Shown: piece by piece, positions 1 through 64,000 of the stretch
How the letters are laid out: every line of letters starts with the position of its first letter
How positions within the stretch are numbered: the first letter of the stretch is position 1
Assembly: GCF_038066715.1 (NCBI RefSeq)
Contig: NZ_JBBUKT010000009.1
Coordinates: 248,001-312,000 of the forward strand
Length of the DNA stretch: 64,000 nt
Origin: Luteolibacter sp. Y139
GTDB lineage: Bacteria > Verrucomicrobiota > Verrucomicrobiia > Verrucomicrobiales > Akkermansiaceae
Direction: 5' to 3'
Notes under the pieces: generated by a model
The model's input: only the letters and a program-made list of their open reading frames with translations
Databases searched by the model: none
Told to the model about the DNA's origin: nothing
Program-made: the position numbers and the translations under genes

Positions 1-417
1 GATGTTCCCGTGGACGGCGGGCGGGGCTTCGAGGCTTTCGACGGGCTCGAAGAGCTTGCGGAAGATCGTCAGCCGCGTGCCTTCGTCGCCGTGCAGGGCG
101 AGGACATTTTCCGAGGGCACGAAGAGGAAGCCGCCGGCGGTCAGCGTGACATCGCCATCGTCCCACACGGCGCGGCAGTTGCCGCTCTCGACGTAAAGGA
201 CGTGCTCGTTTTCATCCGCGGGGAACCACGCGGTGCCGCCGCCGGATTCATAGACGACAAGGATCTGCGAAAGGTCTGCTCCCATCGCCGGAGAAAGGAT
301 CACGTAGGCCGTGGCACCATCCCAGCCGGGATAGGTGCTGGGCACGTGGCCATCGGGAGCGATCAGCGCATGGCGCATGGAGACGCGGGTGCGGGTGTGG
401 CCGAAAAGGGGAGTCAT
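1..417 (-). CDS. allE: (S)-ureidoglycine aminohydrolase, partial (C-terminus beyond window)
   Basis: Cupin enzyme that would remove ammonia from ureidoglycine to give ureidoglycolate, the step after allantoate hydrolysis in the cytoplasm. Only the first 139 codons are present; the reading frame is open to base 1. The visible protein starts MTPLFGHTRTRVS and carries the AllE-type N-terminal cupin, with stretches such as LTAGGFLFVPSEN and a typical FRKLFEPVES segment that match the family by eye. The start at 417 lies 33 bases after the allantoinase stop, so it is the distal gene of the uraH-allC-allB-allE run. A long antisense frame over the same bases is a high-GC shadow. The assignment rests on sequence resemblance plus operon context; the C-terminal cupin was not visible. 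Confidence 0.85.
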   Translation of the reverse strand, partial: MTPLFGHTRTRVSMRHALIAPDGHVPSTYPGWDGATAYVILSPAMGADLSQILVVYESGGGTAWFPADENEHVLYVESGNCRAVWDDGDVTLTAGGFLFVPSENVLALHGDEGTRLTIFRKLFEPVESLEAPPAVHGNI

Positions 418-450
418 GGGCGAGAGTCAGCAGTGGAGATCGGTCAGCCG

Positions 451-1782
451 TCAATGGTCATCGGGCTGGAGGAAGCGCCCGTGGGTGGCGGGAGAGACGG
501 GGTGGCCGCGGAGCCAGGTGGCATTCACCTGCCACGCGGGGCGCATGCCGATGTAGGGCGAGATGTGGTGGCGGGTGAGAAGGTCCCTGGCCTCGATGGT
601 GAATTCCCCGGGCGCGAGCAGGCAGAAGTCGGCGTGGAGGCCGGGGGCGATGCCGCCCTTGCGGCTGTCGATGCGGAAGCGCTTGGCGGGGTTGATGGAC
701 GTCAGCGCGGCGAGTTGTTGCCACGTCGATTCGCGGAGCGCGCGCTCGATCAAGAGTGGAAACCCGTGTTGGCAGCCGGCGATGCCGCCCCACATGGAGA
801 AGTAGTCATTGCCCTCCTTCAGCTCGGGCGGTGACGGCGAGTGATCGGAGCCGATGGTGTCGATGTCGCCGGCGGCGAGCACTTGCCAGAGGCGATCCAG
901 CGTGCCGGTGCAGCGAAGGGGTGGCGCACATTTTGCGGCGGGGCCGATCCGTTCCGCAGCATCGCGGTCGAGCAGCAGGTAATGCGGACAGGTCTCCGCG
1001 GTGACGTTGATGCCTTCGCGCTTGGCGGCGCGGATGAGATCGATTCCCTCAGGCGCACTGACGTGAACGATGTGCAATGCGCAGCCAGTGTCGCGGGCGC
1101 AGGACACCGCCATCTCGATGGCGGCGATCTCCGCAGCGACGGGACGAGAGGCCAGCCAATCGGCCATGGTGCCGGGATGCGGCAGCGGGAATTCCTTCTG
1201 GTGCGCGGCGATCACCGCCGGGCTTTCGGCGTGGACGGCGACGGGAAGATGGAACTCTGCGGCCACGTGCATGCCCTTGCGCAGGGTCGCTTCGTTCGCG
1301 GCTTGGAATTCATCGAGGCCGCTGGGGCACATGAAGGCCTTGAAGCCGGCGACGCCTGCGCGGGCGAGATTGGCGAGGTGCGGCAGCGAGTCCGGCGTGA
1401 GGCCACCCCACAGCGCGAAGTCGAGGCGGCTGTGCATTTCCCCGGCACGGCGCTTGGCGGCGAAGCTGGCGAGATCGAGCACCGGTGGCGTCGAGTTCAG
1501 CGGCATGTCGATGAAGCAGGTGCCGCCACCCGCGGCGAGCGCGGCGGAGCCGGTGGCAAAGCCTTCCCACTCGCTGCGGCCGGGCTCGTTGAAATGGACG
1601 TGCGCGTCGACGAGGCCGGGGAAGAGGATCTTGCCGGTGGCATCGATTTCCACCTGGGCTGAGCCGGCCAGATTCTCGGCGATGTCGGCGAAGAGTTCGC
1701 CGGAGATTCCAACATCGAGCGTGCGCAAGCCACCGGGAGTGACGACGGAGGCGTGGCGCAGGATGGTGTCGAACTGGCTCAT
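451..1782 (-). CDS. allB: Allantoinase (cyclic amidohydrolase)
   Basis: 443 residues, the usual length for allantoinase, which opens the hydantoin ring of allantoin to allantoate in the cytoplasm. The metal-binding pattern of the dihydroorotase/allantoinase superfamily is complete: DAHVHFNEPGR near residue 60, the carboxylated-lysine segment GFKAFMCPSG near 148, HAES near 185, HIVHVSAPEG near 240 and GSDHSPSP near 315. The last motif and the AllC and AllE neighbours favour allantoinase over dihydroorotase or dihydropyrimidinase. Its ATG overlaps the stop of allC by four bases (ATGA), a sign of translational coupling. Confidence 0.93.
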   Translation of the reverse strand: MSQFDTILRHASVVTPGGLRTLDVGISGELFADIAENLAGSAQVEIDATGKILFPGLVDAHVHFNEPGRSEWEGFATGSAALAAGGGTCFIDMPLNSTPPVLDLASFAAKRRAGEMHSRLDFALWGGLTPDSLPHLANLARAGVAGFKAFMCPSGLDEFQAANEATLRKGMHVAAEFHLPVAVHAESPAVIAAHQKEFPLPHPGTMADWLASRPVAAEIAAIEMAVSCARDTGCALHIVHVSAPEGIDLIRAAKREGINVTAETCPHYLLLDRDAAERIGPAAKCAPPLRCTGTLDRLWQVLAAGDIDTIGSDHSPSPPELKEGNDYFSMWGGIAGCQHGFPLLIERALRESTWQQLAALTSINPAKRFRIDSRKGGIAPGLHADFCLLAPGEFTIEARDLLTRHHISPYIGMRPAWQVNATWLRGHPVSPATHGRFLQPDDH

Positions 1783-2993
1783 CGGACGGATTGAAGAAAG
1801 TCCACGAGCACTCTCAGTGCCACGGCAATATCGCGCGGTCCCGCATATTCTTCCGGATGATGACTGAGGCCAGCGCGACAGCGGACAAAGAGCATCGCGA
1901 CCGGCATGACGGTGGACATCATCACGGCATCGTGGCCCGCGCCGCTGGGGATCGTGAAGCGGGCCCGGACGTGCTTTTCAAGCGCGTCCAGCAGCGAGCC
2001 GGTCAGCGCCTCGCTACAAGGCACCGCTGCATTCGACTGAACGAGATCCCAGGAAAGCTGGAGCTTGCGGCGCTTGGTGATGACTCCGAAGCGTTCGAGC
2101 AAGTTGGCGAGCAGGCGTTCGCGTTTGGCATCGTCGGGATGGCGGAAATCGAGGGTGAATTTAACTTCGCCGGGGATCGCGTTCGAGGCTCCCGGCTTCA
2201 CATCAAGCTTTCCGACGGTGGCGACCAGCCCCTCATTGTAGACGGCCAGACTTTCCGCTTCTAGGATGCACTCGGCGGCTCCGGTGAGAGCGTCGTAACG
2301 GAGCGGCATCGGGGTGGTGCCAGCGTGGTCGGCTTGGCCGAGCAGCTTGATGGATAGACGGCTCTGGCCGCAGATTGCGGAGACGCCGCAAACGGCTTCC
2401 TTGAGCTCATCCAGCACCCGCCCTTGCTCGATGTGGACTTCGACGTAGCCCTTGCTACTGGAGTTCTCGTAGGAAAACGAGGAGGCGCCTTCATGCCAGC
2501 CCTCGCGTTCCAAAGCTTCGCCCAGCGAGATGCCATTGGCATCACGGATCGCGAGCATTTCATCCGTGAGCTGACCAACGCAGGCGCGGCTGCCGAGGTA
2601 GGTGGCGTGAAAGCGCACGCCTTCTTCATCGGAGAAGCCGAGCACGTGGACGGGAAAGTCGAGAGGACCGGCGGCTTCCAGCGCGGCGAGTGCGATGAGC
2701 ACACCGAGCGCGCCGTCGTATTTACCGGCGTCGATCACCGTATCGAGGTGGGAGCCGAGTAGAAGCGGAGGAAGCGATGGGTCTTTGCCCGGGAGAATGC
2801 CGCGGATGGTGCCGCCGGCGGCATGCTCGGTTTTCAATCCCGCGGCTTCCATCCACGCCGTCACTTGGCGCGCGGCCTGAAGATTGGCGGGGGAGAGAAA
2901 GGTGCGGGTCAGCGAGCCGGGCGTATCGGTGATCGCTCCGAGTTCCTCGATCCGTGCGAGCAGCCGCTCCAGTGCTGGTTCGAAGCCGTCCAT
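1779..2993 (-). CDS. allC: Allantoate amidohydrolase (M20 family)
   Basis: 404-residue zinc-dependent M20 amidohydrolase expected to convert allantoate to ureidoglycine, CO2 and ammonia. M20 landmarks are all visible: LLGSHLDTV (first metal His), YDGALG (bridging Asp), SDEEGVRF (catalytic Glu pair), HIEQGRVLDE, GQADHAGTTPM and SGAGHDAV (last metal His). The frame is open upstream to 3080, but the start MDGFEPALERLL at 2993 is chosen because it lies two bases after the uraH stop and the family begins here; the upstream part would lie inside uraH. N-carbamoyl-amino-acid hydrolases share this fold, so the substrate is taken from the neighbouring allB and allE. Confidence 0.9.
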   Translation of the reverse strand: MDGFEPALERLLARIEELGAITDTPGSLTRTFLSPANLQAARQVTAWMEAAGLKTEHAAGGTIRGILPGKDPSLPPLLLGSHLDTVIDAGKYDGALGVLIALAALEAAGPLDFPVHVLGFSDEEGVRFHATYLGSRACVGQLTDEMLAIRDANGISLGEALEREGWHEGASSFSYENSSSKGYVEVHIEQGRVLDELKEAVCGVSAICGQSRLSIKLLGQADHAGTTPMPLRYDALTGAAECILEAESLAVYNEGLVATVGKLDVKPGASNAIPGEVKFTLDFRHPDDAKRERLLANLLERFGVITKRRKLQLSWDLVQSNAAVPCSEALTGSLLDALEKHVRARFTIPSGAGHDAVMMSTVMPVAMLFVRCRAGLSHHPEEYAGPRDIAVALRVLVDFLQSVR

Positions 2994-2995
2994 CG

Positions 2996-3325
2996 TCAGC
3001 TCCCGCGATAGGTGGAGTAGGCCCATGGCGAGCAGACCAACGGGACGTGATACGAGCCGCCCGCTTCCATGCGGAAGCATACGGGGACGACATCAAGGAA
3101 GGGGCTGTCGACGCCTTGAAAGCGGAAGTAGTCAGCCACGTGGAAGCGCAGCTCGTAGCTGCCTTCGACCACGGCGTCGCCTTCGAGCAGAGGACCATCG
3201 CCGCGACCGTCGGCATTGGTCGTGATCATGCGCAACAGCGCGCCCTCTTTCAGCAGCTCGATCTTCATCCCCGCGGCAGGTTGGCCGCGGGCGGTATCGA
3301 GCACATGCGTGGTCAATTTCCCCAT
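2996..3325 (-). CDS. uraH: 5-hydroxyisourate hydrolase (transthyretin-like)
   Basis: 109-residue transthyretin-related enzyme that hydrolyses 5-hydroxyisourate to OHCU during urate breakdown. The N-terminal signature TTHVLDTARGQPAAGM and the C-terminal YRGS tetrapeptide, both characteristic of HIUases, are present, and the length is normal. The start at MGKLTTHVLD (3325) was preferred to an in-frame ATG 12 codons upstream because the family starts a few residues before the HVLD motif. It is the first gene of the visible purine cluster. No urate oxidase, OHCU decarboxylase or purine permease is inside the window. Confidence 0.92.
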   Translation of the reverse strand: MGKLTTHVLDTARGQPAAGMKIELLKEGALLRMITTNADGRGDGPLLEGDAVVEGSYELRFHVADYFRFQGVDSPFLDVVPVCFRMEAGGSYHVPLVCSPWAYSTYRGS

Positions 3326-3400
3326 CGGTCTAACATCAGCAGATCCGGTGCCGGGGGGCAAGGTTCCCGGCAGGCTGGCGAGACCAGGGTGACCGGTAGC

Positions 3401-3853
3401 TTACTTCGCGGCTGGCGCCGGGATCACCAGCGTGGGCACCACGGCCTTGCGGACCATGCCTTCCGCCACGCTGCCGAGGAGCAGGGAAGCGACGGCACCG
3501 TGGCCGTGCGAGCCGACGATCACCAGGTCTGCGCCGATCTTGTGGACATAGTCCACGATGGCGTGCATTGGGCTGCCCTCGGCGAGGTGAACGGTAGCGC
3601 CGGGAACGTCGCCGGTGACCTTGCCAAGGGCCTCCTGCAGCCGTGCGGTGGCGCGTTTGCGGGCCTCTTCCTGGAACAGGTGGATGGCGGGAAATTCGTC
3701 CGGCGTGAAGCCATAGGCGGTGTAGCTTGGCTCCGGTTCCACGACATGGAGCAGGTGGAGCGAGGAATCGAAGGCCCGCGCGATTTTTACGGCGGCCTCC
3801 AGCACTCCGGCGGTGGAGTTCGAGAAATCGACGGCGGCAACGATGGTTTTCAT
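3401..3853 (-). CDS. Universal stress protein, ATP-binding type
   Basis: 150-residue single-domain UspA-family protein, cytoplasmic. The first strand MKTIVAAVDFS and the C-terminal nucleotide-binding pattern G-x2-G-x9-G(S), seen as VGSHGHGAVASLLLGS near residues 113-128, are both intact, which places it with the ATP-binding rather than the UspA-like non-binding branch. The frame stays open upstream to 4192, but the start at 3853 gives the family's normal length and N-terminus. It is monocistronic and divergent from the VOC gene at 3983; the 129 bases between them should hold both promoters. Confidence 0.93.
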   Translation of the reverse strand: MKTIVAAVDFSNSTAGVLEAAVKIARAFDSSLHLLHVVEPEPSYTAYGFTPDEFPAIHLFQEEARKRATARLQEALGKVTGDVPGATVHLAEGSPMHAIVDYVHKIGADLVIVGSHGHGAVASLLLGSVAEGMVRKAVVPTLVIPAPAAK

Positions 3854-3982
3854 GGCTACGTGACCTGTTAGCACGGGATTCGGGGAAATGCCAACGAAGG
3901 GTGGATCACGCGCCGACTTTGAGAATCCACGCGCGATCCGCGGATGACAGCGCGCCGGTCCACGTTCATGGTTCGCGCCGCC

Positions 3983-4360
3983 ATGATCAAGTTCCTCCAC
4001 ACCCGCATCCGCGTCGCCGACATCGAAGCCTCGGTCGATTTCTACAAGAAGCTGGGCTACACCGACTCCCGCCGCCAGGACTCGCCGCAAGGGAACAAGC
4101 TCGCCTTCCTCGAACTGCCGGGCAACGACGTTTTCCTGGAGCTCTGCTACTCGCCGGACTACACCTCCAAGTGCCCCGAGGACCTGATGCACACCGCCCT
4201 CGGCGTGCCGGACATCATCGAATACTGCGACGGCGTGGAGAAAGCCGGCATCGAGATCTGGCCCGGCGGCTGGCGCGAGAAGTTCTCCTCCGGTGAGCGC
4301 AAGATGGCCTTCGTGACCGATCCGGATGGCTACGAAGTCGAGATCCTGGAGCGCCCATAA
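3983..4360 (+). CDS. VOC-family (glyoxalase-like) protein
   Basis: 125-residue single vicinal-oxygen-chelate domain. It begins MIKFLHTRIRVADIEASVDF, the typical first beta-alpha unit with metal His at H6, and ends with FVTDPDGYEVEILER, the usual last strand with the metal Glu. This is close to lactoylglutathione lyase (GloA) in length and in the FYKKLGY segment, so glyoxalase I is a reasonable guess, but the substrate cannot be read from the sequence. In-frame ATGs at 3944 and 3968 are possible; 3983 fits the fold best. No clear Shine-Dalgarno sequence precedes any of them. Confidence 0.8.
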   Translation: MIKFLHTRIRVADIEASVDFYKKLGYTDSRRQDSPQGNKLAFLELPGNDVFLELCYSPDYTSKCPEDLMHTALGVPDIIEYCDGVEKAGIEIWPGGWREKFSSGERKMAFVTDPDGYEVEILERP

Positions 4361-4424
4361 CGGTTAGGTGGCCGGGCGGCATCGCTACTTGCACCTGCTA
4401 GATATTCAGGGCATCTAAAGCGCC

Positions 4425-5846
4425 ATGCTCGCCCGGATCGCCGCCCTGATTTGCTTGCTCTCATCACTCGCCTCCGCACAAGCCTACCGCCCCTCCGGCG
4501 AAAAGGCACCGATGCCTGCCCGTGAGTTCCGGGGTGCCTGGGCCGCGGTGGTCCATAATATCGACTGGCCAAGCAAGTCGGGCCTTTCTGCCGGGGCGCA
4601 GCAGGCGGAGATGCGGAACATCCTGGATAAGATGGCAGCGCTGAACATGAACGCCCTGATCCTGCAGGTGCGCCCGCATTCCGATGCGGTGTACCAGTCC
4701 TCGAAGGAGCCGTGGAGCCCTTGGTTGACCGGAACCATGGGCCAGTCGCCGGGCTATGACCCGCTCGACTTCGCGATTAAGCAGGCGCACGCGCGGGGGA
4801 TCGAGGTCCATGCGTGGTTCAATCCTTTCCGCGCGCTTTCCAGCGCCAGCCAAGCGTGCTGCGCGAGCCATGTCGCCAAGGCTTCTCCCAATATCACGAA
4901 GCGCTACGGGAACCTCCTGTGGTGCGATCCTGCGGAGACCGAGACGCGTGCGCGGGCTTTCGGGGCCATCCTCGATGTGGTCCAGCGCTACGATGTCGAT
5001 GGCGTTCACCTCGACGACTATTTCTATCCCTATCCCGAAGGTGGCCGGCCGTTCCCGGACGGGCGCTCGCCGGCGGTTCACCGGAAGATCGTGGATGACT
5101 TCGTGCAGAAGCTCTACGGGGACGTGAAGCGGACCAAGCCGTGGGTGCGGGTCGGGATTTCACCGTTCGGCATCTGGCGGCCGGGCGTGCCGTCGGGCAT
5201 CGAAGCGGGGATCGACTCCTACGAACAACTCGGCTGCGACGCCCGGAAGTGGCTGGCGAATGGCTGGGTGGATTACCTCGCGCCGCAGCTCTACTGGAAG
5301 GATCAGCCGCAGAAGCAAAGCTTCTCGGCGCTGCTTTCGTGGTGGCGCCAGCAGGGCAGCCGACCGGTGTGGCCGGGGATCGCCACGACGCGCATCGGCG
5401 GATCGGAAGATGGCCGTCCGGCGTCGGAGATCACCAAGCAGGTCGAGCTTTCCCGCCGCATCGGGAAGAACTGGTCCGGCCACCTCCACTGGAGCGTGAA
5501 GGGCCTGACGAAGAACCAGGGCGGCATTTCCGACATGCTGGCCAAAGGGGCCTACTCCCAGCCCGCGCTGGTCCCGCCGATGCCATGGCTGAGCCAGAAG
5601 ACGCCGGGCAGTCCCTCCGCAAGCGCCAGCGGCAATGGCTCAGGAGTGACCATCAGCGTCCAGAGCGGCGACCGTGCCACGGCCCGCTATGCGGTGCAGG
5701 CCCGCTTCGGCAACCAATGGCGGATGGCCAAGGTCGCTTCCGGGGGATCGAGCAGCATCAATGTCGCCGGCCAGCCGGACGCGGTGGCGGTCAGTGCAGT
5801 GGATCGTTTCGGCAATGTGAGCGCGCCGACGGTGCTGGCTCGCTGA
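4425..5846 (+). CDS. Secreted glycosyl-hydrolase-like 10 (DUF187/GHL10, YngK-type) protein
   Basis: 473 residues with an N-terminal signal peptide (MLARIAALICLLSSLASAQA). The body is a TIM-barrel of the DUF187/GHL10 family: FRGAWAAVVHNIDWPS at the first strand, NALILQVRPHSDAVY, GIEVHAWFNPFRA, and DVDGVHLDDYFYPYP, whose paired Asp residues are the likely catalytic or metal site. The last 80 residues, after about 385, are Ser/Gly-rich and resemble a fibronectin- or Ig-like tail. Relatives act on cell-wall or other polysaccharides; the substrate is unknown. A hairpin-like stretch without a T-tract follows the stop. Confidence 0.85.
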   Translation: MLARIAALICLLSSLASAQAYRPSGEKAPMPAREFRGAWAAVVHNIDWPSKSGLSAGAQQAEMRNILDKMAALNMNALILQVRPHSDAVYQSSKEPWSPWLTGTMGQSPGYDPLDFAIKQAHARGIEVHAWFNPFRALSSASQACCASHVAKASPNITKRYGNLLWCDPAETETRARAFGAILDVVQRYDVDGVHLDDYFYPYPEGGRPFPDGRSPAVHRKIVDDFVQKLYGDVKRTKPWVRVGISPFGIWRPGVPSGIEAGIDSYEQLGCDARKWLANGWVDYLAPQLYWKDQPQKQSFSALLSWWRQQGSRPVWPGIATTRIGGSEDGRPASEITKQVELSRRIGKNWSGHLHWSVKGLTKNQGGISDMLAKGAYSQPALVPPMPWLSQKTPGSPSASASGNGSGVTISVQSGDRATARYAVQARFGNQWRMAKVASGGSSSINVAGQPDAVAVSAVDRFGNVSAPTVLAR

Positions 5847-6106
5847 TCGCCTGAAGGGGCAAATCCTTCTGCGAGACGATGGTGAATAAACGGGCTCTGA
5901 AAGCCGTTAGATTCCCGTGCGTAAGACTTTGGTCGGAGTTCCGCGATTTGCCCTTGCTCCCCGGCATCGGAAGTGCTGGAAACCCGCCGCGCATCGCACT
6001 GCAAGACACTGAAATTCCTTTACTTTCCTAAAGGATCTAACGCATAAGACGCGCGTCCCACATACCCATCTGGCGGCCCCCCAGCGCTGCACCTTTGACC
6101 TCCTTG

Positions 6107-6310
6107 ATGAACGTCCGATTTTTCGTAACGGGAACCGCCGCGCTGCTGGCGGTCTGGCTTGCTGCCACCTTCATGACCGATGTGCCGGTCGAGCGCTACC
6201 CGCAGTATGGCAAGGGCTCGGTGCCGGTATCGGCCAAGGCCGCCAAGCCGCAGTCCGACAAGTCGCTCGAGACCGCCAAGGCCGAGAAGCCGGTCGCGAT
6301 TTTCGAGTGA
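6107..6310 (+). CDS. Small membrane-anchored hypothetical protein
   Basis: 67 residues starting MNVRFFVTGTAALLAVWLAA, one hydrophobic segment at residues 5-22 followed by a Lys/Ala-rich hydrophilic tail ending EKPVAIFE. An alternative ATG lies four codons upstream (6095). No family recognised. The gene sits between two transcribed units on the same strand, 40 bases before the CDGSH gene, so the two may be co-transcribed. Codon use is like its neighbours and no good antisense alternative exists, which is the main reason to call it. The 260 bases before it hold no gene that I can see. Confidence 0.5.
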   Translation: MNVRFFVTGTAALLAVWLAATFMTDVPVERYPQYGKGSVPVSAKAAKPQSDKSLETAKAEKPVAIFE

Positions 6311-6349
6311 TCGCTCGCCAGCGGGCGGGACATTTTCCACGGTGATCGC

Positions 6350-6604
6350 ATGGCGGAAGCACCGCGCATTTGCGACACCAAGCCGTTGTCTCTGGAGGTT
6401 GAGGCCGGCGTGCATTTCTGGTGCTCGTGCGGGCTTTCCTCGCACCAGCCCTTCTGCGATGGCAGCCACAAGGGCACCGGCCTGCAGCCGGTGAGATTCG
6501 AGTGCGCGGAGCCGACCACCGTGCGGTGGTGCCAGTGCAAGCATACGGCCAATCCGCCGCATTGCGACGGGAGTCACAAGAGGCTGCCTCAAGCCGATCG
6601 GTGA
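6350..6604 (+). CDS. CDGSH-type iron-sulfur protein with two Fe-S motifs
   Basis: 84 residues containing two complete CDGSH motifs of the form CxCx2(S/T)x3PxCDG(S)H: the first is CSCGLSSHQPFCDGSH near residues 25-40, the second CQCKHTANPPHCDGSH near 61-76. Each is expected to bind a [2Fe-2S] cluster through three Cys and one His, so the small protein would carry two clusters like the MiNT/CISD3 type. It is soluble with no targeting signal. Partners are unknown; such proteins act in redox or iron-sulfur transfer. The start codon lies 39 bases after the preceding small membrane gene. Confidence 0.92.
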   Translation: MAEAPRICDTKPLSLEVEAGVHFWCSCGLSSHQPFCDGSHKGTGLQPVRFECAEPTTVRWCQCKHTANPPHCDGSHKRLPQADR

Positions 6605-6675
6605 GCGTTTCGCAGAAGGGGCATTTTCCTCCTTTCCGGGATGTATAGGAAACGGGAAAAAAGGAATTCCTGACT

Positions 6676-7959
6676 TCAGGCTTTCGGCATCGGCGGCGGT
6701 CCGGAGAGCGATTCGTTTCCCCATGGGAGCTCGACTTCCTCTACCGGGCTGAGGATTCCCGCGGCCTGTAGCAGGGCGCAGGATTCGGTATCCACGGCAT
6801 TGAGCCTGTCGTGAAGATCCTGATCGCCGCGGAGAGGAATGGCGACCTCGCCAGCCCGTCGCTGATGGGCGGTCCAGATGGTCCTGAATGAACCCCTGAT
6901 CTCCCGGAAGTCGTGGGTCTCAGGCCGTGGCCCCAGAGACGGCGTTGACGAAGTTTCCAGCACCCGACCGTCTGCCGTCCAACTGAAGAACTGAACGTCC
7001 TCATGCTCGGTGAGAGATTCCGCCAGTGAGGCTCTCACGCGGCAGACCACCGCAAAGGAACGACCGTCTGGCGACGCCATCACCGAGGTGAGCGACCGGA
7101 TGCTGGGTAGCAGAGAATCCCTGAAACCGGACCATCGTGCGGTCCACGATTCGAGCCCGGTGCCGGCGGTCTTTTTCCGCCAGGATTCTTTCATCTCGGG
7201 GTCGACCTGGGATGCATGCTCGATGACACGCTCCGACCAATGGAAATGGCGTTGTGCCAGCATCGGGGAGCGGCGCGCTTTGAAAACCGCCATGAGTACC
7301 CACATGACAGGATTCCAGCGATAACTCGGCGGGATCAGCGCCCGCAGCGGCAAGCGATGGCTGTAGACCCGGTAGACCTTGTAACGGCGCAGCGGCGGTG
7401 CCGGTTCGTGTCCGCGCCGGGCAAGTTCCATCAGGGCGGCGGGATGGATGCCGCGCACGGGGTACCACCCGTTGTTCAGCCGCCCGCTTCGCACTCCGCG
7501 GTCGAGCGCGCCCCACAGCCAAATCCCGAGAATCGCAGGGACGGCGAACATCGATCCCAGCATCCTGATTTCCGCCATCAGGACGCGCGAGCCGATCTGA
7601 ATCTCGCCACCGGGAGGAAAGATGATAGGAAGCCAGCACCACGCGGCGAAGATCCAGAAGAGGAGCGAGCGCAAGCGCTTGCGCCGGGTTCTGGTCCGCA
7701 AGGCGGGGACTGCCGCATAGCCGCGTGCTGCCCTGGGGCGCGCGGCTTGGCCGCCGCCGGGCTGGTGAATGCCCGGCAGCTTGATCATGACCGGGGTGAG
7801 CGGGCCGCTGGTGCGGCCGCCTTCCAAATCGACCGGAGGCAGCACCGCATGGTCCTGGACCCACACGACGGAGCCTTGGACGATCCACTTCCGCGCTTGT
7901 TCGCCTGACTCGACCTCCGTAACCGGGGTGGCATAGGGATTAAGCGTCGCGCCGTCCAT
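6676..7959 (-). CDS. Membrane protein with N-terminal NPYATP motif, unknown function
   Basis: 427 residues. It opens MDGATLNPYATPVTEVES; an NPYxxP motif next to the N-terminus is common in membrane proteins of Planctomycetes and Verrucomicrobia. Two hydrophobic segments follow a basic stretch (RTRTRRKRLR) at roughly residues 100-150, then a long soluble C-terminal domain with scattered WS/W motifs. I do not recognise the domain. The start at 7959 is preferred to in-frame ATGs at 7968 and 7995 because of a GGGG tract six bases upstream and the motif position. The gene is convergent with the CDGSH gene and stands alone. Confidence 0.7.
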   Translation of the reverse strand: MDGATLNPYATPVTEVESGEQARKWIVQGSVVWVQDHAVLPPVDLEGGRTSGPLTPVMIKLPGIHQPGGGQAARPRAARGYAAVPALRTRTRRKRLRSLLFWIFAAWCWLPIIFPPGGEIQIGSRVLMAEIRMLGSMFAVPAILGIWLWGALDRGVRSGRLNNGWYPVRGIHPAALMELARRGHEPAPPLRRYKVYRVYSHRLPLRALIPPSYRWNPVMWVLMAVFKARRSPMLAQRHFHWSERVIEHASQVDPEMKESWRKKTAGTGLESWTARWSGFRDSLLPSIRSLTSVMASPDGRSFAVVCRVRASLAESLTEHEDVQFFSWTADGRVLETSSTPSLGPRPETHDFREIRGSFRTIWTAHQRRAGEVAIPLRGDQDLHDRLNAVDTESCALLQAAGILSPVEEVELPWGNESLSGPPPMPKA

Positions 7960-8125
7960 TTGCCCCATTTCAAGGCATCCCGGCGCTTTTCTCAAGGATA
8001 TGTTATTGATTCATTAAATATACGGCAACCGCGAGAATGATAAGCATCGTTCGTGTGCCAGACTTGGCGGGAAAGCGGGATAAATGCCGGAAGAAATGAC
8101 GATTCTGTTAGAGGGTCCGAGGGAC

Positions 8126-11100
8126 CTAATGGAGTTCCTTGAGTGTCCACGCTGATTGCCGGTCCTTGGTGGCCTCGCGGACCTTGGTCACGTCCTCTGC
8201 GGAAACGGGAGCGGCGTCGTTCGACCATGAGTGCCGGACGTAGCTGAGCACGTCGGCGATGTCGGCGTCGTTCATCAAGCCCACCGGTGGCATCAGCGAA
8301 TTCACGGCGGGCTTGCCGGGGATTTCGACCGGGCCGGTCAGGCCGTGGATGACGATGCGGATGGGATTGGCCGGGTCGCCGATGGCGGTCTGCGAGCCAT
8401 CGAGCGGCGGGAAGGCGCTATCGACGCCGGTGCCGGTGCTCTGGTGGCAGGCGGCACAGGTGCGGGCATAGACGGCTTCACCGCGGGTGAGTTGGTCGGC
8501 GGGCGGATTGTATTTCTTGGTGGCGGCTTTTGCGACGAGGGCTTCCTTGAGCGCCTTGGCCAAGGGTGAGTCATCGTTTTCCAAACGCTCGATGATTTGC
8601 GAAGGACGGCTTTCAGCGAAAGCGCGGATCGCAGCGGGATAGATGCGCTCCTTCAACACGGACGGATCAGGCGGGTTCTTGAGCGAGGCGAGCAGGAAGC
8701 CGACGTAGTGACGCGCGGCGGCGGCGGCGAAACAGCGATCCAACACTTCGCCGCGGCGAAGTTGCTGTTGGCTGCGGTGCCAATCGCGGAGTTCGCTGCC
8801 GAGGCCCTCGCTGGGATTGGCCCGGGCTACCTGCAGCAGCCATTCGCGAATGAAGAAGGGGTCCGTCTCGTGACTGGGATCGAGGACAGGGGGCGGCTCA
8901 ACGGTGGGCCAAAAGGTCATCGCAGCCCTTCTGCAACCCGACGACGAAGAGGTTTTCACGATGTCCTTAAGCAGGGTCACCCGCTCGAAGGGCCTCTCCG
9001 AGACGTATCCCAGGCCGCCGAGGGCGTAGAGGGCGTGGATGTTGTCCTTTGCGCGTTCCAAGAGCTGGGGAACGAGGTCGGCATCGGCCTTTTCCACGAT
9101 CAACCGCTCGGCGTGAAGGCGGCGGACCAGGGACGCGTCGGAGAGGCCTTCGAGCAGTGATTCGGGCTTGGCCGGGTCGAGTGGCTTCAGCTCCGGCTCT
9201 TTGTCGTCCTTCGGGAGCACCCGATAGATCCGGCCCATGCGCTTGTCGCGGAGCGGCGTCACGTAGGCGCCACCCTTGCCACGCTCGACCTTGGTTTGCT
9301 CGAAGGGGGCGCCGGGACGGTTGTGTTGGACGATGATCTTGTACCAATCCGCGATCCAGACCGCGCCATCCGGTCCGGTCTCGGCGGCGACGGGGGCGGA
9401 CCAAGCGTCGGAGCTGGCGTAGAGGTTGTTGCCATCGAAGTCGGCGAAGAAGTCGGCGTTCTCGGTTCGGAGCCAGCCAATGGAAACGAGGTGGCCGGTC
9501 GGTTCGCAGACGAAGGCGGCCTTGTTCTGCCATTCGGAAGGGAAGCGCTTGCCGGTGTAGATACCGTGGCCTGCGGCGGCGGTGTAATGGCGGGCCTTGG
9601 CGCGGATGCGGCCTTCGCCGAGCAGCTCGACGGGCGGGTCCCAGCCGTCCGAGCCCTGCACATCGAGCGTGGTGGGGAAGATGCGGGTGCCCTTGTCGGC
9701 CTTGTGCACCGGGCCGTTGTCGCCGATGACCTGCCAGCTCGGCTGGCGGTTGGCGGTGGAGCCGAGCACGTCGAAGTTTTCGGTGAAGGCGAGGCCCCAG
9801 GTGTTGTTGGTGGTCTTGCCGAGGAACTCCAGGCGCGAACCATCGGGCAGGAAGCGGAAGACGCCGGTATCGAACTTCACCGGCTTTCCGCCAACGGTGC
9901 CATCGAAGCCCGCGTAGCCATCGGTCCCGTAGATCCAGCCGTCGAAGCCTTGGCGAAGGTTCGAGACACCCGCGTGGGTGTCGTGGGTTTTGAAGCCATC
10001 GAGCAGCACGGTGCGCTGGTCGGCCTTGTCGTCGCCGTTGGTGTCCTTGAGCAGGAGGATCTGCGAGCCGCTGGTGACGATGGCTCCATCGGTCACGCAG
10101 ACGGCGGAGGTGGAGATCGAGAGGTGTTCGGCGAAGACGGTGAACTTGTCGGCCTTCCCATCGTGATCGGTGTCCTCGCAGATCTTCAGGCGGTCATTGC
10201 CCGGAGACTGCATGTCGTTTGGATAATCGAGCGCTTCGACCACCCACAGGCGGTCACGATGATCCCACGCGATGGCGATGGGGTTCACGATATCCGGCTC
10301 CGAGGCGAAGAGGGAGAGCTGGAAGCCGGCCGGGACCTGCGCGCACTTCATCGACTCCACAGGGGAAAGCGGCGATTGGATCTTCGGCACGGGCAGCTTG
10401 GTCTCGTAGCGCGCCGGGAGCATCGGCACCTCGTATTTCAGCTCCGGCAGGTCGATCAGCGACACGTTATCACCGACCGCCCAGCGGATGCCGCGCACCA
10501 GTAGATCGTGGAAGCCCTCTTGTTTCCAGCAACGCTCGTCGTGGCCGTGGGCGGTGTAGAAGACGCGGCCTTTGCCCTGCTGGCGGACCCAAGTCCACGG
10601 CTCGTCGCCGCGCTTCTGGAGGACGGTGATGTCATTGGAGAGCTTGTGATGGCGGTAGGTTTCGTCCCAGGTTTCGAAGGGCTTGTAGCCCTTCATGATG
10701 GGGTGATCCGGAGCCACGACGTCGGCGGTGAAGGTGCCGGTGTCGTGTCCCTCGATCTGGCCGCCGACGAGGGCGACGTACTCGTCATTCTTCTTGAAGC
10801 AGGCCGAGCCGCAGTGGACCGGGACGAAGCCGCCGCCATTGTCGACGAAGCCCTTTACCGCCGCCAATTGCTGCGGGGTGATTTCCTGATGGTTCGCGAA
10901 GATCAGCAGGGCGTCGTATTTCGCCAGGTTCTCCGGTGTGAGGGCGTCCATCCGCTTTTCATAGGTCAGGTGGATGCCCTTGTTGCCGACGGCTTCCTTG
11001 AAGATGGCGTATTGGTCGAGCGGGCGGTGGTGTTCGTCGTCGCCGAAAAACAGGACTTCGATCGCCCGCGGCTCCTTGGCCTTTTGCTCGGCGCCGAGCA

Positions 11101-11149
11101 AAAGGGTTCCCAGGAAAAGCAGTGGCAGCAGGATGCGGATTAACGCCAT
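8126..11149 (-). CDS. PVC-type haem-binding CxxCH protein: ThuA-like, dehydrogenase propeller, HEAT, cytochrome c
   Basis: 1007 residues, signal peptide at the N-terminus (MALIRILLPLLFLGTLLLGA), so periplasmic or extracytoplasmic. Domains in order: ThuA-like/GATase-1-like fold about 28-240 (IEVLFFGDDEHHRPLDQYAI, GFVPVHCGSACF, HGHDERCW); membrane-bound-dehydrogenase beta-propeller about 262-650 (FQLSLFASEPDIVNPIAIAW, DTDHDGKADKF); helical HEAT-like region about 680-870; cytochrome c domain from about 890, with CAACH at 898-902 and a probable axial Met in NSLMPPVG. The family is typical of Planctomycetes-Verrucomicrobia and is often linked to sugar oxidation. It lies 59 bases downstream of the ATPase gene on the same strand; whether they share a transcript is unclear. 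Confidence 0.9.
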   Translation of the reverse strand: MALIRILLPLLFLGTLLLGAEQKAKEPRAIEVLFFGDDEHHRPLDQYAIFKEAVGNKGIHLTYEKRMDALTPENLAKYDALLIFANHQEITPQQLAAVKGFVDNGGGFVPVHCGSACFKKNDEYVALVGGQIEGHDTGTFTADVVAPDHPIMKGYKPFETWDETYRHHKLSNDITVLQKRGDEPWTWVRQQGKGRVFYTAHGHDERCWKQEGFHDLLVRGIRWAVGDNVSLIDLPELKYEVPMLPARYETKLPVPKIQSPLSPVESMKCAQVPAGFQLSLFASEPDIVNPIAIAWDHRDRLWVVEALDYPNDMQSPGNDRLKICEDTDHDGKADKFTVFAEHLSISTSAVCVTDGAIVTSGSQILLLKDTNGDDKADQRTVLLDGFKTHDTHAGVSNLRQGFDGWIYGTDGYAGFDGTVGGKPVKFDTGVFRFLPDGSRLEFLGKTTNNTWGLAFTENFDVLGSTANRQPSWQVIGDNGPVHKADKGTRIFPTTLDVQGSDGWDPPVELLGEGRIRAKARHYTAAAGHGIYTGKRFPSEWQNKAAFVCEPTGHLVSIGWLRTENADFFADFDGNNLYASSDAWSAPVAAETGPDGAVWIADWYKIIVQHNRPGAPFEQTKVERGKGGAYVTPLRDKRMGRIYRVLPKDDKEPELKPLDPAKPESLLEGLSDASLVRRLHAERLIVEKADADLVPQLLERAKDNIHALYALGGLGYVSERPFERVTLLKDIVKTSSSSGCRRAAMTFWPTVEPPPVLDPSHETDPFFIREWLLQVARANPSEGLGSELRDWHRSQQQLRRGEVLDRCFAAAAARHYVGFLLASLKNPPDPSVLKERIYPAAIRAFAESRPSQIIERLENDDSPLAKALKEALVAKAATKKYNPPADQLTRGEAVYARTCAACHQSTGTGVDSAFPPLDGSQTAIGDPANPIRIVIHGLTGPVEIPGKPAVNSLMPPVGLMNDADIADVLSYVRHSWSNDAAPVSAEDVTKVREATKDRQSAWTLKELH

Positions 11150-11208
11150 GGGAATTCCATACGCGTTCGACTGGTCAAATCCACGGGATTTCCGTGGCAG
11201 CGATCATC

Positions 11209-12645
11209 TTATCCCATCACCCACTCATCGGCATTGAGAAGGTGGTCGAAATAATCCGATGCCTCAATGGATGGGTCCAGTTCGCCGGAATGGATCAGAA
11301 TGGTGCGGACGGTCTGGGTTTTCGGCAGCTTCAGGCGGGCGACCTTTTCGCGGACTTCGTCGATTACGCCCGGGCCGATGTGACGGCGGAATTTCAGCTC
11401 GCAGACGTAGACCGCCTGGCGGGTCCGGATCATGAGGTCGACCTGACAGGCCTGCAGGCGCAGGGTTTTGCCTTGGGCATAGGGACCGGCATTGAGGACG
11501 GCGCGGTTTTTTAAGCCGAGGCGCTCGAAGACCTCGTCGAGGCTATCGAGCACGAGCGTCTCGAACTGATGGCCCATGATGGCGTCCCAGGCTTCCAGCG
11601 TCTCGATGGGCTGGCGCTGATAGAGTCCCTTGAGGATGCGTTCCTTGGCCGGTTCGATGTACTTCAGGTAAAAGCGGAGGTAGTTGTCAGCGATGCGGTA
11701 GCGGTGATCGCGAGGGCGGGTCTTGCCGGTGGCGGGGTCGAAGAAGCGGTCCTTGCGGAGGAAGCCGGCGAGTTCCAGATCGGTGAGCGCGTCGCCGAGG
11801 CTGCCGCCGCGTTCGCGTTCGAGTGCCTCGCTGATTTGCTGAAGGGATTTCGGTCCGCTCACCAGCGTGCTGACGATGTCCCGGCAGGTCGCGGCGCGGC
11901 GGGTGAAGATATCATGGAAGATGCGCTCGAATTCGTGGAAGAGCATGCCGCCCTGATGAAAGCAGAGGCGCTCGATATTTTCCTCGGCACTGCGGGTGGG
12001 CACGATCTGCTCGAGATAGCTGGGCACGCCGCCGGTGACGGCGAGGACGCGCCATTTGTCGGCGGCGGCCACCCGGGAAGCGCGCTTTCCCCAGAAGGCG
12101 ACGCATTCGGCGAGCGGCAGCGGCTTGAGATGGAATTGCCACGAACAGCGTCCGACAAAGCCGGTGCTATTGAGGATGTTTTCCTCGATCCATGAGGATA
12201 CCGAGCCGCACAGGACGAGGGTTAGGCCAGGGATTTTGGAGAAAAGCTGGTCCCACGCGGTTTTCAAATGACCGGCGAAGTCCTGGTCACCGATGGCCAT
12301 CCAGGAAATCTCATCGAGCAGCACAACCACCGAGCCTTTTGTAGGAAGTTGGCTGGCGAGGAGTTGGAAGGCAGTGGGCCAATCCGGCAGCACCACGCGC
12401 GGAGCCGCGGTCTGTTTTGTTAGATGGCCGGAGAAGGAATCGAGCTGTTCCTGTTTGGTGATTCCTTCGCGCGGCGGCAGGCCGATGAAGGAGAGGAAAT
12501 GATTGGCTGCTGCGGCACACTCTTCGATGAAACGGCTCTTGCCGACCCTCCGGCGACCTTGGCAGGTCACCAGAGAGGCGGTTCTTTTTTTCAGGAGTTC
12601 GGTGAATTCACGGCGCTCCGCCTGCCTGCCGATGTAGCCGTCCAT
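11209..12645 (-). CDS. AAA ATPase with C-terminal DUF234-type nuclease-like domain
   Basis: 478 residues. Walker A is GRRRVGKSR near residues 30-38, Walker B is VVVLLDEISW near 107, and a sensor-1-like GSVSSWIEENIL follows. After a winged-helix segment (about 290-345) the C-terminal domain contains VDLMIRTRQAVYVCELKF, the D...ExK arrangement of restriction-like nucleases seen in DUF234 proteins of the archaeal-type ATPase family. These genes are widespread, patchily distributed and often suspected to be mobile or toxin-like; no function is proven for this one. The ATG at 12645 sits directly against three tandem hairpins, leaving no ordinary Shine-Dalgarno site. Confidence 0.85.
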   Translation of the reverse strand: MDGYIGRQAERREFTELLKKRTASLVTCQGRRRVGKSRFIEECAAAANHFLSFIGLPPREGITKQEQLDSFSGHLTKQTAAPRVVLPDWPTAFQLLASQLPTKGSVVVLLDEISWMAIGDQDFAGHLKTAWDQLFSKIPGLTLVLCGSVSSWIEENILNSTGFVGRCSWQFHLKPLPLAECVAFWGKRASRVAAADKWRVLAVTGGVPSYLEQIVPTRSAEENIERLCFHQGGMLFHEFERIFHDIFTRRAATCRDIVSTLVSGPKSLQQISEALERERGGSLGDALTDLELAGFLRKDRFFDPATGKTRPRDHRYRIADNYLRFYLKYIEPAKERILKGLYQRQPIETLEAWDAIMGHQFETLVLDSLDEVFERLGLKNRAVLNAGPYAQGKTLRLQACQVDLMIRTRQAVYVCELKFRRHIGPGVIDEVREKVARLKLPKTQTVRTILIHSGELDPSIEASDYFDHLLNADEWVMG

Positions 12646-12802
12646 GTCGATTTGGTGCCGGAAAGTGGCAGAGAATTTCTGGCACGAAATCGACGTTTTG
12701 TCAATTTGGTGCCGGAGATTGGTGGTAATTTTCGGGCACGAAATCGACGATGTGTTGATTTGGTGCCTGAAATTCGGGCGGTTTTTTCGGCACGAAATCG
12801 AC
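12646..12802. repeat. Three tandem 54-bp units, each an imperfect palindrome
   Basis: The motif TGGTGCC recurs at 12653, 12707 and 12761 and its partner GGCACGAAATCGAC at 12681, 12735 and 12789, so the period is exactly 54 bases three times. Inside each unit the left arm (T-rich, ending GGTGCC) is the inverse of the right arm (GGCACGAAAT...), giving a hairpin of about 47 bases with a divergent loop and six-base spacers. Arms are conserved and loops are not, which points to selection on the fold or on a protein site. The array fills the space between the 3' end of the GMC gene and the start codon of the ATPase gene. Confidence 0.9.
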
Positions 12803-12822
12803 CGGATGGCCGGAAGGGGCGC

Positions 12823-14538
12823 TCAGATATTGCCCTTCTTCGCCTCGCTGACCGCGTGGTCCACGGCCCTGGCTGTCAGCGCCATGTAGGTGAGGGAGGG
12901 GTTTTGGCAACCGGCGGAGGTCATCGCGGAACCGTCGGTGCAAAAGACGTTCGGCGCGCCCCAGACTTGGTTCCACTTGTTGAGCACCGAATTCTTCGGC
13001 GAGTCACCCATGCGGGCGGTGCCCATCTCGTGAATGCCGAGGCCGATGGCGGGCTCGTTGTTGTAGGACTGGATGTCCTTGGCGCCCATCGCCTCCAGCA
13101 TCGCGACGGCGTCGTCGCGCATATCGAGGCGCATGTTGATCTCGTTCTCGCGGAACGCCGCGTTGGCGACAACGAGTGGCAGGCCCCACTGGTCGGTCTT
13201 GTCGGGATGGAGCCAGATGCGGTTGTCGGCGTAGGGCAGGCATTCGCCAAAACCTCCGATGCCCACGCCCCACGGGCCAAATGAAGTGAGCTGCTTTTTG
13301 AATTCCTCGCCGAAGCCGTCGATCTGCCGTGTCCATCCTTGGCGAAGGCCGCCGCCCTGATAGCCGTAGCCGCGGAGGTAACTGCGGGTGGGCTTCTCGG
13401 TGTGATTGCGGTAACGCGGAATATAGATGCCGTTCGGACGGCGGCCGTAGGTGATCTTGTCGAGGTGTTCCTCGAAGACGCCGGTGGCACCGACGCCGAG
13501 GTGGTGGTCCATCAGGTTGCGGCCGAGCGAGCCGCTCTCGTCCATGCCTTCGGGGAAGCGCTTGGATTTCGAATGCATCAGGATCGCGGTGGAGGCGACG
13601 GTCGAGGCATTGAGGAAGATGATCTTGGCGAAGAACTCGGTGGTTTCCTTGGTGAGCTCGTCGATCAAGCGGACGCCGATGGCCTTGTCCGTCTCATCGT
13701 CGAAGATTACCGAGTGGACGATCGAGTGCGGGCGCAGGGTCATGTTCCCCGTGTTCTCCGCGGCCTTCAGCGTGGCGGCCTGACTACTGAAATACGCGCC
13801 GTAGGGACAGCCGCGCATGCAGAGATTCCGGTACATGCAGGAGGAACGGCCGAGGGCGAGCTGCTCGGGGGTCGGTGCGGTGAGATGCGCCACGCGGCCG
13901 GGGATGACCTTGCGGCCCGGCCACTTCGCTTCGACGGCCTTCTTGAAATCGAGCTCGGCGGGAGTGAGTGCCATCGGCGGCTGGAAGATGCCGTCGGGGA
14001 GTTGGTCGAGGCCTTCGAGCGAGCCGCTGATGCCGGCGAACTTCTCGGCGTGGTCATACCACGGGGCGAGGTCGGCGTAATTGATCGGCCACGGGATGGC
14101 GATGCCGTCCTTGGCATTCGCTTCGAAGTCCATGGGCGAGAGCCGGTAGCTCTGCTTGCCCCACAGGAGCGAGCGGCCGCCCTTGTGGTAGCCGCGCATC
14201 CAGTCGAAGCGCTTTTCCTCGATGTAGGGGTTCTCCTTGTCGTTGACGAAGTACTGCCCGTGGGCGGGCGTCACGGTGTAGCCGGTGCGGTTCTGGACCT
14301 TTTGGTCCTCCAGCATCTGGCGGGTGGGCCGGTTGAGGTGGGAGAGCTGCCACGGCGCGCTCATCGTGGTGTCGTAGCCCTCGATGTGCTTCACGTCGCG
14401 GCCGCGCTCGAGCACCAGCGTCTTGAGTCCTTTTTCGCACAGCTCCTTGGCAGCCCAGCCGCCGGAGATCCCGGAGCCGACGACGATGGCGTCGTAGGTA
14501 TGCTCCGCCTTGCCCTTGAGATTGAGGTTGGTGGCCAT
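12823..14538 (-). CDS. GMC-family oxidoreductase (FAD), catalytic subunit
   Basis: 571 residues. The dinucleotide-binding motif VVGSGISGGWAAKEL at about 19-33 opens the protein, followed by the LVLERG strand end; the C-terminal GMC region has HEMGTARMG and CQNPSLTYMALTARAVDH, which supply the active-site His and Asn. It pairs with the subunit-3 gene immediately upstream, as in membrane gluconate or sugar dehydrogenases and glucoside 3-dehydrogenases. No cytochrome subunit gene follows, although the haem protein at 8126 is nearby. The frame is open upstream to 14634; 14538 is chosen because it lies four bases after the partner's stop. Substrate is not determined; a sugar is likely. Confidence 0.88.
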   Translation of the reverse strand: MATNLNLKGKAEHTYDAIVVGSGISGGWAAKELCEKGLKTLVLERGRDVKHIEGYDTTMSAPWQLSHLNRPTRQMLEDQKVQNRTGYTVTPAHGQYFVNDKENPYIEEKRFDWMRGYHKGGRSLLWGKQSYRLSPMDFEANAKDGIAIPWPINYADLAPWYDHAEKFAGISGSLEGLDQLPDGIFQPPMALTPAELDFKKAVEAKWPGRKVIPGRVAHLTAPTPEQLALGRSSCMYRNLCMRGCPYGAYFSSQAATLKAAENTGNMTLRPHSIVHSVIFDDETDKAIGVRLIDELTKETTEFFAKIIFLNASTVASTAILMHSKSKRFPEGMDESGSLGRNLMDHHLGVGATGVFEEHLDKITYGRRPNGIYIPRYRNHTEKPTRSYLRGYGYQGGGLRQGWTRQIDGFGEEFKKQLTSFGPWGVGIGGFGECLPYADNRIWLHPDKTDQWGLPLVVANAAFRENEINMRLDMRDDAVAMLEAMGAKDIQSYNNEPAIGLGIHEMGTARMGDSPKNSVLNKWNQVWGAPNVFCTDGSAMTSAGCQNPSLTYMALTARAVDHAVSEAKKGNI

Positions 14539-14542
14539 GGCT

Positions 14543-15094
14543 TCAGATCGAGTAGGCCTTCTGGCCGGGCTTGAGGTCCATGGCGGCATCCCAACGTCCG
14601 GGGACGAGGGTGAACTCGAAGGCCTGGGTCGCACCGATCTCGGAGTTCACGAAGCAGAACTTGGTGAGGTCCTTGAACTGGCGGATGAAGGCCTTGGTGT
14701 TCCCGGCTTGCTTCGCCTCGTTCTCCATGGCGGTTAGCAGGGTGATGCGCTCCGCGGTCGCGAGCTGGGCAAAGGGCTTCTTGGACTGATCCGCGGCGTG
14801 GGTTTCCACGGTGCCGAGACCTTCGAGGATCACCTTCTGATCGCTTTCGGGCAGGCAATCCTGGGCGATCAGTTCGATCAGCGCGGGAACGCCGGCATCG
14901 ATCGCTCCCGGAGTGTCGGTTTTCGGGATGATCGTCTCCGCAAGGACCGCGACGAGTTCGCGCTGGGGCTTGGTGAAAAAGGTTAGCTTCGACGGATCGA
15001 ATGGTTCGGCGAGCTTGGCGAAGGCGCTCTCCGGCAGGGCAAGTGAGCCGCCGAAGGTGAGCGCCATGACTTTGAGGATTTCCCGGCGGTCCAT
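14543..15094 (-). CDS. Gluconate 2-dehydrogenase subunit 3-like protein
   Basis: 183 residues with an N-terminal signal resembling a twin-arginine type (MDRREILKVMALTFGGSLAL). The mature part, with LAETIIPKTDTPGAIDAGVP, is characteristic of the gluconate_2-dh3 family, the small subunit that chaperones and exports its GMC partner across the membrane. Only four bases separate its stop from the GMC start, so the two are certainly one transcript. By analogy the complex would be periplasmic and deliver electrons to a cytochrome c. It is the first gene of the pair, 84 bases beyond the peptidase stop. Confidence 0.88.
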   Translation of the reverse strand: MDRREILKVMALTFGGSLALPESAFAKLAEPFDPSKLTFFTKPQRELVAVLAETIIPKTDTPGAIDAGVPALIELIAQDCLPESDQKVILEGLGTVETHAADQSKKPFAQLATAERITLLTAMENEAKQAGNTKAFIRQFKDLTKFCFVNSEIGATQAFEFTLVPGRWDAAMDLKPGQKAYSI

Positions 15095-15178
15095 GGGTTT
15101 GCCATGATTAACCCTTTCGAGGGGCCGCGGGCGAGCAAAAGCCTGCCCTCTCCCGTGAATGGGGGAGCGTGGATGTCC

Positions 15179-17242
15179 TCAGCGCGGGCCACCGAGGTGG
15201 GCGCGGAAGAAATCAACGCGGCGGCGTTGGCCGTAGCGTTCCTCGCCGGAGCCGTGGTTCTTGCCGGTCATGGGGAGGAACTCGAAGTCCTTGTCGGCGG
15301 CGATCAGGGCATTGATGACCTGATAGGTGGAGGAGGGGTCCACGTTGGTGTCGACCTCGCCGACGGTGAGGAGCAAGGCGCCTTTGAGGTTCTTGGCGTG
15401 GGTGACGTTCGAGTTGTCGGCGTATTCCGGGCCGACGGGCCAATCCATCCACTGCTCGTTCCACCAGATCTTATCCATGCGGTTGTCATGGCAGCCGCAG
15501 TCGGCGGCGGCGGCCTTGTAGAAGTCGCCGTGAAAGAGGAGGGCGCCGAGGGCATTCTGGCCGCCGGCCGAGCCGCCGAAGATGCCGACGCGGTCGAGGT
15601 CCATCTGCGGCCATTTTTTCGCGGCCTCTTTCAGCCATGCAATGCGGTCGGGGAAGCCGGCGTCCTTGAGATTCTTGTAGCAGAAGTGATGGAATTCCGC
15701 GCAGCGGTTGGCGGTGCCCTTGCCATCGATCTGCACCACGATGAATCCGTGGACCGCAACCTCGTGCTTCGGGATCATCCATGGGTTCCAAGCTTTCGGG
15801 ACGAAAGAGTCCTGAGGACCGGCGTAGATGTGCTCGATGACCGGGTATTTCTTCGCGGGGTCGAAGTCAGGCGGCAGGCAAACGACGCCATAAATGTCGA
15901 ACTTGCCGTCGCGATCCTTGGAGGCGAAGGGCTCGGCCAGCGGCCAGCCGGTGGCGCGGAGTTTCGAGTCGTCCGCTTCGGCGAGGGTGGCGATGAGTTT
16001 GCCGTCGGCCCAGCTCCGGAGTTCGGTGACGGGTGACTTGTTCACCCGCGACCAACGGCAAGTGTAGTATTTCCCACCGGGCGAACGCTCGAAGCGATCG
16101 TGCGTGCCGTTTGCCTGGGTAAGCGGGATCAGCTTGCCGGTGTCGATCGAGACGCGGGCGTAGTGGATGTAGTAGGGGTCCTGATCCTTGTAGCAGCCGG
16201 AGATTTTCAGGAGCACCTCGCGGTTTTCCTCATCCACGTTCACGACCTCGCGGACGATCCATTCGCCCTTGGTAAGCTGGCGCTTGGTGGAGCCGTCGCG
16301 GCCATCGAGCAGGTAGAGGTGCTTCCAGCCATCGCGCTCGGACATCCAGAGAATCTCCTCGCCATCGTTGAGGTCGCGGCGGAAGGAGTTGCCGGACACG
16401 AAGACGAAGGTGTCGCTTTCCTCGCGGACGAGCACGCGCTGCTGGCGGGTGGCGCTGTCGATCTCGATGACGTTGTGCTTGCCGAAGCCGCGCTCGGTGA
16501 ACTCGAAGGTCAGGCGCTTCGAGTCGCCGCGCCACGCGAGATTGTCGCACTCGAAAGGGTTCTCGATCAGCTTTGGATCGGCGGCGATGGGTTCGTCCTT
16601 GCCGGTGAAGAAGACCCACGGCGCGCGGGTGTCGATCACGTCGCCCGGCTTGGGGTAGGAGTTGGTGAAGTGCTTCGGCTGGAGCTGGTCCTTCGGTGAG
16701 GACTCGATGTAGTGGACCACCCGTTCCTCGACGTCCTTTTCCTTCCACATCGCGAAGCGGGACGAATCCGGGGCCCACAGCGGTTCGCCGGCGAAGGCAC
16801 CCGCGGCATCGGCCTTCGCGAGGGAGCGCTCGGAGTTTTCCTTGGTATCGCGCAGGATGAGCTCGCCATTGCGCAGCGAGACTTCCCAGCGAGCGTCCGG
16901 GGACTTCCATGAGCCGCGCGGGCCGGGGCGATCGCGGCGGCGGTTTCCGCGGCGCTCCTCCGGGCGGGCTTCGGGCACCGGGTCCTTGTCGGTGGCGGCG
17001 TCCGCCTTGCCGGTGGCCGGGTTCAATTTCATCGCGTGTTTCCCGTCCGCCGTCTCCAGCTGATAGAAGACGGCCGAGTCGTCGGGAGCCCAACGGACAT
17101 CGATGGATTCGTTGAGGACTTTGGTCTTGGCCACGCCGTACCAGCGGCCGGTGAGCTCATTGAAGTCGGCGAGATTGCCGTGGTCGGCGTGCGCCACCGT
17201 GATGAGGAGGCAGGTGGCAAGGAGGGCTGGACGGAATTTCAT
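15179..17242 (-). CDS. Prolyl oligopeptidase / dipeptidyl-peptidase IV-like serine peptidase (S9)
   Basis: 687 residues with a signal peptide (MKFRPALLATCLLITVAHA), so periplasmic or secreted. The N-terminal half is the beta-propeller of the DPP IV family; the C-terminal alpha/beta-hydrolase domain has the nucleophile in GIFGGSAGGQNA (Ser558), the acid in VGEVDTNVDP and the His in TGKNHGSGEE. The linker contains an Arg/Glu/Pro-rich insertion around residues 80-115 that is not usual in the family. It likely releases dipeptides from short peptides. It is monocistronic on the minus strand and starts only nine bases from a plus-strand gene, so promoters must overlap coding sequence. Confidence 0.9.
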   Translation of the reverse strand: MKFRPALLATCLLITVAHADHGNLADFNELTGRWYGVAKTKVLNESIDVRWAPDDSAVFYQLETADGKHAMKLNPATGKADAATDKDPVPEARPEERRGNRRRDRPGPRGSWKSPDARWEVSLRNGELILRDTKENSERSLAKADAAGAFAGEPLWAPDSSRFAMWKEKDVEERVVHYIESSPKDQLQPKHFTNSYPKPGDVIDTRAPWVFFTGKDEPIAADPKLIENPFECDNLAWRGDSKRLTFEFTERGFGKHNVIEIDSATRQQRVLVREESDTFVFVSGNSFRRDLNDGEEILWMSERDGWKHLYLLDGRDGSTKRQLTKGEWIVREVVNVDEENREVLLKISGCYKDQDPYYIHYARVSIDTGKLIPLTQANGTHDRFERSPGGKYYTCRWSRVNKSPVTELRSWADGKLIATLAEADDSKLRATGWPLAEPFASKDRDGKFDIYGVVCLPPDFDPAKKYPVIEHIYAGPQDSFVPKAWNPWMIPKHEVAVHGFIVVQIDGKGTANRCAEFHHFCYKNLKDAGFPDRIAWLKEAAKKWPQMDLDRVGIFGGSAGGQNALGALLFHGDFYKAAAADCGCHDNRMDKIWWNEQWMDWPVGPEYADNSNVTHAKNLKGALLLTVGEVDTNVDPSSTYQVINALIAADKDFEFLPMTGKNHGSGEERYGQRRRVDFFRAHLGGPR

Positions 17243-17251
17243 GGCCGGAAT

Positions 17252-17743
17252 ATGGCTAGCAAAACGATGAGATCATCGCTCCCCCTTCACCGTCTCCAGC
17301 GAATCGCGGGTCACGTGCCGAACTTGCAGCGAAGGGTGGGGAAATGGCCGATGCTTTTGCTGCTCGCGCTGCTGATGCCGATTCCTTCGTGTGCGCCCGC
17401 GACCGCCGTGCCTGCCAGCGAGGCCAATACCCTGCCGTGGCGCGGGAACGAGTCCGGGGCCTATCGACAGGGCCACAAGGATGGCAGCGGGGACAAGCGC
17501 GCGGGGCGTGCGTCCGCGCCGAAGACGGGGGAAGGGGCGGACTATCTGTTAGGATACCAGGACGGCTATCGCTACCCGAACGACAATCCGTGGAGCCGGC
17601 AGCGGGCCTATCAGCTCGGGCAGGAATACGGCCGGCGTGACCAGCTCGCCGGCCAAACGGCAGACCCGGCGCGGCATGCGAATGTCGTTCCCCGGGCGGT
17701 GCGCGACGAGTTCATCCAAGGCTATCGGGTGAGCCGCCGGTGA
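17252..17743 (+). CDS. Probable lipoprotein, unknown function
   Basis: 163 residues from the ATG at 17252. A basic stretch (LQRRVGKWP) precedes a hydrophobic run LLLLALLMPIPSC, and Cys in this place with a small residue before it fits a weak lipobox. The rest is hydrophilic, with RQGHKDGSGD, YLLGYQDGYRYP and YQLGQEYGRRDQ, a repeated Y-x-x-G-x-x-x-G-like pattern. Alternative starts exist at 17267, at a GTG before PNLQRR, and at 17351 (MLLLLALL). The frame is open further upstream, but that part is antisense to the peptidase. No family recognised. Confidence 0.6.
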   Translation: MASKTMRSSLPLHRLQRIAGHVPNLQRRVGKWPMLLLLALLMPIPSCAPATAVPASEANTLPWRGNESGAYRQGHKDGSGDKRAGRASAPKTGEGADYLLGYQDGYRYPNDNPWSRQRAYQLGQEYGRRDQLAGQTADPARHANVVPRAVRDEFIQGYRVSRR

Positions 17744-17898
17744 GTCGCATTTCGCGCGATTTTGTTAGGCGTGGCTGACCTTTTTCGAAGATCTACGGGT
17801 CTTCACGAGCGTTGTCGGCACCGCGCAGGGATATTTCGGATAGATGCGGAAATTCCCAGTTGCCGGGCGATTTTTGTACAGATAATAGCCGGTTGAAG

Positions 17899-19428
17899 AT
17901 GAAATCGACTCTCCTCAAAACCCTTGCAGCTACCTCCCTGGTAGCAACCACCCATGGCGCCATCAACGTCACGGGTGTCTCCTTCAAAGAGCGCGGCGTG
18001 AACGCCCCGGCTGGCACCATCATCTCGAATCCGGGAACGGTGGGCACCACCCGCGGCTATCTGATCCTGGATAGCACGGTGTCGACCGCAACGCCGAACA
18101 AGGCGACCTACATCGAATATGGGGCGATTCGCGATGGCGGCGATGTGACCAAGTACTACACCATCGACACCGATTTCACCGAATTCCGCGCGGACCTCAT
18201 CTCCGGCGAGACTGGCGGCCTCCGCCTTTACGGTCACATGCTGGCTCCCGTGCTGGTGGCCGCTACGCCCAACCCGCAGATTCCTTTCTCCGGCACCGCG
18301 CTTGGCACGAACTTCCCGAATCGCCTGAGCTTTGACCAGACGGCCTTCCAGACCGGTGGCAGCGATGCCTTGGCCGGCCCGCGGGTCCTTACGGCCGGTT
18401 CCTCAACCCTGCGCTCGGTGGTGAGCGGCAGCGGAGCTCCAGTGGCGGTACGCGCCGACACCCTGGCCGGTGTGCAGGCTGAACTGATCGCCCGCCTGAA
18501 GCTTCAGAACTACGTTCGCATCGCAGGTGAAGCTCCCGAGATCACGACCGATCTTCCCTTGACTGACACCATTCAGGATGGGGTTTCGAAAACCTACACC
18601 GTCGCACTGGATCCGGACGTGTTCCCAGGTTCGGGCGACACCTTTGCCGCTCCCACCTTCCAGTGGTACAAGAACAACGTCGCGATTGCCGGAGCCACCA
18701 CGGCTTCCCTGGTTATCACCGGTGCCCAAGCGACCACCGGTGCCGGCAGCTACAAGGTCGTGGTCACCAATGCCGTCGGCTCGGACACCAGCAATACCCT
18801 GGTGGTGACCCCGGTCGTCACCGCCTTCCTGGCGGATATTCCGGCGACATTGACGCTCAATGGCGCGAATTCGTTTACCTTCGTCCCCACGCTGAACCCG
18901 ACTCCGGTGACGCCGCCGACTTTCCAGTGGTTCAAGGCCACTGCTGCCGCGGGTCCATTCAACCCGGTTGCGTCACCTCCGACGAGCAACGTCCGCAGGC
19001 TGACGGTCATTCCGGGTGAAACCAACACCGGCGCGGGCTTCTACCGTCTCGACGTGACCACCTCGGCAGGGACCATCTCCAGCACGGTCTGCAACGTGAC
19101 CACCGCCGTGGCAGGAACGACCTTCTGCTTCACCACCAACCTGCCGCGCACGAATTCCGTAGCATTCTCCGGAACTCTCGTCCTGTCGCCGGTCGTCAAC
19201 GCAGCAGCCAACCCGGCTGTTGCCTCGCGCCAGTGGTCGAAGGCAGCGCCCGGTTCCACGACCTTCGTGGATATTCCCGCGGGTAGTGGCGGCACGAGTG
19301 CCACCTTCACCGTCAACGGCAACGATGCGGCCGCGAATGGTCCCGGCACCTACCGCATGATCGCAACTAGCGCCGCCCCGGTGCAGACGATCACCACGGT
19401 CGAGTGCGTGATCACCACGGCACCCTGA
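17899..19428 (+). CDS. Secreted protein with Ig-like domains
   Basis: 509 residues; signal peptide MKSTLLKTLAATSLVATTHG. After an N-terminal domain of about 190 residues with no family that I recognise come Ig-like (I-set) domains: FQWYKNNVAIAGATTASLVI with SYKVVVTNAVGS, a second with FQWFKATAAAG and a third with RQWSKAAPG. The Trp after Q and the terminal Y-x-(V/L/M)-x-(V/A)-T strand are the usual bacterial Ig-like marks. Such modules are adhesive or spacer elements in Verrucomicrobial exoproteins. The gene ends in a strong terminator at 19468, so it is transcribed alone or as the last gene. Confidence 0.78.
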   Translation: MKSTLLKTLAATSLVATTHGAINVTGVSFKERGVNAPAGTIISNPGTVGTTRGYLILDSTVSTATPNKATYIEYGAIRDGGDVTKYYTIDTDFTEFRADLISGETGGLRLYGHMLAPVLVAATPNPQIPFSGTALGTNFPNRLSFDQTAFQTGGSDALAGPRVLTAGSSTLRSVVSGSGAPVAVRADTLAGVQAELIARLKLQNYVRIAGEAPEITTDLPLTDTIQDGVSKTYTVALDPDVFPGSGDTFAAPTFQWYKNNVAIAGATTASLVITGAQATTGAGSYKVVVTNAVGSDTSNTLVVTPVVTAFLADIPATLTLNGANSFTFVPTLNPTPVTPPTFQWFKATAAAGPFNPVASPPTSNVRRLTVIPGETNTGAGFYRLDVTTSAGTISSTVCNVTTAVAGTTFCFTTNLPRTNSVAFSGTLVLSPVVNAAANPAVASRQWSKAAPGSTTFVDIPAGSGGTSATFTVNGNDAAANGPGTYRMIATSAAPVQTITTVECVITTAP

Positions 19429-19467
19429 CCGATTCCTTCGGAACCGCTTGGTTCACACGTGATTCTT

Positions 19468-19499
19468 CCCGCCAAGCCCACCGGCTTGGCGGGATTTTT
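19468..19499 (+). terminator. Rho-independent terminator
   Basis: An 11-bp perfect stem, CCCGCCAAGCC pairing with GGCTTGGCGGG, a CACC loop, then A and five T residues. It lies 40 bases after the stop of the Ig-domain gene and ends only five bases before the ATG of the next gene at 19505. This makes it a credible terminator for the upstream gene, and leaves unclear where the promoter of the downstream gene is. Confidence 0.95.
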
Positions 19500-19504
19500 G
19501 TCCC

Positions 19505-20101
19505 ATGAAACTTTCCCGAACCACCCTTATCGGACTGGCCCTCGCCGTGGCAGCCGTGGTGCTTGCCTGCGTCATTTTCAATCGTTCGACGCCGGATCAA
19601 GACAGCGTTGCCGGCGGTGGCAAAGGTGGCTCCAAGGCCAATTTCTCCGGCTCCGCGGCCCAGCCCGCCCCACCGAAGAAGACGCCTCGGCCCGAGATCG
19701 TCGACCGGAAGGCCTTGGCGGCCAAGGAGCTTGAGCTGTTGTGGGCGCGTGGCCTGAGCCAGGAGCTGGTGGTGGAGCTCGACCGGGTTTCGGCAATGAA
19801 GGATCCTGAATACTGGCGGGAAATCGGACCTCTTCTCATCAAGCAAGCGGCCAAGGAAGGTCGGCCGGACATCGCCAACTACATGCTCGTGACCAGCGAC
19901 GCCTCACCGGACGAAAACCTCCGGATCCAGATCTACGCCGCTGCCATGGAAAACCCCGACGAAGAGATCCGCGACACGGCCAAGCTCGAACTGGAAAACA
20001 TCACGGGGGAGCAATTCGCGACCGGGGATGCGGCACGCGCTTGGCTGGCGGCCAATCCACAGCCCGGCCCCGATGAAGAAGAAATCCCTGAGGGTCAGTA
20101 G
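19505..20101 (+). CDS. Membrane-anchored hypothetical protein
   Basis: 198 residues with an uncleaved-looking N-terminal helix (KLSRTTLIGLALAVAAVVLA), a Gly/Ser/Pro-rich linker to about residue 62, then an alpha-helical domain (ELELLWARGLSQELVVELDR; YWREIGPLLIKQAAKEGRPD) and an acidic tail ending EEIPEGQ. The helical part has a HEAT-like feel but I do not recognise a family. The ATG is fixed by the transmembrane helix and sits immediately after the terminator hairpin. Its 3' end overlaps the convergent entericidin-like gene by seven bases. Confidence 0.7.
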   Translation: MKLSRTTLIGLALAVAAVVLACVIFNRSTPDQDSVAGGGKGGSKANFSGSAAQPAPPKKTPRPEIVDRKALAAKELELLWARGLSQELVVELDRVSAMKDPEYWREIGPLLIKQAAKEGRPDIANYMLVTSDASPDENLRIQIYAAAMENPDEEIRDTAKLELENITGEQFATGDAARAWLAANPQPGPDEEEIPEGQ

Positions 20102-20271
20102 GTCGGCAGGTTTTCCTGCTGCTGTTCCTGACCGTTCCAAGTGCGGCCGTGGGACTTGTTCTCGATGCCCGTGCCCAGCAGGCGCATGTCACGGCCGAAG
20201 CCGATCGCGGTATTGCAGGAGCTCAGGGTGACGACAACGGCAAGCGCGGCGAATGCATACAGCTTCATCAT
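20095..20271 (-). CDS. Entericidin-like small lipoprotein
   Basis: 58-codon gene. The protein begins MMKLYAFAALAVVVTLSSCN, a lipoprotein signal with lipobox LSSC and Cys19 as the lipidated residue. The mature part, CNTAIGFGRDMRLLGTGIEN, matches the EcnA/EcnB pattern (CNTxxGxGxDxxxxGxxIxxxA) of entericidins. It would sit in the outer membrane; in E. coli the family is an antidote/toxin pair, but a single copy in Verrucomicrobia has no proven role. It overlaps the 3' end of the plus-strand gene ending at 20101. An alternative ATG at 20268 is one codon in. Confidence 0.85.
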   Translation of the reverse strand: MMKLYAFAALAVVVTLSSCNTAIGFGRDMRLLGTGIENKSHGRTWNGQEQQQENLPTY

Positions 20272-20298
20272 GGGGCGAACGTGGTAACTCGTATTTGT

Positions 20299-20320
20299 AG
20301 CGATGCAATCGCTTAATTTT
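20299..20320. terminator. Possible weak terminator hairpin
   Basis: AGCGAT-GCA-ATCGCT followed by TAATTTT on the plus strand. The hairpin is short (6 bp) and touches the stop codon of the gene that ends at 20313 on the minus strand. It could stop plus-strand readthrough from 19505-20101, or end the minus-strand transcript; the sequence alone does not decide. Confidence 0.35.
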
Positions 20321-21449
20321 CCTTAAGCTCTTTTCGGAGGTTCACGATGTCCTCCCGAAGTTCGAAAATGGAATCGCGCAGGGCTTCCATGGCCCGCTGG
20401 TGATCGGGGTCGTCAGCGATATCGATTAGCTCCATGCAGGCAGCGAGCGCCTCGTTTTGCCAATTCAGGCAGCGCTTCAGGAGGGCCAGGACGAAGCCGG
20501 TCTCGCGGGCATAGTCGCCGCCATTCAGCGCGCCGGCCATCTTGCCGGCCACCTGCATGAGGGTGCGGTTCAAAACGTCAGCCGCGGGATGCTGGCCACC
20601 GGCCCGGGTCAGGTCGATGCCGCGGAGCACGATCTCCTGCGCCTTTTCCTGCAGCGGGTGCTGGATGAAGAGCGCATCCGGGTCCCAGGTCTCTTCCTGC
20701 TCCTCGAACTCGGGGTCCTCCAGCCACGAATCCCCGTCGTCTCCTTCGCCGTCGCCCTGTTGTTCGCCCTCGCGGGCGAGCGCATCGAGCAGCCCATCCC
20801 AGCCCATGGCGAAGGCCTCCTTGCGCTGGGCGTCCGGATCGTCGCCGTATTTTTCGCGGACTTCCACGAAGGCCTCGGTGAGGCGCTCGGACTCCTTCAG
20901 CCGCTCCTCCCAGACAAATTCGTCGTCGCCGGCCATGGGGTCCACGCGCCGGATCAGCTGGGCCATGCAATCGCGCATGGCGTGGAGATTGGCGAGTTTC
21001 TGGGCCTCCTCGGCGTCCTCGTCCATTTTCCAGGCGCGGTCGGAGATATGCAGCTCGAAGCCATTGCTCTCAATGAGGATCCGGCCGTTCGCCTCGCTGA
21101 ACCATTCGAGATACAATGCGTTTTTCCAGCTGAAGGGCGGATCCTGGCCGTTCGCCCGCAGGGCATGGGCTTCCTCGTCTGAAACGAGCAGTGCCTTGGT
21201 TTTCCGCGAAGCCGTCATGTCGCCGACCACCCCGCGCTGCACGGCCTCCAGCGCGAGGCCATCCTGCACGTGCGGCTGGGGATTGCGGAAAGTCAGGCGC
21301 GCGCCGGCGAGGTCGCGCCAGCAATCGCCGCTCAATTCCAGCGTCACCGGCTGCTCGCGACCCGCCAGCCAGACCCAGCCGGCGGTTTTCCCCTCGACCG
21401 TGTTGTCGATCTCGCCGCGCACCACGGCCTGGTCGATTCTGCAAGCCAC
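20313..21449 (-). CDS. Acidic soluble hypothetical protein
   Basis: 378 residues, cytoplasmic, no signal or membrane segment. The middle contains a highly acidic linker (about residues 230-265, rich in D, E and W) and the end is a predicted coiled coil (EALRDSIFELREDIVNLRKE). An N-terminal beta-rich domain of about 60 residues includes GKTAGWVWLAG. No family recognised. It is divergent from the RseP-type gene at 21560 with 110 bases between, and is not in an obvious operon. High coding bias and the absence of an alternative frame make it a real gene. Confidence 0.72.
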   Translation of the reverse strand: MACRIDQAVVRGEIDNTVEGKTAGWVWLAGREQPVTLELSGDCWRDLAGARLTFRNPQPHVQDGLALEAVQRGVVGDMTASRKTKALLVSDEEAHALRANGQDPPFSWKNALYLEWFSEANGRILIESNGFELHISDRAWKMDEDAEEAQKLANLHAMRDCMAQLIRRVDPMAGDDEFVWEERLKESERLTEAFVEVREKYGDDPDAQRKEAFAMGWDGLLDALAREGEQQGDGEGDDGDSWLEDPEFEEQEETWDPDALFIQHPLQEKAQEIVLRGIDLTRAGGQHPAADVLNRTLMQVAGKMAGALNGGDYARETGFVLALLKRCLNWQNEALAACMELIDIADDPDHQRAMEALRDSIFELREDIVNLRKELKEN

Positions 21450-21559
21450 GGACCACAGTCTCCGGGGAAGCCGGGGGCCGCGTCAACCCTGCTAGAGTGT
21501 CGGCTGGGTTTAACTTCTTGAAGCATTGACGGTCGCGGCTACGCTATGCCTGCAATCAC

Positions 21560-22984
21560 ATGGCATCCCTCAGCACCATTCCGCAGATCGCCCTCCTGAT
21601 TCTGGTGATCCTCGTGGTCTTCAATTTGATCATTTTCGTTCACGAACTCGGCCACTACTGGGCGGCAAAGTGGCGCGGTCTGAAGATCGACCGCTTCCAA
21701 ATCTGGTTTGGCAAGCCGATCTGGAGCAAGACCATCAATGGCGTGCAATGGGGTCTCGGCTGGATTCCGGCCGGTGGTTTCGTCGCGCTACCGCAGATGG
21801 CCCCGATGGAAACGATCGAGGGCGGCAACCTGGATCGCGAGCCGCTGCCGGCGATCAAGCCGATCGACAAGATCATCGTCGCCTTTGCCGGTCCGCTGTT
21901 TTCGTTCCTGCTGGCGCTGACTGCGGCGATCGGCGTTTCCATTGTTGGCAAGCCGAAGGATTTCGCGCCGACGCAAACGATCGCCGAGGTGATGGAAGGT
22001 AGCCCAGGTGAAAAGGCCGGCCTGAAGGCGGGCGACCGGATCACCCACATCAATGGCAGCCCCGTCAATGGCTGGGACGGCCGCCTGGACAGCATCTTCA
22101 CGCAGATCGTCACCAGTGAGGGTGATGACATCAACTTCACCGTGGAGCGTCCCGGCGAGGCCAAGCCGCTGCAGCTGACTTCTCATTTCGAAATTCCGCC
22201 GACCCGCTGGTGGCAGCGGAAGGCGCTGCGGCAAGTGGGCATCCAGCCGGAAACCGGCTGGGTCTATGCCGGTAACGCGCTCAAGGGCTCGCCTGCGGAA
22301 GCCGCCGGCGTGGAAGACGGCGACCGGCTCGTCTCCATGGACGGGAAGGAATTCACCAATCCAGATGAGGTCGTGACCTACATCCGCTCGAAGGGTGAGA
22401 CGCCGATCAAGTTCGTCTTCGAGCGCAAGGAACAGCTGGTCGAGATGACCATCCGTCCGCGCGTCCCGCTCAAACCGGAGGGCAAGAATGCCATGCTCGG
22501 GCTGAGCTTCCAGCCGGGCATCGTCTACGAGAACCACATCTTCAAGCCGAGCGCCGGAGAGCAGATCTCCGATACCCTGAAGCAGATGTGGCTGACCATC
22601 ACCCGGGTGATTTCGCCGAAGTCGAGCCTGGGGGTGGGCCACCTCAGCGGCCCGGTCGGAATCTTCAAGCTGCAGTACCGGATGCTGCGGATGGATCACC
22701 CGGTGCAGCGCATCCTCGGTTTCATGGTGCTGCTCAATATCAATCTCGCGATCCTGAACATGCTGCCCTTCCCGGTGCTGGATGGCGGGCACATCACGCT
22801 TGCATTGCTTGAGCAGCTGAAGGGCCGCCCGGTGCGTGCGAAGCTTCTGGAATACGTGCAGATCGGCTTCGCGATGCTGCTCTTCAGCGTGATGATCTTC
22901 GTCACCAGCAAGGACATCGGGGACGGGATCCAGCCGGGTGACGAAACAAAGAAGCCCGAGGAGTACGTGTTCCCGGCGAATTGA
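21560..22984 (+). CDS. rseP: RseP-type site-2 intramembrane zinc protease with two PDZ domains
   Basis: 474 residues. The first membrane segment holds the zinc motif HELGH at residues 28-32, and the late membrane segment has LNMLPFPVLDGGH, the NxxPxxxLDGGH motif providing the third ligand. Two PDZ domains follow the first membrane region (about 130-220 and 235-310, e.g. GSPGEKAGLKAGDRITHING and SPAEAAGVEDGDRLVSMDG). This is the site-2 protease that trims anti-sigma factors and signal-peptide remnants. It is not preceded by dxr or followed by bamA here, unlike the common gene order. Given the membrane-tailed sigma factor at 31998, a role in sigma activation is a possibility only. Confidence 0.93.
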   Translation: MASLSTIPQIALLILVILVVFNLIIFVHELGHYWAAKWRGLKIDRFQIWFGKPIWSKTINGVQWGLGWIPAGGFVALPQMAPMETIEGGNLDREPLPAIKPIDKIIVAFAGPLFSFLLALTAAIGVSIVGKPKDFAPTQTIAEVMEGSPGEKAGLKAGDRITHINGSPVNGWDGRLDSIFTQIVTSEGDDINFTVERPGEAKPLQLTSHFEIPPTRWWQRKALRQVGIQPETGWVYAGNALKGSPAEAAGVEDGDRLVSMDGKEFTNPDEVVTYIRSKGETPIKFVFERKEQLVEMTIRPRVPLKPEGKNAMLGLSFQPGIVYENHIFKPSAGEQISDTLKQMWLTITRVISPKSSLGVGHLSGPVGIFKLQYRMLRMDHPVQRILGFMVLLNINLAILNMLPFPVLDGGHITLALLEQLKGRPVRAKLLEYVQIGFAMLLFSVMIFVTSKDIGDGIQPGDETKKPEEYVFPAN

Positions 22985-23088
22985 GGTAGTCCGGCCCTCG
23001 CGCTGGGTATCCGGAATCCAAGTCCGTTTATTCGCGGAGCTTCCGTTCTGTTCAGCCGCGCTTGCGGCAGTCAGACGGGAGATCCGCC

Positions 23089-24609
23089 ATGAACCGCATC
23101 TTCCTGCTTCATCCCGAGGACCCTGTCGCCGTCGCCCTTGCCGATTTGCCTGAGGGCGAGGCCTTGCCCGGTGGCGCGGCCGTCCGTGGCAGCGTGCCGC
23201 GCGGGCACAAGGTGGCGCTGCGCGACATCGCGGAAGGGGGTGCGGTTTTCAAATACGGCCAGGTGATCGGCCATGCGACGCGGGCCATCGCCGCGGGTGA
23301 GCACGTCCACAGCCACAATCTCGGCATGTCGGACCACACCGACGACTATGCCCACGGAAGCCTGGCGAAGCCGACAGCCTACGTGCCGGAGGACCAGCGC
23401 GATACCTTCATGGGCTATCGCCGTGGCGACGGGAAGACCGGCACGCGCAACTACGTCGGCATCATTTCCTCGGTGAACTGCTCGGCCACCGTGGCGCACC
23501 ACGTGGTGCGCGAGGTCGAGAAGCGCGGGCTGTTAGAAAATTTCCCCAACGTCGATGCCGTGATCGCGATCACCCATGGCCTCGGCTGCTGCATCTCCAA
23601 TCGCAACGAGGCCTTCGCGATGCTCCAGCGCACGATCTGGGGTCACGTGCGCCACCCGAACTTCGGCGCGGTGATGATGGTCGGTCTCGGTTGCGAGACG
23701 AACCAGATCCCGGCGATGGTGGAGGCCTTCGGTAAGCCGCCTTCAGGCAGCATGCACTACATGACCATCCAACAGATGGGCGGCACGCGGAAGACCATCG
23801 AGGCGTGTATTGAAAAGCTCCTTTCTGACGTCTTGCCCGCTGCGAACCAGGCACGACGTGAAGAAGTGCCAGCGAGCGAACTCATCGTGGCGCTGCAGTG
23901 CGGTGGCTCGGATGGCTTGTCAGGGATCACGGCGAATCCCGCGCTGGGTCTCGCGGTAGACCGGCTGGTGGCGCAGGGCGGCTCGGCGGTGCTTGCCGAA
24001 ACGCCGGAGGTTTATGGGGCGGAGCATTTGCTCACGCGTCGTGCCGTGCGTCCGGAAGTCGGTGAGGCACTCATCGAGCGTATCCGCTGGTGGGAAGACT
24101 ACGCTGCGAAGCTGGATGGCGAGATCAACAATAACCCGACGCCGGGCAACAAGGCCGGCGGGCTTACCACGATCCTCGAGAAGTCCCTCGGCGCCGTGTG
24201 CAAGGCGGGGTCCACGAATCTGGTCTCGGTGCTCCGCTATGCCGAGCCGGTAAAGGAGCGTGGCATGTCGATGATGGATACTCCCGGCTACGATCCGATG
24301 GGCGTGACCGGACAGGTCGCGGGTGGCTCGAATCTGCTGTGCTTCACGACCGGTCGTGGCTCGGTCTTCGGCTACAAGCCGACGCCGTCCATCAAGATCG
24401 CGACGAATACTCCGATGTTCCGCCACATGGAGGAAGACATGGACATCAACGCCGGGACGATTGCGGACGGCGAGGAAACGCACGAACAGGTCGCGGATCG
24501 CATCTATCAGGAGATCCTGCGCGTCGCCAGCGGGGGCCAGAGCAAGTCCGAGGCGCTGGGCTTCGGTGACTGTGAGTTCGTGCCCTGGAATATCTCGGCG
24601 CAGATGTGA
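23089..24609 (+). CDS. UxaA/GarD-family sugar-acid dehydratase (altronate/galactarate type)
   Basis: 506 residues. An N-terminal SAF-like domain (about 1-90; VPRGHKVALRDIAEGG, HSHNLGMSDH) precedes the large dehydratase domain (RRGDGKTGTRNYVGIISSVN, GLGCETNQIP, LQCGGSDGLSGITANPALG, NPTPGNKAGGLTTILEKS, MFRHMEEDMDINAG). Both parts fused in one chain are normal for altronate or galactarate dehydratases. The start at 23089 has GGGAGATCC before it. The family removes water from aldonic or aldaric acids to give 2-keto-3-deoxy acids; the exact substrate is not readable. It is monocistronic; a paralogue lies at 62616. Confidence 0.88.
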   Translation: MNRIFLLHPEDPVAVALADLPEGEALPGGAAVRGSVPRGHKVALRDIAEGGAVFKYGQVIGHATRAIAAGEHVHSHNLGMSDHTDDYAHGSLAKPTAYVPEDQRDTFMGYRRGDGKTGTRNYVGIISSVNCSATVAHHVVREVEKRGLLENFPNVDAVIAITHGLGCCISNRNEAFAMLQRTIWGHVRHPNFGAVMMVGLGCETNQIPAMVEAFGKPPSGSMHYMTIQQMGGTRKTIEACIEKLLSDVLPAANQARREEVPASELIVALQCGGSDGLSGITANPALGLAVDRLVAQGGSAVLAETPEVYGAEHLLTRRAVRPEVGEALIERIRWWEDYAAKLDGEINNNPTPGNKAGGLTTILEKSLGAVCKAGSTNLVSVLRYAEPVKERGMSMMDTPGYDPMGVTGQVAGGSNLLCFTTGRGSVFGYKPTPSIKIATNTPMFRHMEEDMDINAGTIADGEETHEQVADRIYQEILRVASGGQSKSEALGFGDCEFVPWNISAQM

Positions 24610-24613
24610 TCGC

Positions 24614-25654
24614 CTAGAGGGAGGACATCACGAACCAGTTCGATCCGTTGCTCATCACCATGCGGCAGGAATTGTTCGTTGTCAGGACGATCGATGCTGC
24701 GCTGTCGATCGAATTGCCGCCGGACGTAGCGATCGTCAGAGCATTGCTCGAACTGATCTTCTTGAAGAAATAGAACCGTCCCGCCCGGCCGCTCGCGGCG
24801 GGCAGGGTGATGGTGAGATTGTTCGATGCGGTGTTGCAGAAAAACACGCAGGTCGAGTCGTTGGCGTTGAAGTTCGTGTTGAAAGTGGTGGCCTCGAGGC
24901 TCAAGGCACCATCGATCCTCACCGAGTTGTCTCCGAGCGCGAAGAGTTTGCCACCGATGCCGATCCGGACGTCATTGGTTGCTCCGTCGACGGTGAGCAC
25001 CGGATTGCTTCCTCCGCCGGTGATCTTTTGAAGCAACAAGTTGTCTGCCGAAGGAGCCATCTGGTAGGTCGTGCCTCCGTTGCCTTGGATGACCACCTTG
25101 CCGGAATCCAGCTCCACCTCCAGTTCGGCAGGGTAGCCGGTGCTACTGCCTTCCTTGGAGCCGAGCGTGAGGTTTGCCGTCGATGCTCCTGGCACGGCGG
25201 CGATGGCCAGGCCCTCGTTGCTAGCCGGTGTGGTGAGCCATGCAGTCACCGCGCTGGTCACGTCCACGGAGGCGAATCCTTTCGCCGGGAGCTGGTTCGC
25301 GGGGATCGTGCCGAGCGGGGCCGGATTGAAGGCGGGCTCGGCGGAGACTGCCGACTCGCTCCAGGCGCCGGTCACTTGATGAACCTGCAGGCCATTGCCG
25401 GTCGCGGTCAGTTTCGGCACGAAGATCCGCAACCGGGCGTAGCGAATGCTGGCATTGGCCGGCAGCTGGGACGTATCGAAGAAAACAAAGGCGCGGCGCG
25501 AGGAACTCACCGCCAGCGTGGTCGCCTTGTGCCCGGCGGCGGTCAGAGTGCCGTTGGTGCTGGAGCTGTCCTCGCTCGCGGGCAGGGTGACCGCGGAGGC
25601 GGTGGCACTGAGCAAAGCGGCGGCAAGAAGATGGCGGAATGCTGGGTTTTTCAT
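24614..25654 (-). CDS. Secreted DNRLRE/CBM96-like domain protein
   Basis: 346 residues with a signal peptide (MKNPAFRHLLAAALLSATAS). Residues about 22-180 resemble the DNRLRE domain (CBM96-like): RRAFVFFDTSQLPANASIRY and ARLRIFVPKL with a late AWLTTPASNEGLAI. The C-terminal half is beta-rich and repetitive (VDGATNDVRIGIGGKLFALG and NNLTITLPAASGRAG) like tail-fibre or phage-appendage modules and ends without an anchor. Likely exported. It is convergent with the dehydratase at 24609 (four bases apart) and divergent from 25773. Confidence 0.72.
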   Translation of the reverse strand: MKNPAFRHLLAAALLSATASAVTLPASEDSSSTNGTLTAAGHKATTLAVSSSRRAFVFFDTSQLPANASIRYARLRIFVPKLTATGNGLQVHQVTGAWSESAVSAEPAFNPAPLGTIPANQLPAKGFASVDVTSAVTAWLTTPASNEGLAIAAVPGASTANLTLGSKEGSSTGYPAELEVELDSGKVVIQGNGGTTYQMAPSADNLLLQKITGGGSNPVLTVDGATNDVRIGIGGKLFALGDNSVRIDGALSLEATTFNTNFNANDSTCVFFCNTASNNLTITLPAASGRAGRFYFFKKISSSNALTIATSGGNSIDSAASIVLTTNNSCRMVMSNGSNWFVMSSL

Positions 25655-25772
25655 GGTGGCGAAGGAGTGGTCATACGCCTTATCTCCGAATCGGTAGAAA
25701 CAGTCGAACTCGAAGTCGCCGGTTCGCTTTTCAGAGTCGCCAGCGAAACATCACTGATCTACGGTCCGAACC

Positions 25773-26690
25773 ATGAAGCCCCCAATTCTCTCCGTGGTTG
25801 CTGCACTGGTTTTCCCTCTCGCGTCTTTCTCGCGAGGCGCGGACGAAGGCGCTGCCTTGCTCGACAAGGTGATCCAATTTCCCGGCTCGTATTCCCAGGT
25901 TTGCGATGTGATGACCGCGCCGTCGGACCTGCCGTATCGCGCTTACCAGTTGTCGGGCTTTGCCGGCGCGTCTTTCTCGAAGGCGAACGTTGCGGCGATA
26001 AAGGCAAACCGCGAGGCGCTGGTGAAAGCGATCCGTGCGCGCTTGCCGGAGATCGATCTGAAGCGGAAGCCCGCGGAGCCGAAGCAGGATCCCAAGCCGG
26101 AAGAAAACTTCGATGGCGAGACGGTGGGGTGCGATCCGAAGGTGCTCAATCCGCTGTTGTTGGATGTTATCCTGGAACTGGAAGCGACCGAGGCGCTGCC
26201 GGAGTTGCTGGTGCTGGAGGCGAAGCTCGTGGATGGCATCGCCAAGGCGAAGGATGATGCCAAGGTGACCCCACCGGCGGTTCAAGGCTGGTTTGTGTCG
26301 GAGGAGAGGGACCAGTATGATGAGAACGAGCCCGAGGCGAAGCGCGACCGTCGCATCCAGCTTTTCCAATCGCGGGTGGCCCAGCGTGATCTTGTGATTC
26401 TGATGGGCCGGCTGCTGCGCGAGAAGAAGTATGCGCCCTACCTGACGACATCATCGCTCGAAAAGGCCTACGTGAAGGGCATCAAAAAGGCGGCGCAGGA
26501 GGATGGCATCGCCGACTATAAGCCAGGCCAGCCGCTGCCGGAGGACAAGAAGGAGTGGCACATCACGCTCGATCCGGTGTCGAAGGTTCCCGTGACCTCT
26601 TACCCCTCGGTGGATGTTCCCTACACGCGTGCCTCTCGCGATGAAGTCCGCGCGGCGGCCGAGAAGTGGATCAAGGAGAAGAGCGAGTGA
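25773..26690 (+). CDS. Secreted hypothetical protein
   Basis: 305 residues with a signal peptide (MKPPILSVVAALVFPLASFS). The mature protein is alpha-helical with a Lys/Pro-rich loop (KRKPAEPKQDPKPEENFDGE near residues 95-115) and a C-terminal tail VPYTRASRDEVRAAAEKWI. No family recognised. Its stop lies one base before the start of the formylglycine-generating-enzyme-like gene, so the two are co-expressed; a partner or client role is possible but not shown. Confidence 0.7.
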   Translation: MKPPILSVVAALVFPLASFSRGADEGAALLDKVIQFPGSYSQVCDVMTAPSDLPYRAYQLSGFAGASFSKANVAAIKANREALVKAIRARLPEIDLKRKPAEPKQDPKPEENFDGETVGCDPKVLNPLLLDVILELEATEALPELLVLEAKLVDGIAKAKDDAKVTPPAVQGWFVSEERDQYDENEPEAKRDRRIQLFQSRVAQRDLVILMGRLLREKKYAPYLTTSSLEKAYVKGIKKAAQEDGIADYKPGQPLPEDKKEWHITLDPVSKVPVTSYPSVDVPYTRASRDEVRAAAEKWIKEKSE

Positions 26691-26691
26691 G

Positions 26692-27567
26692 ATGAGGCGG
26701 GTGCTGCTGCTGACGATGCTTGGCTTTGCCGCGTTCGCGAGTGCGGCGGATACCAAGCTGGAGCAGGGGAAGAATGATCACCGTCTGGTGCGGGTGCCGG
26801 CGGGCGAATACGCGCTGGGTTCCGCCGAGCATCGCTTCAACAAGCCGCATCGTTTCAAAACGGATGGCTTTCTGATCTCCGATGCGGAGACGACGAATGC
26901 GGAGTTCGCTGCCTTCGTCAAAGCGACCAGCTATGTCACCACTGCCGAGAAGACCGGCTGGAGTCTCTCCGGTGGTGAGGGCAGTGCGGAATGGGAATGG
27001 AAGCGTGTGGATGGCGCGAATTGGCGGCTGCCTTTCGGTCCGGATGGTCCTGCTGCGGAAAAGCTTCCGGATCATCCGGTGACGCAGATCTCGGGTGAAG
27101 ATGCGCGGGCGTATTGCCGTTGGGTGGGTGGTCGATTGCCGACGATCGATGAATGGGAGACTGCCGCCCGGGCGGGTGCGGGCACGCCTTACCCGTGGGG
27201 CGCGGAGTTTTCCGCAAAGGCCTGCAATGTCTGGAACGGGGAGACGCACCTCAAGAACACGCGCGAGGATGGCTTCGTGCTGACCGCACCGGTGCGCAGC
27301 TTTCCGCCGAATGCGTGGGGGCTGCACGATGTGATCGGCAATGTCTTCGAATACTGCGAAGGCCACGCGCCGTGGATGGAGAGCAATATCACCGAGACGC
27401 GCATCTGCGGACGCGGTGGCTCGTGGTGGTGTTCGGAGAATTCCTGCCACTTCTACAACCTGCTCGATATCGGCAGCATGGCGAAGGGGGCTTCGTTGCC
27501 GAATCAGGGGTTTCGGGTGGTCTTCGATCTTCCTGCGAAGCCCGCGCCGGATTCGCCGGTGAAGTAA
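26692..27567 (+). CDS. Secreted formylglycine-generating-enzyme-like protein (SUMF1 family)
   Basis: 291 residues, signal peptide MRRVLLLTMLGFAAFASA. The FGE-sulfatase fold is clear: VRVPAGEYALGSAEHRF, ISDAETTNAEFAAFV, PVTQISGEDARAYCRWVGGR, LPTIDEWETAARAGAG, AWGLHDVIGNVFEYCEG and GGSWWCSENSCHFYN. The last has the CxxxxC pair of true formylglycine-generating enzymes, which bind copper and oxidise a sulfatase Cys, whereas many SUMF1 homologues lack it. No sulfatase is in the window. Start at 26692 is one base after the preceding stop; an upstream open frame would be antisense-like and lacks a signal peptide. Confidence 0.85.
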   Translation: MRRVLLLTMLGFAAFASAADTKLEQGKNDHRLVRVPAGEYALGSAEHRFNKPHRFKTDGFLISDAETTNAEFAAFVKATSYVTTAEKTGWSLSGGEGSAEWEWKRVDGANWRLPFGPDGPAAEKLPDHPVTQISGEDARAYCRWVGGRLPTIDEWETAARAGAGTPYPWGAEFSAKACNVWNGETHLKNTREDGFVLTAPVRSFPPNAWGLHDVIGNVFEYCEGHAPWMESNITETRICGRGGSWWCSENSCHFYNLLDIGSMAKGASLPNQGFRVVFDLPAKPAPDSPVK

Positions 27568-27607
27568 GTTTCCAAGGATTTCGCCGCGGGTGTGTCGTAC
27601 TCCTGCC

Positions 27608-28048
27608 ATGAAATCGTTTTCCAAATTCTCGGGTCTGCTGGCGATGTTGCTGGCGGTCACATTGCCGTGCTCCTCGATGATCGACGTGGGCGTCCTGACG
27701 CCAAAGGAGGCAAAGGAACTCGGCGTTGTCCTGAAACACCGTCCCAACGGTGATGCCGGGGAGATGGTGTGGCTGGAATTCAAGAAGGAGGGCTTTTTCG
27801 AAAAGCTCACCTACTGTGAGTTCCAGATCTCCGACGCCAAAGGAAACCATCTTGCCTCCGCCCGCCTCGACCCGCATCCGGTGAACCACGAGCAGCCGAA
27901 GGATGTCGTTTCGGTTTCGTTTTCTGCGGTTCCAGCAGAGCTGGAGCGCTGCTCCATCATGCTCGTGGCCTATGGCAGCACCAAGGGCGACGTCGGCCTG
28001 ATCCTGAAGGTGAAGGATTTCCTCGAGGCGGAGAAGGTGAAGGAGTGA
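27608..28048 (+). CDS. Small secreted hypothetical protein
   Basis: 146 residues; signal peptide MKSFSKFSGLLAMLLAVTLP. The mature protein is a single beta-rich domain (EMVWLEFKKEGFFEKLTYCE) with two Cys (CEFQIS, ERCSIM). No family recognised. The frame allows a start six codons upstream at 27590, but the signal peptide fixes 27608. Its stop TGA overlaps the frame of the next gene's longer start; the real start of that gene is 28090. Confidence 0.65.
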   Translation: MKSFSKFSGLLAMLLAVTLPCSSMIDVGVLTPKEAKELGVVLKHRPNGDAGEMVWLEFKKEGFFEKLTYCEFQISDAKGNHLASARLDPHPVNHEQPKDVVSVSFSAVPAELERCSIMLVAYGSTKGDVGLILKVKDFLEAEKVKE

Positions 28049-28089
28049 GTGCTCCGGATTGGCCCGCCATTTGCGAAAGCGGAGGTGCC

Positions 28090-28578
28090 ATGAGTGCAAG
28101 CACCACCATTCCAGAAAACGTCAGGAGCCTCGCCAAGGATCTCACCACCGGCTATCCGCGCAGCCCGCGGACGAAGCTGGCCGGCTATGTCCTCGCCGCC
28201 CGGTGCCTGGACAAATGCCGCGCGGAACTCTCGGGCACGCAGGGCGAGTATCACTATGCCTGTCCTCTCGATCGCATGTTCCTCGATTTCGCGGGAATCA
28301 GTCCGGAGGCTTTCAAGCAGGCGGTAGCCGATGGCCGCAGTGATGAGGAGATGGACCGCTGGATCCGCGAGCATGCGACCAATGGCAGCAAGGGAGAAGT
28401 GGTCCACTGGAACAACGCGATGCGTGACAAGCGCATCAGCGAGCTCGATACGAAAGTGCAGATCTACCTCGAGGAATACGTCGAGGAATGCCTGCCAGGA
28501 CGTGTGGTTTACCATTGGTTCGACGTCTATGACATCGAGGAGAAGCGTCTCGATGCACCGCTGATCAGCGACCACTGA
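28090..28578 (+). CDS. DUF5069-family protein
   Basis: 162 residues, cytoplasmic. The family pattern is recognisable: AKDLTTGYPRSPRTKLAGYV at the N-terminus and LAARCLDKCRAELSGTQGEY, then YHYACPLDRMFLDFAGI, and a C-terminal EEYVEECLPGRVVYHW. DUF5069 proteins are small, common in Verrucomicrobia and Bacteroidota, and of unknown function. The start at 28090 is supported by GGAGG five bases upstream and is preferred to an upstream ATG at 28045. It is followed 20 bases later by a DUF2945 gene. Confidence 0.8.
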   Translation: MSASTTIPENVRSLAKDLTTGYPRSPRTKLAGYVLAARCLDKCRAELSGTQGEYHYACPLDRMFLDFAGISPEAFKQAVADGRSDEEMDRWIREHATNGSKGEVVHWNNAMRDKRISELDTKVQIYLEEYVEECLPGRVVYHWFDVYDIEEKRLDAPLISDH

Positions 28579-28597
28579 ACGGAGAAAGGAGAATGCG

Positions 28598-28819
28598 ATG
28601 AAATCGAAATCCCTTCGCAAGGGCGACGAAGTCGAATGGCAGACCTCGCAGGGCAAGACGCACGGCAAAATCGTGCGAAAGCTCACCGCGCCGCGGATGA
28701 TCAAGGGCCACAAGGTGGCGGCGAGCCGGGAGAATCCGGAGTATCTGGTGGAGAGCGAAAAGAGCGGCGAGCTTGCTGCTCACAAACCGGAGGCGCTGAA
28801 GAAGCGGAAGTCGTCGTGA
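28598..28819 (+). CDS. DUF2945 / hypervirulence-associated TUDOR-domain protein
   Basis: 73 residues, basic. KGDEVEWQTSQGKTHGKIVR at the start and ASRENPEYLVESEKSGELAA later match the HVA1/DUF2945 family of small tudor-fold proteins. The Shine-Dalgarno site is good (AGGAGAATGCG before the ATG). Function is not established; homologues are stress-associated in bacteria. It is probably co-transcribed with the DUF5069 gene. Confidence 0.82.
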   Translation: MKSKSLRKGDEVEWQTSQGKTHGKIVRKLTAPRMIKGHKVAASRENPEYLVESEKSGELAAHKPEALKKRKSS

Positions 28820-28952
28820 TCTTGCTCCCTCAATAATTCCATTTGCGTCTCAGGCGTTCGATGCGACTAGTGATGTAGAGCCGGACGATTCCGATGCGGC
28901 AGAGTCAGTAAACCCAAGCGGTGATCCTGATAGCGCCGGAAATTCGCCCGGC

Positions 28953-29468
28953 TCACTTTTGTATTGGCGAGGCAGCTTCTTCACTTGGCTCCGGCTTCGG
29001 CAATTGAAGTTGGAAGCCGTCTTCTCCCCACGAGGTGGCCGCGAGATTCACGCGCACGGTCAGGGTATCGGGAGCGGTGTGCGAGTAGGTGACCCACCAG
29101 CTGCCCGCTTGCAGGGCGGAGCCGGTTTCATTCGAGAGATCGGGGGAAGCGGTCAGTCGTATGGGCAGGCCATCGATCCGATGGAGCTCCGTGAGCAGGT
29201 GCTCCAAGGCCGCCTCATCTCCCTCATAGACCAGCCTCGTGGCCCATTCCGGCTCCCAGTGGCTGGTGAGGCCTCCGAGGTATTTGCAATCCTGCGGGTT
29301 TCGCAAGGCAACGTTGATTTTGGCGGCGCGGTCGGCGTCGTAGTTTTCCGGGAAGCGAATTTCCGGATCAGAGAGGAGCAAGCTGAGTGCGGTGGCCAGC
29401 GAGGGTGCCCATGTGAGAACGCCAGTGATCAAGACGAGCCCGAAGCGGGAGAGGAATGATGGCTTCAT
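28953..29468 (-). CDS. Secreted hypothetical protein
   Basis: 171 residues; signal peptide MKPSFLSRFGLVLITGVLTW. The mature domain is of mixed alpha/beta character with AALEHLLTELHRIDGLPIRL and TLTVRVNLAATSWGED; it ends SEEAASPIQK. I do not recognise a family, although the LTELHRIDGLPIRL segment recalls secretin- or T2SS-associated short domains. The ORF is also open from 29492; the signal peptide fixes the start at 29468. The 133 bases after it on the plus strand hold nothing that I can see. Confidence 0.65.
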   Translation of the reverse strand: MKPSFLSRFGLVLITGVLTWAPSLATALSLLLSDPEIRFPENYDADRAAKINVALRNPQDCKYLGGLTSHWEPEWATRLVYEGDEAALEHLLTELHRIDGLPIRLTASPDLSNETGSALQAGSWWVTYSHTAPDTLTVRVNLAATSWGEDGFQLQLPKPEPSEEAASPIQK

Positions 29469-29548
29469 ACCTGAGTCCCGACACTCGGGCACGGAATTCC
29501 TTGGGCACTTTTTTGTCGTGGCACAGGCTTTGCGAAAGAGAACGGCCT

Positions 29549-29809
29549 ATGAAAGCCACTCCGAAAAAATCCACACGGCCAGAACCTCGTGAAGCGGCGA
29601 CCTCGGCAGAGGAAGCGACGACGGCTTCGATCGATCAAGGTGCCGAGGTCGCGACCCGCGAAGAGCGCGAAACGGCGGCCGACGACTATGAGGCGAATGC
29701 TCGTCTCAATGACGAGGCGGGGCCGGCCGATCTGGAGGATAACGAGGACACCTACGACCGGCCTGACACAGCCCTCATGGCGGTCGAAGAGGAGGAAGAA
29801 GACGATTGA
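29549..29809 (+). CDS. Small, strongly acidic hypothetical protein
   Basis: 86 residues. An N-terminal basic stretch (MKATPKKSTRPEPREAA) is followed by an acidic, low-complexity body and a terminal tract of E and D residues. No secondary structure or family is apparent; disordered. The codon usage and lack of a better frame favour a real gene, but compositional bias makes any functional statement unsafe. The start at 29549 lacks a clear Shine-Dalgarno sequence. It precedes the VOC gene by 20 bases. Confidence 0.5.
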   Translation: MKATPKKSTRPEPREAATSAEEATTASIDQGAEVATREERETAADDYEANARLNDEAGPADLEDNEDTYDRPDTALMAVEEEEEDD

Positions 29810-29829
29810 ACCCCAAACCACCCAGACCC

Positions 29830-30297
29830 ATGTCCCAGCTCAGCTACCCACCGCTGTCCGCCTCGCTCATCGTCAAGGATGCGAAGGCGGCGATTGATTT
29901 CTACCAGCGCGCCTTCGGTGCGACCGAGCGCTATCATCTGACCGACCCAAGCAATGGCGCCATCGGCCATGCCGAATTGGATGTGAATGGCAGCATGTTC
30001 ATGGTTGGCGAAGAGGGCCCGAAGTCCGGCAAGTCCCCGAAGACGCTCGGCGGTACGCCGGTGAAGTTCTGCCTGATGGTGGATGATGCGGATGCGCTGT
30101 TCGACCAGGCCATCGCTGCCGGAGCGACCTCGCAGATGCCCATGACGGACATGTTCTATGGCTATCGTACTGGAAGTGTGGTCGATCCGTTCGGCCACGA
30201 GTGGCTGATCCAAGCGCTGATTGAAGAAGTTTCGCCGGAGGAAATGCAGCGGCGTTGGAACGAGATGGGTGGCGAGTGCAAGAAGGAGGATACCTAG
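29830..30297 (+). CDS. VOC-family protein (PhnB-like)
   Basis: 155 residues, a single VOC domain of the PhnB/YetH-like type: SASLIVKDAKAAIDFYQRAF at the start, HAELDVNGSMFMVGEEGP in the middle and GYRTGSVVDPFGHEWLIQAL at the end. The family is close to glyoxalases, but the usual metal ligands are often altered and the substrate is unknown. An upstream in-frame ATG at 29806 is possible; 29830 gives the usual N-terminus. It is convergent with the secreted propeller-like gene ending at 30308. Confidence 0.8.
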   Translation: MSQLSYPPLSASLIVKDAKAAIDFYQRAFGATERYHLTDPSNGAIGHAELDVNGSMFMVGEEGPKSGKSPKTLGGTPVKFCLMVDDADALFDQAIAAGATSQMPMTDMFYGYRTGSVVDPFGHEWLIQALIEEVSPEEMQRRWNEMGGECKKEDT

Positions 30298-30307
30298 CCC
30301 CTGCGAT

Positions 30308-31882
30308 TCATTTGCCCTTCGGGTAACCGTAGTAGAGGTGCATCGCGCCGTAAGTCCAGTTCGGCCCTTTCATGCCGGGGAAATTCGTGCGATCGAAGGT
30401 CAGTAGCAGATACGGAGCGGGACTTCCTTCCGGGAGAGGGACCAGATTCGGCCAGACACGGCCATTGCCGTTTTCCTCCCATGGAGGCAGGTCGAGGTCC
30501 AGCTTGCCCAGCGGTTGCAAGTCCGGGAACGAGCACACGTGGAAGCAGCGGTCCGAGCTACCGAAGAAGGCATAGCGGACGCCATCCACTTTCTGGATGG
30601 TGGTGCCGGTGCTGTCGTTTGCCACCGGTCCGGCGATGCGCTGGAAGTCACCGTCCCAGCGTGCGGACTCGAACACGGCGGCCTTGTAGCCATTCACGTT
30701 CCGGCAAAGGAGCATGCGCCATTTGTTGGCAGTCTTGTCGAAGACGCCGTGCGGGTCCTCGTAGTCGCCGACCAGTTCCATCGGCTTGGAAGTCATCACG
30801 GAGAATCCATGTCGCGGGTCTTTCTTTGAACGCACGGCCAGGATCTCTTTCTTCTCTTTCTTCGCGGGATCACCGTAGGCCGAGAACGCCACGGTCCAGC
30901 CGCGCCATTCGCCGCTCGGGCGATCGAGGAAGAGATGGGAAGCGAGTTCGTTTCGCAGCAGGCCATCGCCGCGATCGAAGGCGATCACGCCCTCGAACTT
31001 CAGATCGAAGATCCCCGGGTCCAGGCTGAAGACACCCTGCGCCGGATTCGGCAAGCCGCCGCCACGGGTGGTGGCGGTGAACCACAGCCGCCCTCCGTCT
31101 AACAAAGGCGTGCCTTCCTCGTCGGTGATCGCGCGGATGTCCGCCTGGCCCATGCCCGAGGTCAGGGACGCGGTGGCTTTCGGAATGGCGGCATAGGCTC
31201 CGTCTTCTCCTGCGACGCGCAACCACGTGGACATGTTTCGGAAGACCTCCGTCTTCCGGAGATCGAGGTGCGCCACGATATCGGTTCGTCCCACCAATTC
31301 GACCTGGTCGTGTTGCTTGAGATACACGTTGAAACCCACCGCGGCCATCTGGACGATGAGCGTGACGGGCTTATCGAGTGAGCGTGGCCGGAACTCTTCT
31401 GCTTCGCCTTCTACGAGCGTCTGGTCCTTGCGCTTCAGGTTCCAGCGGACGCCCTTGATGCTTTGCTTGCCGCAGACGGTTTCCACCCGCAGCACTTCGC
31501 CGTCCGGGTGGATGAATTCCAGGCCGATGCTGCTACCTTCGCCGCAGTCGGCGATTTCAAGCTGATAGGTGGCGAAGGGATTGAAGCCGCTGAACCACAC
31601 CGAGGTGTCCGTGGCACCTTCGCCGCGAACCATGAGCCGCCCTTGCGGCACGCTCACTTCGGCTTTCCCCGTGGTGCGCCGGATGGGATGCATCAGCTCG
31701 AGGCCCGCCACTTTGGCCGGGTCCAGGGACAAAAGCGGCAGTGCCTGATCGTCATCGAAGATCATCCGCTGGGTCGCCTGGCGCGTGAAATGGAGGTCGA
31801 GAGGGGAAATCTCCGCCCGCGCGGGTAGCCATGCGAGGCCGCAGAGCACGAGGCCTTTGAGAAAGAGGGGGCGGAGATGCAT
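30308..31882 (-). CDS. Secreted protein, GH43-like five-bladed propeller suspected
   Basis: 524 residues with a signal peptide (MHLRPLFLKGLVLCGLAWLP). The first half is beta-rich (EISPLDLHFTRQATQRMIFD; QLEIADCGEGSSIGLEFIHP). The C-terminal 240 residues look like blades of a glycoside-hydrolase propeller: HLFLDRPSGEWRGWTVAFSA, NKWRMLLCRNVNGYKAAVFE, and FGSSDRCFHVCSFPDLQPLG. I cannot place catalytic acids with confidence. A polysaccharide- or sugar-related secreted protein is the best guess. It is divergent from the sigma-factor gene at 31998. Confidence 0.6.
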   Translation of the reverse strand: MHLRPLFLKGLVLCGLAWLPARAEISPLDLHFTRQATQRMIFDDDQALPLLSLDPAKVAGLELMHPIRRTTGKAEVSVPQGRLMVRGEGATDTSVWFSGFNPFATYQLEIADCGEGSSIGLEFIHPDGEVLRVETVCGKQSIKGVRWNLKRKDQTLVEGEAEEFRPRSLDKPVTLIVQMAAVGFNVYLKQHDQVELVGRTDIVAHLDLRKTEVFRNMSTWLRVAGEDGAYAAIPKATASLTSGMGQADIRAITDEEGTPLLDGGRLWFTATTRGGGLPNPAQGVFSLDPGIFDLKFEGVIAFDRGDGLLRNELASHLFLDRPSGEWRGWTVAFSAYGDPAKKEKKEILAVRSKKDPRHGFSVMTSKPMELVGDYEDPHGVFDKTANKWRMLLCRNVNGYKAAVFESARWDGDFQRIAGPVANDSTGTTIQKVDGVRYAFFGSSDRCFHVCSFPDLQPLGKLDLDLPPWEENGNGRVWPNLVPLPEGSPAPYLLLTFDRTNFPGMKGPNWTYGAMHLYYGYPKGK

Positions 31883-31997
31883 CGAGCCGATTCAAGGAGG
31901 CATCGCCACGCGGTGTCGAGTCCCCCTGCGCGGCATCTTCCGAAAGAAAAACACGCCGACCTGTCCGATTTCTTTTCCGGTGGTTACTATGGAATGA

Positions 31998-33536
31998 GTG
32001 AACGCATTGACCGACCAGGAACTCCTGCGCGAATACGCCGCGAGCCGTTCTGATTCCGCCTTCCGGGAATTGGTGCGGCGGCACATCGATCTCGTCCATT
32101 CCGCGGCGCGACGGCTGGTGCGGGATTCGCACACGGCGCAGGACGTGACGCAGGCCGTCTTCACAGCGCTTTCGAAGGATGCGCGGAAAGTTTCCTCCCA
32201 TCCCGTGCTCGCCGGTTGGCTGCACAAAACCACGCGCCATCTTTCCACCAATGTCATCCGCGCCGACGCCCGTCGCCGGGTGCGCGAGCAGCAGGCCATC
32301 GCCATGAATGCCCAAGCCGCTTCCGACAGCGAGCCCGAGCCCGTGTGGGCGGACATCGCCTCGCATCTCGACGCCGTGCTCGGCGAACTCAGCGAGTCCG
32401 ACCGTGATGCCGTCATTCTCCGCTTCTTTGAAAAGCGCTCGGCGAAGGAGATCGGCTGCATTCTGGGAATCACTGCCGAGGCCGCCCAGAAGCGGGTGAA
32501 CCGGGCAATCGAGCGCCTGCGTGAATCCTTCGCACGGCGCGGGGTTGCGGGAAGTGGAGCGGGTCTCACCGGGGTGATCGGCAGCAATGCCGTCCAAGCG
32601 GCTCCTGCCGGCCTGACTGCCGCCATCACCGCCGGGGTGATCGCCGGCTCAATAGCTAATACCACAACCACCAGTATTCTCATGACCACACTCTCGAAGA
32701 TGCTTCTTCCTACCGCCGTCGTGGCACTCGCCGGGACTTGGCTGGTCCAGAATCGTGAGGCCGAGCGCCTGCGTGCCGAAATCGCTCCTGCCATGCAGGT
32801 GCAGGCGGCGAATCTTCCCCCCTCTAGTGTGGGTTTTGCCAGAGTCGGTGCGGATCCTAGCGAGACCGGAAACTCCGTGGGGATTGGTGTCGGCATTGGG
32901 GAGGCAAGCTCCGGGAACGAAGACACCGCGAATGGAGGGGGCGGTGGATTTTCGGTAGTGGCAGGGGCGATGCTCGATGGCGAGTGGTCCGGCCCAGGAC
33001 CCGGGCCAGAGCCGGTCGCACTCGATAAGAAGGGCCGCCCGACCACCGACATGGTCGAAACGCTGGAGCTAACTGATGAAGAGGTCGCGGCGTTGGAAAC
33101 CGCTATCCGCCGCATCCGTGACGATGCCACCGGGGATTTCGTGAAGCGGGTGAAATTAACGAGCTCCGGAAACAAGGACGATGGCGATCATTATCTCTAC
33201 CAAGCTCCGGCCCGGACTGATGAAGGGAAGATCTTCTTCGATGCGTTCGCAAAGGCATTTGCTGATGTCCTCGGCGAGAGCCGCGGCCGGAAGCTCACTG
33301 ATGCCATGACTGACTACGATTTTCTCGGCGGCATGGGGAAATACGATCTGGAGTTCGATTTTTGCCGGACTCCCGAGCGAGAAATCAGGGTAAAGGCCTG
33401 GTATCGGAAACCGGGCACCACAGAGGACGTGCTGAGCAGGCAATGTGATCAAGAGAGCTTCGAGGAGGACTTCGGAAAGGTCTTCGAGTTTCCGGATGAC
33501 GGCGGCAGTCCGTCTCTCAAGGTTCCGGCTCGCTGA
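31998..33536 (+). CDS. ECF-type sigma factor with a C-terminal membrane segment and extracytoplasmic tail
   Basis: 512 residues, GTG start (GGA tract just before). Sigma-70 region 2 is about 15-75 (FRELVRRHIDLVHSAARRLV, HTAQDVTQAVFTALS) and region 4 about 125-175 (LGELSESDRDAVILRFFEKR, KEIGCILGITAEAAQKRVNR). After a Gly/Ala-rich hydrophobic stretch a membrane helix is predicted at LLPTAVVALAGTWLV (about 236-250), then a coiled coil and a domain to the end. This layout, a sigma factor tethered through its C-terminus, is known from Planctomycetes and Verrucomicrobia; such sigma factors respond to signals outside the cytoplasm, possibly after proteolysis. Its tail resembles the next gene product. 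Confidence 0.88.
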   Translation: MNALTDQELLREYAASRSDSAFRELVRRHIDLVHSAARRLVRDSHTAQDVTQAVFTALSKDARKVSSHPVLAGWLHKTTRHLSTNVIRADARRRVREQQAIAMNAQAASDSEPEPVWADIASHLDAVLGELSESDRDAVILRFFEKRSAKEIGCILGITAEAAQKRVNRAIERLRESFARRGVAGSGAGLTGVIGSNAVQAAPAGLTAAITAGVIAGSIANTTTTSILMTTLSKMLLPTAVVALAGTWLVQNREAERLRAEIAPAMQVQAANLPPSSVGFARVGADPSETGNSVGIGVGIGEASSGNEDTANGGGGGFSVVAGAMLDGEWSGPGPGPEPVALDKKGRPTTDMVETLELTDEEVAALETAIRRIRDDATGDFVKRVKLTSSGNKDDGDHYLYQAPARTDEGKIFFDAFAKAFADVLGESRGRKLTDAMTDYDFLGGMGKYDLEFDFCRTPEREIRVKAWYRKPGTTEDVLSRQCDQESFEEDFGKVFEFPDDGGSPSLKVPAR

Positions 33537-33569
33537 GTTCCTGTGGTCTGTTAGGGACACTTTTTCGAA

Positions 33570-34313
33570 ATGATGATCATGAAACGTTGGAACATTCTCC
33601 TTTGCTGCATCCTTCTCGTTCTAGGGGTAGCGGTGTTTCAGAAGCACCGTGAAGTGTCCGGGTTGCGTGAGAAAGCACGCCCGCATCTGGTGGCATCTGG
33701 AGGAGCCGAGCCTATCGGACCAACAAAACCTCATGGAGAGCGCCCGGAGAAATCGAGCGATGAAGGCTTCGAAGAAGACGAAGAGAACGAACTCATCGCC
33801 GGGATGAGCGCGTTCCGTCCCGATGGAGGCTTGTCGGAGGAGGCGATCAAGCGCTTGGGCCTCACCCAAGCGGAGGCCACAGCCGCGAATGAGGTGATGC
33901 ATCAATTCCGGACGGAGGCAGAGACGGATTTGGCGCAGCGCCTGAAGCCGACGGCAAAGCATTCTGAAGATGGCCGTCTTCACCAAGGCTACTACGCTCG
34001 CGCCCGACGAGACCGGGGGCAGGCGCCGTTTGATGAATTGACGCTCGCCCTTGGATCGGTCGTCGGGCAGGACCGTTCGCGGCGGCTAATGAAGGCCTTC
34101 ACTCACGGCGAACTTAGCGCGCGGCTGTGCAGGTTGGATCTGGAGCTTGAGGTGGTCCAGCCGGCGGAAGAGGGAAAGGAAGTGTGGGTGAGTTACGAGC
34201 TCCGAAGCCCGAGGGATGGTAAAGTCTGGGAGTCCAGCAGCGGGTCGTCGTTGCCGAAGTTCGAGCAGAAGTTCGGGAAGATCTTTGAAGTTGGAGAGGC
34301 TAGCGCTGAATGA
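33570..34313 (+). CDS. Membrane protein homologous to the tail of the adjacent sigma factor
   Basis: 247 residues. A single membrane helix (NILLCCILLVLGVAVFQ) is followed by a coiled coil, LxxTxxE-type helix (LGLTQAEATAANEVMHQF) and a C-terminal domain with LCRLDLELEV and FEQKFGKIFEV. The sigma factor's tail has LVQNREAERLRAE, LELTDEEVAALETAI, KYDLEFDF and FEEDFGKVFEF in the same order and spacing, so the two look like paralogues. No family beyond that is recognised. It follows the sigma gene by 33 bases and is probably in the same transcript. A role in binding or tuning the tail is an inference. Confidence 0.75.
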   Translation: MMIMKRWNILLCCILLVLGVAVFQKHREVSGLREKARPHLVASGGAEPIGPTKPHGERPEKSSDEGFEEDEENELIAGMSAFRPDGGLSEEAIKRLGLTQAEATAANEVMHQFRTEAETDLAQRLKPTAKHSEDGRLHQGYYARARRDRGQAPFDELTLALGSVVGQDRSRRLMKAFTHGELSARLCRLDLELEVVQPAEEGKEVWVSYELRSPRDGKVWESSSGSSLPKFEQKFGKIFEVGEASAE

Positions 34314-34368
34314 CGGTAGGCCTTGTTAGATGGGCGTCGACCGGCGACGCAGAATTCTTATCCCGTTC

Positions 34369-35106
34369 TTACCACTCGTCATCCAGGCTGCTGCTTGCGC
34401 CGATGCCGGTGACGACGATGACCTGTTGTAACTCGCGGTAGCGCTTGTCGTCGCTCGAGATCAGATCTTCCTTGGGAAGATCGGGGATCACCTTGACCGC
34501 CGCGAGATCGGTGGGGCCGAGGGTGACCTCGAAGTAGAGATGCTCGCCTTCTTCGACATCGAGGGTGCCGAGAGTACCGTCGTTCTCGTCGAGAGCCGGG
34601 CTCCAGCTGTCGTGGACGTTGCTGTGCTGCTCCGCATCGTTGACGAACAAGGAGAAGGGCTTCCGATTCAGGGACTGGAGCTTGGCGATGGTCATGCCGA
34701 TCTGGACGCCATGCTTGCCGCGCCAGCGTGAGCCGGGATCGGTCACGAGGATGCTGGCCAGGATCTCGAACTTTTCCTTTTCGTGGAAGGTGACGTAGGC
34801 GCGACGAGTTGGGTCATCGGGAAAAAGCACGAGCCGTGGCTCAGGGGTGGTTTCCTTGCGCACGTTGGCCTTGCCGAAACGTGCTTCGAGATCCGCCACG
34901 GTGGTGGCTTCCGCGTAGTCGCCGGGCAGGAGGAGGAAGGCATCGGACGCCGGGGCGGCTGCGGGTTCTTCCGTTTTCGCCGGCTCCTTGGGCGCAGCTG
35001 CGGCTTCGGCACCTTTGGGTTTCTCGGCGGGTTTGCAGGAGACGAGGATCAGGGCTGCGCCGGTGATCCATGCACATGTGAGACGGAGAAGGGGAGACGC
35101 GCTCAT
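34369..35106 (-). CDS. Lipoprotein, unknown function
   Basis: 245 residues from 35106. LTCAWITGAALILVSCKPAE is a lipoprotein signal with lipobox LVSC. An Ala/Lys/Glu/Pro linker follows to about residue 55, then a beta-rich domain (RAYVTFHEKEKFEILASILV; GVQIGMTIAKLQSLNRKPFS) related by eye to the MltA- or DUF-type lipoproteins; not identified. Its start overlaps the stop of the upstream gene by four bases (ATGA), so it is translationally coupled to the PA2928-like gene. The frame is open further up but inside that gene. Confidence 0.72.
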   Translation of the reverse strand: MSASPLLRLTCAWITGAALILVSCKPAEKPKGAEAAAAPKEPAKTEEPAAAPASDAFLLLPGDYAEATTVADLEARFGKANVRKETTPEPRLVLFPDDPTRRAYVTFHEKEKFEILASILVTDPGSRWRGKHGVQIGMTIAKLQSLNRKPFSLFVNDAEQHSNVHDSWSPALDENDGTLGTLDVEEGEHLYFEVTLGPTDLAAVKVIPDLPKEDLISSDDKRYRELQQVIVVTGIGASSSLDDEW

Positions 35107-36410
35107 GGCTTTTGCTGGGTGAGATCTTCCGCCGGCCAGTCGCGATGCAGGTCGGGGTTGAAGGATTTCCATTCCCCGGTCTCGAGATCAATCGAGATGA
35201 TCTGCATCGCCTGGTTCTCGCCCTCTTCTGTCATCGGCGAGTGCTCGACAGATGGGTCCGGGCCTAACATCAGCGCGTGGCGCTCGCCGGGGAGCCAGGC
35301 ACTCACCGCGGAAAGTGGCAGCGCCTTGCTCCATGCCGGGCGACCTGCGGGACCGGTGATGCGGGCGATCTGCATGCGCCCGGTTTCGCCAAGCCGATCG
35401 CGCGAGAGCACGAAGACGCTCGGTGGGTCCTTCCGCCACATGGCCGTTTGCTGGTCCCACGTGGGAGATTCCTGCGTGAGAAGCCCGCCCATCAAGAACT
35501 CAGGGCTTTCGGGCAATGGGATGGGCTCGAGAAATTGCCAGCGCGGGCCAAGGAACTCGTCGATCTTCTTCAAGCGTGCGCGATACAGCTTGTGGCGCAT
35601 CGGCTCGCTGAAGTTCACCTGATTGCCGATCGTCTTGCGCGTGGTTGCCTCTTCCAATTCGGAGTCGGCGATGAGACCCAGCCAGTCCTGATCGGCATCC
35701 GGCCGCTGGATGTTCACGCCGCGCACCATGGCGCGCCACTCCATGCCATTGCTCAACCGCTCGACCTTGGTGCGGCCGGGTGTCTTCCCGTCGTTTTCCT
35801 TTTTGGGTGCAACATAGGGAGTTGCTTCCAGGGTCAGCGGATCAATCCGCACCTGCCGTGCATCATCCAGCCTCACGATCATCCCGACGCTGGCGTCGAA
35901 TTTCAGCGGCTGCATTGATTCCGTTAGAAACATGCCGGTGCCCGGTGGTTTCGGTATCAGGCCTTTCAGCGAGGGATTGCGCGCCTCGATCTTCGCGCTA
36001 TCGGCGATGGTCGCGCCGTCGGAGAGGCGGATGCCGACGAGTTCGGGAATACGTGCCCACAGGATTCCCTGTTCCTGGCCCATCGCGACGTAGTCACCAT
36101 TGACCCTGTCTCTCTTCAGCCGTTTGCGAAAGACCGGTTGCGCGGTCGCGGCGTCGAGCGCCCAAAGGTCGACATTCAGCCACCCAATGGTCTTGCGGTT
36201 GGAACCTGAGCGCGAGCCGCCCACGTAGCTGATCCGCTTTTCCCACTGGCTGGTCAGGTAGTAGAGGCGGTCGCCCTTTTCATCGATGACCCGCACCGGG
36301 CCGCCGAGCATTTCCGGGGGCGTGAGGAAGATCTGCGACCCCCACTTGCCGAACTTCCAGAGAAGAGCGGCGGCGCCGAACAGGAGGATGAGCAGCAGGA
36401 TGTTCTTCAC
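35103..36410 (-). CDS. Membrane-anchored protein, PA2928-like
   Basis: 435 residues with an N-terminal membrane anchor (MKNILLLILLFGAAALLWKF) and a beta-propeller-like body: MLGGPVRVIDEKGDRLYYLT, DVDLWALDAATAQP-type segments, IPELVGIRLSDGATI and a C-terminal IISIDLETGEWKSFNPDL. PA2928-family proteins have this appearance; the assignment is by resemblance and tentative. It is the first gene of a two-gene operon with the lipoprotein gene. Function unknown. Confidence 0.6.
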   Translation of the reverse strand: MKNILLLILLFGAAALLWKFGKWGSQIFLTPPEMLGGPVRVIDEKGDRLYYLTSQWEKRISYVGGSRSGSNRKTIGWLNVDLWALDAATAQPVFRKRLKRDRVNGDYVAMGQEQGILWARIPELVGIRLSDGATIADSAKIEARNPSLKGLIPKPPGTGMFLTESMQPLKFDASVGMIVRLDDARQVRIDPLTLEATPYVAPKKENDGKTPGRTKVERLSNGMEWRAMVRGVNIQRPDADQDWLGLIADSELEEATTRKTIGNQVNFSEPMRHKLYRARLKKIDEFLGPRWQFLEPIPLPESPEFLMGGLLTQESPTWDQQTAMWRKDPPSVFVLSRDRLGETGRMQIARITGPAGRPAWSKALPLSAVSAWLPGERHALMLGPDPSVEHSPMTEEGENQAMQIISIDLETGEWKSFNPDLHRDWPAEDLTQQKP

Positions 36411-36478
36411 GGGTAGGCGGCGGGCGAGAGGTTGATCCTAACAATCTCACCGGAATCCGCCCGGCGCAATCTCGCGGA

Positions 36479-37480
36479 TCAATTCTCGAAGAACGACTCG
36501 TTGCTCAGCTTCCGCACCACCTCGCGTTCGGTCACGATCACGGTGGTTCCCGGTGTGAGCACGTCATCGACCTTGGCGGCGAATTCCGGGTTGAAGCGCA
36601 GGCGGCTGGCGACGGAATCGGCGTCGGCGAACATGGCGTCGCCGGTTTTCACGCTCAGCCAGCGGCGGGCCTTGTGTCCCGGGGCAAGCTTGCTGGGTTG
36701 ATCGAGGGCGCCATCGAGCATGGTGAAGACGTGCTCGCCGAGGGCGGTCCAGCCGGTGACTTCCACTACGGCGCGGCCGATCGGGTTTCCTCCGCGATAG
36801 ACGTAGATCATCTTGTCGGCGGAGCTGACCACGATGGTGATGGGGCCGGCCGCGCTGCGCTCGGGCTGCCACTCGTATTGGCCGGTGCCGAGTTGGGCGA
36901 GCATCTTGGGGGTGAAGTCCTTCGGCGCGAGAAGCTGGCCGGGATTGTCGGCGAGATAAGGCGTGGGCACCTTGCCGTCGCCGATGACCACAGTGCCGCC
37001 TTTCTCGGTCGCGGCGAAAAGGAGCTTCGAGAAATCATACGGCAGGCGAACGCAACCGTGGCTGGCAGGGAAGCCGGGGAGATTTCCCGAGTGCATCGCA
37101 ATGCCGCTCCACGTGAGGCGCTGCATGTTTGGCATCGGCGCATTGTTGTAGGTCTTCGAGCGATGGGTCGCTTTCTTCTCGAGGATGGTGAAGACGCCGC
37201 CGGGAGTGGAGTGGCCTTTCGCGCCGGTGCTGACGGTCGAGCGGCCGATGAGGATGCCATTGCGATACACGTGCATCACTTGCTTCGGAACGCTGACCAG
37301 GATCATCAGCGGGCCGTTCGGAGAGAGCGCGGGATTCCACCAGTACTCGCCGGGCTGCAGTTCGCCCACCGGCTTGTTGACGGGGATGCCCTTGGTATGG
37401 GCCGCCGGGCGATCCATCGCGGGCGAAAGGGTGGTCAGAAGCGTGGTGGCGAGGACAGCGAGCAGGGTCGGGATTCTCAT
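36479..37480 (-). CDS. L,D-transpeptidase (YkuD) with a second, degenerate YkuD-like repeat
   Basis: 333 residues, signal peptide MRIPTLLAVLATTLLTTLSP. The first YkuD domain (about 50-165) has the catalytic motif HSGNLPGFPASHGCVRLPYD, with H and C of the SHGCVR box, as needed to form 3-3 or lipoprotein-peptidoglycan crosslinks. After residue 195 a second segment repeats the pattern (GPITIVVSSADKMIYVYRGG; cf. the first copy LMILVSVPKQVMHVYRNG), but lacks the SHGC box. No peptidoglycan-binding domain is visible. Located in the periplasm. It is divergent from the GH76 gene at 37663. Confidence 0.9.
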   Translation of the reverse strand: MRIPTLLAVLATTLLTTLSPAMDRPAAHTKGIPVNKPVGELQPGEYWWNPALSPNGPLMILVSVPKQVMHVYRNGILIGRSTVSTGAKGHSTPGGVFTILEKKATHRSKTYNNAPMPNMQRLTWSGIAMHSGNLPGFPASHGCVRLPYDFSKLLFAATEKGGTVVIGDGKVPTPYLADNPGQLLAPKDFTPKMLAQLGTGQYEWQPERSAAGPITIVVSSADKMIYVYRGGNPIGRAVVEVTGWTALGEHVFTMLDGALDQPSKLAPGHKARRWLSVKTGDAMFADADSVASRLRFNPEFAAKVDDVLTPGTTVIVTEREVVRKLSNESFFEN

Positions 37481-37641
37481 GGGGTGGGAAAGGAACCTTT
37501 AAGTTTGCTTTAGCGTATCAGGGCGGGAAACGGGTTCAAGCTTCCGTCCTTGGCGAAGGTGGGACCGATCCTCGAAAATTAACCGTGGAATGCTGCCTAA
37601 CGGGGCAAGTTTCGCATGGACAAGGCCCGGCGCTTGAATCG

Positions 37642-37652
37642 TTGTCATACAA
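37642..37652. promoter_or_regulatory. Palindromic TTGTCATACAA, candidate operator
   Basis: Perfect TTGT-CAT-ACAA palindrome (13 bases with the flanking G and C) 11 bases before the GH76 start codon. Palindromes of the type TTGT-N3-ACAA are bound by some GntR/FadR-type repressors. No such regulator gene is in the window, and a single chance palindrome cannot be excluded. Confidence 0.3.
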
Positions 37653-37662
37653 CTTACCCGAG

Positions 37663-40600
37663 ATGCCAAAGCTTCATTTCCTCCGGTGGTTTGCCGTGAT
37701 CGCTTTGATGGTGCTGCTCCCGGCGTCGTCGTTGAGCGCATTCACCGATGCGGATGCCGACCTGGCCTACGATGCCTACAACACGGCCTTCTATCAGACG
37801 CAGACGAATGGCCGCGCCTACTACAAGGAGACCACCGATGGCGGGCATGCGTGGTTCTGGGGTCAGGCGAACATGATGGAGATGGTGGCGGATGCGTATG
37901 ATCGCGCGCCATCGCAAGAGAAGCGGGACCGGCTGGCGGCGCTTTGCAAGGGCTTCATGGACTACCACGGCACGAGTTGGTCGTGGAATGAGTACAACGA
38001 CGACATCATGTGGGCGTGCATCGTCTTCACGAAGACCTACCTCGCCACGGGTGACACGCAGTATCTCAGTCGCGCGACGGCGAACTTCGATGTGGTGTGG
38101 AATCGCGCGTGGGCGACGAGCGCTGGGGGTGGGCTGTATTGGAAAGGCACCGGCGGATCGAGGAATGCGTGCGTGAATTCGCCGGCCGCGATCGTGGCCA
38201 CCATGCTCTACGATATTACGGGCAACACGGCCTACCTCGACAAGGCGATGAGCATCATCGCCTGGATGGACAGCACGTTGGTCCGGACCACCGGAGCGAT
38301 CGACGATAACATCGGCAGCACCGGAACGATCACGGATTGGCACTTTACCTATAATCAAGGCACCTACGTCGGAGCCTGCAGCGCGCTCTACCGGATCACC
38401 GGGGAGCTTCCCTACCTGGACAATGCCATCAAGGCCGCGCGCTACACCCGGGACAGCATGTGCAATGCGGCGGGGATTTTCCCGAACCACGGGACCTCGG
38501 GTGATGGCGGCGGTTTCAATGGCATCGGCATCCGGTGGATCACCCGGATGGTGCGGGACCAAGGGCTGTGGGATGAGTTCTACCCGTGGCTGAAGGTGAA
38601 TGCCGACACTGCGTGGAATATCCGCCGGGTGGCAGACAATCTTTCGTGGGCGAACTGGCGTGCGGCCACGCCGGCGGACTTGCTGTATGGGTTTGGTTGC
38701 TATGGCTCGGTCACCGCCATGCAAGTGGTGCCATCGACGGATCCGTCCGACATCACCGGTCTAGCAGGTCCGGCGGCCGCCTCGATCTATCAGGCGGAGA
38801 ATGCGTCGCTGCAGGGAGGCGTGGTAGTCGCGACGGCGGTCTCCGGTTTCCGCGGCACGGGCTACGCGGATTACATCAATAGCCTGGGCGAAACGATCAC
38901 CTTCACGGTGACGGCGGAGAAGGCGGGCCAGCATTGGGTTTCCTTCCGCTATGGCAATGGCGGCACGGTGAATCGTCCGGTGAAGATGAGGGTGAATGGC
39001 GTGGTCAATCAGGATCTTCCCTTCGCGCCGACCGGTGCGTGGACCTCGTGGTGGTATAGCCCCGGCGTGCTGGTCACGCTGAATGCCGGCTCGAATACAA
39101 TCGCGCTCACGCCGAACCAGAACTCCGCACCGAATGTGGACCTGCTGTATTTGTGCGCGGCTCCGAAGAGTGCGCCGCCGGGGGCGACGATGCTTTTCGA
39201 TGGCACGGCGTCATCGCTGACGGCGAATTGGAAGCGCGATGAAAACAGCACCGCGCCGACGTGGACCGTTTCCAATGGTGCGATGAGCGTGGTGCCGACG
39301 CCTGCTCGAAACGACATCTCCACGGTGAATGCGTATCGCGACTACAAGCTGCATCTCGAGTGGCTCGCGCCGCCGGGGGGACTTGGCCAGGACGCGGCGA
39401 ACTCCGGGGTGAAGCTGCAAGGTCGCTATGAGATCCAGATCCTCAACACGCCGCGTGGACAGACTTCGTGGCCGACTACCGCGGCGGCGATTCTTGGAAA
39501 GAAGGCGGCTGCCGCGAATGCGAGCCTGGGGGCGGGGCATTGGCAGAGCTACGACATCGATTTCACCGCGCCGCGGTGGAATGGCAGCGTGAAGACCGCC
39601 GATGCACGCGTGACCGTTCGTTGGAATGGAGTGCTGGTGCAGGACAATGTCGCGCTGACGGCGGTCACGGATGGCTCGCTTGCGGAGGCACCGGGTCTTC
39701 AGCCGATCCTATTGCAGGCGGCCACGAGCACGGCCAGTGGTCCGGTTCGCTTCCGCAATGTGTGGGTGCTGCCGAAGCCGACCACGGTTTATGAAGCCGA
39801 GCTCGCGACCATGGCCGGGCCATTGACCGCCTCGGGGAATGCCGGATTCAGCGGCACGGGTTTCGCGGACTATGGCACGAACGTTGGTGAGACAATCACT
39901 TGGAATGTGGAAGCGGAGAAGACGGGCGATCATTGGATCTCCTTCCGCTATGCGAATGGGGTGACCACCACGCGCCCGCTGAATCTCACGGTGAATGGCA
40001 ATGCGATCCAGCAGTTGCCCTTCGGTCCGAGTGGAGCATGGACGAGCTGGATCTTCACGAACGGTGTGAAGGTTCCTCTAACCGTCGGGACCAATACCAT
40101 CCGGCTCACGTCCACGATCACTAATGGGCCGAACGTGGACTACCTCTACGTCAGCGGTCCGCCGCGCTCGGCACCGAGCGGTGCGCTGGTGTTGTTCGAT
40201 GGCACGCAAGCCTCACTCACGCAGAATTGGCAGCGCGATGAAGATCACAGCGCGCCGAATTGGACGGTGGCGCAGGGAGCGATGGGTGTGGTCGCCTCGC
40301 CATCGAGGAATGACCTTTCGACCAAGGTCGGGTTCAAGGATTTCCAGCTTCATCTCGAGTGGCTCTCGCCGCCGGGAGGCTCGGGCCAGGATGCGGGGAA
40401 CTCGGGCGTGAAGCTCCAGCGCGCGTATGAGATCCAGATCCTGAATACGGCGGCGGGCCAGGCAGCGGCCAACGATGGTGCCGGTGCGATCTTCCAGCAG
40501 AAGTCGCCGGATACGAACGCGAGCGTGGGTGCGGGGCAGTGGCAAACTTACGATGTCGAGTTCACCGCCGCGAAGTGGTCGGGGAATGTAAAGACCGCGA

Positions 40601-41241
40601 ATGCCCGGGTGCGTGTTTATTGGAATGATGTGCTGGTCCACGATGACGTGGTGCTTTCACAGGGCACGGGTGGAGCTGCCGAAGCGCCGGGCTTCCAGCC
40701 GCTGCTGTTAGAGGCGCTTGCCAATAGCGCCAGTGGTCCGGTGCAGTTCCGGAACATCTGGGTCACGGGCGAATCCGGGGCGATCAGTCCGGTCACGCCG
40801 CAGGAGTTCTGGACCGAGTGGATGGACACGTCTGCTTTGACCGGCATTGATCGCGATGCGAACCGCGATACCGATGGCGACGGGCTCCCGAATTTCTGGG
40901 AGTACGTCACCGGCGGAAATCCGAAATCTTCCGATCTCACCGGCCCCGGTGGCGAGAGCCGTACGCCACGCATGGCGCTGGTGAATGACAGTGGGAATCG
41001 CTTCGCCGAGTTCACTTTCCTTCGCCGTGCGGATGCTGCGACGCGGGGCCTGGTGATTTCAGCGGAGTCTTCCACCACGCTCAACTCGACGCCGTGGACT
41101 GCGCGCACAATCACGCAGGTCGGCTCGCCGGTGCCGGTGGGTGATGGGACGCTGGAGCGAGTGAAAGTGCGGGTGAACCTGCCGCTGGGTGCGGAGACGA
41201 GGATGTTCCTGCGCTTGAAGGCGGATGTCGCGGCGGAGTGA
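37663..41241 (+). CDS. Secreted modular GH76 protein: GH76, CBM, DUF1080, CBM, DUF1080, C-terminal module
   Basis: 1192 residues; signal peptide MPKLHFLRWFAVIALMVLLP. GH76 (about 30-365) has the double Asp YNDDIMWA at residues 113-114, the catalytic pair expected in alpha-1,6-mannanases. Then CBM35-like (370-500; SIYQAENASLQGG), DUF1080/3-keto-disaccharide hydrolase-like (506-707; TMLFDGTASSLTANW, YEIQILNT), a second CBM35-like (708-840) and second DUF1080-like (840-1045; LVLFDGTQASLTQNW). The last 120 residues carry NRDTDGDGLPNFWEY, a Ca-binding-like loop, and a beta-rich end RMFLRLKADVAAE. The two CBM-DUF1080 units are clear duplicates. The start at 37663 is set by the signal peptide. Likely mannan or related polymer use. 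Confidence 0.85.
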   Translation: MPKLHFLRWFAVIALMVLLPASSLSAFTDADADLAYDAYNTAFYQTQTNGRAYYKETTDGGHAWFWGQANMMEMVADAYDRAPSQEKRDRLAALCKGFMDYHGTSWSWNEYNDDIMWACIVFTKTYLATGDTQYLSRATANFDVVWNRAWATSAGGGLYWKGTGGSRNACVNSPAAIVATMLYDITGNTAYLDKAMSIIAWMDSTLVRTTGAIDDNIGSTGTITDWHFTYNQGTYVGACSALYRITGELPYLDNAIKAARYTRDSMCNAAGIFPNHGTSGDGGGFNGIGIRWITRMVRDQGLWDEFYPWLKVNADTAWNIRRVADNLSWANWRAATPADLLYGFGCYGSVTAMQVVPSTDPSDITGLAGPAAASIYQAENASLQGGVVVATAVSGFRGTGYADYINSLGETITFTVTAEKAGQHWVSFRYGNGGTVNRPVKMRVNGVVNQDLPFAPTGAWTSWWYSPGVLVTLNAGSNTIALTPNQNSAPNVDLLYLCAAPKSAPPGATMLFDGTASSLTANWKRDENSTAPTWTVSNGAMSVVPTPARNDISTVNAYRDYKLHLEWLAPPGGLGQDAANSGVKLQGRYEIQILNTPRGQTSWPTTAAAILGKKAAAANASLGAGHWQSYDIDFTAPRWNGSVKTADARVTVRWNGVLVQDNVALTAVTDGSLAEAPGLQPILLQAATSTASGPVRFRNVWVLPKPTTVYEAELATMAGPLTASGNAGFSGTGFADYGTNVGETITWNVEAEKTGDHWISFRYANGVTTTRPLNLTVNGNAIQQLPFGPSGAWTSWIFTNGVKVPLTVGTNTIRLTSTITNGPNVDYLYVSGPPRSAPSGALVLFDGTQASLTQNWQRDEDHSAPNWTVAQGAMGVVASPSRNDLSTKVGFKDFQLHLEWLSPPGGSGQDAGNSGVKLQRAYEIQILNTAAGQAAANDGAGAIFQQKSPDTNASVGAGQWQTYDVEFTAAKWSGNVKTANARVRVYWNDVLVHDDVVLSQGTGGAAEAPGFQPLLLEALANSASGPVQFRNIWVTGESGAISPVTPQEFWTEWMDTSALTGIDRDANRDTDGDGLPNFWEYVTGGNPKSSDLTGPGGESRTPRMALVNDSGNRFAEFTFLRRADAATRGLVISAESSTTLNSTPWTARTITQVGSPVPVGDGTLERVKVRVNLPLGAETRMFLRLKADVAAE

Positions 41242-41242
41242 C

Positions 41243-41276
41243 TGATGAGGGCAGGGGACACTTTTGTCCCTCATCA
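41243..41276. terminator. Possible terminator hairpin after the GH76 gene
   Basis: TGATGA ... TCATCA encloses GGGACA-CTTT-TGTCCC, starting two bases after the stop codon. The structure is strong, with an inner 6-bp stem plus an outer one, but no T-tract follows, so factor-independent termination is uncertain. Confidence 0.5.
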
Positions 41277-41379
41277 AAGTGGTTGGCAACGATGCGTTGC
41301 CGTCATGTTTGATGCAATAGATGCCAATCGTCGTTTGACGGGCCAGTGAGAGGGGGAAGGGTTCCGACTGATTTCCCCC

Positions 41380-42795
41380 ATGCTTCGGTTCTCATCCATT
41401 CTTGCTGTCTTTGTTTTGGCGAGCGTCTGGTGCTTTGCTGCTGTTCCCGCGGGCAGCAATCTCGGGTTTGAGAATGGTAACACGGGCTGGACTTTCCAGC
41501 TCGCGGGAATAGAGAGCGGGCCTTGTTATGAAGGAACGCACTACGCCGATTTGCGGAATGGCTACATCGAGCAGACCTTCACCGGACTGACTCCCGGAGC
41601 GACGCACACGCTGCGGCTGGCGTGCCTGTCGCAGGCGCCGAATGGCGAGCTTCACCACGCGGAGATCCTCATCGATGGGGTGGTGATCGCCGGCCTTCAT
41701 CTCGGTCGCGCGAGTTCGGGGGAGGTGAATGAGTATCTCTCCGCGAATGCGTTCGAGTTCATCCCGGCGAAGGCAAGCGTGACGCTGCGGATCCGCTCGC
41801 TGCAATCCGGCAGTGCAGGGCTCATGATCGATGCGGTGCGCATCGATGCCGGACCCGCTCCGGCTCCGCCTGCTGCCGCGTGGTCGAGCCTGACGACGGT
41901 GGCGGATTCGCGGGGCGGTCGGCGGCTGGTGAATGGCAGCTTTGAGAGCGCCATCGTCAGTCCGGCTTCGAGTCCGGACAATTGCGGCCCGGCGGGCAAT
42001 GATCACTTGAGCGGCCTCGCCTTGCCCGGCTGGCGGGTGACGCGGGGGAATGTGGATGTCATTCAATACGACAATGCGCTGGCGCCCGACGGTGCGAATG
42101 CACTCGATACGAATGGCCACGGCCCCGGCGGCATCGCGCAGACCATCACCGGCTTGTCGCCCGGTGCGGTCTACACGTTTTCCCTGCTCCATGCGCGGCA
42201 CATCTACTGGGGCACCGCGCCGATGACCGGTGAGGTATGGGCGAACGGTCGCAAGGTCGCCTCGCTGGTCCGCACGATCAATCAAGGGTGGGACGATGGC
42301 TACGGGCTCGCGGAGGTCCCGGTGCTCGCCTCGGCCAGTGGTAGTCTCACGCTGGAAATCCGCTCCACGATCAACGATCAGGGCGGTAGCATTCTCTACG
42401 ATGACCTCCGCCTGAAGGAGGGTGGCAATGCCTTCCTCGCCTGGTCACTTCATCATGGCGTCACTGCCGATCCACAGGCGGACGACGATCGGGATGGAGT
42501 GGTGAATGCGGTCGAGTTCCTGCTGCGTGGCGATCCGCGTTCGCGCACCGTGTTGCCCTTGATCCAGGGAAACCAGATCCAGGTGCCGCTCTCGGGCTTG
42601 GCACGTGCCGCCGGCTTCACCGATGTGCTCAAGACCAGCCGCACGCTCGGGACATGGGTCAATGCCGGCACGCCGGGCTGCGGTGTCAGTCTCATTTCCG
42701 ATAGCTCGGCGCCGGGAGCCGATGGGGTGCGGGTCTATCAAATCGCGCCCGGCGAGCGGCGGATGTTCTGGCGGCATGAGGTGACGGCTCCGTAG
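41380..42795 (+). CDS. Secreted protein with two carbohydrate-binding-like domains and C-terminal module
   Basis: 471 residues; signal peptide MLRFSSILAVFVLASVWCFA. Two similar jelly-roll domains of the DUF642/galactose-binding type: NLGFENGNTGWTFQLAGIES with YIEQTFTGLTPGATHTLRLA (about 25-155), and LVNGSFESAIVS with IAQTITGLSPGAVYTFSLLH (about 180-345). The final 115 residues have ADDDRDGVVNAVEFLLRGDP and end ERRMFWRHEVTAP, the same C-terminal module as the GH76 protein. Likely binds polysaccharide outside the cell; an enzyme activity is not visible. It stands 139 bases after the GH76 gene on the same strand. Confidence 0.75.
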   Translation: MLRFSSILAVFVLASVWCFAAVPAGSNLGFENGNTGWTFQLAGIESGPCYEGTHYADLRNGYIEQTFTGLTPGATHTLRLACLSQAPNGELHHAEILIDGVVIAGLHLGRASSGEVNEYLSANAFEFIPAKASVTLRIRSLQSGSAGLMIDAVRIDAGPAPAPPAAAWSSLTTVADSRGGRRLVNGSFESAIVSPASSPDNCGPAGNDHLSGLALPGWRVTRGNVDVIQYDNALAPDGANALDTNGHGPGGIAQTITGLSPGAVYTFSLLHARHIYWGTAPMTGEVWANGRKVASLVRTINQGWDDGYGLAEVPVLASASGSLTLEIRSTINDQGGSILYDDLRLKEGGNAFLAWSLHHGVTADPQADDDRDGVVNAVEFLLRGDPRSRTVLPLIQGNQIQVPLSGLARAAGFTDVLKTSRTLGTWVNAGTPGCGVSLISDSSAPGADGVRVYQIAPGERRMFWRHEVTAP

Positions 42796-42887
42796 GTCCA
42801 AGGGGGACGGCATTCAGCGGGTATATTTGGCGGCAGGCATCGGAATTGCCGTGCGGGGCCTGATTCCATTAGTGTTCGCCCGCCCTT

Positions 42888-44375
42888 ATGAATATCCGGC
42901 CTGCTTTCCTTCGCCTCAGTGTGGTTCTCGGCACGCTGATGTGGCTGGGGCTCGGGGTTTGCGAGGAGGCGGGCGCGCGGGCCGGGGGAGCGGGGGGGCG
43001 TAGTTCCGGCAGCAGGAGCAGCAGCCGCAGCAGTGGTGGCAGTTCGCGCAGTAGCGGTGGTAGCTATCGCAGCAGTGGCGGTGGTGGGTTTTATCGGGTC
43101 TCGGGTTCCGATGCCGGTTGGTTCAAGTGGCTGTTCCTGGGAGTGGGTGTGGTGGTCCTGGTGATCATCATCCGCCGTGCGATGGAGGCCAACGAGGAGG
43201 AGATGCCCCTGCTGCCGAGTCCGCCTGCACCGGTTGGCGAGGAGGCTTTCCTGGCGGCGAATCCGGATTTCGATCCGGCGTTGTTCAAGGGCAAGGTCCG
43301 CAGCGCGTTCCTGAAGATCCAGGAGGCGTGGGCGGCGCAGGACATCTCGCAGATCCGCCCCTTCATCTCGGATGGCATGTACCAGCGCTTCGCCACGCAG
43401 TTCCGTATGATGGGGCTGCTGAAACAACGCAACGTCATCGAGAACGTCCGGATCTTCGGCGTGCACCCGGTCTTCTTCCGTACCGATGGCGCGTTCGATG
43501 CGATCGACGTGTGGGTGGGCGCCGACATGACCGACTCCTTCACCTGCGAGCTGGACCCTTCGATGAATTCGCAGGGTGGCGATCCCTTCGTCGAATACTG
43601 GTCCTTCATCCGCAAGCGCGGGGCGGCGGACTCCGGCTTCAATCTCTTCGCGGCCCAGAACTGTCCCTCGTGTGGTGCGGAGCTTCCGCGGGACATGGGC
43701 GAGCTGTGCCGTTGCTCGCACTGCCAGGTGCTGGTGAATAGCGGCGAGTTCGATTGGGTACTCGCGGAGATCACCCAGGAGGGCGACTACGGTCGATACT
43801 CGCGCATGGGCTCGCGCGTTTCCCCGGAGTTGCCGGATGCCATCGCTGCGGTGGCTCCGGAGGCACCGGACTTCTCGCAGCAGCTCGCCGAGGACAAGGC
43901 CAGCAATGCGTTCATGCAGATCATGACCGCCTATGCTACGAAGAAGCCGGCATCCGTCCGCCGCTTCGTGACCGATGAGCTCTTCGGCAGCATCTCGGCG
44001 AATATTTCCCCGGACCGCACCATCATCTTCAACCGGATCTACCTGAACGAATCCGTGCTGCTCGACGTGACGCGCGATGAGGGGGAATCAAAGCATCGGC
44101 TCGCCGTCGGCCTGTCCGCCAGCATGCAGCGCGTGGAGCTTCTGTCCGGAGGACGTCTTGCCTTGGTCGATTCCGAGGAGCAGCGCACCAATTTCGTCCT
44201 GTCCATGGAGCGGGACATCCACGCGGTGCCGGAGAAGGGATCGCTGTATCAGCACCAGTGCGCCAACTGCGGCGGGCGCGTCGGCGACTCCATCGACGTC
44301 AACTGTCAGTACTGCGGCTCGCCGCTGAACTCGACTCGCAATGAGTGGATCGTGTGTGGATTTGGGGAGAGCTGA
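42888..44375 (+). CDS. Membrane protein with two Tim44-like domains and two zinc ribbons
   Basis: 495 residues. An N-terminal signal/anchor and a Ser/Gly/Arg-rich disordered stretch (about 30-70) are followed by a membrane helix (WLFLGVGVVVLVIIIRRAME). Two Tim44-like domains follow (about 115-285 and 325-470). Each is followed by a zinc-ribbon: CPSCGAELP...CRCSHC, and CANCGGRVGDS...CQYCG; both end in a similar W-V-x-(A/C) strand (FDWVLAEI, EWIVCGF). This double Tim44 plus ribbon design is seen in uncharacterised bacterial proteins. Location is membrane-bound with the soluble part probably in the cytoplasm; function unknown. Confidence 0.8.
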   Translation: MNIRPAFLRLSVVLGTLMWLGLGVCEEAGARAGGAGGRSSGSRSSSRSSGGSSRSSGGSYRSSGGGGFYRVSGSDAGWFKWLFLGVGVVVLVIIIRRAMEANEEEMPLLPSPPAPVGEEAFLAANPDFDPALFKGKVRSAFLKIQEAWAAQDISQIRPFISDGMYQRFATQFRMMGLLKQRNVIENVRIFGVHPVFFRTDGAFDAIDVWVGADMTDSFTCELDPSMNSQGGDPFVEYWSFIRKRGAADSGFNLFAAQNCPSCGAELPRDMGELCRCSHCQVLVNSGEFDWVLAEITQEGDYGRYSRMGSRVSPELPDAIAAVAPEAPDFSQQLAEDKASNAFMQIMTAYATKKPASVRRFVTDELFGSISANISPDRTIIFNRIYLNESVLLDVTRDEGESKHRLAVGLSASMQRVELLSGGRLALVDSEEQRTNFVLSMERDIHAVPEKGSLYQHQCANCGGRVGDSIDVNCQYCGSPLNSTRNEWIVCGFGES

Positions 44376-44442
44376 GAGCTCCTTCGTTCTCTAATTTTCC
44401 GGGCACTTTAACGGGCGATGAGGTAAGGTGGCGGAACCTCCC

Positions 44443-44769
44443 ATGAAAACGTGCCTCCCATTGGTCGCCACGGCCCTGCTGGCAGGGGCCGCCAGCGCAG
44501 GCGACATTACCATCTACAACGACCAACCCTTTCCGCGCCTGATCCGCCTGGGTCACAAGGGTAAGCTCTACGGTGGCTGGATCTACAGCGGCCAGCGGAT
44601 CACCGTGCATGTCGATGAGACCCGCAAGGGAAAGCCGATGCTGCTGGTGGACACTCGCGAGTCGAATAGCAGTGGCAATAACTCCAAGTGGACCATGAAG
44701 GCTTACCCCTTGGCGAAAAAGGCCGAGCCCTTGTTCTATAACATGTCGTGGTTCCCGCGAGGCGTGTGA
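44443..44769 (+). CDS. Small secreted hypothetical protein
   Basis: 108 residues; signal peptide MKTCLPLVATALLAGAASAG. The mature domain is a compact beta fold (ITIYNDQPFPRLIRLGHKGK, KLYGGWIYSGQRITVHVDET) ending in NMSWFPRGV. No family recognised. It is convergent with the giant gene ending at 44794 and about 67 bases after the Tim44-like gene. Confidence 0.65.
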   Translation: MKTCLPLVATALLAGAASAGDITIYNDQPFPRLIRLGHKGKLYGGWIYSGQRITVHVDETRKGKPMLLVDTRESNSSGNNSKWTMKAYPLAKKAEPLFYNMSWFPRGV

Positions 44770-44786
44770 GTGACGATGGCCTGGAC

Positions 44787-44811
44787 GTGATCTTCACCGC
44801 GGCAAGATCAC
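44787..44811. terminator. Hairpin at the convergent 3' ends
   Basis: GTGATCTT and AAGATCAC form a perfect 8-bp stem around a 9-base loop. It lies between the stops of the plus-strand gene (44769) and the minus-strand giant gene (44794) and includes the latter's stop codon. It could act in both directions, although no T-tract follows on either side. Confidence 0.4.
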
Positions 44812-47800
44812 CACGTTGTCGACGCGTGTCGCGGGTGGAGGATTGCCGCCATAGGTGCCGAAGCCGAATTGATCGCCGGCTTGGAGACTGAAGCCGGGGA
44901 CGGGGACGTTCGTGAAGATGGTGTTTCCGTTAGAGATGAGCGACAGGCCCGTGGCAGGGGTGTAGCTGATGTTGATCGGAACGGGAGATTCCGAATTGAA
45001 GGCATACACCGGCAGCGAGGCGACCATGGTGCCATTCACCATCACGCGATAGCCATTCGGCAGCGGAGGATCGGCGAAGGGATAGAAGGTCTCAAAGGCG
45101 ATGGTCAGATTATGCGGCGTGGCGGGGCCATTCAGTCCCCAGACGCCGGTGCCGAGATCGCCGACGGAGAAGGTCATGCCATTGCCGGCGATGAGCACGC
45201 CGGTGAGCATCTGGAGATTGAAGGTCGCGTTGAAACCGGTTTGGCCCGTCCATGCGGTGACGCCGTCAAGCACTGCCGAGCCAGCTTGGCCCGGATTGCC
45301 ATTCGAGAGCTGGATGGTCCCTTCCGTCATCACCGCAGTGCCTCGCAAGGTGGCTCCGGTCGCGGTGCTGAAGTCATTGCTGTAATCATTCGCGACTTGT
45401 GTGCCGACGAGGCGGATGAAGTACTTCTGCGGGGCACTCGGCAACGTCACCGAGGTTCGCCGCACGCCGCCGGTCAGTTGCTCCACGATGGAACCCAGCG
45501 GGGCTGCCGTGGCCCATGTGTTGGTGGCGGGATTGCGGCTGCCGACACGTTGCCACGATCCGAGGTTGGTCGAGCCTTCCACCGACCACTGCACGTCCGG
45601 GCGCAGCGTCTGCGGGAGATTGAAGCGGGCTTGGGCAGAGGGCGAACCGGGAAGCACCTTTGGCAGGTCGCCTTGGCTGCCACCGTTCAGGCCGTATTCG
45701 ATGAGGTTGGGGATGCCGTTGTGATTGGGATCGTCATTCGCGCCGCGCTGGCCTTCCGGTAACGAAGAGACCCAGGTGGTGAAATCCTCGGTGCTGCCTT
45801 GCAGCGGGATATCGATGATCTGGCCGTTCTGGCCAAGCGGGGCGAGGTTGTCGGTCCTCAGGCGCAGGGTGGCGGTAAACTTGCCTGCCGTCGGCGGGGT
45901 GAAATTCACCGTGTAGCTCTTGGACCAGCCGAGATCGATCGTCGATGGTAGTGCCGTGGCCAGTGAGAAGGCCCCTGCGGTATCGTTCAAGATCTGCGCA
46001 CTGAGCACGCTCAAGCGAGCCAGCTTCGGTTGGTCGTAAACGGCCAGGTCCCATTCGATCGGCAGCGAGTCGCCATTGAGAATGTCGAAGCTCGCTTGCG
46101 AGGTTTGGCCGGGATTCGTCACCGGGCTGGTGAGGGTGCCTCCCGTCAGGCCGAAGACGAAGGGATTGGGTCCCACAATGCGGCCGTAGACATACACGTT
46201 GCTGGGCCGCGGGATGGAATCAATGGCAGGCAGGAAGTTGCCAGAGGCGAGCAGCACTTCCGATTTATAGGGCTGGTCCTTTGTCGGCACGGAGACCGAG
46301 ACGGAGACGGGAGCGTCCGTTTTGGCGCGGTTGCTGTAGCTCTTCGATTCGCCGGGGAGGAAACCGTTGTTAGGCAAGTAGCCACTGGAGATCGCGAGGC
46401 CGCTGCCCTTCGAATGCGGATTGCCGTACTGGTTGGAGACCTTGAAGGAGAAGGTCGGCGAGCTGCCCTGGCGATAGTAGCGGACGATGTTCCGGTCGGC
46501 GGGCGTCTCCATCAGGTACTCGGGAGTATTCACCGGATACTCGGAGGTCGTCTCCTCCAGCACCAGGGACGGGTTCCCGTTGTCATTCAGGTAAAGGACA
46601 CCCTGCGGAGCCGCGCCGTTGTAGAGCGTGCCGCGGACCGGCGTGCCCTTGATGGTGCGGACGGCTCCGTAGGGTGACCACTGTGCGCTCACCTCGAAGG
46701 GCTTGCTCTTGTCCATTGTGGTCAGCCACAGCTTGCCCTGGGGATTGTTTGTCTGCACCGGGCCGGTGCCACCGGCGGTGATCGCGGGATCATAGAGATA
46801 GCCCGCGTTCATCATCAGCGGCTGGGGTGTCGGCAGGTAGGCCACATTGCCGTTGGTGCCTTGTTGGGCGCTATCGGCGGGATCGACTGCGGCGATCTTC
46901 GGCGAGGGGAGCGTGGTGCCAGAGCGGACGTTGACGAAGGCCAGCAGGTCGTGGTTCGGGTAGAAGTTGATCAGGTCCAGCGGATCCATGCGGAAGACCA
47001 CGGCATCGCAGTTCGAAGGCGGCGCGAGCTTGGTGGCGAGCTGCGTGAAGGTATCGGGTAGCGGGTTGCTGACGCCATAGGAGGCCGGGCCGCCGATCAT
47101 CTTGGCGAAGCGCGGGGTCACGCCGGGCTTCAGGTTGGGCAGGGGCGGGAAGGGATTGCCGAGCGGGGAAACGTTCGAGACGTAGGGATTCTGCGCCGCG
47201 GCGAAGGTGCCGAAGGGCGCGTTCTGGGAGGTCCCGCTGAAGGAGTGGATCTGCACAAGGCCTGCCGGGGCGCTGCCGCCGCCGGAGACGTTGAATTGAG
47301 CGCCTTGGGGGTAGTACTCCGAGGCGACGATCTGGATATTGCCGCCGGAGCCACCCGAGCCGGTACCGCCCTTGCCGCCGGTGCCGCCCTTTCCTCCCGG
47401 GCCGCCGGGACCACCGGCACCGGATTGCAGGCTCAAGCTGGGATTGCCAGGAGAGCCGGGGCTGCCCGCCACTCCGTTCGTCCCAGCGGTGCCGTCCTCA
47501 CCGGCCACGCCCGCGGTGCCCTTGGCCTCCCAAGTGGCGGCATTGAAGAAAACCCCGCGTACCAGCACCTGGATGCCGCCGCCACCGGCACCACCGCGGC
47601 CACCCACGCCGCCCTTGCCACCCGCGCCCCCGGCACCGCCTTTTCCGCCGTTGCCGCCGGCCACGACGGGGACGGCGATACCGCCCGAACCATTCGCGCC
47701 GCCGCCACCACCACAGCCGCCGACCCCGGCACCGAGGCCGAAGCCGCCGGTGGCTCCAGCGCCACCGCCGCAGCCCGCGCGCAGGTGAATCCCGGTGCCC

Positions 47801-48759
47801 GCCAGGGTATCGATCAGGCCATTCGGGCCGTTCACGCCGGTGGTGCCGTCGGCGCCGATGATGCCGGGGTTTCCCGGTCCGCCATTGCCGCCGCCGAAGG
47901 GTGTGGAGCTGCCCTGGATGCCCGGCTGTCCGCCGGTGCCGCCCGCGGGGATCGCTCCATTGAAGAGCACCACGGGGCCGCCGGTCGCGAGACCCGAGTA
48001 GCCCTGCCCGATGCCGAGGAACCACTGGTCGCCCTGCCCGACGCCGCCCGAGCCGCCGGCGGTGGAGGAGGCGTAGGTATTCTCCGGCGTGATCTGGACC
48101 GAGCCGACCTGCACATTGTAGATCGCCATCCGCTGGCCGTCCTCGCCCTTGGTCGCGGCACCGTTCTGGGTGCCACCTTGCCCGACCAGATAGCCCGGCG
48201 GGTCCTGCTTGGTATCGCGGAAATTCAGCGTCTCGATCGGCCGCGGGGTGGGCACGCCGCCATCACCGCCACCGGCCATGCCCAGCGCGCCGATCGCCGA
48301 GACGCCGACGTAGGAGCCGGACTCGAAGGTGACATCGCCGCCGAATTCCAGCACCACCAGGTGCGAGCCGGCGGACCAGATGCTCTGGTTCGCGGTCAGC
48401 GTGAATTGGTCCGCGGAGACGAAGAACCGCTCGGCCACCGGCGCGGGTGCCGAGGCCGTGTCGAAGCGGTCCAGGGTCACCGTGCCGAGATTGTGGATGG
48501 TGGCGTTGTTGATGTTCTGGATGCCGCTGCCGGAAATGAAATGGATGGCGGTATTCGCGCCGAAGCGGGCGTAGATCGCTCCGGTCACCGCGCTCATGTC
48601 CTCCGCGGTCGCGCCGTCGGTGCGCAGCAGGAAGGCATCGTGCACGGCCATCGCCGTCGGTGACGAAAGCGTCAGGGCTCCTAGCAGGATCCACAGGCCG
48701 GAACCTTGGTGACGGGTGTTAGAGAGGGTCCGGGGTCGCGGGGCATCGGAACTTTTCAT
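44794..48759 (-). CDS. Giant secreted glycine-rich protein with C-terminal module and lectin-like domain
   Basis: 1321 residues; the N-terminal region (LWILLGALTLSSPTAMAVHD) is a signal peptide after a basic lead. Residues about 150-480 are collagen-like or PGRS-like, almost pure Gly with Ala, Pro, Asn and Thr in GGxGGxG runs. Then a beta-rich region, a choice-of-anchor-D-like repeat (NPGQTSQASFDILNGDSLPI), the DxDxDG-type module (NDDPNHNGIPNLIEYGLNGG, ending KYFIRLVGTQV) and finally a legume-lectin/ConA-like domain (about 1140-1321: NDYSNDFSTATGATLRGTAV, GMTFSVGDLG, DQFGFGTYGG). Adhesin or matrix protein is the likely role. It is divergent from a LytTR regulator at 48960. Confidence 0.75.
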   Translation of the reverse strand: MKSSDAPRPRTLSNTRHQGSGLWILLGALTLSSPTAMAVHDAFLLRTDGATAEDMSAVTGAIYARFGANTAIHFISGSGIQNINNATIHNLGTVTLDRFDTASAPAPVAERFFVSADQFTLTANQSIWSAGSHLVVLEFGGDVTFESGSYVGVSAIGALGMAGGGDGGVPTPRPIETLNFRDTKQDPPGYLVGQGGTQNGAATKGEDGQRMAIYNVQVGSVQITPENTYASSTAGGSGGVGQGDQWFLGIGQGYSGLATGGPVVLFNGAIPAGGTGGQPGIQGSSTPFGGGNGGPGNPGIIGADGTTGVNGPNGLIDTLAGTGIHLRAGCGGGAGATGGFGLGAGVGGCGGGGGANGSGGIAVPVVAGGNGGKGGAGGAGGKGGVGGRGGAGGGGIQVLVRGVFFNAATWEAKGTAGVAGEDGTAGTNGVAGSPGSPGNPSLSLQSGAGGPGGPGGKGGTGGKGGTGSGGSGGNIQIVASEYYPQGAQFNVSGGGSAPAGLVQIHSFSGTSQNAPFGTFAAAQNPYVSNVSPLGNPFPPLPNLKPGVTPRFAKMIGGPASYGVSNPLPDTFTQLATKLAPPSNCDAVVFRMDPLDLINFYPNHDLLAFVNVRSGTTLPSPKIAAVDPADSAQQGTNGNVAYLPTPQPLMMNAGYLYDPAITAGGTGPVQTNNPQGKLWLTTMDKSKPFEVSAQWSPYGAVRTIKGTPVRGTLYNGAAPQGVLYLNDNGNPSLVLEETTSEYPVNTPEYLMETPADRNIVRYYRQGSSPTFSFKVSNQYGNPHSKGSGLAISSGYLPNNGFLPGESKSYSNRAKTDAPVSVSVSVPTKDQPYKSEVLLASGNFLPAIDSIPRPSNVYVYGRIVGPNPFVFGLTGGTLTSPVTNPGQTSQASFDILNGDSLPIEWDLAVYDQPKLARLSVLSAQILNDTAGAFSLATALPSTIDLGWSKSYTVNFTPPTAGKFTATLRLRTDNLAPLGQNGQIIDIPLQGSTEDFTTWVSSLPEGQRGANDDPNHNGIPNLIEYGLNGGSQGDLPKVLPGSPSAQARFNLPQTLRPDVQWSVEGSTNLGSWQRVGSRNPATNTWATAAPLGSIVEQLTGGVRRTSVTLPSAPQKYFIRLVGTQVANDYSNDFSTATGATLRGTAVMTEGTIQLSNGNPGQAGSAVLDGVTAWTGQTGFNATFNLQMLTGVLIAGNGMTFSVGDLGTGVWGLNGPATPHNLTIAFETFYPFADPPLPNGYRVMVNGTMVASLPVYAFNSESPVPINISYTPATGLSLISNGNTIFTNVPVPGFSLQAGDQFGFGTYGGNPPPATRVDNVVILPR

Positions 48760-48959
48760 GGGAGGGGGTCGCTGTTTGGGGTGGAAAAATCCTCACCTGC
48801 GGCGAGGAGTGAGGGGCGTCAGTCCGGCATCCGCCGTGCTGGCGCAGGACATGGCGCTGTCAGATCGACGATGTTCTGGTGAAGCGTCCACGCACGGCGG
48901 AAGGAGAAATCGACAATCCGCCGGTAGCGTTCGATAAGCTGCACGCGTCTTACCTATCG

Positions 48960-49922
48960 ATGAAGGAAGCATCCCCCCGAAGCGCACCACGGAAGCCCAG
49001 GCAAGTTTCACCGCCGGAGAAGAAACCGGCGAAGCGCGACCAGCCGGATGGCCCTCCTTCCTCTCCTCTAACCGAGGCCGACCTGTGGCAGTCGCTCGCG
49101 CAGATCGCTGCCGGGGCGGAGGCTCCGCTGGAGCGGGCGCTGGCGGTGCTGGGGCCGTTTTACAAGGCGGACCGCGCCTGGGCCGGGCGCTACAATGACG
49201 CGCTCACCCACTTCTGGGGCTGCAGCGAATGGCTCGGGCCCGACATCGCCTCGCACATGCACGAGATCCAAGGCGTGCCGGTGGATCTCATCGGCGAGGC
49301 GCACCGGAAGTTCCTCCGCCATGAGCCGGTGATCATTCCCGATGTCGAGCGGATGCCCCGCCAACTCCGCGGCCTGCAGGCGGAGCTGCGCCGGGAAAGC
49401 GTGCGCTCGACCGTGGCCTTCCCGCTGGTGCGGGAGGGGAAGCTGACCGGCTTCTACGGCTTCGATCACGTGTGGGAACTGGCGAACTGGAGCAAGGCGG
49501 ACATCGACCGGCTGCCCGCGCTTGGCAGCTACCTCGCGCGGCTGTTGCACCGCCACTTGTATCTCGCGCTGCCCGCCGACCTGCCTCCGCCGCCGCAGCG
49601 GTCGATCTTCGTCACCGAGCACAGCGGGATGAAGGCGCTGTCCAGCGATGCCGTGCTCTTCATCCGGGCCGATGGCGACTACAGCCGCGTCCACCTCACC
49701 GATGGCGGCAGCTACTTCGAGCGGCGGAGCCTGAAGAACTGGATCGGGCAACTTCCGCGCGAGCGGTTCCTGCGGGTGCACCAGAGCTACCTGGTGAATG
49801 GCGCGCGGATCGAGCGGCTCGACCGGGGACCGCGGTGGACGTTGAAGCTGCAAGGGCATCCGGAGGAGATTCCCGTGGGCCGGGCGTTCCGGCATGCGGT
49901 GAGGTTGCACATGGCTTTCTAA
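48960..49922 (+). CDS. LytTR-type transcriptional regulator with GAF-like domain
   Basis: 320 residues. A disordered Lys/Pro-rich N-terminus (about 1-45) precedes a GAF-like sensor (WQSLAQIAAGAEAPLERALA; VRSTVAFPLVREGKLTGFYG, about 50-200) and a LytTR DNA-binding domain (about 220-320: LSSDAVLFIRADGDYSRVHL, RFLRVHQSYLVNGARI, EEIPVGRAFRHAVR). No receiver domain, so it senses directly rather than by phosphorylation. A GTG start at 48879 is possible; 48960 is the first ATG. It is divergent from the giant glycine-rich gene 200 bases away, so control of that gene is plausible but unshown. Confidence 0.8.
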   Translation: MKEASPRSAPRKPRQVSPPEKKPAKRDQPDGPPSSPLTEADLWQSLAQIAAGAEAPLERALAVLGPFYKADRAWAGRYNDALTHFWGCSEWLGPDIASHMHEIQGVPVDLIGEAHRKFLRHEPVIIPDVERMPRQLRGLQAELRRESVRSTVAFPLVREGKLTGFYGFDHVWELANWSKADIDRLPALGSYLARLLHRHLYLALPADLPPPPQRSIFVTEHSGMKALSSDAVLFIRADGDYSRVHLTDGGSYFERRSLKNWIGQLPRERFLRVHQSYLVNGARIERLDRGPRWTLKLQGHPEEIPVGRAFRHAVRLHMAF

Positions 49923-50012
49923 AGTAATCGGTGCTTTTGGGCTACAGCCAAGGAGGGGATACTACATTCCTATCACCTATCTACAACATTAGCAGATAGA
50001 AAGGCAATTGGC

Positions 50013-52346
50013 TCATGGGCCGTCGCCTTTGTTGGGATTTGAGCTTTTTTTCCTGGCTATTCTTCGAGGCTTTCCATCATTCGAGCTCCGCTCATTTTGG
50101 GCACTCGCCTTGGTTTCGGTGCCGCTTTCTGGGCTCGGAGAAGACTCTTTGAGTCTACGTGTCGTACCCAACTGTATCCGAGATTTTTTAATGATCTCTT
50201 TCCTCGCGTCTGGTGATGCAATTACAGTTGCAAAATCATTGTGAGCAAGTTCTAGTTGGCCTTCATTCTGAAACATTATGCCACGGTTAAATAAGGCTAA
50301 TATTCTGCGGTCGGTTGAAGCCGTGGGTGTTTCAATCACAGTTGTATAGTCTATTATCGACTTCTGGCGGTTTCGTTTTTCTCCATAGCAGTAAGCTCGG
50401 CCCCAAAGAGCATTTGTTTTCCTTTGGTTAGGCGCGTCGGGCATGTTTATGATCGAGGTGTAATCTGAAATGGCTTTGTTGTAGTTCTTCCTTTTTTGAT
50501 GGATTTGAGCTCGATTGTAGTAGGCTTTTGAGACCGCATCAGGTCGGTCTTGGGATATTTCGATGGCCGATGTGTGATCAACAATTGCCTTCTCTGGTTC
50601 TCCTGCTTTCGCATGGCACAGCGCTCGATTAATGAAAGCGTTGGCTCGGATTGCATTGGAAGCGTCGGGAATACTAACTGCGGCAGTGTAGTCGTTGATT
50701 GAGTTCGCTACTTCATTTTTGCTGGAGTATATTAGAGCCCGATTGAAATGGGTTTTGGCCCGGAGATCCGGCGGAGAAAAAGTTGACTCGATAACAGCAC
50801 TATAATCGGCAAGTGCTTTTTCCGGATTTCCAGTTCTCCAAAAACAGACTCCTCGGCGAAAACGACCGAGGGCTAAGTCGGCTCCGTGCAGAGCATGGTT
50901 CTCAATAAGCGTATCGTAAACGCCCAATGCTAATGCATAGTTGCTTTCCCAATAGCGAAGATCGGCTTGACGCAGGAGTTGGGCTGTAGCCTCAGAATCC
51001 ACACCTCCTTCGGTAGACGCTGCGGCCTCTGCAGCCGAAGATTGCGCTCGCAAATCAGGATCGCTTTTGCGAGCGAAATAGCGCTCATGCGCCTCCTTGA
51101 GTAAATTAAGGTTTTTTAGCAAGACTTCTGCTGGGGTGATTTCGGCACCAGAAAAGGCATTTGGTGGGTCCACTTCATCGCTCAGCCTAGGCAAGGGAAG
51201 GGCACTGCTCAGGTCTATTTTTTCCATTTCTCGGCTCAAAAGCATCAGAGGTTCCACCAAGAGCTCAGGAAGATGCAGGCTAGGAGCAAGTGCTGTATAG
51301 AGACGGGCCATGAAATCGCTTGCATCGTCTATTTTTACAAAGAAGGCGTCCCCAGCATGCTGCTCAAGAAAGTTAGCGATTTCCGGTGGGAGCGATGATT
51401 CATTGCGCCCGAGCCAATAAAGACCATGAGGAAAGTGTTGGCATCGTCTTAGAGCGTCGGTAAGGCAATCCTCCCATCCGCCAGAACCGAGAACTATGAC
51501 ACCATGCTGACCTAAATAACCTGCTAGGCTTGCCGAATGTCGTTCGCGCATGGAATCAAGTTCGGCCTTGGTATTTGCGAGAAAGGGCCGATGTATGCTG
51601 CCATGAACATGAACAAGTTGAATTGCTGTATGATCGGATTCTCCTGTGAGATCTAACTGAAGAAGATCGGGCTGATCGATTGCGTAGTATAGCATGCTGA
51701 CGAGTTGTAAGCTGACTTGTAGCAAGGGGTCGAAATTGGTTGTTAAAATTGTTCGGGCGAATGGTCGTCTCGCTCTGTAGCGTGCGGTTGGTTCGGGATT
51801 CGTGTTGCCCCGAGGTTGAAGCGCCAAAAGCGAAGCTAAATAAAAGTGCGTTCCATTCAGTTTTACTTTTCCATCGGTTCCCATTGTCAGCTCACGGAAA
51901 AATCGGCGCATTCTAGCGATGTCTTCGAAACCGCCGAGCGCTTCGCGATTAAACACCGCTCGGTACGCCGAGCCACAGTCATCGGGTAGCCCCTCTTGAT
52001 TCAATATGAAGTTGATGAGCGGTTCCTTGAGTGAATCTTTGCGATCTTTGTTTCTGAAATAAAAATCGTTCCAAAAATGCTTCGCGCGAGCTTTCAGCAG
52101 TGATTTATCCTCGGTGGGATACAGTTCAGAATGAAATTGCTCGGGTAAATCATCTGCATCTAGGTGGAGAAGCCAATCGGGGATACATTCGTTAACCAGC
52201 TCTCTTGTCATTGGTGCTACGCCAGCACTAGCTCCAGCGCCGAGAATGAGACTGTAAGGAGGAGTCGTCGGTGCATTCTTTTCGCGTAAGACACGACACA
52301 CCCGAGCAATCATCTCGTCTAATGTAAGGCGGGAAAACGAAGCCAT
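50013..52346 (-). CDS. SIR2-like NADase fused to TPR repeats, candidate defence protein
   Basis: 777 residues, cytoplasmic. The SIR2-like fold occupies about 1-360: LILGAGASAG (residues 33-42) for NAD binding, TTNFD (202-206) with the catalytic-type Asn, VHVHGS with His248, and VLGSGGWED. A helical linker leads to about seven TPR units from residue 465 to 700 (e.g. WESNYALALGVYDTLIEN; GNPEKALADYSAVIES; GEPEKAIVDHTSAIEI). The C-terminus is basic and disordered. SIR2 NADases with repeat partners are common in phage-defence systems that deplete NAD. The gene is markedly AT-rich (21 G/C of 60 in 50461-50520, versus 41 of 60 in 49501-49560), a sign of recent acquisition. Confidence 0.8.
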   Translation of the reverse strand: MASFSRLTLDEMIARVCRVLREKNAPTTPPYSLILGAGASAGVAPMTRELVNECIPDWLLHLDADDLPEQFHSELYPTEDKSLLKARAKHFWNDFYFRNKDRKDSLKEPLINFILNQEGLPDDCGSAYRAVFNREALGGFEDIARMRRFFRELTMGTDGKVKLNGTHFYLASLLALQPRGNTNPEPTARYRARRPFARTILTTNFDPLLQVSLQLVSMLYYAIDQPDLLQLDLTGESDHTAIQLVHVHGSIHRPFLANTKAELDSMRERHSASLAGYLGQHGVIVLGSGGWEDCLTDALRRCQHFPHGLYWLGRNESSLPPEIANFLEQHAGDAFFVKIDDASDFMARLYTALAPSLHLPELLVEPLMLLSREMEKIDLSSALPLPRLSDEVDPPNAFSGAEITPAEVLLKNLNLLKEAHERYFARKSDPDLRAQSSAAEAAASTEGGVDSEATAQLLRQADLRYWESNYALALGVYDTLIENHALHGADLALGRFRRGVCFWRTGNPEKALADYSAVIESTFSPPDLRAKTHFNRALIYSSKNEVANSINDYTAAVSIPDASNAIRANAFINRALCHAKAGEPEKAIVDHTSAIEISQDRPDAVSKAYYNRAQIHQKRKNYNKAISDYTSIINMPDAPNQRKTNALWGRAYCYGEKRNRQKSIIDYTTVIETPTASTDRRILALFNRGIMFQNEGQLELAHNDFATVIASPDARKEIIKKSRIQLGTTRRLKESSPSPESGTETKASAQNERSSNDGKPRRIARKKSSNPNKGDGP

Positions 52347-52582
52347 GGACTACGTCTATCTTAGGGCGTTGCCGCTAGCGAGGCCAATCGATTCACGCTG
52401 TCATTGAAACTTGCTTCAGGGCATCGTGGCTTCTAGCCCTTCGGAGATTGTCTTTCCCCCGAGAAAATCTAATTGGAGGTATGCTTCTAAATTGGAGCGT
52501 TGATAAGATGAGGCCGCAAAAGGTTGACCCTTGCAAAGGGAACTGAATTTGCCGATTGATCGCACCGAGAGGTAGCAGTGAA

Positions 52583-54844
52583 ATGACCATAGCGATGCGT
52601 TTGTTCTTCGCAGCGATGGTATTGCTGGCGGCGGCTCGGATGGGTGTGGCGCAGGATGTTGGTGCGCAGCCGGCGGGTGCTAACTCTGAACCCGTAGTCC
52701 TGACGAGGGCGGCAGCGATTCGTTCTTTGCCCTCGGAGAAAGCAGCGGAGGGCCGGGCGGTGGACTTGAAGGGGGTGGTGACTTGGCGGAGTGCGCGGCG
52801 GAATCATGCGATCATCGTTCATGATGGGGAGACGGCGGTTTGGGTGACGTTGCTGGGGATGAGTTCGCTGTGGGAGCGGGGTTTGGCGCCGGAGCCGCCG
52901 GTGTGTGAGCCGGGGACCTTGGTGAGGGTGAAGGGGAAGACGGGGCCGGGCGGGTATGCGCCGGTGGTGGTAGCGGAGGCGTTGGAGCCATTGGGGACGG
53001 CGCCGTTGCCGGAGCCGTTGAGATTGCCGGTGGAGGAGTTGCTTTCGGGGAGCAGGGATGCGCAGCCGGTGGAGGTGGAGGGGGTGGTGCAGGAGGTGAC
53101 GAAGCCGGATGGCGCGGGGGTGGCCTCGGCGATGATGGTGACGGGAGGGCATGTGTGCCGGGTGGATGTGGAGCGGGGGACGGAGCTGGATCGCGAGCAG
53201 CTGATCGATGCGCGGGTGCGGGTGCGCGGGGCGTTGACGCCGCTCTTCAACCTGCGGTCGCAATTGACGGCGCTGAAGCTGAGCACGAACGGGCGGGACG
53301 ATTTCCAGGTGATGCGGCCGGCGCCTGCGGATCCCTTCCAATCGACGCGGGTGCCGCTGGGGAACCTGCGGAAGTTCTCACCGGATGCGAATCCGTATCA
53401 CCGGGTGGTGACGGGCGGGGTGGTGACGTTCGCGATGCCGGGGGAGTTCTTTTTCCTGCAGGACGGGGCGACGGGGGTGCGGGTGAATTCGCTGGAGGCG
53501 GAGGTGGCCGTGGGGGATGTGGTGGAGGTGGCGGCCTTCGTGGATACGACGCGGACGCTGGCGGCGCTGAATGGCGCGGTGGTGAAGAAGACGGGCCGGG
53601 CGGAGGTGCCGCCGCCGGAGACGATCGAGGCGACGGGGATCCTGCAGCCGCAGTTCCGCGATTCCTCGCGGCGGGTGGCGTTGGCGGATTACGATGGGCG
53701 GCTGGTGAGCCTGGTGACGCACGTGAGGCGGGTGGAGGCGTTGGATGAAAAGGGCGGGCTGGGGGTGATCGCGGAGTCGGACGGGCAGGCGTTCGCGGCG
53801 GTGCTGGCATCGAGCGGCGCGGCGGTGCCGACGGCGCTCCGGGAGAAGCTGGTGCCGGGGGCGGAGGTGCGTTTCACGGGCTTGTGCGACCTGACCTTCG
53901 CGGAGAAGACGCCGAAGCTGGATTTGATCGGGATCACGGGATTCCGGCTGTGGCTGCGTTCGCCGGAGGACATGGTGGTGCTGAAGTCGCCGCCGTGGTG
54001 GACGGCGGGGCGATTGCAGGCGGTCTTAATTACGGTGGGTCTCGTACTTGCGCTAGCGGTGGCGTCGAACATCGCGCTGCGGCGTGTCTTGAAACGGAGG
54101 ACGCGGCGGTTGGAGGAGGTGATGCGGCTGCACCGGGATTCCGAGCTGGAGTTTCATGCGGCGCGGGAAGAGCGGCATCGGCTGGCGGCGGACATGCACG
54201 ATGGCCTTCAGCAGCTGCTGGTGAGTGCGGCGTATCGGATGGAAGCGGCGGCGGCGCGGATGGGCGAGGGGCCGGCGAGCGCGAAGGATCAATTGACGGC
54301 GGCGCACGGGGCGCTGACGCGGGCGCAATCGGGATTGCGCGAGTGCATCTGGGGGCTGAAGCAGGTGGACGATGCGGAGGAGGATGACTTCGCGGCCTTG
54401 CTAAGGCATGCGGCGGGCACGGTGGAGCATTGGCCGAAGGGGCTGGTGACGGTGGAGGTGGAGGGCGAGCCTTACAGTCTCTCGCGGCAGGTGATGGGGA
54501 GTCTCCTCATGCTGATGCAGGAGGCGGTGGGGAATGCGTGCAAGCACGGGAAGGCGTCTGCGGTGAAGGTGACGCTGCACTATTTCCCGGAGCGATTCGA
54601 GATGGCGATCCGCGACAACGGGCGGGGCTTCGATCCGGAGCAGGCACCGGGGACGCGGCAGGGGCACCACGGGCTGGAATCGATGCGGCTCAGGATGAAG
54701 TGGCTGGGCGGTCAGCTGAAGGTGACGAGCCATCCGGGGAATGGGACTCTCATTGTTTGCCAGGTGAGCCGGACGGCGGCGGAGGCGCTGCTGACGAATA
54801 CGGGGAAGGGCGGGCATCCTGGGGCGGGGGAAACGGGAGCTTGA
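52583..54844 (+). CDS. NarX/LiaS-type sensor histidine kinase with large extracytoplasmic sensor
   Basis: 753 residues. Signal peptide or first helix (MRLFFAAMVLLAAARMGVAQ), then about 440 residues of repeated OB-like segments outside (VDLKGVVTWRSARRNHAIIV; VEVEGVVQEV; VTGGVVTFAMPGEFFFLQDG; VSLVTHVRRV), a membrane helix at about 480-500, and the HPK7 core: ADMHDGLQQLLVSA with His539 and an HATPase with MQEAVGNACKHGKASAV and IRDNGRGFDPE. It phosphorylates the response regulator encoded 97 bases downstream. A GAGAGG site precedes the ATG at 52583. The gene uses G at third positions far more than its neighbours. The signal is not known. Confidence 0.88.
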   Translation: MTIAMRLFFAAMVLLAAARMGVAQDVGAQPAGANSEPVVLTRAAAIRSLPSEKAAEGRAVDLKGVVTWRSARRNHAIIVHDGETAVWVTLLGMSSLWERGLAPEPPVCEPGTLVRVKGKTGPGGYAPVVVAEALEPLGTAPLPEPLRLPVEELLSGSRDAQPVEVEGVVQEVTKPDGAGVASAMMVTGGHVCRVDVERGTELDREQLIDARVRVRGALTPLFNLRSQLTALKLSTNGRDDFQVMRPAPADPFQSTRVPLGNLRKFSPDANPYHRVVTGGVVTFAMPGEFFFLQDGATGVRVNSLEAEVAVGDVVEVAAFVDTTRTLAALNGAVVKKTGRAEVPPPETIEATGILQPQFRDSSRRVALADYDGRLVSLVTHVRRVEALDEKGGLGVIAESDGQAFAAVLASSGAAVPTALREKLVPGAEVRFTGLCDLTFAEKTPKLDLIGITGFRLWLRSPEDMVVLKSPPWWTAGRLQAVLITVGLVLALAVASNIALRRVLKRRTRRLEEVMRLHRDSELEFHAAREERHRLAADMHDGLQQLLVSAAYRMEAAAARMGEGPASAKDQLTAAHGALTRAQSGLRECIWGLKQVDDAEEDDFAALLRHAAGTVEHWPKGLVTVEVEGEPYSLSRQVMGSLLMLMQEAVGNACKHGKASAVKVTLHYFPERFEMAIRDNGRGFDPEQAPGTRQGHHGLESMRLRMKWLGGQLKVTSHPGNGTLIVCQVSRTAAEALLTNTGKGGHPGAGETGA

Positions 54845-54940
54845 GCGAAGGGGGCGAGCGATATGGCAGGGGACGAAAACGAGCGAAAAACTACCCGCGG
54901 GAGGGATGGACGTCCCGGGCGCGGGAGGTCAGGCCTTGGC

Positions 54941-55564
54941 ATGGACGGAAAGATCCGGCTGCTGATCGTGGATGATCACGCGATGGTGAGGGAGGGCCTC
55001 GAGGCGATGCTCTCGGTGGACCCGCGTTTCGAAAGCATTCTAACAGCGGCGTCGCGGGATGAGACGATGCAGGTGCTGGAGGAGTCGCGGCCGCATTTGA
55101 TTTTGTTAGACCTGCGGATGCCGGGGTTTGATGGCTTCAATGTGCTGGATACAGTGCTGGCGCGTTGGCCGGAGATGCGGGTCTTGATTCTATCGGCAGG
55201 GGCGACGGGGCCGGAGATCTATTTGGCGCGGCGGACCGGAGCGCGCGGGTACATTTGCAAGACGGCGAAGCGGGATGCGCTGCTGAAGGCGATCGATACG
55301 GTGATTCGGGGCGGCTTGTATTTCGAAGATGATGCGGTGCCGGATGAGGGGGATGTGACCTTGTCCGCGCGGGAGCTGGAGGTGTTGCGGCAGCTGGGGC
55401 GGAGTCTTTCGGCGGAAGAGCTGGGTGTGGTGCTGGGGATCAGCAAGCACACGGTGAAGAGTCACCTGAAGGCGATCTTCCAGAAGCTCGGTGTGGCGGG
55501 TCAGGCAGAGGCGGTTTCGCGGGCGTACGAGATGGGGATTATCACGGTGGAGAAGGGGAGGTGA
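54941..55564 (+). CDS. NarL/FixJ-type response regulator
   Basis: 207 residues. Receiver domain 1-120: acidic pair DD at 11-12, the phosphorylated Asp57 in LILLDLRMPG, and a Lys in ICKTAKRD. LuxR-type HTH at about 145-205: LSARELEVLRQLGRSLSAEE, VVLGISKHTVKSHLKAIFQ. Genes of this pair are adjacent to the kinase and use the same third-base-G codon preference. The frame is open upstream to 54863, but 54941 begins the receiver fold (MDGKIRLLIVDDH). A strong inverted repeat begins two bases after its stop. Confidence 0.93.
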   Translation: MDGKIRLLIVDDHAMVREGLEAMLSVDPRFESILTAASRDETMQVLEESRPHLILLDLRMPGFDGFNVLDTVLARWPEMRVLILSAGATGPEIYLARRTGARGYICKTAKRDALLKAIDTVIRGGLYFEDDAVPDEGDVTLSARELEVLRQLGRSLSAEELGVVLGISKHTVKSHLKAIFQKLGVAGQAEAVSRAYEMGIITVEKGR

Positions 55565-55566
55565 TG

Positions 55567-55659
55567 TCTTCGTGGGCGCGGTGGTGACACCGCGTGAAGC
55601 TACCGGAGAGGCGGACGTTACCCTTGCTTCTCGCGTTCTCACCACCGCGCCTACGAAGA
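55567..55659. repeat. 93-bp inverted-repeat element
   Basis: The first 21 bases from 55567 (TCTTCGTGGGCGCGGTGGTG and one more) are the inverse of the last 21 (55639-55659) with one mismatch; the inner arms GCGTGAAGC and GCTTCTCGC also pair with one mismatch. The structure could be a MITE- or REPIN-like element or a large terminator for the two-component operon. No second copy was noticed in this window and no target duplication is clear. Confidence 0.7.
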
Positions 55660-55672
55660 GACGAGGCGAATA

Positions 55673-55690
55673 ATCCCTCCGGGGAGGGAT
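55673..55690. terminator. Short GC hairpin
   Basis: ATCCCTCC and GGGGAGGGAT pair almost perfectly with a two-base loop; it follows the 93-bp element. There is no T-tract. It may be part of the same structured region. Confidence 0.35.
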
Positions 55691-55728
55691 AGTGGAAATC
55701 CTGCGGATGGAATTGGCTTGGGACTGAT

Positions 55729-55788
55729 GCGGGTAAGCCCGTCTTCCTGCCGGATACCCTCTTGCGAAGTGCCCGTCGCAAGTCCGGC
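55729..55788 (+). promoter_or_regulatory. Structured leader before the autotransporter-repeat gene
   Basis: In the bases before the start at 55829: a GCGGG-TAAG-CCCGT hairpin, then outer stem GCCGGA (55750-55755) with TCCGGC (55783-55788) enclosing inner stem CTTGCGA (55761-55767) with TCGCAAG (55776-55782). Nested perfect stems with asymmetrical internal loop are typical of structured RNA leaders. I cannot assign a known riboswitch class. Confidence 0.4.
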
Positions 55789-55828
55789 TGCTCGCTCCCG
55801 AAGAAGCCAACTCAGCCCTCCAAAACCC

Positions 55829-58800
55829 ATGTCGTACCCGACCCAATACCCGAGCTCTAGCTCTTCCCGCCGTCTTGCTCTCCAGCTTGCGGCTCTTGCC
55901 ACGTTCGCGACGATTGCACCGGCTTTTGCTGCGACCTCCATTTACACGCCTGCTTCTGGAACCGCTGACCTTTGGTCGGCTGGGACTCATTGGGATGTTG
56001 CGCCAGCCAGTGCTGCGACCACGCGGCTGACCTTTGTCGGCGACAATACGACCGTGCTCGGCAATTCGCTGGTGAATGCGAACACGGATGATGTTTCCGG
56101 CGAGTTCCTGCTGAACATCCTGGATCTGCAAGGCACCGGGCCGGCCACGGGCGGTGGCACGATCACGGTGAATGCCGGGGGATCTGCGACGGGGCTCACG
56201 CTGGCGACGGATGTTGCGACGCCGATCGTGAATCTCAATGCGCTTTCGGGAGGATCGAGCCTGACCTATCAGGTGAATCCCATCCTCACGCTGGCTAGTG
56301 ATGCGACCTTCACTGGCGCGGGCACGGCCGCGTTCAAGTTTTCCGGCGGCGTGAATGGCGCGGGCCGAACGCTGACGAAGACGGGTGCCAGCCAGATGTC
56401 GATCGGGGGATCGACTTCGCTGGAGTCGCTTTTGGTCGGCTTCAACAATGGCAGCGCCGGAAGCGGTGGTGCGGGTGGAAAGATCACCGGCGAGGCAGGG
56501 AGTTTCCTGAGCGTGGGGACCGGCACCGGCGCGGTCCGAATCGGATCGATCAATAGTTCGGTTCTCGGTCCGACCGCGGTGGGTGCGGTCGATCTTTCCG
56601 CGGCATCGAGTTTCAATGCCAACGTGACCGAGTTCTTCGTGGGCGTGAACTACGGCGGCTCCGCGAGTTCGGGGGATGGCACGCTGAACCTCTCCGCAAG
56701 CAACACGATCACGGCAACTACGACGTTTGCCGTAGGTCGCAGCGCGGGGAATTTTAACACGCCGATCGCGACGGCCACGATCCCTGCGAACAGCACCACC
56801 GCGATCAATACACCGCTGATGCACATCGGCCAGGGAAAGGCGAATGCCTCATTCACGGTGGGCAACGGCTCGACCTTCGACCTGGCGGGTGTCAGCGGAG
56901 GGCGTGCGGAATTCTGGGTGGGTCACAATGACCAGACCGGCTCGGGCGCGTGGAGCAGCACGGCGGACTTCGGCAGCGGCACTTTCCACGGCTACCTCAC
57001 CGCGATGTCGATCGGTCGCAAGGCTGCAAACTCCAGCGGCAATGCCACTGGTGCGGTGACCTTTGGCAATAGCGACCAGAATGATTTCAATCTCAGCGCC
57101 TCGGGCAGCCCGCTGGTAGTCGGCCGGTATGATGCAGGTACGACTGGGGTGGGCACCGGCACGTTGACGATCGGTCATCTCGGCTTCTCCAGCTCGATCA
57201 CTTCGACGAACAACAGCGCGGCGATCCTGATCGGCACCAGCGTCGGCTCCGCGATCACCGCGCAGCGGGCAGTGGGCACCCTGAACCTGGGTCCGGGCAG
57301 CCTCACGCTGAATACCACCGGCGCCGGGATCTCGGGCGACCTCTCGCCGAACCCGCTCAATAGCAGCACGGTGAAGTTCAATGGCACGACGCTGATCTCA
57401 GGTGCATCGAGCGCGGGCTTCATCCAGAACCTCACGAATGCGCGGATCTCCGATGGCGGGCTAACCATCGCGACGGGCAACAATTCCAACATCACCGTCC
57501 CCCAAGGCCTGACCCATGATCCTGCCGGTGCGGCTACTGATGGTGGCCTGACGAAGGACTATCCCGGCATCCTGACGCTGACTTCCACGAATAGCTATAC
57601 GGGGAACACGAAGGTTCTCGGCGGCACGATTTTCTTCAGCAAGACGGCGTCGCTGCCGGGCTTCGCGACACCGGGGCGGCTTTCGGTGGGTGAGTTCGGC
57701 GGGCTTGGCATGAATGTCGGCGGCGCGGGTGAGTTTACGCTGGCCCAGCTTGAGACGTATCGCACGAATGGCACGTTTCTGGGGACCTATCATCCGCTCA
57801 TTCTCGATACCGCGAATGCCGGCGCGGATCAGACCTATACGAGTTCGCTGACGCAGATGGGTGCCTTCGCGAAACGCGGGGCGAACAAGCTGACGCTGGG
57901 GAACGACGTGGACTTGAAAGGTTCACTCGATGTGGGTCTCAACAACAGCGGCGGCACGCTGGTGATCGGCGCGGGCAAGGATTTCAGCCTGTCGCTGTCC
58001 GATTTGAATGGCCTTGGCGCGGTGAATCTCGGGGTCTGCACCGGCGCGACGAATTCGCTCGGCACGTTTGATGCCTCGGCGGCGGACAGTTTCGCGATGG
58101 AGGTGTCCACCTTGCGTTTGGGCACCACCATTGGTGCTGGCACTGCTGGAGGAAACCTCTCGCTGCCGGCGAATTCCTCGATCCTCGCACACACGGACAT
58201 TGTCATCGCGGACAGCAACAACACCTTCAATAACGTCAACTCGACGATTACCACAGGTGCGGGTGGCACGGCCACGGTGCGCACGCCGGTGCTCCAAGTG
58301 GGTCACGGCAAGGGCCGCGGCTTCCTGACGGCGGGGGCAGGTTCCACCATCGATCTCGCGGGGCCGGACGGCGGGCGCACGGCGATGCAGGTGGGGAACA
58401 CCCCCGTTGCAGGCGGCAGTGGCAGCTGGAGCGGCACCGCAAACTTCGCGCCGGGAACTTTCACCGGTGCGCTGAGCAGCCTGATCGTGGGCGACATCAA
58501 TGCGAGCAGCGCTTCCACCTCCGTGTTCGGCACGCTGACCCTGGGGACCAGCTCGTCCAATCATCTCGACATCGAGGGCGCGGGCACACCGGTGGTGATC
58601 TCCCGCTATGCGGGAAATACCAGCGGTCAAGCTTACGGGTTCGTGACGATCGGCAATGCGGGTAGCAGCACGATCACCAGCACGGACAATGGCACCGCGG
58701 TGCTGATGGCAAGCGGCGGTGCCAGCGGCACGACCAAAGCCTCTGCCTGCCTCAACCTGGGTGGCGGCACCTTGACCATCACCACCACCGGCCGGGGGAT

Positions 58801-59926
58801 CGCGGGAGATACCGCGAACGCTGCGAACCTGAGCATCCTCAGCTTCGATGGCACCACGATGAAAGCCGGGGCTGACAGCGGACAATGGATCGAAAGCCTC
58901 AGTCGCGCGGAGATCCGCAGCGGAGGGGTCACCATCGATACCAATGGCCACGGCATCACCTCCGGCCAGCCTCTCGTTCACTCGACCAATGGAACGCTCG
59001 CGGTCACCTTGACCAATGGCGGCACCGGCTACACCACCGCGCCCACGGTCACGGTCGTGGGTGGTGGAGGCTTCGGCGCAAATGCCGTCGCCACGATTTC
59101 CGGCGGGGCGGTGACTGGCGTGACCCTGGGCGGCGTGCAGAACTACAACAGCGCGCCGACGCTTGTCTTCAGCGGTGGCGGTGGCACGGGTGCCGCCGCG
59201 ACGGTGGCGCACACGGCTACCGAGCCTGCGGTCGACGGCGGCTTGACCAAGAGGGGCGCGGGAACCCTGTTCCTGGATGCCACCCACTCCTATACCGGTA
59301 GTACTACGATTCTCGAAGGTGAGCTGATGCTCGGTGCTGCCAGCTTGCCGGATGGCTCCGGGGTGAGCATCGCCGCGGGTGCCACGCTGAATCTGGTCCA
59401 TGGTGCGACGGACACGGTGGCCGCTCTCACTCTCGGTGGAGTGCCCGCTTCCATCGGTGTGTGGGGCTCGGTGGGGTCCGGAGCACCGAATACCAGTCCG
59501 CGGATCACGGGGACGGGTCGTCTCAATGTGCTGACCGGACCTGGAGGTGCCGATCCTTATGATACTTGGGCCAGCCAGATTGCGAATCCGGCTGACCGAG
59601 ACCGTGCGGATGATCCGGATGGCGACGGTTTTACCAATGACCTGGAATATCTCTTCGGCACCTCGCCGATCACCGGTGATGGCGCGTTGGTGCACAGCAC
59701 GGTGGTGGGATCGAATCTCATCGTGCGGTGGAACCAGCTGGAAAGCGGCGGTGTCTATCAGCTGCAGGAGAGCACCACGATGGTGAATCCATGGACGGTG
59801 AGCGGGGTCGTTCCCGCGGTCGCCGGCGATCAAAGCGGTGTCCCGTCCAGCTATGATCGCATGGAAGCCACGGTGCCGATCGCCGGGCCGCGGAAGTTCG
59901 TGCGGGTCAGCGCGGTGGAGGATTGA
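55829..59926 (+). CDS. Secreted autotransporter-associated beta-strand repeat protein
   Basis: 1365 residues; signal region SYPTQYPSSSSSRRLALQLA then ATFATIAPAFA. The body is long beta-helix-like repeat sequence, Gly/Ser/Thr/Asn-rich. Two clear autotransporter-associated strand repeats: YPGILTLTSTNSYTGNTKVL and GAGTLFLDATHSYTGSTTIL. Residues about 340-565 and 830-1050 are near-duplicates (STFDLAGVSGGRAEFWVG vs STIDLAGPDGGRTAMQVG). The end carries DDPDGDGFTNDLEYLFGTSP and RKFVRVSAVED, the module shared with other exoproteins; no beta-barrel or PEP-CTERM sequence. Frame is open upstream to 55718; the signal peptide sets 55829. A strong terminator follows. Confidence 0.82.
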   Translation: MSYPTQYPSSSSSRRLALQLAALATFATIAPAFAATSIYTPASGTADLWSAGTHWDVAPASAATTRLTFVGDNTTVLGNSLVNANTDDVSGEFLLNILDLQGTGPATGGGTITVNAGGSATGLTLATDVATPIVNLNALSGGSSLTYQVNPILTLASDATFTGAGTAAFKFSGGVNGAGRTLTKTGASQMSIGGSTSLESLLVGFNNGSAGSGGAGGKITGEAGSFLSVGTGTGAVRIGSINSSVLGPTAVGAVDLSAASSFNANVTEFFVGVNYGGSASSGDGTLNLSASNTITATTTFAVGRSAGNFNTPIATATIPANSTTAINTPLMHIGQGKANASFTVGNGSTFDLAGVSGGRAEFWVGHNDQTGSGAWSSTADFGSGTFHGYLTAMSIGRKAANSSGNATGAVTFGNSDQNDFNLSASGSPLVVGRYDAGTTGVGTGTLTIGHLGFSSSITSTNNSAAILIGTSVGSAITAQRAVGTLNLGPGSLTLNTTGAGISGDLSPNPLNSSTVKFNGTTLISGASSAGFIQNLTNARISDGGLTIATGNNSNITVPQGLTHDPAGAATDGGLTKDYPGILTLTSTNSYTGNTKVLGGTIFFSKTASLPGFATPGRLSVGEFGGLGMNVGGAGEFTLAQLETYRTNGTFLGTYHPLILDTANAGADQTYTSSLTQMGAFAKRGANKLTLGNDVDLKGSLDVGLNNSGGTLVIGAGKDFSLSLSDLNGLGAVNLGVCTGATNSLGTFDASAADSFAMEVSTLRLGTTIGAGTAGGNLSLPANSSILAHTDIVIADSNNTFNNVNSTITTGAGGTATVRTPVLQVGHGKGRGFLTAGAGSTIDLAGPDGGRTAMQVGNTPVAGGSGSWSGTANFAPGTFTGALSSLIVGDINASSASTSVFGTLTLGTSSSNHLDIEGAGTPVVISRYAGNTSGQAYGFVTIGNAGSSTITSTDNGTAVLMASGGASGTTKASACLNLGGGTLTITTTGRGIAGDTANAANLSILSFDGTTMKAGADSGQWIESLSRAEIRSGGVTIDTNGHGITSGQPLVHSTNGTLAVTLTNGGTGYTTAPTVTVVGGGGFGANAVATISGGAVTGVTLGGVQNYNSAPTLVFSGGGGTGAAATVAHTATEPAVDGGLTKRGAGTLFLDATHSYTGSTTILEGELMLGAASLPDGSGVSIAAGATLNLVHGATDTVAALTLGGVPASIGVWGSVGSGAPNTSPRITGTGRLNVLTGPGGADPYDTWASQIANPADRDRADDPDGDGFTNDLEYLFGTSPITGDGALVHSTVVGSNLIVRWNQLESGGVYQLQESTTMVNPWTVSGVVPAVAGDQSGVPSSYDRMEATVPIAGPRKFVRVSAVED

Positions 59927-59976
59927 GGTCTGATTTCAGCAAGACGTTTAGTGGGTTCTTTCGTCCTGGAGAAAGG

Positions 59977-60006
59977 GCACCGGTCCGCGAGGGCCGGTGC
60001 TTTTTT
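59977..60006 (+). terminator. Rho-independent terminator with GCGA tetraloop
   Basis: Stem of ten pairs (GCACCGGTCC with GGGCCGGTGC, one G-U) around a GCGA loop, then six T. It ends the autotransporter-repeat gene, and on the opposite strand it may also stop the convergent AraC gene, whose stop is at 60009. Confidence 0.95.
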
Positions 60007-60008
60007 AT

Positions 60009-60941
60009 TCATGCTCTCCGCTTCAGAAACTCCGCAGGCGACACGCCGTGGACGCGCTTGAAGACGCGAGAGAAGTGGAAGGGATCGAGGCCGAGGGCTT
60101 CGGCGACTTCGCGGACGATCATCTGTCCGGCATCGAGCAGGGCGGCGGCGTGGCGCATGCGGCAGCGGAGCAGGGCGTGGTAGGGCGATTCGTGACCGTG
60201 GCGGGCGAAGAGTCGGGAGAGGTAAGCAGGCGAGAGATGGCAGGCGGCGGCGACTTGGGCGGCGGTGGTGAATTCCAGGAAGCGTTCTTCAATGCAGGCG
60301 CGGCATTTCAGGTAGGTCTGGAAGGATTGCTCGTGGCTACTGTCTGTGACGACGGATTCGCCCAGAGTCAGTAGCAGGACTTCCGCTTGCAGGGCGGCGA
60401 TGCGTGCGGCCTGCGGACCGGCGCGGCGGCCGGTTTCGAGAAGCGACTCGAAGGCTTGTTCGACCTCCTCGGGATTTCCCGCGAGGCGGCAAGCGCCGGG
60501 CGCGAGGCTGGCGGCACGCAGCAGGCCGATGCCTTCACGGCCGGTGAAGTCGAGGAAGTACTTCCGCAGGGGATCGGCGGGATTGCTTTCGATGCGGTGG
60601 GCGCGGCCGGGGCCGTAGGAGAAGACAGCGCCGCGGGCCAGCGGCCATTGCTTTCCGGCAAGTGTCAGCGTTCCCGTGCCACCGGTGACGAACTCGAGGC
60701 AAAAGAAGGGAAAGTCGGTGCGCTCGACGCGGAAATCCGGGGCGCATGCTTCCCAGCCGCCGCAGACGACGGTGAGCTTCGGCCCGGGGGGCGGATTGAG
60801 ATTCAGGTAGAAGCGGCGTGCTTCCGTGACTTGCCGGGAGACAAAGGATGGTGGTTCAGCGGCAGTCCGATTCACGATTTTCAAGATGCTTTGCCTGATT
60901 TTCGGGTCAAGGATCGTCATGGATTGATCAAGATCCGCCAT
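60009..60941 (-). CDS. AraC-family transcriptional regulator
   Basis: 310 residues. An N-terminal cupin-like sensor (about 20-150: KLTVVCGGWEACAPDFRVER, PLARGAVFSYGPGRAHRIES) and a C-terminal AraC double helix-turn-helix (about 210-310: AAQVAAACHLSPAYLSRLFA, REVAEALGLDPFHFSRVFKR, VHGVSPAEFLKRRA). It likely senses a sugar and controls the divergent aldo/keto reductase operon 49 bases away. The start is uncertain: 60941 or 60920 are both possible; the open frame up to 61103 is antisense to the next gene's start and was not used. Confidence 0.87.
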   Translation of the reverse strand: MADLDQSMTILDPKIRQSILKIVNRTAAEPPSFVSRQVTEARRFYLNLNPPPGPKLTVVCGGWEACAPDFRVERTDFPFFCLEFVTGGTGTLTLAGKQWPLARGAVFSYGPGRAHRIESNPADPLRKYFLDFTGREGIGLLRAASLAPGACRLAGNPEEVEQAFESLLETGRRAGPQAARIAALQAEVLLLTLGESVVTDSSHEQSFQTYLKCRACIEERFLEFTTAAQVAAACHLSPAYLSRLFARHGHESPYHALLRCRMRHAAALLDAGQMIVREVAEALGLDPFHFSRVFKRVHGVSPAEFLKRRA

Positions 60942-60990
60942 GGCCACGCCGCCGCGGGCGGACCCATGCTGTGCGTCTGACCCTTTATCG

Positions 60991-61950
60991 ATGAAAACCC
61001 GTCCGCTCGGTTCCACCGGCCTCCAAGTTCCCGTCCTCGGCTTCGGCGCGTCGTCGCTGGGGTCTGTCTTCCGTGAAGTCTCGCTGGCTGATTGTGTGGC
61101 CACGGTTCAGGCGGCGCTGGAGGGCGGGATGAATTTCATCGATGTCTCGCCGTCGTATGGCGAGACTCTGGCGGAGCTGCGGCTGGGCCGGGCGCTGGAA
61201 GGGGTGCCGAGGGAGTCGTATCTGCTGGCAACGAAGATCGGCAGCTACTCCGAGCCGCGCGGTGACTATGATTTCTCAAAGGCGAGCACGGAGCGGAGTG
61301 TGGAGCACAGCCTGAAGCGGCTGGGTGTGGATTATGTGGATTTGATCCAGTGCCACGACATCGAATTCGCGGACCACGATGTGATCGTGAACGAGACGCT
61401 ACCGACGCTGCTGGAGCTGAAGAAGCAGGGATACGTGCGGCACATCGGGATCACCGGGCTGCCGCTGAAGATCTTCGCGCCTATCCTCGATCGGGTGGAG
61501 CCGGGGGTGGTGGAGACCATTCTCTCCTTCTGTCACTATGAGCTGAACGATACCTCGCTCGGCGACTTGATTCCGTATTTGCAGGAGAAGGGCGTGGGGG
61601 TCATCAATGCCTCGCCGACGGGCATGGGTCTGCTGACGCAGCGCGGCGCGCCTTCATGGCATCCGTCGACACCGGCGATCCAAGAAGGTTGCCGGAAGGC
61701 GATGGAGCATTGCCGGGCGAAGGGCGTGGATATTGTGCGGCTAGCGATCCAGTTCGCTTGTGATGACGAGCGGATCGCGTGCACGCTGGTGGGATCTGCG
61801 AATCCGGAGAACATCCGGGCGAACATCGAGCATCTGGAAGCACCGCGTGATCCGCAGCTGCTGGCGGAGGTGATGGAGATCCTTGAGCCGATCCACAATT
61901 TCAATTGGACCCGCGGGCTGCCGCAGCATCGGGATGTGATTCTCGGATAA
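60991..61950 (+). CDS. Aldo/keto reductase, L-fucose/L-galactose dehydrogenase-like
   Basis: 319 residues, one AKR barrel, cytoplasmic. RPLGSTGLQVPVLGFGASSL opens it; GGMNFIDVSPSYGETLAELR holds the catalytic Asp and Tyr, LLATKIGSY the Lys, and DYVDLIQCHDIEF the His. The C-terminal TLVGSANPENIRANIEHLEA binds the NAD(P) phosphate. Its best-known similar group oxidises L-galactose or L-fucose to lactones, which fits the downstream genes. It starts 49 bases from the AraC gene and 27 bases before the cyclase-family gene, so it heads an operon. Confidence 0.85.
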   Translation: MKTRPLGSTGLQVPVLGFGASSLGSVFREVSLADCVATVQAALEGGMNFIDVSPSYGETLAELRLGRALEGVPRESYLLATKIGSYSEPRGDYDFSKASTERSVEHSLKRLGVDYVDLIQCHDIEFADHDVIVNETLPTLLELKKQGYVRHIGITGLPLKIFAPILDRVEPGVVETILSFCHYELNDTSLGDLIPYLQEKGVGVINASPTGMGLLTQRGAPSWHPSTPAIQEGCRKAMEHCRAKGVDIVRLAIQFACDDERIACTLVGSANPENIRANIEHLEAPRDPQLLAEVMEILEPIHNFNWTRGLPQHRDVILG

Positions 61951-61977
61951 GTTTGCTAGTTTTCAGGAAAGAGTCCC

Positions 61978-62619
61978 ATGCGCTTCTTCGATCTCTCTCA
62001 ACCGCTCTTCGATGGATGCCCGAATTGTCATGTGCATCCGCCGGTGAGCTTGCCCGTGACGGCGGATCATCCGGCTGATGGATGGCGGATGGAGGAGTTT
62101 CACATGGCGTCGCATACCGGCACGCATCTGGATGCGCCGCTGCATAAGATCGCGGGTGGAGCGTCGATTGATGCGCTTCCGCTGGAGGCGTTTTGTGGCG
62201 AATGCTGCATTCTTGATCTCACGCATCTTTCAGCCGGGCATCCGATCGGGCCGGATGATTTGCGCGGGGCAGAGGCGGGGAAGATCCTGCTGCTGAATAC
62301 CGGCTGGGGTCACAAGCGGGCGAAGACGGATGAGTGGATCCATGGTTCGCCTTACCTTGCGCCGGATGGGGCGCAGTGGATTGTGGATCGCGGGATTCCG
62401 GCGGTGGGTATCGATCACTTCTCCATCGGTGGCACCGGGCCGTACAATACGCCGACGCATGAGATCCTTCTCGGGAATGGCGTGTGGGTGATCGAGGAGC
62501 TGTGCTTTCGCGAGGGGTGGCAGGAGTTTGCCGATGGGGCTAGCTTCATGTCGCTGCCGCTGTTGTTGCCGGGGTTTTCCGGTTCGCCGTGCCGGGCGGT
62601 GCTCTTTAAGAATCCATGA
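61978..62619 (+). CDS. Cyclase-family metal-dependent hydrolase
   Basis: 213 residues. The family signature HTGTHLDAPLHKIAGGAS with the HxGTHxDxP motif at about 46-54 is present, as is GIDHFSIGGTGPYNTPTHEI near residue 145-165. This Mn/Zn fold is used by kynurenine formamidase, isatin hydrolase and others to open rings; here a lactone product of the upstream reductase is a plausible substrate. AGGAAAGAG precedes the ATG. Its stop overlaps the next start by four bases (ATGA). Confidence 0.85.
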   Translation: MRFFDLSQPLFDGCPNCHVHPPVSLPVTADHPADGWRMEEFHMASHTGTHLDAPLHKIAGGASIDALPLEAFCGECCILDLTHLSAGHPIGPDDLRGAEAGKILLLNTGWGHKRAKTDEWIHGSPYLAPDGAQWIVDRGIPAVGIDHFSIGGTGPYNTPTHEILLGNGVWVIEELCFREGWQEFADGASFMSLPLLLPGFSGSPCRAVLFKNP

Positions 62620-64000
62620 AACTTCTGGTTCACATTCATCCGGACGACAATGTCGCGGTGGCACCACAAGCGATCGCGGCGGGAACGTGCGATGGCCAGC
62701 TTGAGTTCGCCGACATTCCCGCGGGACACAAGGCGGCGCTGCGGGCGATTCATGCGGGTGAGCCGGTGATCAAGTATGGGTTTCCGATTGGTCTGGCGAC
62801 CGAGGAGATTGCGGCGGGTGAGCATGTCCATGTCCACAACGTCCGCACCGGGCTCGCGGAGGATACGGAGCTGAGATACGAGAGTTCCAGTAGTTCGATT
62901 TCCTCAGCGGGCAACGTGCCGACTTTCATGGGGTATCGACGGCCTGATGGCAGGGCTGCCACGCGCAATGAGATCTGGATCGTCAATACGGTGGCTTGCG
63001 TGAATGTGCCGAGCCAGCGTATCGCTGATCTGGCCGCGCGTGAGTTTGTGACGGCCGGAGGTGCGATTGATGGGATTCATGCCTTCACCCATCCCTATGG
63101 TTGTTCGCAGCTCGGCGACGACTTGGGCCACACACGCAAGATCCTCGCGGGATTGGTGAGACATCCGAATGCCGCGGCGGTGCTGATTCTTGGCCTCGGG
63201 TGTGAGAACAACACGCTGAAGTCCTTCCTGGCTGAAGCTGGCACGCTTGATCCGCAGCGGGTGAAGTTTTTCAATGCACAGGAGGTGCAGGATGAAATCG
63301 AGCACGGGCTGACTGCGGTGCGTGAGTTGGTTGCTTACGCCTCGCAGTTCAAGCGTGAGCCGATTTCCGCGAGTGAGCTGGTGCTGGGGATGAAGTGTGG
63401 AGGTAGCGATGGATTCAGCGGGATCACGGCGAATCCATTGGTAGGGCGGATTTCGGAGAGGATCTCGGCATGGGGTGGCACGGCCATTCTAACAGAGGTG
63501 CCGGAGATGTTCGGCGCCGAGGCTCCGCTTTTCAGCCGCTGCGATAGCGAGGCGACCTTCAACGATGCGCTCGGGATGGTGAATGAGTTCAAGGAATACT
63601 TCCGCCGGCATGGGGAGGCGGTGCATGAGAATCCTTCGCCCGGGAACAAAGAAGGTGGTATTACCACGCTGGAGGAGAAGTCGCTGGGTTGCATCCAGAA
63701 GGGCGGCCGCGCTCCGGTAAAGCAGGTGGTGGGCTATGGCGAAGCGGCGAAGCAGGGGCTGGGTGGGTTGTGTCTCGTGGAAGCGCCCGGCAATGACGGT
63801 GTTTCCTGCACCGCTTTGGCTGCCGCGGGAGCGCATGCGATTCTCTTCACGACTGGCCGGGGGACGCCGCTGGGGGTGCCGGTGCCGACGCTCAAGATTG
63901 CTTCGAATCATTCGCTTGCGGAGCGCAAGCCGGGGTGGATCGACTTTGATGCGGGGCGTTTGTTGGAGCCGGACGCTTCGGCCGATCAGGTTTCCGATGA
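62616..64000 (+). CDS. UxaA/GarD-family sugar-acid dehydratase, partial (C-terminus beyond window)
   Basis: At least 461 codons, open to the window edge. The same layout as the gene at 23089: SAF-like start (MKLLVHIHPDDNVAVAP, IPAGHKAALRAIHAGEP), YRRPDGRAATRNEIWIVNTV, GLGCENNTLKSF, MKCGGSDGFSGITANPLVGR, NPSPGNKEGGITTLEEKS and LFTTGRGTPLG. It should dehydrate the aldonate made by the two upstream enzymes to a 2-keto-3-deoxy acid. The start at 62616 overlaps the stop of the cyclase gene. Its distance from the paralogue suggests a distinct substrate. Confidence 0.88.
   Translation, partial: MKLLVHIHPDDNVAVAPQAIAAGTCDGQLEFADIPAGHKAALRAIHAGEPVIKYGFPIGLATEEIAAGEHVHVHNVRTGLAEDTELRYESSSSSISSAGNVPTFMGYRRPDGRAATRNEIWIVNTVACVNVPSQRIADLAAREFVTAGGAIDGIHAFTHPYGCSQLGDDLGHTRKILAGLVRHPNAAAVLILGLGCENNTLKSFLAEAGTLDPQRVKFFNAQEVQDEIEHGLTAVRELVAYASQFKREPISASELVLGMKCGGSDGFSGITANPLVGRISERISAWGGTAILTEVPEMFGAEAPLFSRCDSEATFNDALGMVNEFKEYFRRHGEAVHENPSPGNKEGGITTLEEKSLGCIQKGGRAPVKQVVGYGEAAKQGLGGLCLVEAPGNDGVSCTALAAAGAHAILFTTGRGTPLGVPVPTLKIASNHSLAERKPGWIDFDAGRLLEPDASADQVSD

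Follow-up and report, generated by a model that had tools for sequence, protein, structure and literature searches.

An ECF sigma factor with a membrane-anchored tail domain and an adjoining gene for a separately anchored copy of that tail in Luteolibacter sp. Y139

Results

The sigma factor gene and its partner

The window analysed here is a stretch of 64,000 nucleotides from Luteolibacter sp. Y139 (contig NZ_JBBUKT010000009.1, positions 248,001 to 312,000). The gene at 31998-33536 (plus strand) starts with GTG and encodes an ECF sigma factor of 512 amino acids, which carries a membrane helix and a C-terminal tail. Sigma region 2 (residues 25-92, 32070-32273; PF04542, E 2e-10) and sigma region 4 (residues 124-176, 32367-32525; PF04545, E 7e-10 and PF08281, E 6e-9) scored above the Pfam cut-offs and region 3 is absent, which are the features of ECF (group 4) sigma factors. 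The protein reached 77.5 bits with TIGR02937 (cut-off 42.9), and stayed below the curated cut-off of TIGR02989, the Rhodopirellula/Verrucomicrobium sigma family (46.8 bits vs 124.55).

The membrane helix of the sigma factor comprises residues 227-245 (32676-32732; hydropathy 1.72) and is preceded by the residues MTTLSK. With the sigma regions in the cytoplasm and a single helix crossing the membrane, the tail would be located in the periplasm. Behind the helix stands a juxtamembrane motif, NREAERLR (residues 252-259, 32751-32774), which is also present in the stand-alone protein described below, and in which Arg253, Glu254, Leu258 and Arg259 are invariant. A low-complexity linker then leads to the tail domain proper, an alpha/beta domain of about residues 346-500 (33033-33497).

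The second gene of the pair (33570-34313, plus strand) begins 33 nt past the sigma stop codon and encodes a membrane-anchored protein of 247 amino acids, hereafter called the partner. Only six residues precede its membrane helix (residues 7-25, 33588-33644), and a linker separates the helix from a domain of about residues 85-242 (33822-34295). No other relatives of the partner were found in its own genome, and it did not match any anti-sigma family in Pfam or NCBIfam. The gap between the two genes contains a terminator-like hairpin followed by a T run (33537-33558), which could tune partner levels; such hairpins were equally frequent in shuffled sequence. The flanking genes (30308-31882 and 34369-35172) are both on the minus strand, thus the sigma factor and partner genes are set apart as a separate unit. 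Further downstream in the window a large secreted protein is encoded (37585-41241), in which a glycosyl hydrolase 76 domain is combined with two CBM35 stretches and two 3-keto-disaccharide hydrolase domains.

A single candidate for a releasing protease was identified, an RseP-type site-2 protease (21560-22984, plus strand; TIGR00054, 219.5 bits vs a cut-off of 147.55). Its gene is not linked to the sigma operon.

The partner is a paralogue of the sigma factor tail

An earlier note on this DNA had claimed that the C-terminal half of the sigma factor recurs as the separate protein encoded at 33570-34313. The claim was borne out by two kinds of comparison. In a single BLASTP comparison residues 349-497 of the sigma factor aligned with residues 89-240 of the partner (30% identity, E 5e-17). 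Two profiles built separately, one from three sigma tails and one from three stand-alone proteins, aligned over 250 columns with a probability of 99.7 (E 1.5e-25). The profile alignment spans the membrane helix, the juxtamembrane [NH]RE-x3-LR motif and the sequence up to the FE-x2-FGK-x-F end, so the homology extends past the membrane helix. A restriction to the helix was what the earlier note had named as refuting its claim.

AlphaFold predicted the C-terminal domain of the partner confidently, with block pLDDT values mostly near 90 and a dip near residue 175. In the predicted fold a long helix leads into a beta hairpin, after which come two helices, three strands and a final helix. The same order was obtained for the sigma tail, with both models using the same four sequences. 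The full-length sigma model was poor (mean pLDDT 54.6), and contacts between sigma and tail are not readable from it. The earlier note had not recognised the tail domain, and we came to the same result: the domain had no match up to E 1 in Pfam and no family in NCBIfam, Foldseek returned nothing at E<=0.001 (the best hit, at 0.05, was thioesterase-like), and the best VIA-align Z score, 5.0, was within background. VIA-align matches to the ornithine cyclodeaminase/mu-crystallin dimerisation domain, Csm1 and minor pilins (4.2-4.5) were set aside as background.

The pair and other tail copies in related genomes

The pair was then looked for in relatives. In Haloferula sp. BvORR071 (L033), which belongs to the window's genus, both genes are found in the same order, the sigma factor being 59% and the partner 48% identical to the window proteins. 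The two genes also adjoin in G084 (L045), where they overlap by 4 nt, and in G365 (L119), a member of another family of the order, in which a sigma factor with this tail is followed by a stand-alone copy. Members of the tail profile were detected in 9 of the 18 genomes of the genus, in 20 of 386 genomes of the order, and in 8 of 387 genomes sampled across the phylum.

The two copies can also reside in one polypeptide. In G331 a protein of 732 amino acids (L115) consists of the sigma factor, the membrane helix and two consecutive tails, with no partner gene adjoining. In the tree the second tail of this protein clusters with the downstream members of four same-genome tandem pairs (support 97/91); its first tail falls, with weak support (90/61), among the upstream members. 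Another sigma factor with two internal tail copies was found in G090 (L096), and these two copies are mutual nearest relatives (100/97). On contig C162 of the same genome, three membrane-tailed sigma genes follow one another over about 7 kb (14473-21096; in L096 4417-6264 and 7271-8914).

The tail family consists largely of proteins that have no sigma part. Relatives of this kind often have two stand-alone copies in tandem, as at L046, L086, L090, L116, L118 (twice), L122 and L123; at L116 of G331 only the tandem pair is present, and the gene upstream has no sigma match. At 5 of the 28 sigma-less loci, vs 0 of 59 control loci, a stand-alone tail member adjoins a Tat-exported secreted protein (L048, 5515-5949; L089, 7245-8444; L090, 6791-7516; L095, 6420-7121; L124, 1649-2368), with two further possible cases at L049 and L117. 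The exported neighbour may act as a ligand of the tail pair or be its cargo.

The tree also gives a relative dating of the duplications. The tails of the window and Haloferula sigma factors cluster together (100/95), and their partners cluster apart from them (100/99), thus this duplication is older than the split of the two lineages. The pairs of L119 (96/87) and L086 (100/97) are younger, their copies being mutually nearest. The presence of both old and young pairs indicates that the two-copy state arose more than once, a pattern that would be expected if the function of the tail needs two copies side by side.

Membrane-tailed sigma factors as a group

Long membrane-tailed sigma factors proved to be abundant in the window's genus. 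We collected 76 distinct examples with downstream DNA, mostly from this genus, and scored as partner a downstream ORF with an N-terminal hydrophobic segment. At least 30 of the 76 sigma genes are directly followed by an anchored gene in the same direction (19 with a 4-nt overlap), a count that is somewhat favoured, since the refinement of start codons looked for hydrophobic segments, and that misses clear partners at L160, L189 and L192. At E<0.01, 28 of the 30 partners matched some sigma tail vs 9 of 168 other genes, several of these nine being themselves located downstream of sigma genes. At E<1e-6 the corresponding numbers were 13 and 0.

Most of the partnered sigma factors have tails composed of DPxAAxxW helical repeats, which by profile comparison are unrelated to the window tail. 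Within this class the partner is often closer to the tail of another sigma factor than to that of its own. L157 represents a third, unrelated tail family, helical and with LTPEQ motifs; here the partner matched its own sigma tail (35% identity, E 4e-29) and no other. The resemblance between partner and sigma tail is thus seen in three tail families that are unrelated to one another. No partner was detected for more than half of the 76 sampled sigma factors, and in the window's own tail family L120 encodes a sigma factor with a single tail and no adjoining partner, therefore the pair is not universal.

In all 30 partners only 0-13 residues precede the membrane helix. The partners of L174 (2313-3494) and L189 (2529-3803) are lipoprotein-like, with VASC and CASC motifs, and may be anchored by a lipid in place of the helix. 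The short cytoplasmic segments and the lipobox of the L174 partner together indicate that the partners work at or outside the membrane.

Promoter of the sigma operon

Upstream of the window sigma gene we predicted a -35 element, TGTCCG (31962-31967, plus strand), and 17 nt past it a -10 element, TACTAT (31985-31990, plus strand), the latter conserved in Haloferula as TATTAT. The predicted -10 element ends 7 nt ahead of the start codon at 31998, so the transcript of the operon would be leaderless or nearly so. The -35 element corresponds to the YTGTC[CA] sequence common to membrane-tailed sigma genes. Their shared promoter consists of this sequence with Ts ahead of it, a 17-nt spacer, a variable -10 element and 7-20 nt to the start codon. 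For some 50 further sigma genes (L134-L193) the predicted promoters likewise lie close to start codons, and many mRNAs of membrane-tailed sigma factors may be leaderless.

The strict YTGTC[CA] pattern was present at 32 of the 76 sigma genes, vs 1.1 in shuffled sequences (maximum 5) and 2 of 201 control genes. Between sigma factors that are 45-70% alike the identity of the -10 elements was 0.42-0.47, vs 0.24-0.25 for less similar sigma factors, and for the same 45-70% pairs spacer identity was 34-38% vs a baseline of 35%. A common -35 element combined with a -10 element that tracks the sigma factor is what autoregulation predicts, and the sequence data are consistent with autoregulation of the sigma operon.

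The exact motif TGTCCG-N17-TAYTAT has a single occurrence in the genome of 7.1 Mb, at the promoter of the sigma gene itself. Allowing one mismatch gave 6 sites vs 8 for the reversed control, that is, no excess. Either the sigma factor's own operon would be its main target, or the promoters of other targets differ more. Upstream of the sigma-less tail genes the TGTC element was absent, and scans for Sigma70-type promoters and for terminators gave nothing above shuffled sequences.

Discussion

A proposed two-subunit receptor carrying a sigma factor

We think it somewhat more probable than not that the pair is an operon under its own control, whose products form a periplasmic receptor of two subunits, with an ECF sigma factor attached to the cytoplasmic end of one of them. 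The support comes from the homology of tail and partner, the adjacency of the genes, the fusion of the sigma factor with both tail copies, the recurrence in three tail families and the covariation of the promoter. The many sigma factors with no detected partner, the partners of the DPxAAxxW class that are closer to a foreign tail, and the absence of regulon sites other than the sigma promoter count against it. In the proposed mechanism the sigma tail and its anchored paralogue would associate laterally at the membrane. This pairing would be altered by a signal, most likely periplasmic, and the sigma factor would be freed or activated. Stepwise proteolysis is the likeliest route, with the last cut presumably made by an RseP-type protease, as for IutY (ECF243) of Pseudomonas putida, a sigma/anti-sigma fusion activated by Prc and RseP (PMC5411451; PMC8999054). 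The sigma factor would then act at the YTGTC-N17 promoter to transcribe its own operon, which would yield more sensor pairs.

The step from signal to sigma factor could also proceed without release. The sigma factor would then stay membrane-bound, and pairing of tail and partner would switch it to another conformation or oligomeric state. The sequence has no feature that demands cleavage, and the gene of the RseP-type protease is some 10 kb away, outside the operon; IutY, the one studied ECF sigma factor of comparable layout, is nevertheless activated by proteolysis (PMC5411451; PMC8999054), and we regard action in place as rather unlikely. Still less probable is that the partner serves as a decoy, which would provide negative feedback by drawing either the signal or the tail's binding partner away from the sigma tail. 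A decoy would have just the domain and anchoring that the partner has, and would be co-expressed, as here, from an apparently autoregulated promoter. It would need neither the fusion of both copies into one sigma factor, as in G331, nor a tandem pair in fixed order, yet sigma-less relatives keep such a pair.

The bulk of the tail family, which has no sigma factor, and the Tat-exported neighbours at 5 of 28 sigma-less loci would suit envelope proteins with a job of their own, merely duplicated in tandem and with no regulatory role. We consider this improbable, as the arrangement recurs in three unrelated tail families with tight 4-nt overlaps. The earlier note had also offered an anti-sigma-like role for the partner, beside binding of the sigma tail and competition for its signal. 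A membrane-anchored product of the gene right after a sigma gene is where a classical anti-sigma factor, binding sigma regions 2 and 4, might be looked for, but the six residues ahead of the partner helix, and at most 13 in the 30 analogues, are too few to grip these regions from the cytoplasm, and neither Pfam nor NCBIfam returned such a family. This role is very improbable. What stands of the earlier proposal is an independent membrane partner of the sensor tail, favoured by adjacency, by the G331 fusion and by recurrence, with binding to the sigma tail as the preferred option.

Wider significance

The proposed two-subunit receptor may extend beyond this locus. As a tentative view, which we hold with less confidence than the reading of the pair itself, the membrane-tailed sigma factors would form a widespread, undescribed verrucomicrobial class: tethered ECF sigma factors acting as two-subunit receptors, each tail with a co-encoded anchored copy, and signalling across the membrane in one step, with exchangeable tails combined with a constant sigma part and a constant TGTC-N17 promoter. 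The recurrence of a two-part sensor with unrelated sensor parts suggests an unstudied route from outside signals to genes. The build of the proteins leaves fewer options: action of the partner is confined to the outside of the cytoplasm, and a single protein can contain both copies. The promoter expected to report sigma activity is predicted to the base. Together these points make a two-gene test feasible, and such a test would bear on dozens of these sigma factors in one genus.

Comparison with known systems

The window sigma factor is an ECF sigma factor of an already known kind, that with regulatory transmembrane extensions. According to a 2022 review 15 of the 26 groups of ECF sigma factors with regulatory extensions are unstudied (PMC8999054). 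In the part of the literature that was covered we found no account of the membrane-tailed sigma factors of this group, and no description of a co-encoded, separately anchored copy of a sigma factor's own tail.

ECF52 (SCO4117), ECF48 and ECF53 of Actinobacteria are likewise ECF sigma factors with a C-terminal transmembrane extension, and their activation is expected to involve proteolysis (PMC8999054). In these groups one or two helices are combined with a zinc-finger anti-sigma part, whereas the window sigma factor, with no zinc-finger match in Pfam and no cysteine in residues 177-226, has a paired partner gene instead. ECF57 of Planctomycetes has a large C-terminal extension too, which is thought to act through protein interaction (PMC8999054), but it consists of WD40-like repeats, for which the window sigma factor had no Pfam match. 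In ECF42 an extended sigma factor is accompanied by an adjacent YCII-domain protein, a conserved neighbour thought to be regulatory, as here (PMC8999054); there, however, the extension is TPR and the neighbour is not a copy of it.

ECF41 resembles the window sigma factor in its -35 element, TGTCACA, which is close to TGTC[CA], and in its C-terminal extension with a regulatory role; its only detected target, in both organisms that were studied, was the neighbouring gene (PMC3426412). The ECF41 extension is cytoplasmic and SnoaL-like, with no membrane helix, whereas the window sigma factor had no SnoaL match in Pfam. The promoters differ in spacer (16 +/- 1 nt vs 17 nt) and in the -10 element (CGTC vs TAYTAT).

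IutY operates together with an outer-membrane receptor; a stand-alone tail paralogue is absent from the cited accounts of it. The window tail, in turn, lacks a FecR-type periplasmic domain (no Pfam match up to E 1). What the two proteins would share is their layout, in which a single polypeptide joins a cytoplasmic ECF sigma factor through one membrane helix to a regulatory domain in the periplasm (PMC5411451).

Follow-up and report, generated by a model that had tools for sequence, protein, structure and literature searches.

The 64-kb stretch of DNA analysed here, called the window, carries one intact gene that joins an N-terminal SIR2 domain to C-terminal TPR repeats. We propose that it probably encodes a single-protein anti-phage receptor, in which the repeats would sense the infection and the SIR2 domain would deplete NAD+. 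The predicted fold and an alignment with an experimentally proven NADase dyad support the SIR2 domain as catalytic-type, and horizontal transfer of the gene is well supported. Evidence for the candidate role in defence is indirect and comes from the settings of relatives, namely an Hma operon, a phage contig and an archaeal virus.

The gene, its composition and its locus

The features of the gene are listed in Table 1. The reading frame starts with ATG and contains no internal stop codon, and an initial annotation of this DNA had given the single gene, its coordinates and its frame exactly as found here, including a numbering of Asn204 and His248 that is correct on the translated protein. The G+C content of the gene (44.6% at the third codon position) lies about 8 standard deviations from the mean of equally long segments from the rest of the 64 kb, for which the mean is 62.9%, the standard deviation 1.8 and the minimum 59.1%. 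Both neighbouring genes have 67% G+C and 75-84% at the third position. The initial annotation spoke of an AT-rich island with 35% G+C. Three lines of 60 bases do read so, but the figure misrepresents the whole gene with its 48.6%, which is AT-rich relative to the host and not in absolute terms. Scans for promoters and terminators at the gene gave nothing above chance.

Table 1. Features of the SIR2-TPR gene and its locus (positions in the window).
Feature	Position	Strand	Basis
Intact SIR2-TPR gene, 777 aa	50013..52346	-	ORF, Pfam; G+C 48.6% vs 62.9%
SIR2-like domain, residues 1-375	51222..52346	-	PADLOC PDC-S65 and SIR2-Ago profiles; predicted fold
Rossmann glycine motif GAGAS, residues 36-40	52227..52241	-	G36, G38, S40 invariant in alignment of SIR2 halves
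TTNFD motif, residues 202-206, with catalytic-type Asn204	51729..51743	-	Invariant in 11 aligned proteins
His248 codon of HGS motif	51603..51605	-	H248, G249 invariant; aligns with SPARSA H186
Linker with helices, residues 376-448, partly low confidence	51003..51221	-	AlphaFold2
TPR array, residues 449-735: seven helix pairs, 38-residue spacing, and capping helix	50142..51002	-	AlphaFold2, autocorrelation, unit profile
Disordered basic C-terminal tail, residues 736-777	50016..50141	-	pLDDT ~30; K/R 9/42
Segment missing at the collinear site in sister species G039; SIR2-TPR gene lies at its right end	37482..52546		Comparison with G039

A GAF-LytTR regulator flanks the gene on one side, and a histidine kinase together with a LuxR-type response regulator on the other. 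The intergenic gaps measure 90 and 209 bp, too short to hold a partner gene, which agrees with the earlier statement that no HerA, pAgo or TIR partner is adjacent. No recognised defence gene adjoins the SIR2-TPR gene in the window.

The genome of the sister species is collinear on both sides of the 15-kb segment, with 85-87% identity near the breakpoints. As 3.8 kb of different sequence (L111 8434-12260) is found in place of the segment, the site is variable. This replacement encodes a HicB-type antitoxin-like domain, and one of its ORFs, which has no Pfam match, is nucleotidyltransferase-like. The remainder of the 15-kb segment is normal in composition, and therefore the SIR2-TPR gene probably entered separately from it. 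Flanking direct or inverted repeats and tRNA genes were sought around the gene as marks of insertion and none could be found. That the gene was acquired by transfer, as already assumed in the initial annotation, is well supported by its foreign composition, its near-absence in close relatives and the region missing in the sister species. Window positions 44794-48759 encode a 1321-aa protein which is rich in Gly-Gly-Ala repeats, belongs to no Pfam family and is probably a secreted surface protein.

The SIR2 domain and the TPR array

The Pfam profile SIR2_2 scores 19.5 bits on the window protein, below the cut-off of 24.5 that the relatives L029, L030, L032, L034, L036, L038 and L124 pass. Residues 193-352 are matched by the PADLOC profiles PDC-S65 and SIR2-Argonaute. 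The best PADLOC match is PDC-S65 (E 2.8e-17), a PADLOC candidate of which only profile positions 138-289 of 592 are matched, corresponding to about 150 SIR2 residues. A profile built from the SIR2 halves of the family finds the SIR2 chains of SPARSA (SIR2-APAZ with a short Argonaute) with E 3e-12, and no deacetylase is found in the same search. The motifs GAGAS, TTNFD and HGS are intact as first described, the last one at residues 248-250. All 11 aligned proteins share N204, D206, H248, G249, N258, G287, G290, D293 and W311; in the viral relative L124 the TTNFD motif reads TTNLD. In the profile alignment N204 and H248 fall on N142 and H186 of SPARSA, and alanine mutants of both these residues lose NADase activity (PMC10781750).

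The predicted structure agrees with this assignment. The AlphaFold2 model of the SIR2 part alone (pLDDT 75.7, pTM 0.74) has the Rossmann fold of SIR2 proteins and is most similar to SPARSA (Z 20.7), followed by SIR2-HerA, KomBC and ThsA at about 14 (top 14.6) and by Avs5, FAM118B and DSR2 at about 12 (lowest 11.7). Deacetylase-type sirtuins reach 12.9 at best. A structural comparison against viral proteins produced no match that could be used. Taken together, the dyad and the predicted fold uphold the earlier designation of the domain as catalytic-type.

The initial annotation also placed TPR repeats throughout the C-terminus, and both Pfam (TPR_1, E=2e-26) and the predicted array are in line with it. 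In the full AlphaFold2 model, for which 11 aligned family members served as input and whose mean pLDDT is 76.9, the TPR superhelix is confident and the SIR2 domain fair. The usual TPR unit comprises 34 residues. Autocorrelation at 114 bases indicates an unusual period of 38 residues in the window gene and in most relatives; the period in L036 is 34. Five to seven units were detected in the complete relatives. The DNA identity of adjacent units ranges from 80 to 95% (L034 95%, L036 92%, L038 86%, and L032 within this range), a sign of recent tandem duplication in these four genes. Variable unit numbers and near-identical units are as expected for a fast-changing sensor. The units of the window gene are only about 50% identical, which indicates that this copy is not freshly expanded. 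TPRs are common, and alone they are no proof of phage sensing.

Relatives and their genomic contexts

When GTDB genomes were scanned with a two-row alignment, ten close relatives emerged (L029-L038), which belong to Verrucomicrobiota, Planctomycetota (one Ca. Brocadiaceae) and Armatimonadota. With a protein from a viral contig (L124) the number of relatives is 11. TPR repeats are present in ten of these 11, the exception being L031, which is truncated before the TPRs and lies between transposases; in nine of the ten relatives L029-L038 the repeats follow the SIR2 domain. The signature of the family is a SIR2 subtype with a TTNFDPLLQxSLQL...DRPE block, combined with TPR units of mostly 38 residues. 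The window protein fits it, and L029, L030, L032-L038 and L124 are the members that it defines. In the tree the family clade, here without L124, is separated from an outgroup of other SIR2 proteins with a support of 100/100, and the window protein groups with three sequences from Verrucomicrobiota at no more than 40% identity. The protein of L124 can be aligned with the window protein along almost its entire length, at 29-31% identity.

The distribution of the family is very patchy. No other orthologue of the SIR2 half could be identified in the genus or the sampled family of the host, a single other one was present in 388 genomes of the phylum, and a class-wide profile search revealed none that is closer. 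The G+C content of L029, L030 and L036 lies 8-12 points below that of their flanks, as in the window gene, while that of L033, L034, L037 and L038 is ordinary for their hosts. Because of these four, a foreign composition cannot be a constant property of the family. The initial annotation had named vertically inherited homologues of normal composition as evidence against its reading, and the ordinary composition of the four is a point against it. A more distant SIR2-TPR gene (L064) stands alone and has 45% G+C in a genome of 70%.

Searches with the whole protein as single sequence gave mainly generic TPR proteins and were redone with the SIR2 half. Degenerate-pattern scans built on a single sequence found no relatives. 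Neither the search of viral contigs with the first two-row alignment nor that of phage sequences with the window protein alone resulted in a match.

The contexts of the relatives were inspected as proposed in the initial annotation. L035, from the Ca. Brocadiaceae, lies between HmaA-like helicase pieces with a DUF4143 ATPase and an HmaB methylase, all on the same strand. This is a defence operon of the Hma type, which is covered by PADLOC, although its HmaA is split or truncated. With one such setting among some ten cellular loci, and with housekeeping genes around most of the relatives, an enrichment in defence islands is not statistically supported. The loci of the relatives have no neighbour gene in common, which agrees with a one-gene system. 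In L036, from the Verrucomicrobia UBA6053, two genes directly downstream (12191-12790) resemble by eye an RHH antitoxin and a PIN toxin; the pair has no match in PADLOC.

The IMG/VR contig L124 encodes a SIR2 and TPR protein of 701 aa, whose gene follows the tape-measure gene at 3.6 kb and precedes the integrase by 4 kb. The region between tail genes and integrase is a usual site of accessory genes in temperate phages. The haloarchaeal Haloferax virus Halfgib1 also combines SIR2_2 and TPR in one protein near the integrase (HfxHg1_085). It resembles the family in this respect but is distant, with 24% identity to L035 over part of the SIR2 domain, and at 555 aa it is shorter.

Two further SIR2 proteins were noted. 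In a 14-kb Vibrio phage of the Vinavirales (PQ189367.1; L127 1354-3228) a SIR2_2 protein of 624 aa, labelled pAgo__SIR2APAZ by the depositors, adjoins the integrase. The genome that contains the window has a second SIR2 defence locus (L125 4425-7544; G000:C2, ~758.4-761.5 kb), where a fused SIR2-APAZ-Argonaute protein of 1039 aa, matched over its full length by the PADLOC pAgo profile with 1288 bits, is encoded with a type III methyltransferase on one side and a GmrSD restriction enzyme on the other.

Proposed function and comparison with known systems

In the receptor that we consider probable, the SIR2 domain would be an NAD+ hydrolase that is kept off in uninfected cells. By analogy with DSR2 and Avs5, the TPR superhelix may act as the sensor and bind a protein that either comes from the phage or belongs to the host and has been altered by the infection. 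Binding would change the arrangement or the oligomeric state of the SIR2 domains and thereby switch on NAD+ cleavage, and the infected cell, having lost its NAD+, would no longer support the phage. Genes of the family may travel between bacteria as single-gene cargo, also on phages, and copies borne by phages would act against competing phages.

The alternative with most in its favour, though we regard it as unlikely, is that the protein is a SIR2 NADase without anti-phage function. It would then be a stress- or toxin-like regulator with TPRs that bind a partner in the host, and its gene would be selfish or accessory. TPRs often bind host proteins, the relatives lie mostly among housekeeping genes, and one of them adjoins the putative toxin-antitoxin-like pair without family match. 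Against such a regulator speak the relatives in the Hma operon, the phage contig and the archaeal virus, the extreme patchiness of the family, and the nearest solved structures, which are phage-defence proteins. It is less likely still that the protein is an effector which depends on a partner encoded elsewhere or on a second messenger, with ThsA of Thoeris as the model. Action in trans is possible for effectors, and an adjacent partner gene is absent; however, the relatives are also without a constant neighbour, and in the window protein, whose C-terminus is wholly TPR, the search for domains revealed no nucleotide-binding one such as SLOG or macro.

A canonical sirtuin-type deacylase, with TPRs selecting the protein substrate, shares the SIR2 fold, and deacetylases reach Z scores of about 12-13. 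This explanation appears very improbable, given that the four-cysteine zinc ribbon with its CxxC pairs is absent from the window protein, that the profile search finds SPARSA and no deacetylase, and that SPARSA stands well above the deacetylases in the fold match. It is equally improbable that the gene is what is left of a mobile element, dead or in decay: L031 is truncated between transposases, but the gene in the window is complete and has kept all catalytic-type residues as well as an undamaged repeat array.

Going beyond the single gene, we tentatively suggest, at somewhat less than even chances, that the family represents undescribed minimal receptors. In these a 38-residue TPR array would directly gate a SIR2 NADase without NTPase or partner, the arrays would expand and shrink quickly and so change the phage trigger, and phages would carry members to exclude competitors. 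If the proposed function is true, the gene would be a compact one-gene case of a repeat domain alone switching a SIR2 NADase, intermediate between DSR2 with its different repeats and Avs5 with repeats plus an NTPase. NAD+-depleting immunity would extend to Verrucomicrobiota, Planctomycetota and Armatimonadota, three phyla in which little work has been done on phage defence, and members with near-identical tandem units would allow the evolution of an immune sensor to be studied directly.

SIR2-like NADases are well known in defence. DSR2 is, like the window protein, a single protein with an N-terminal SIR2 domain and long C-terminal helical repeats, which in DSR2 recognise the phage tail tube protein and thereupon turn on NAD+ depletion. 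It is longer, with about 1000 aa vs 777, and its C-terminal helical region is different; no DSR2 chains are among the phmmer or profile matches, and the likeness is that of the SIR2 fold only (Z ~11.7). Avs5 (AVAST type 5) shares the N-terminal SIR2 effector and C-terminal TPR/Sel1 repeats, but has a central STAND NTPase whose ATPase activity is required (PMC12931631), whereas the window protein contains neither a Walker A motif nor a Pfam NTPase family. The adjacent HerA ATPase of SIR2-HerA (Nezha) and the SLOG/macro sensor domain and TIR partner of Thoeris ThsA are absent at the window locus. The combination of SIR2_2 and TPR is named, and left uncharacterised, in the figure legend of a FAM118 sirtuin tree (PMC12700824). 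A literature search, with subscription journals mostly outside its scope, revealed no paper on a SIR2-TPR defence protein without an NTPase. SPARSA has the closest SIR2 domain by profile and by fold and the same Asn-His dyad; the window protein differs from it by the TPR array and by the lack of an APAZ domain or an adjacent Argonaute. The window gene is a variation on the known SIR2 defence theme, and not a new class.
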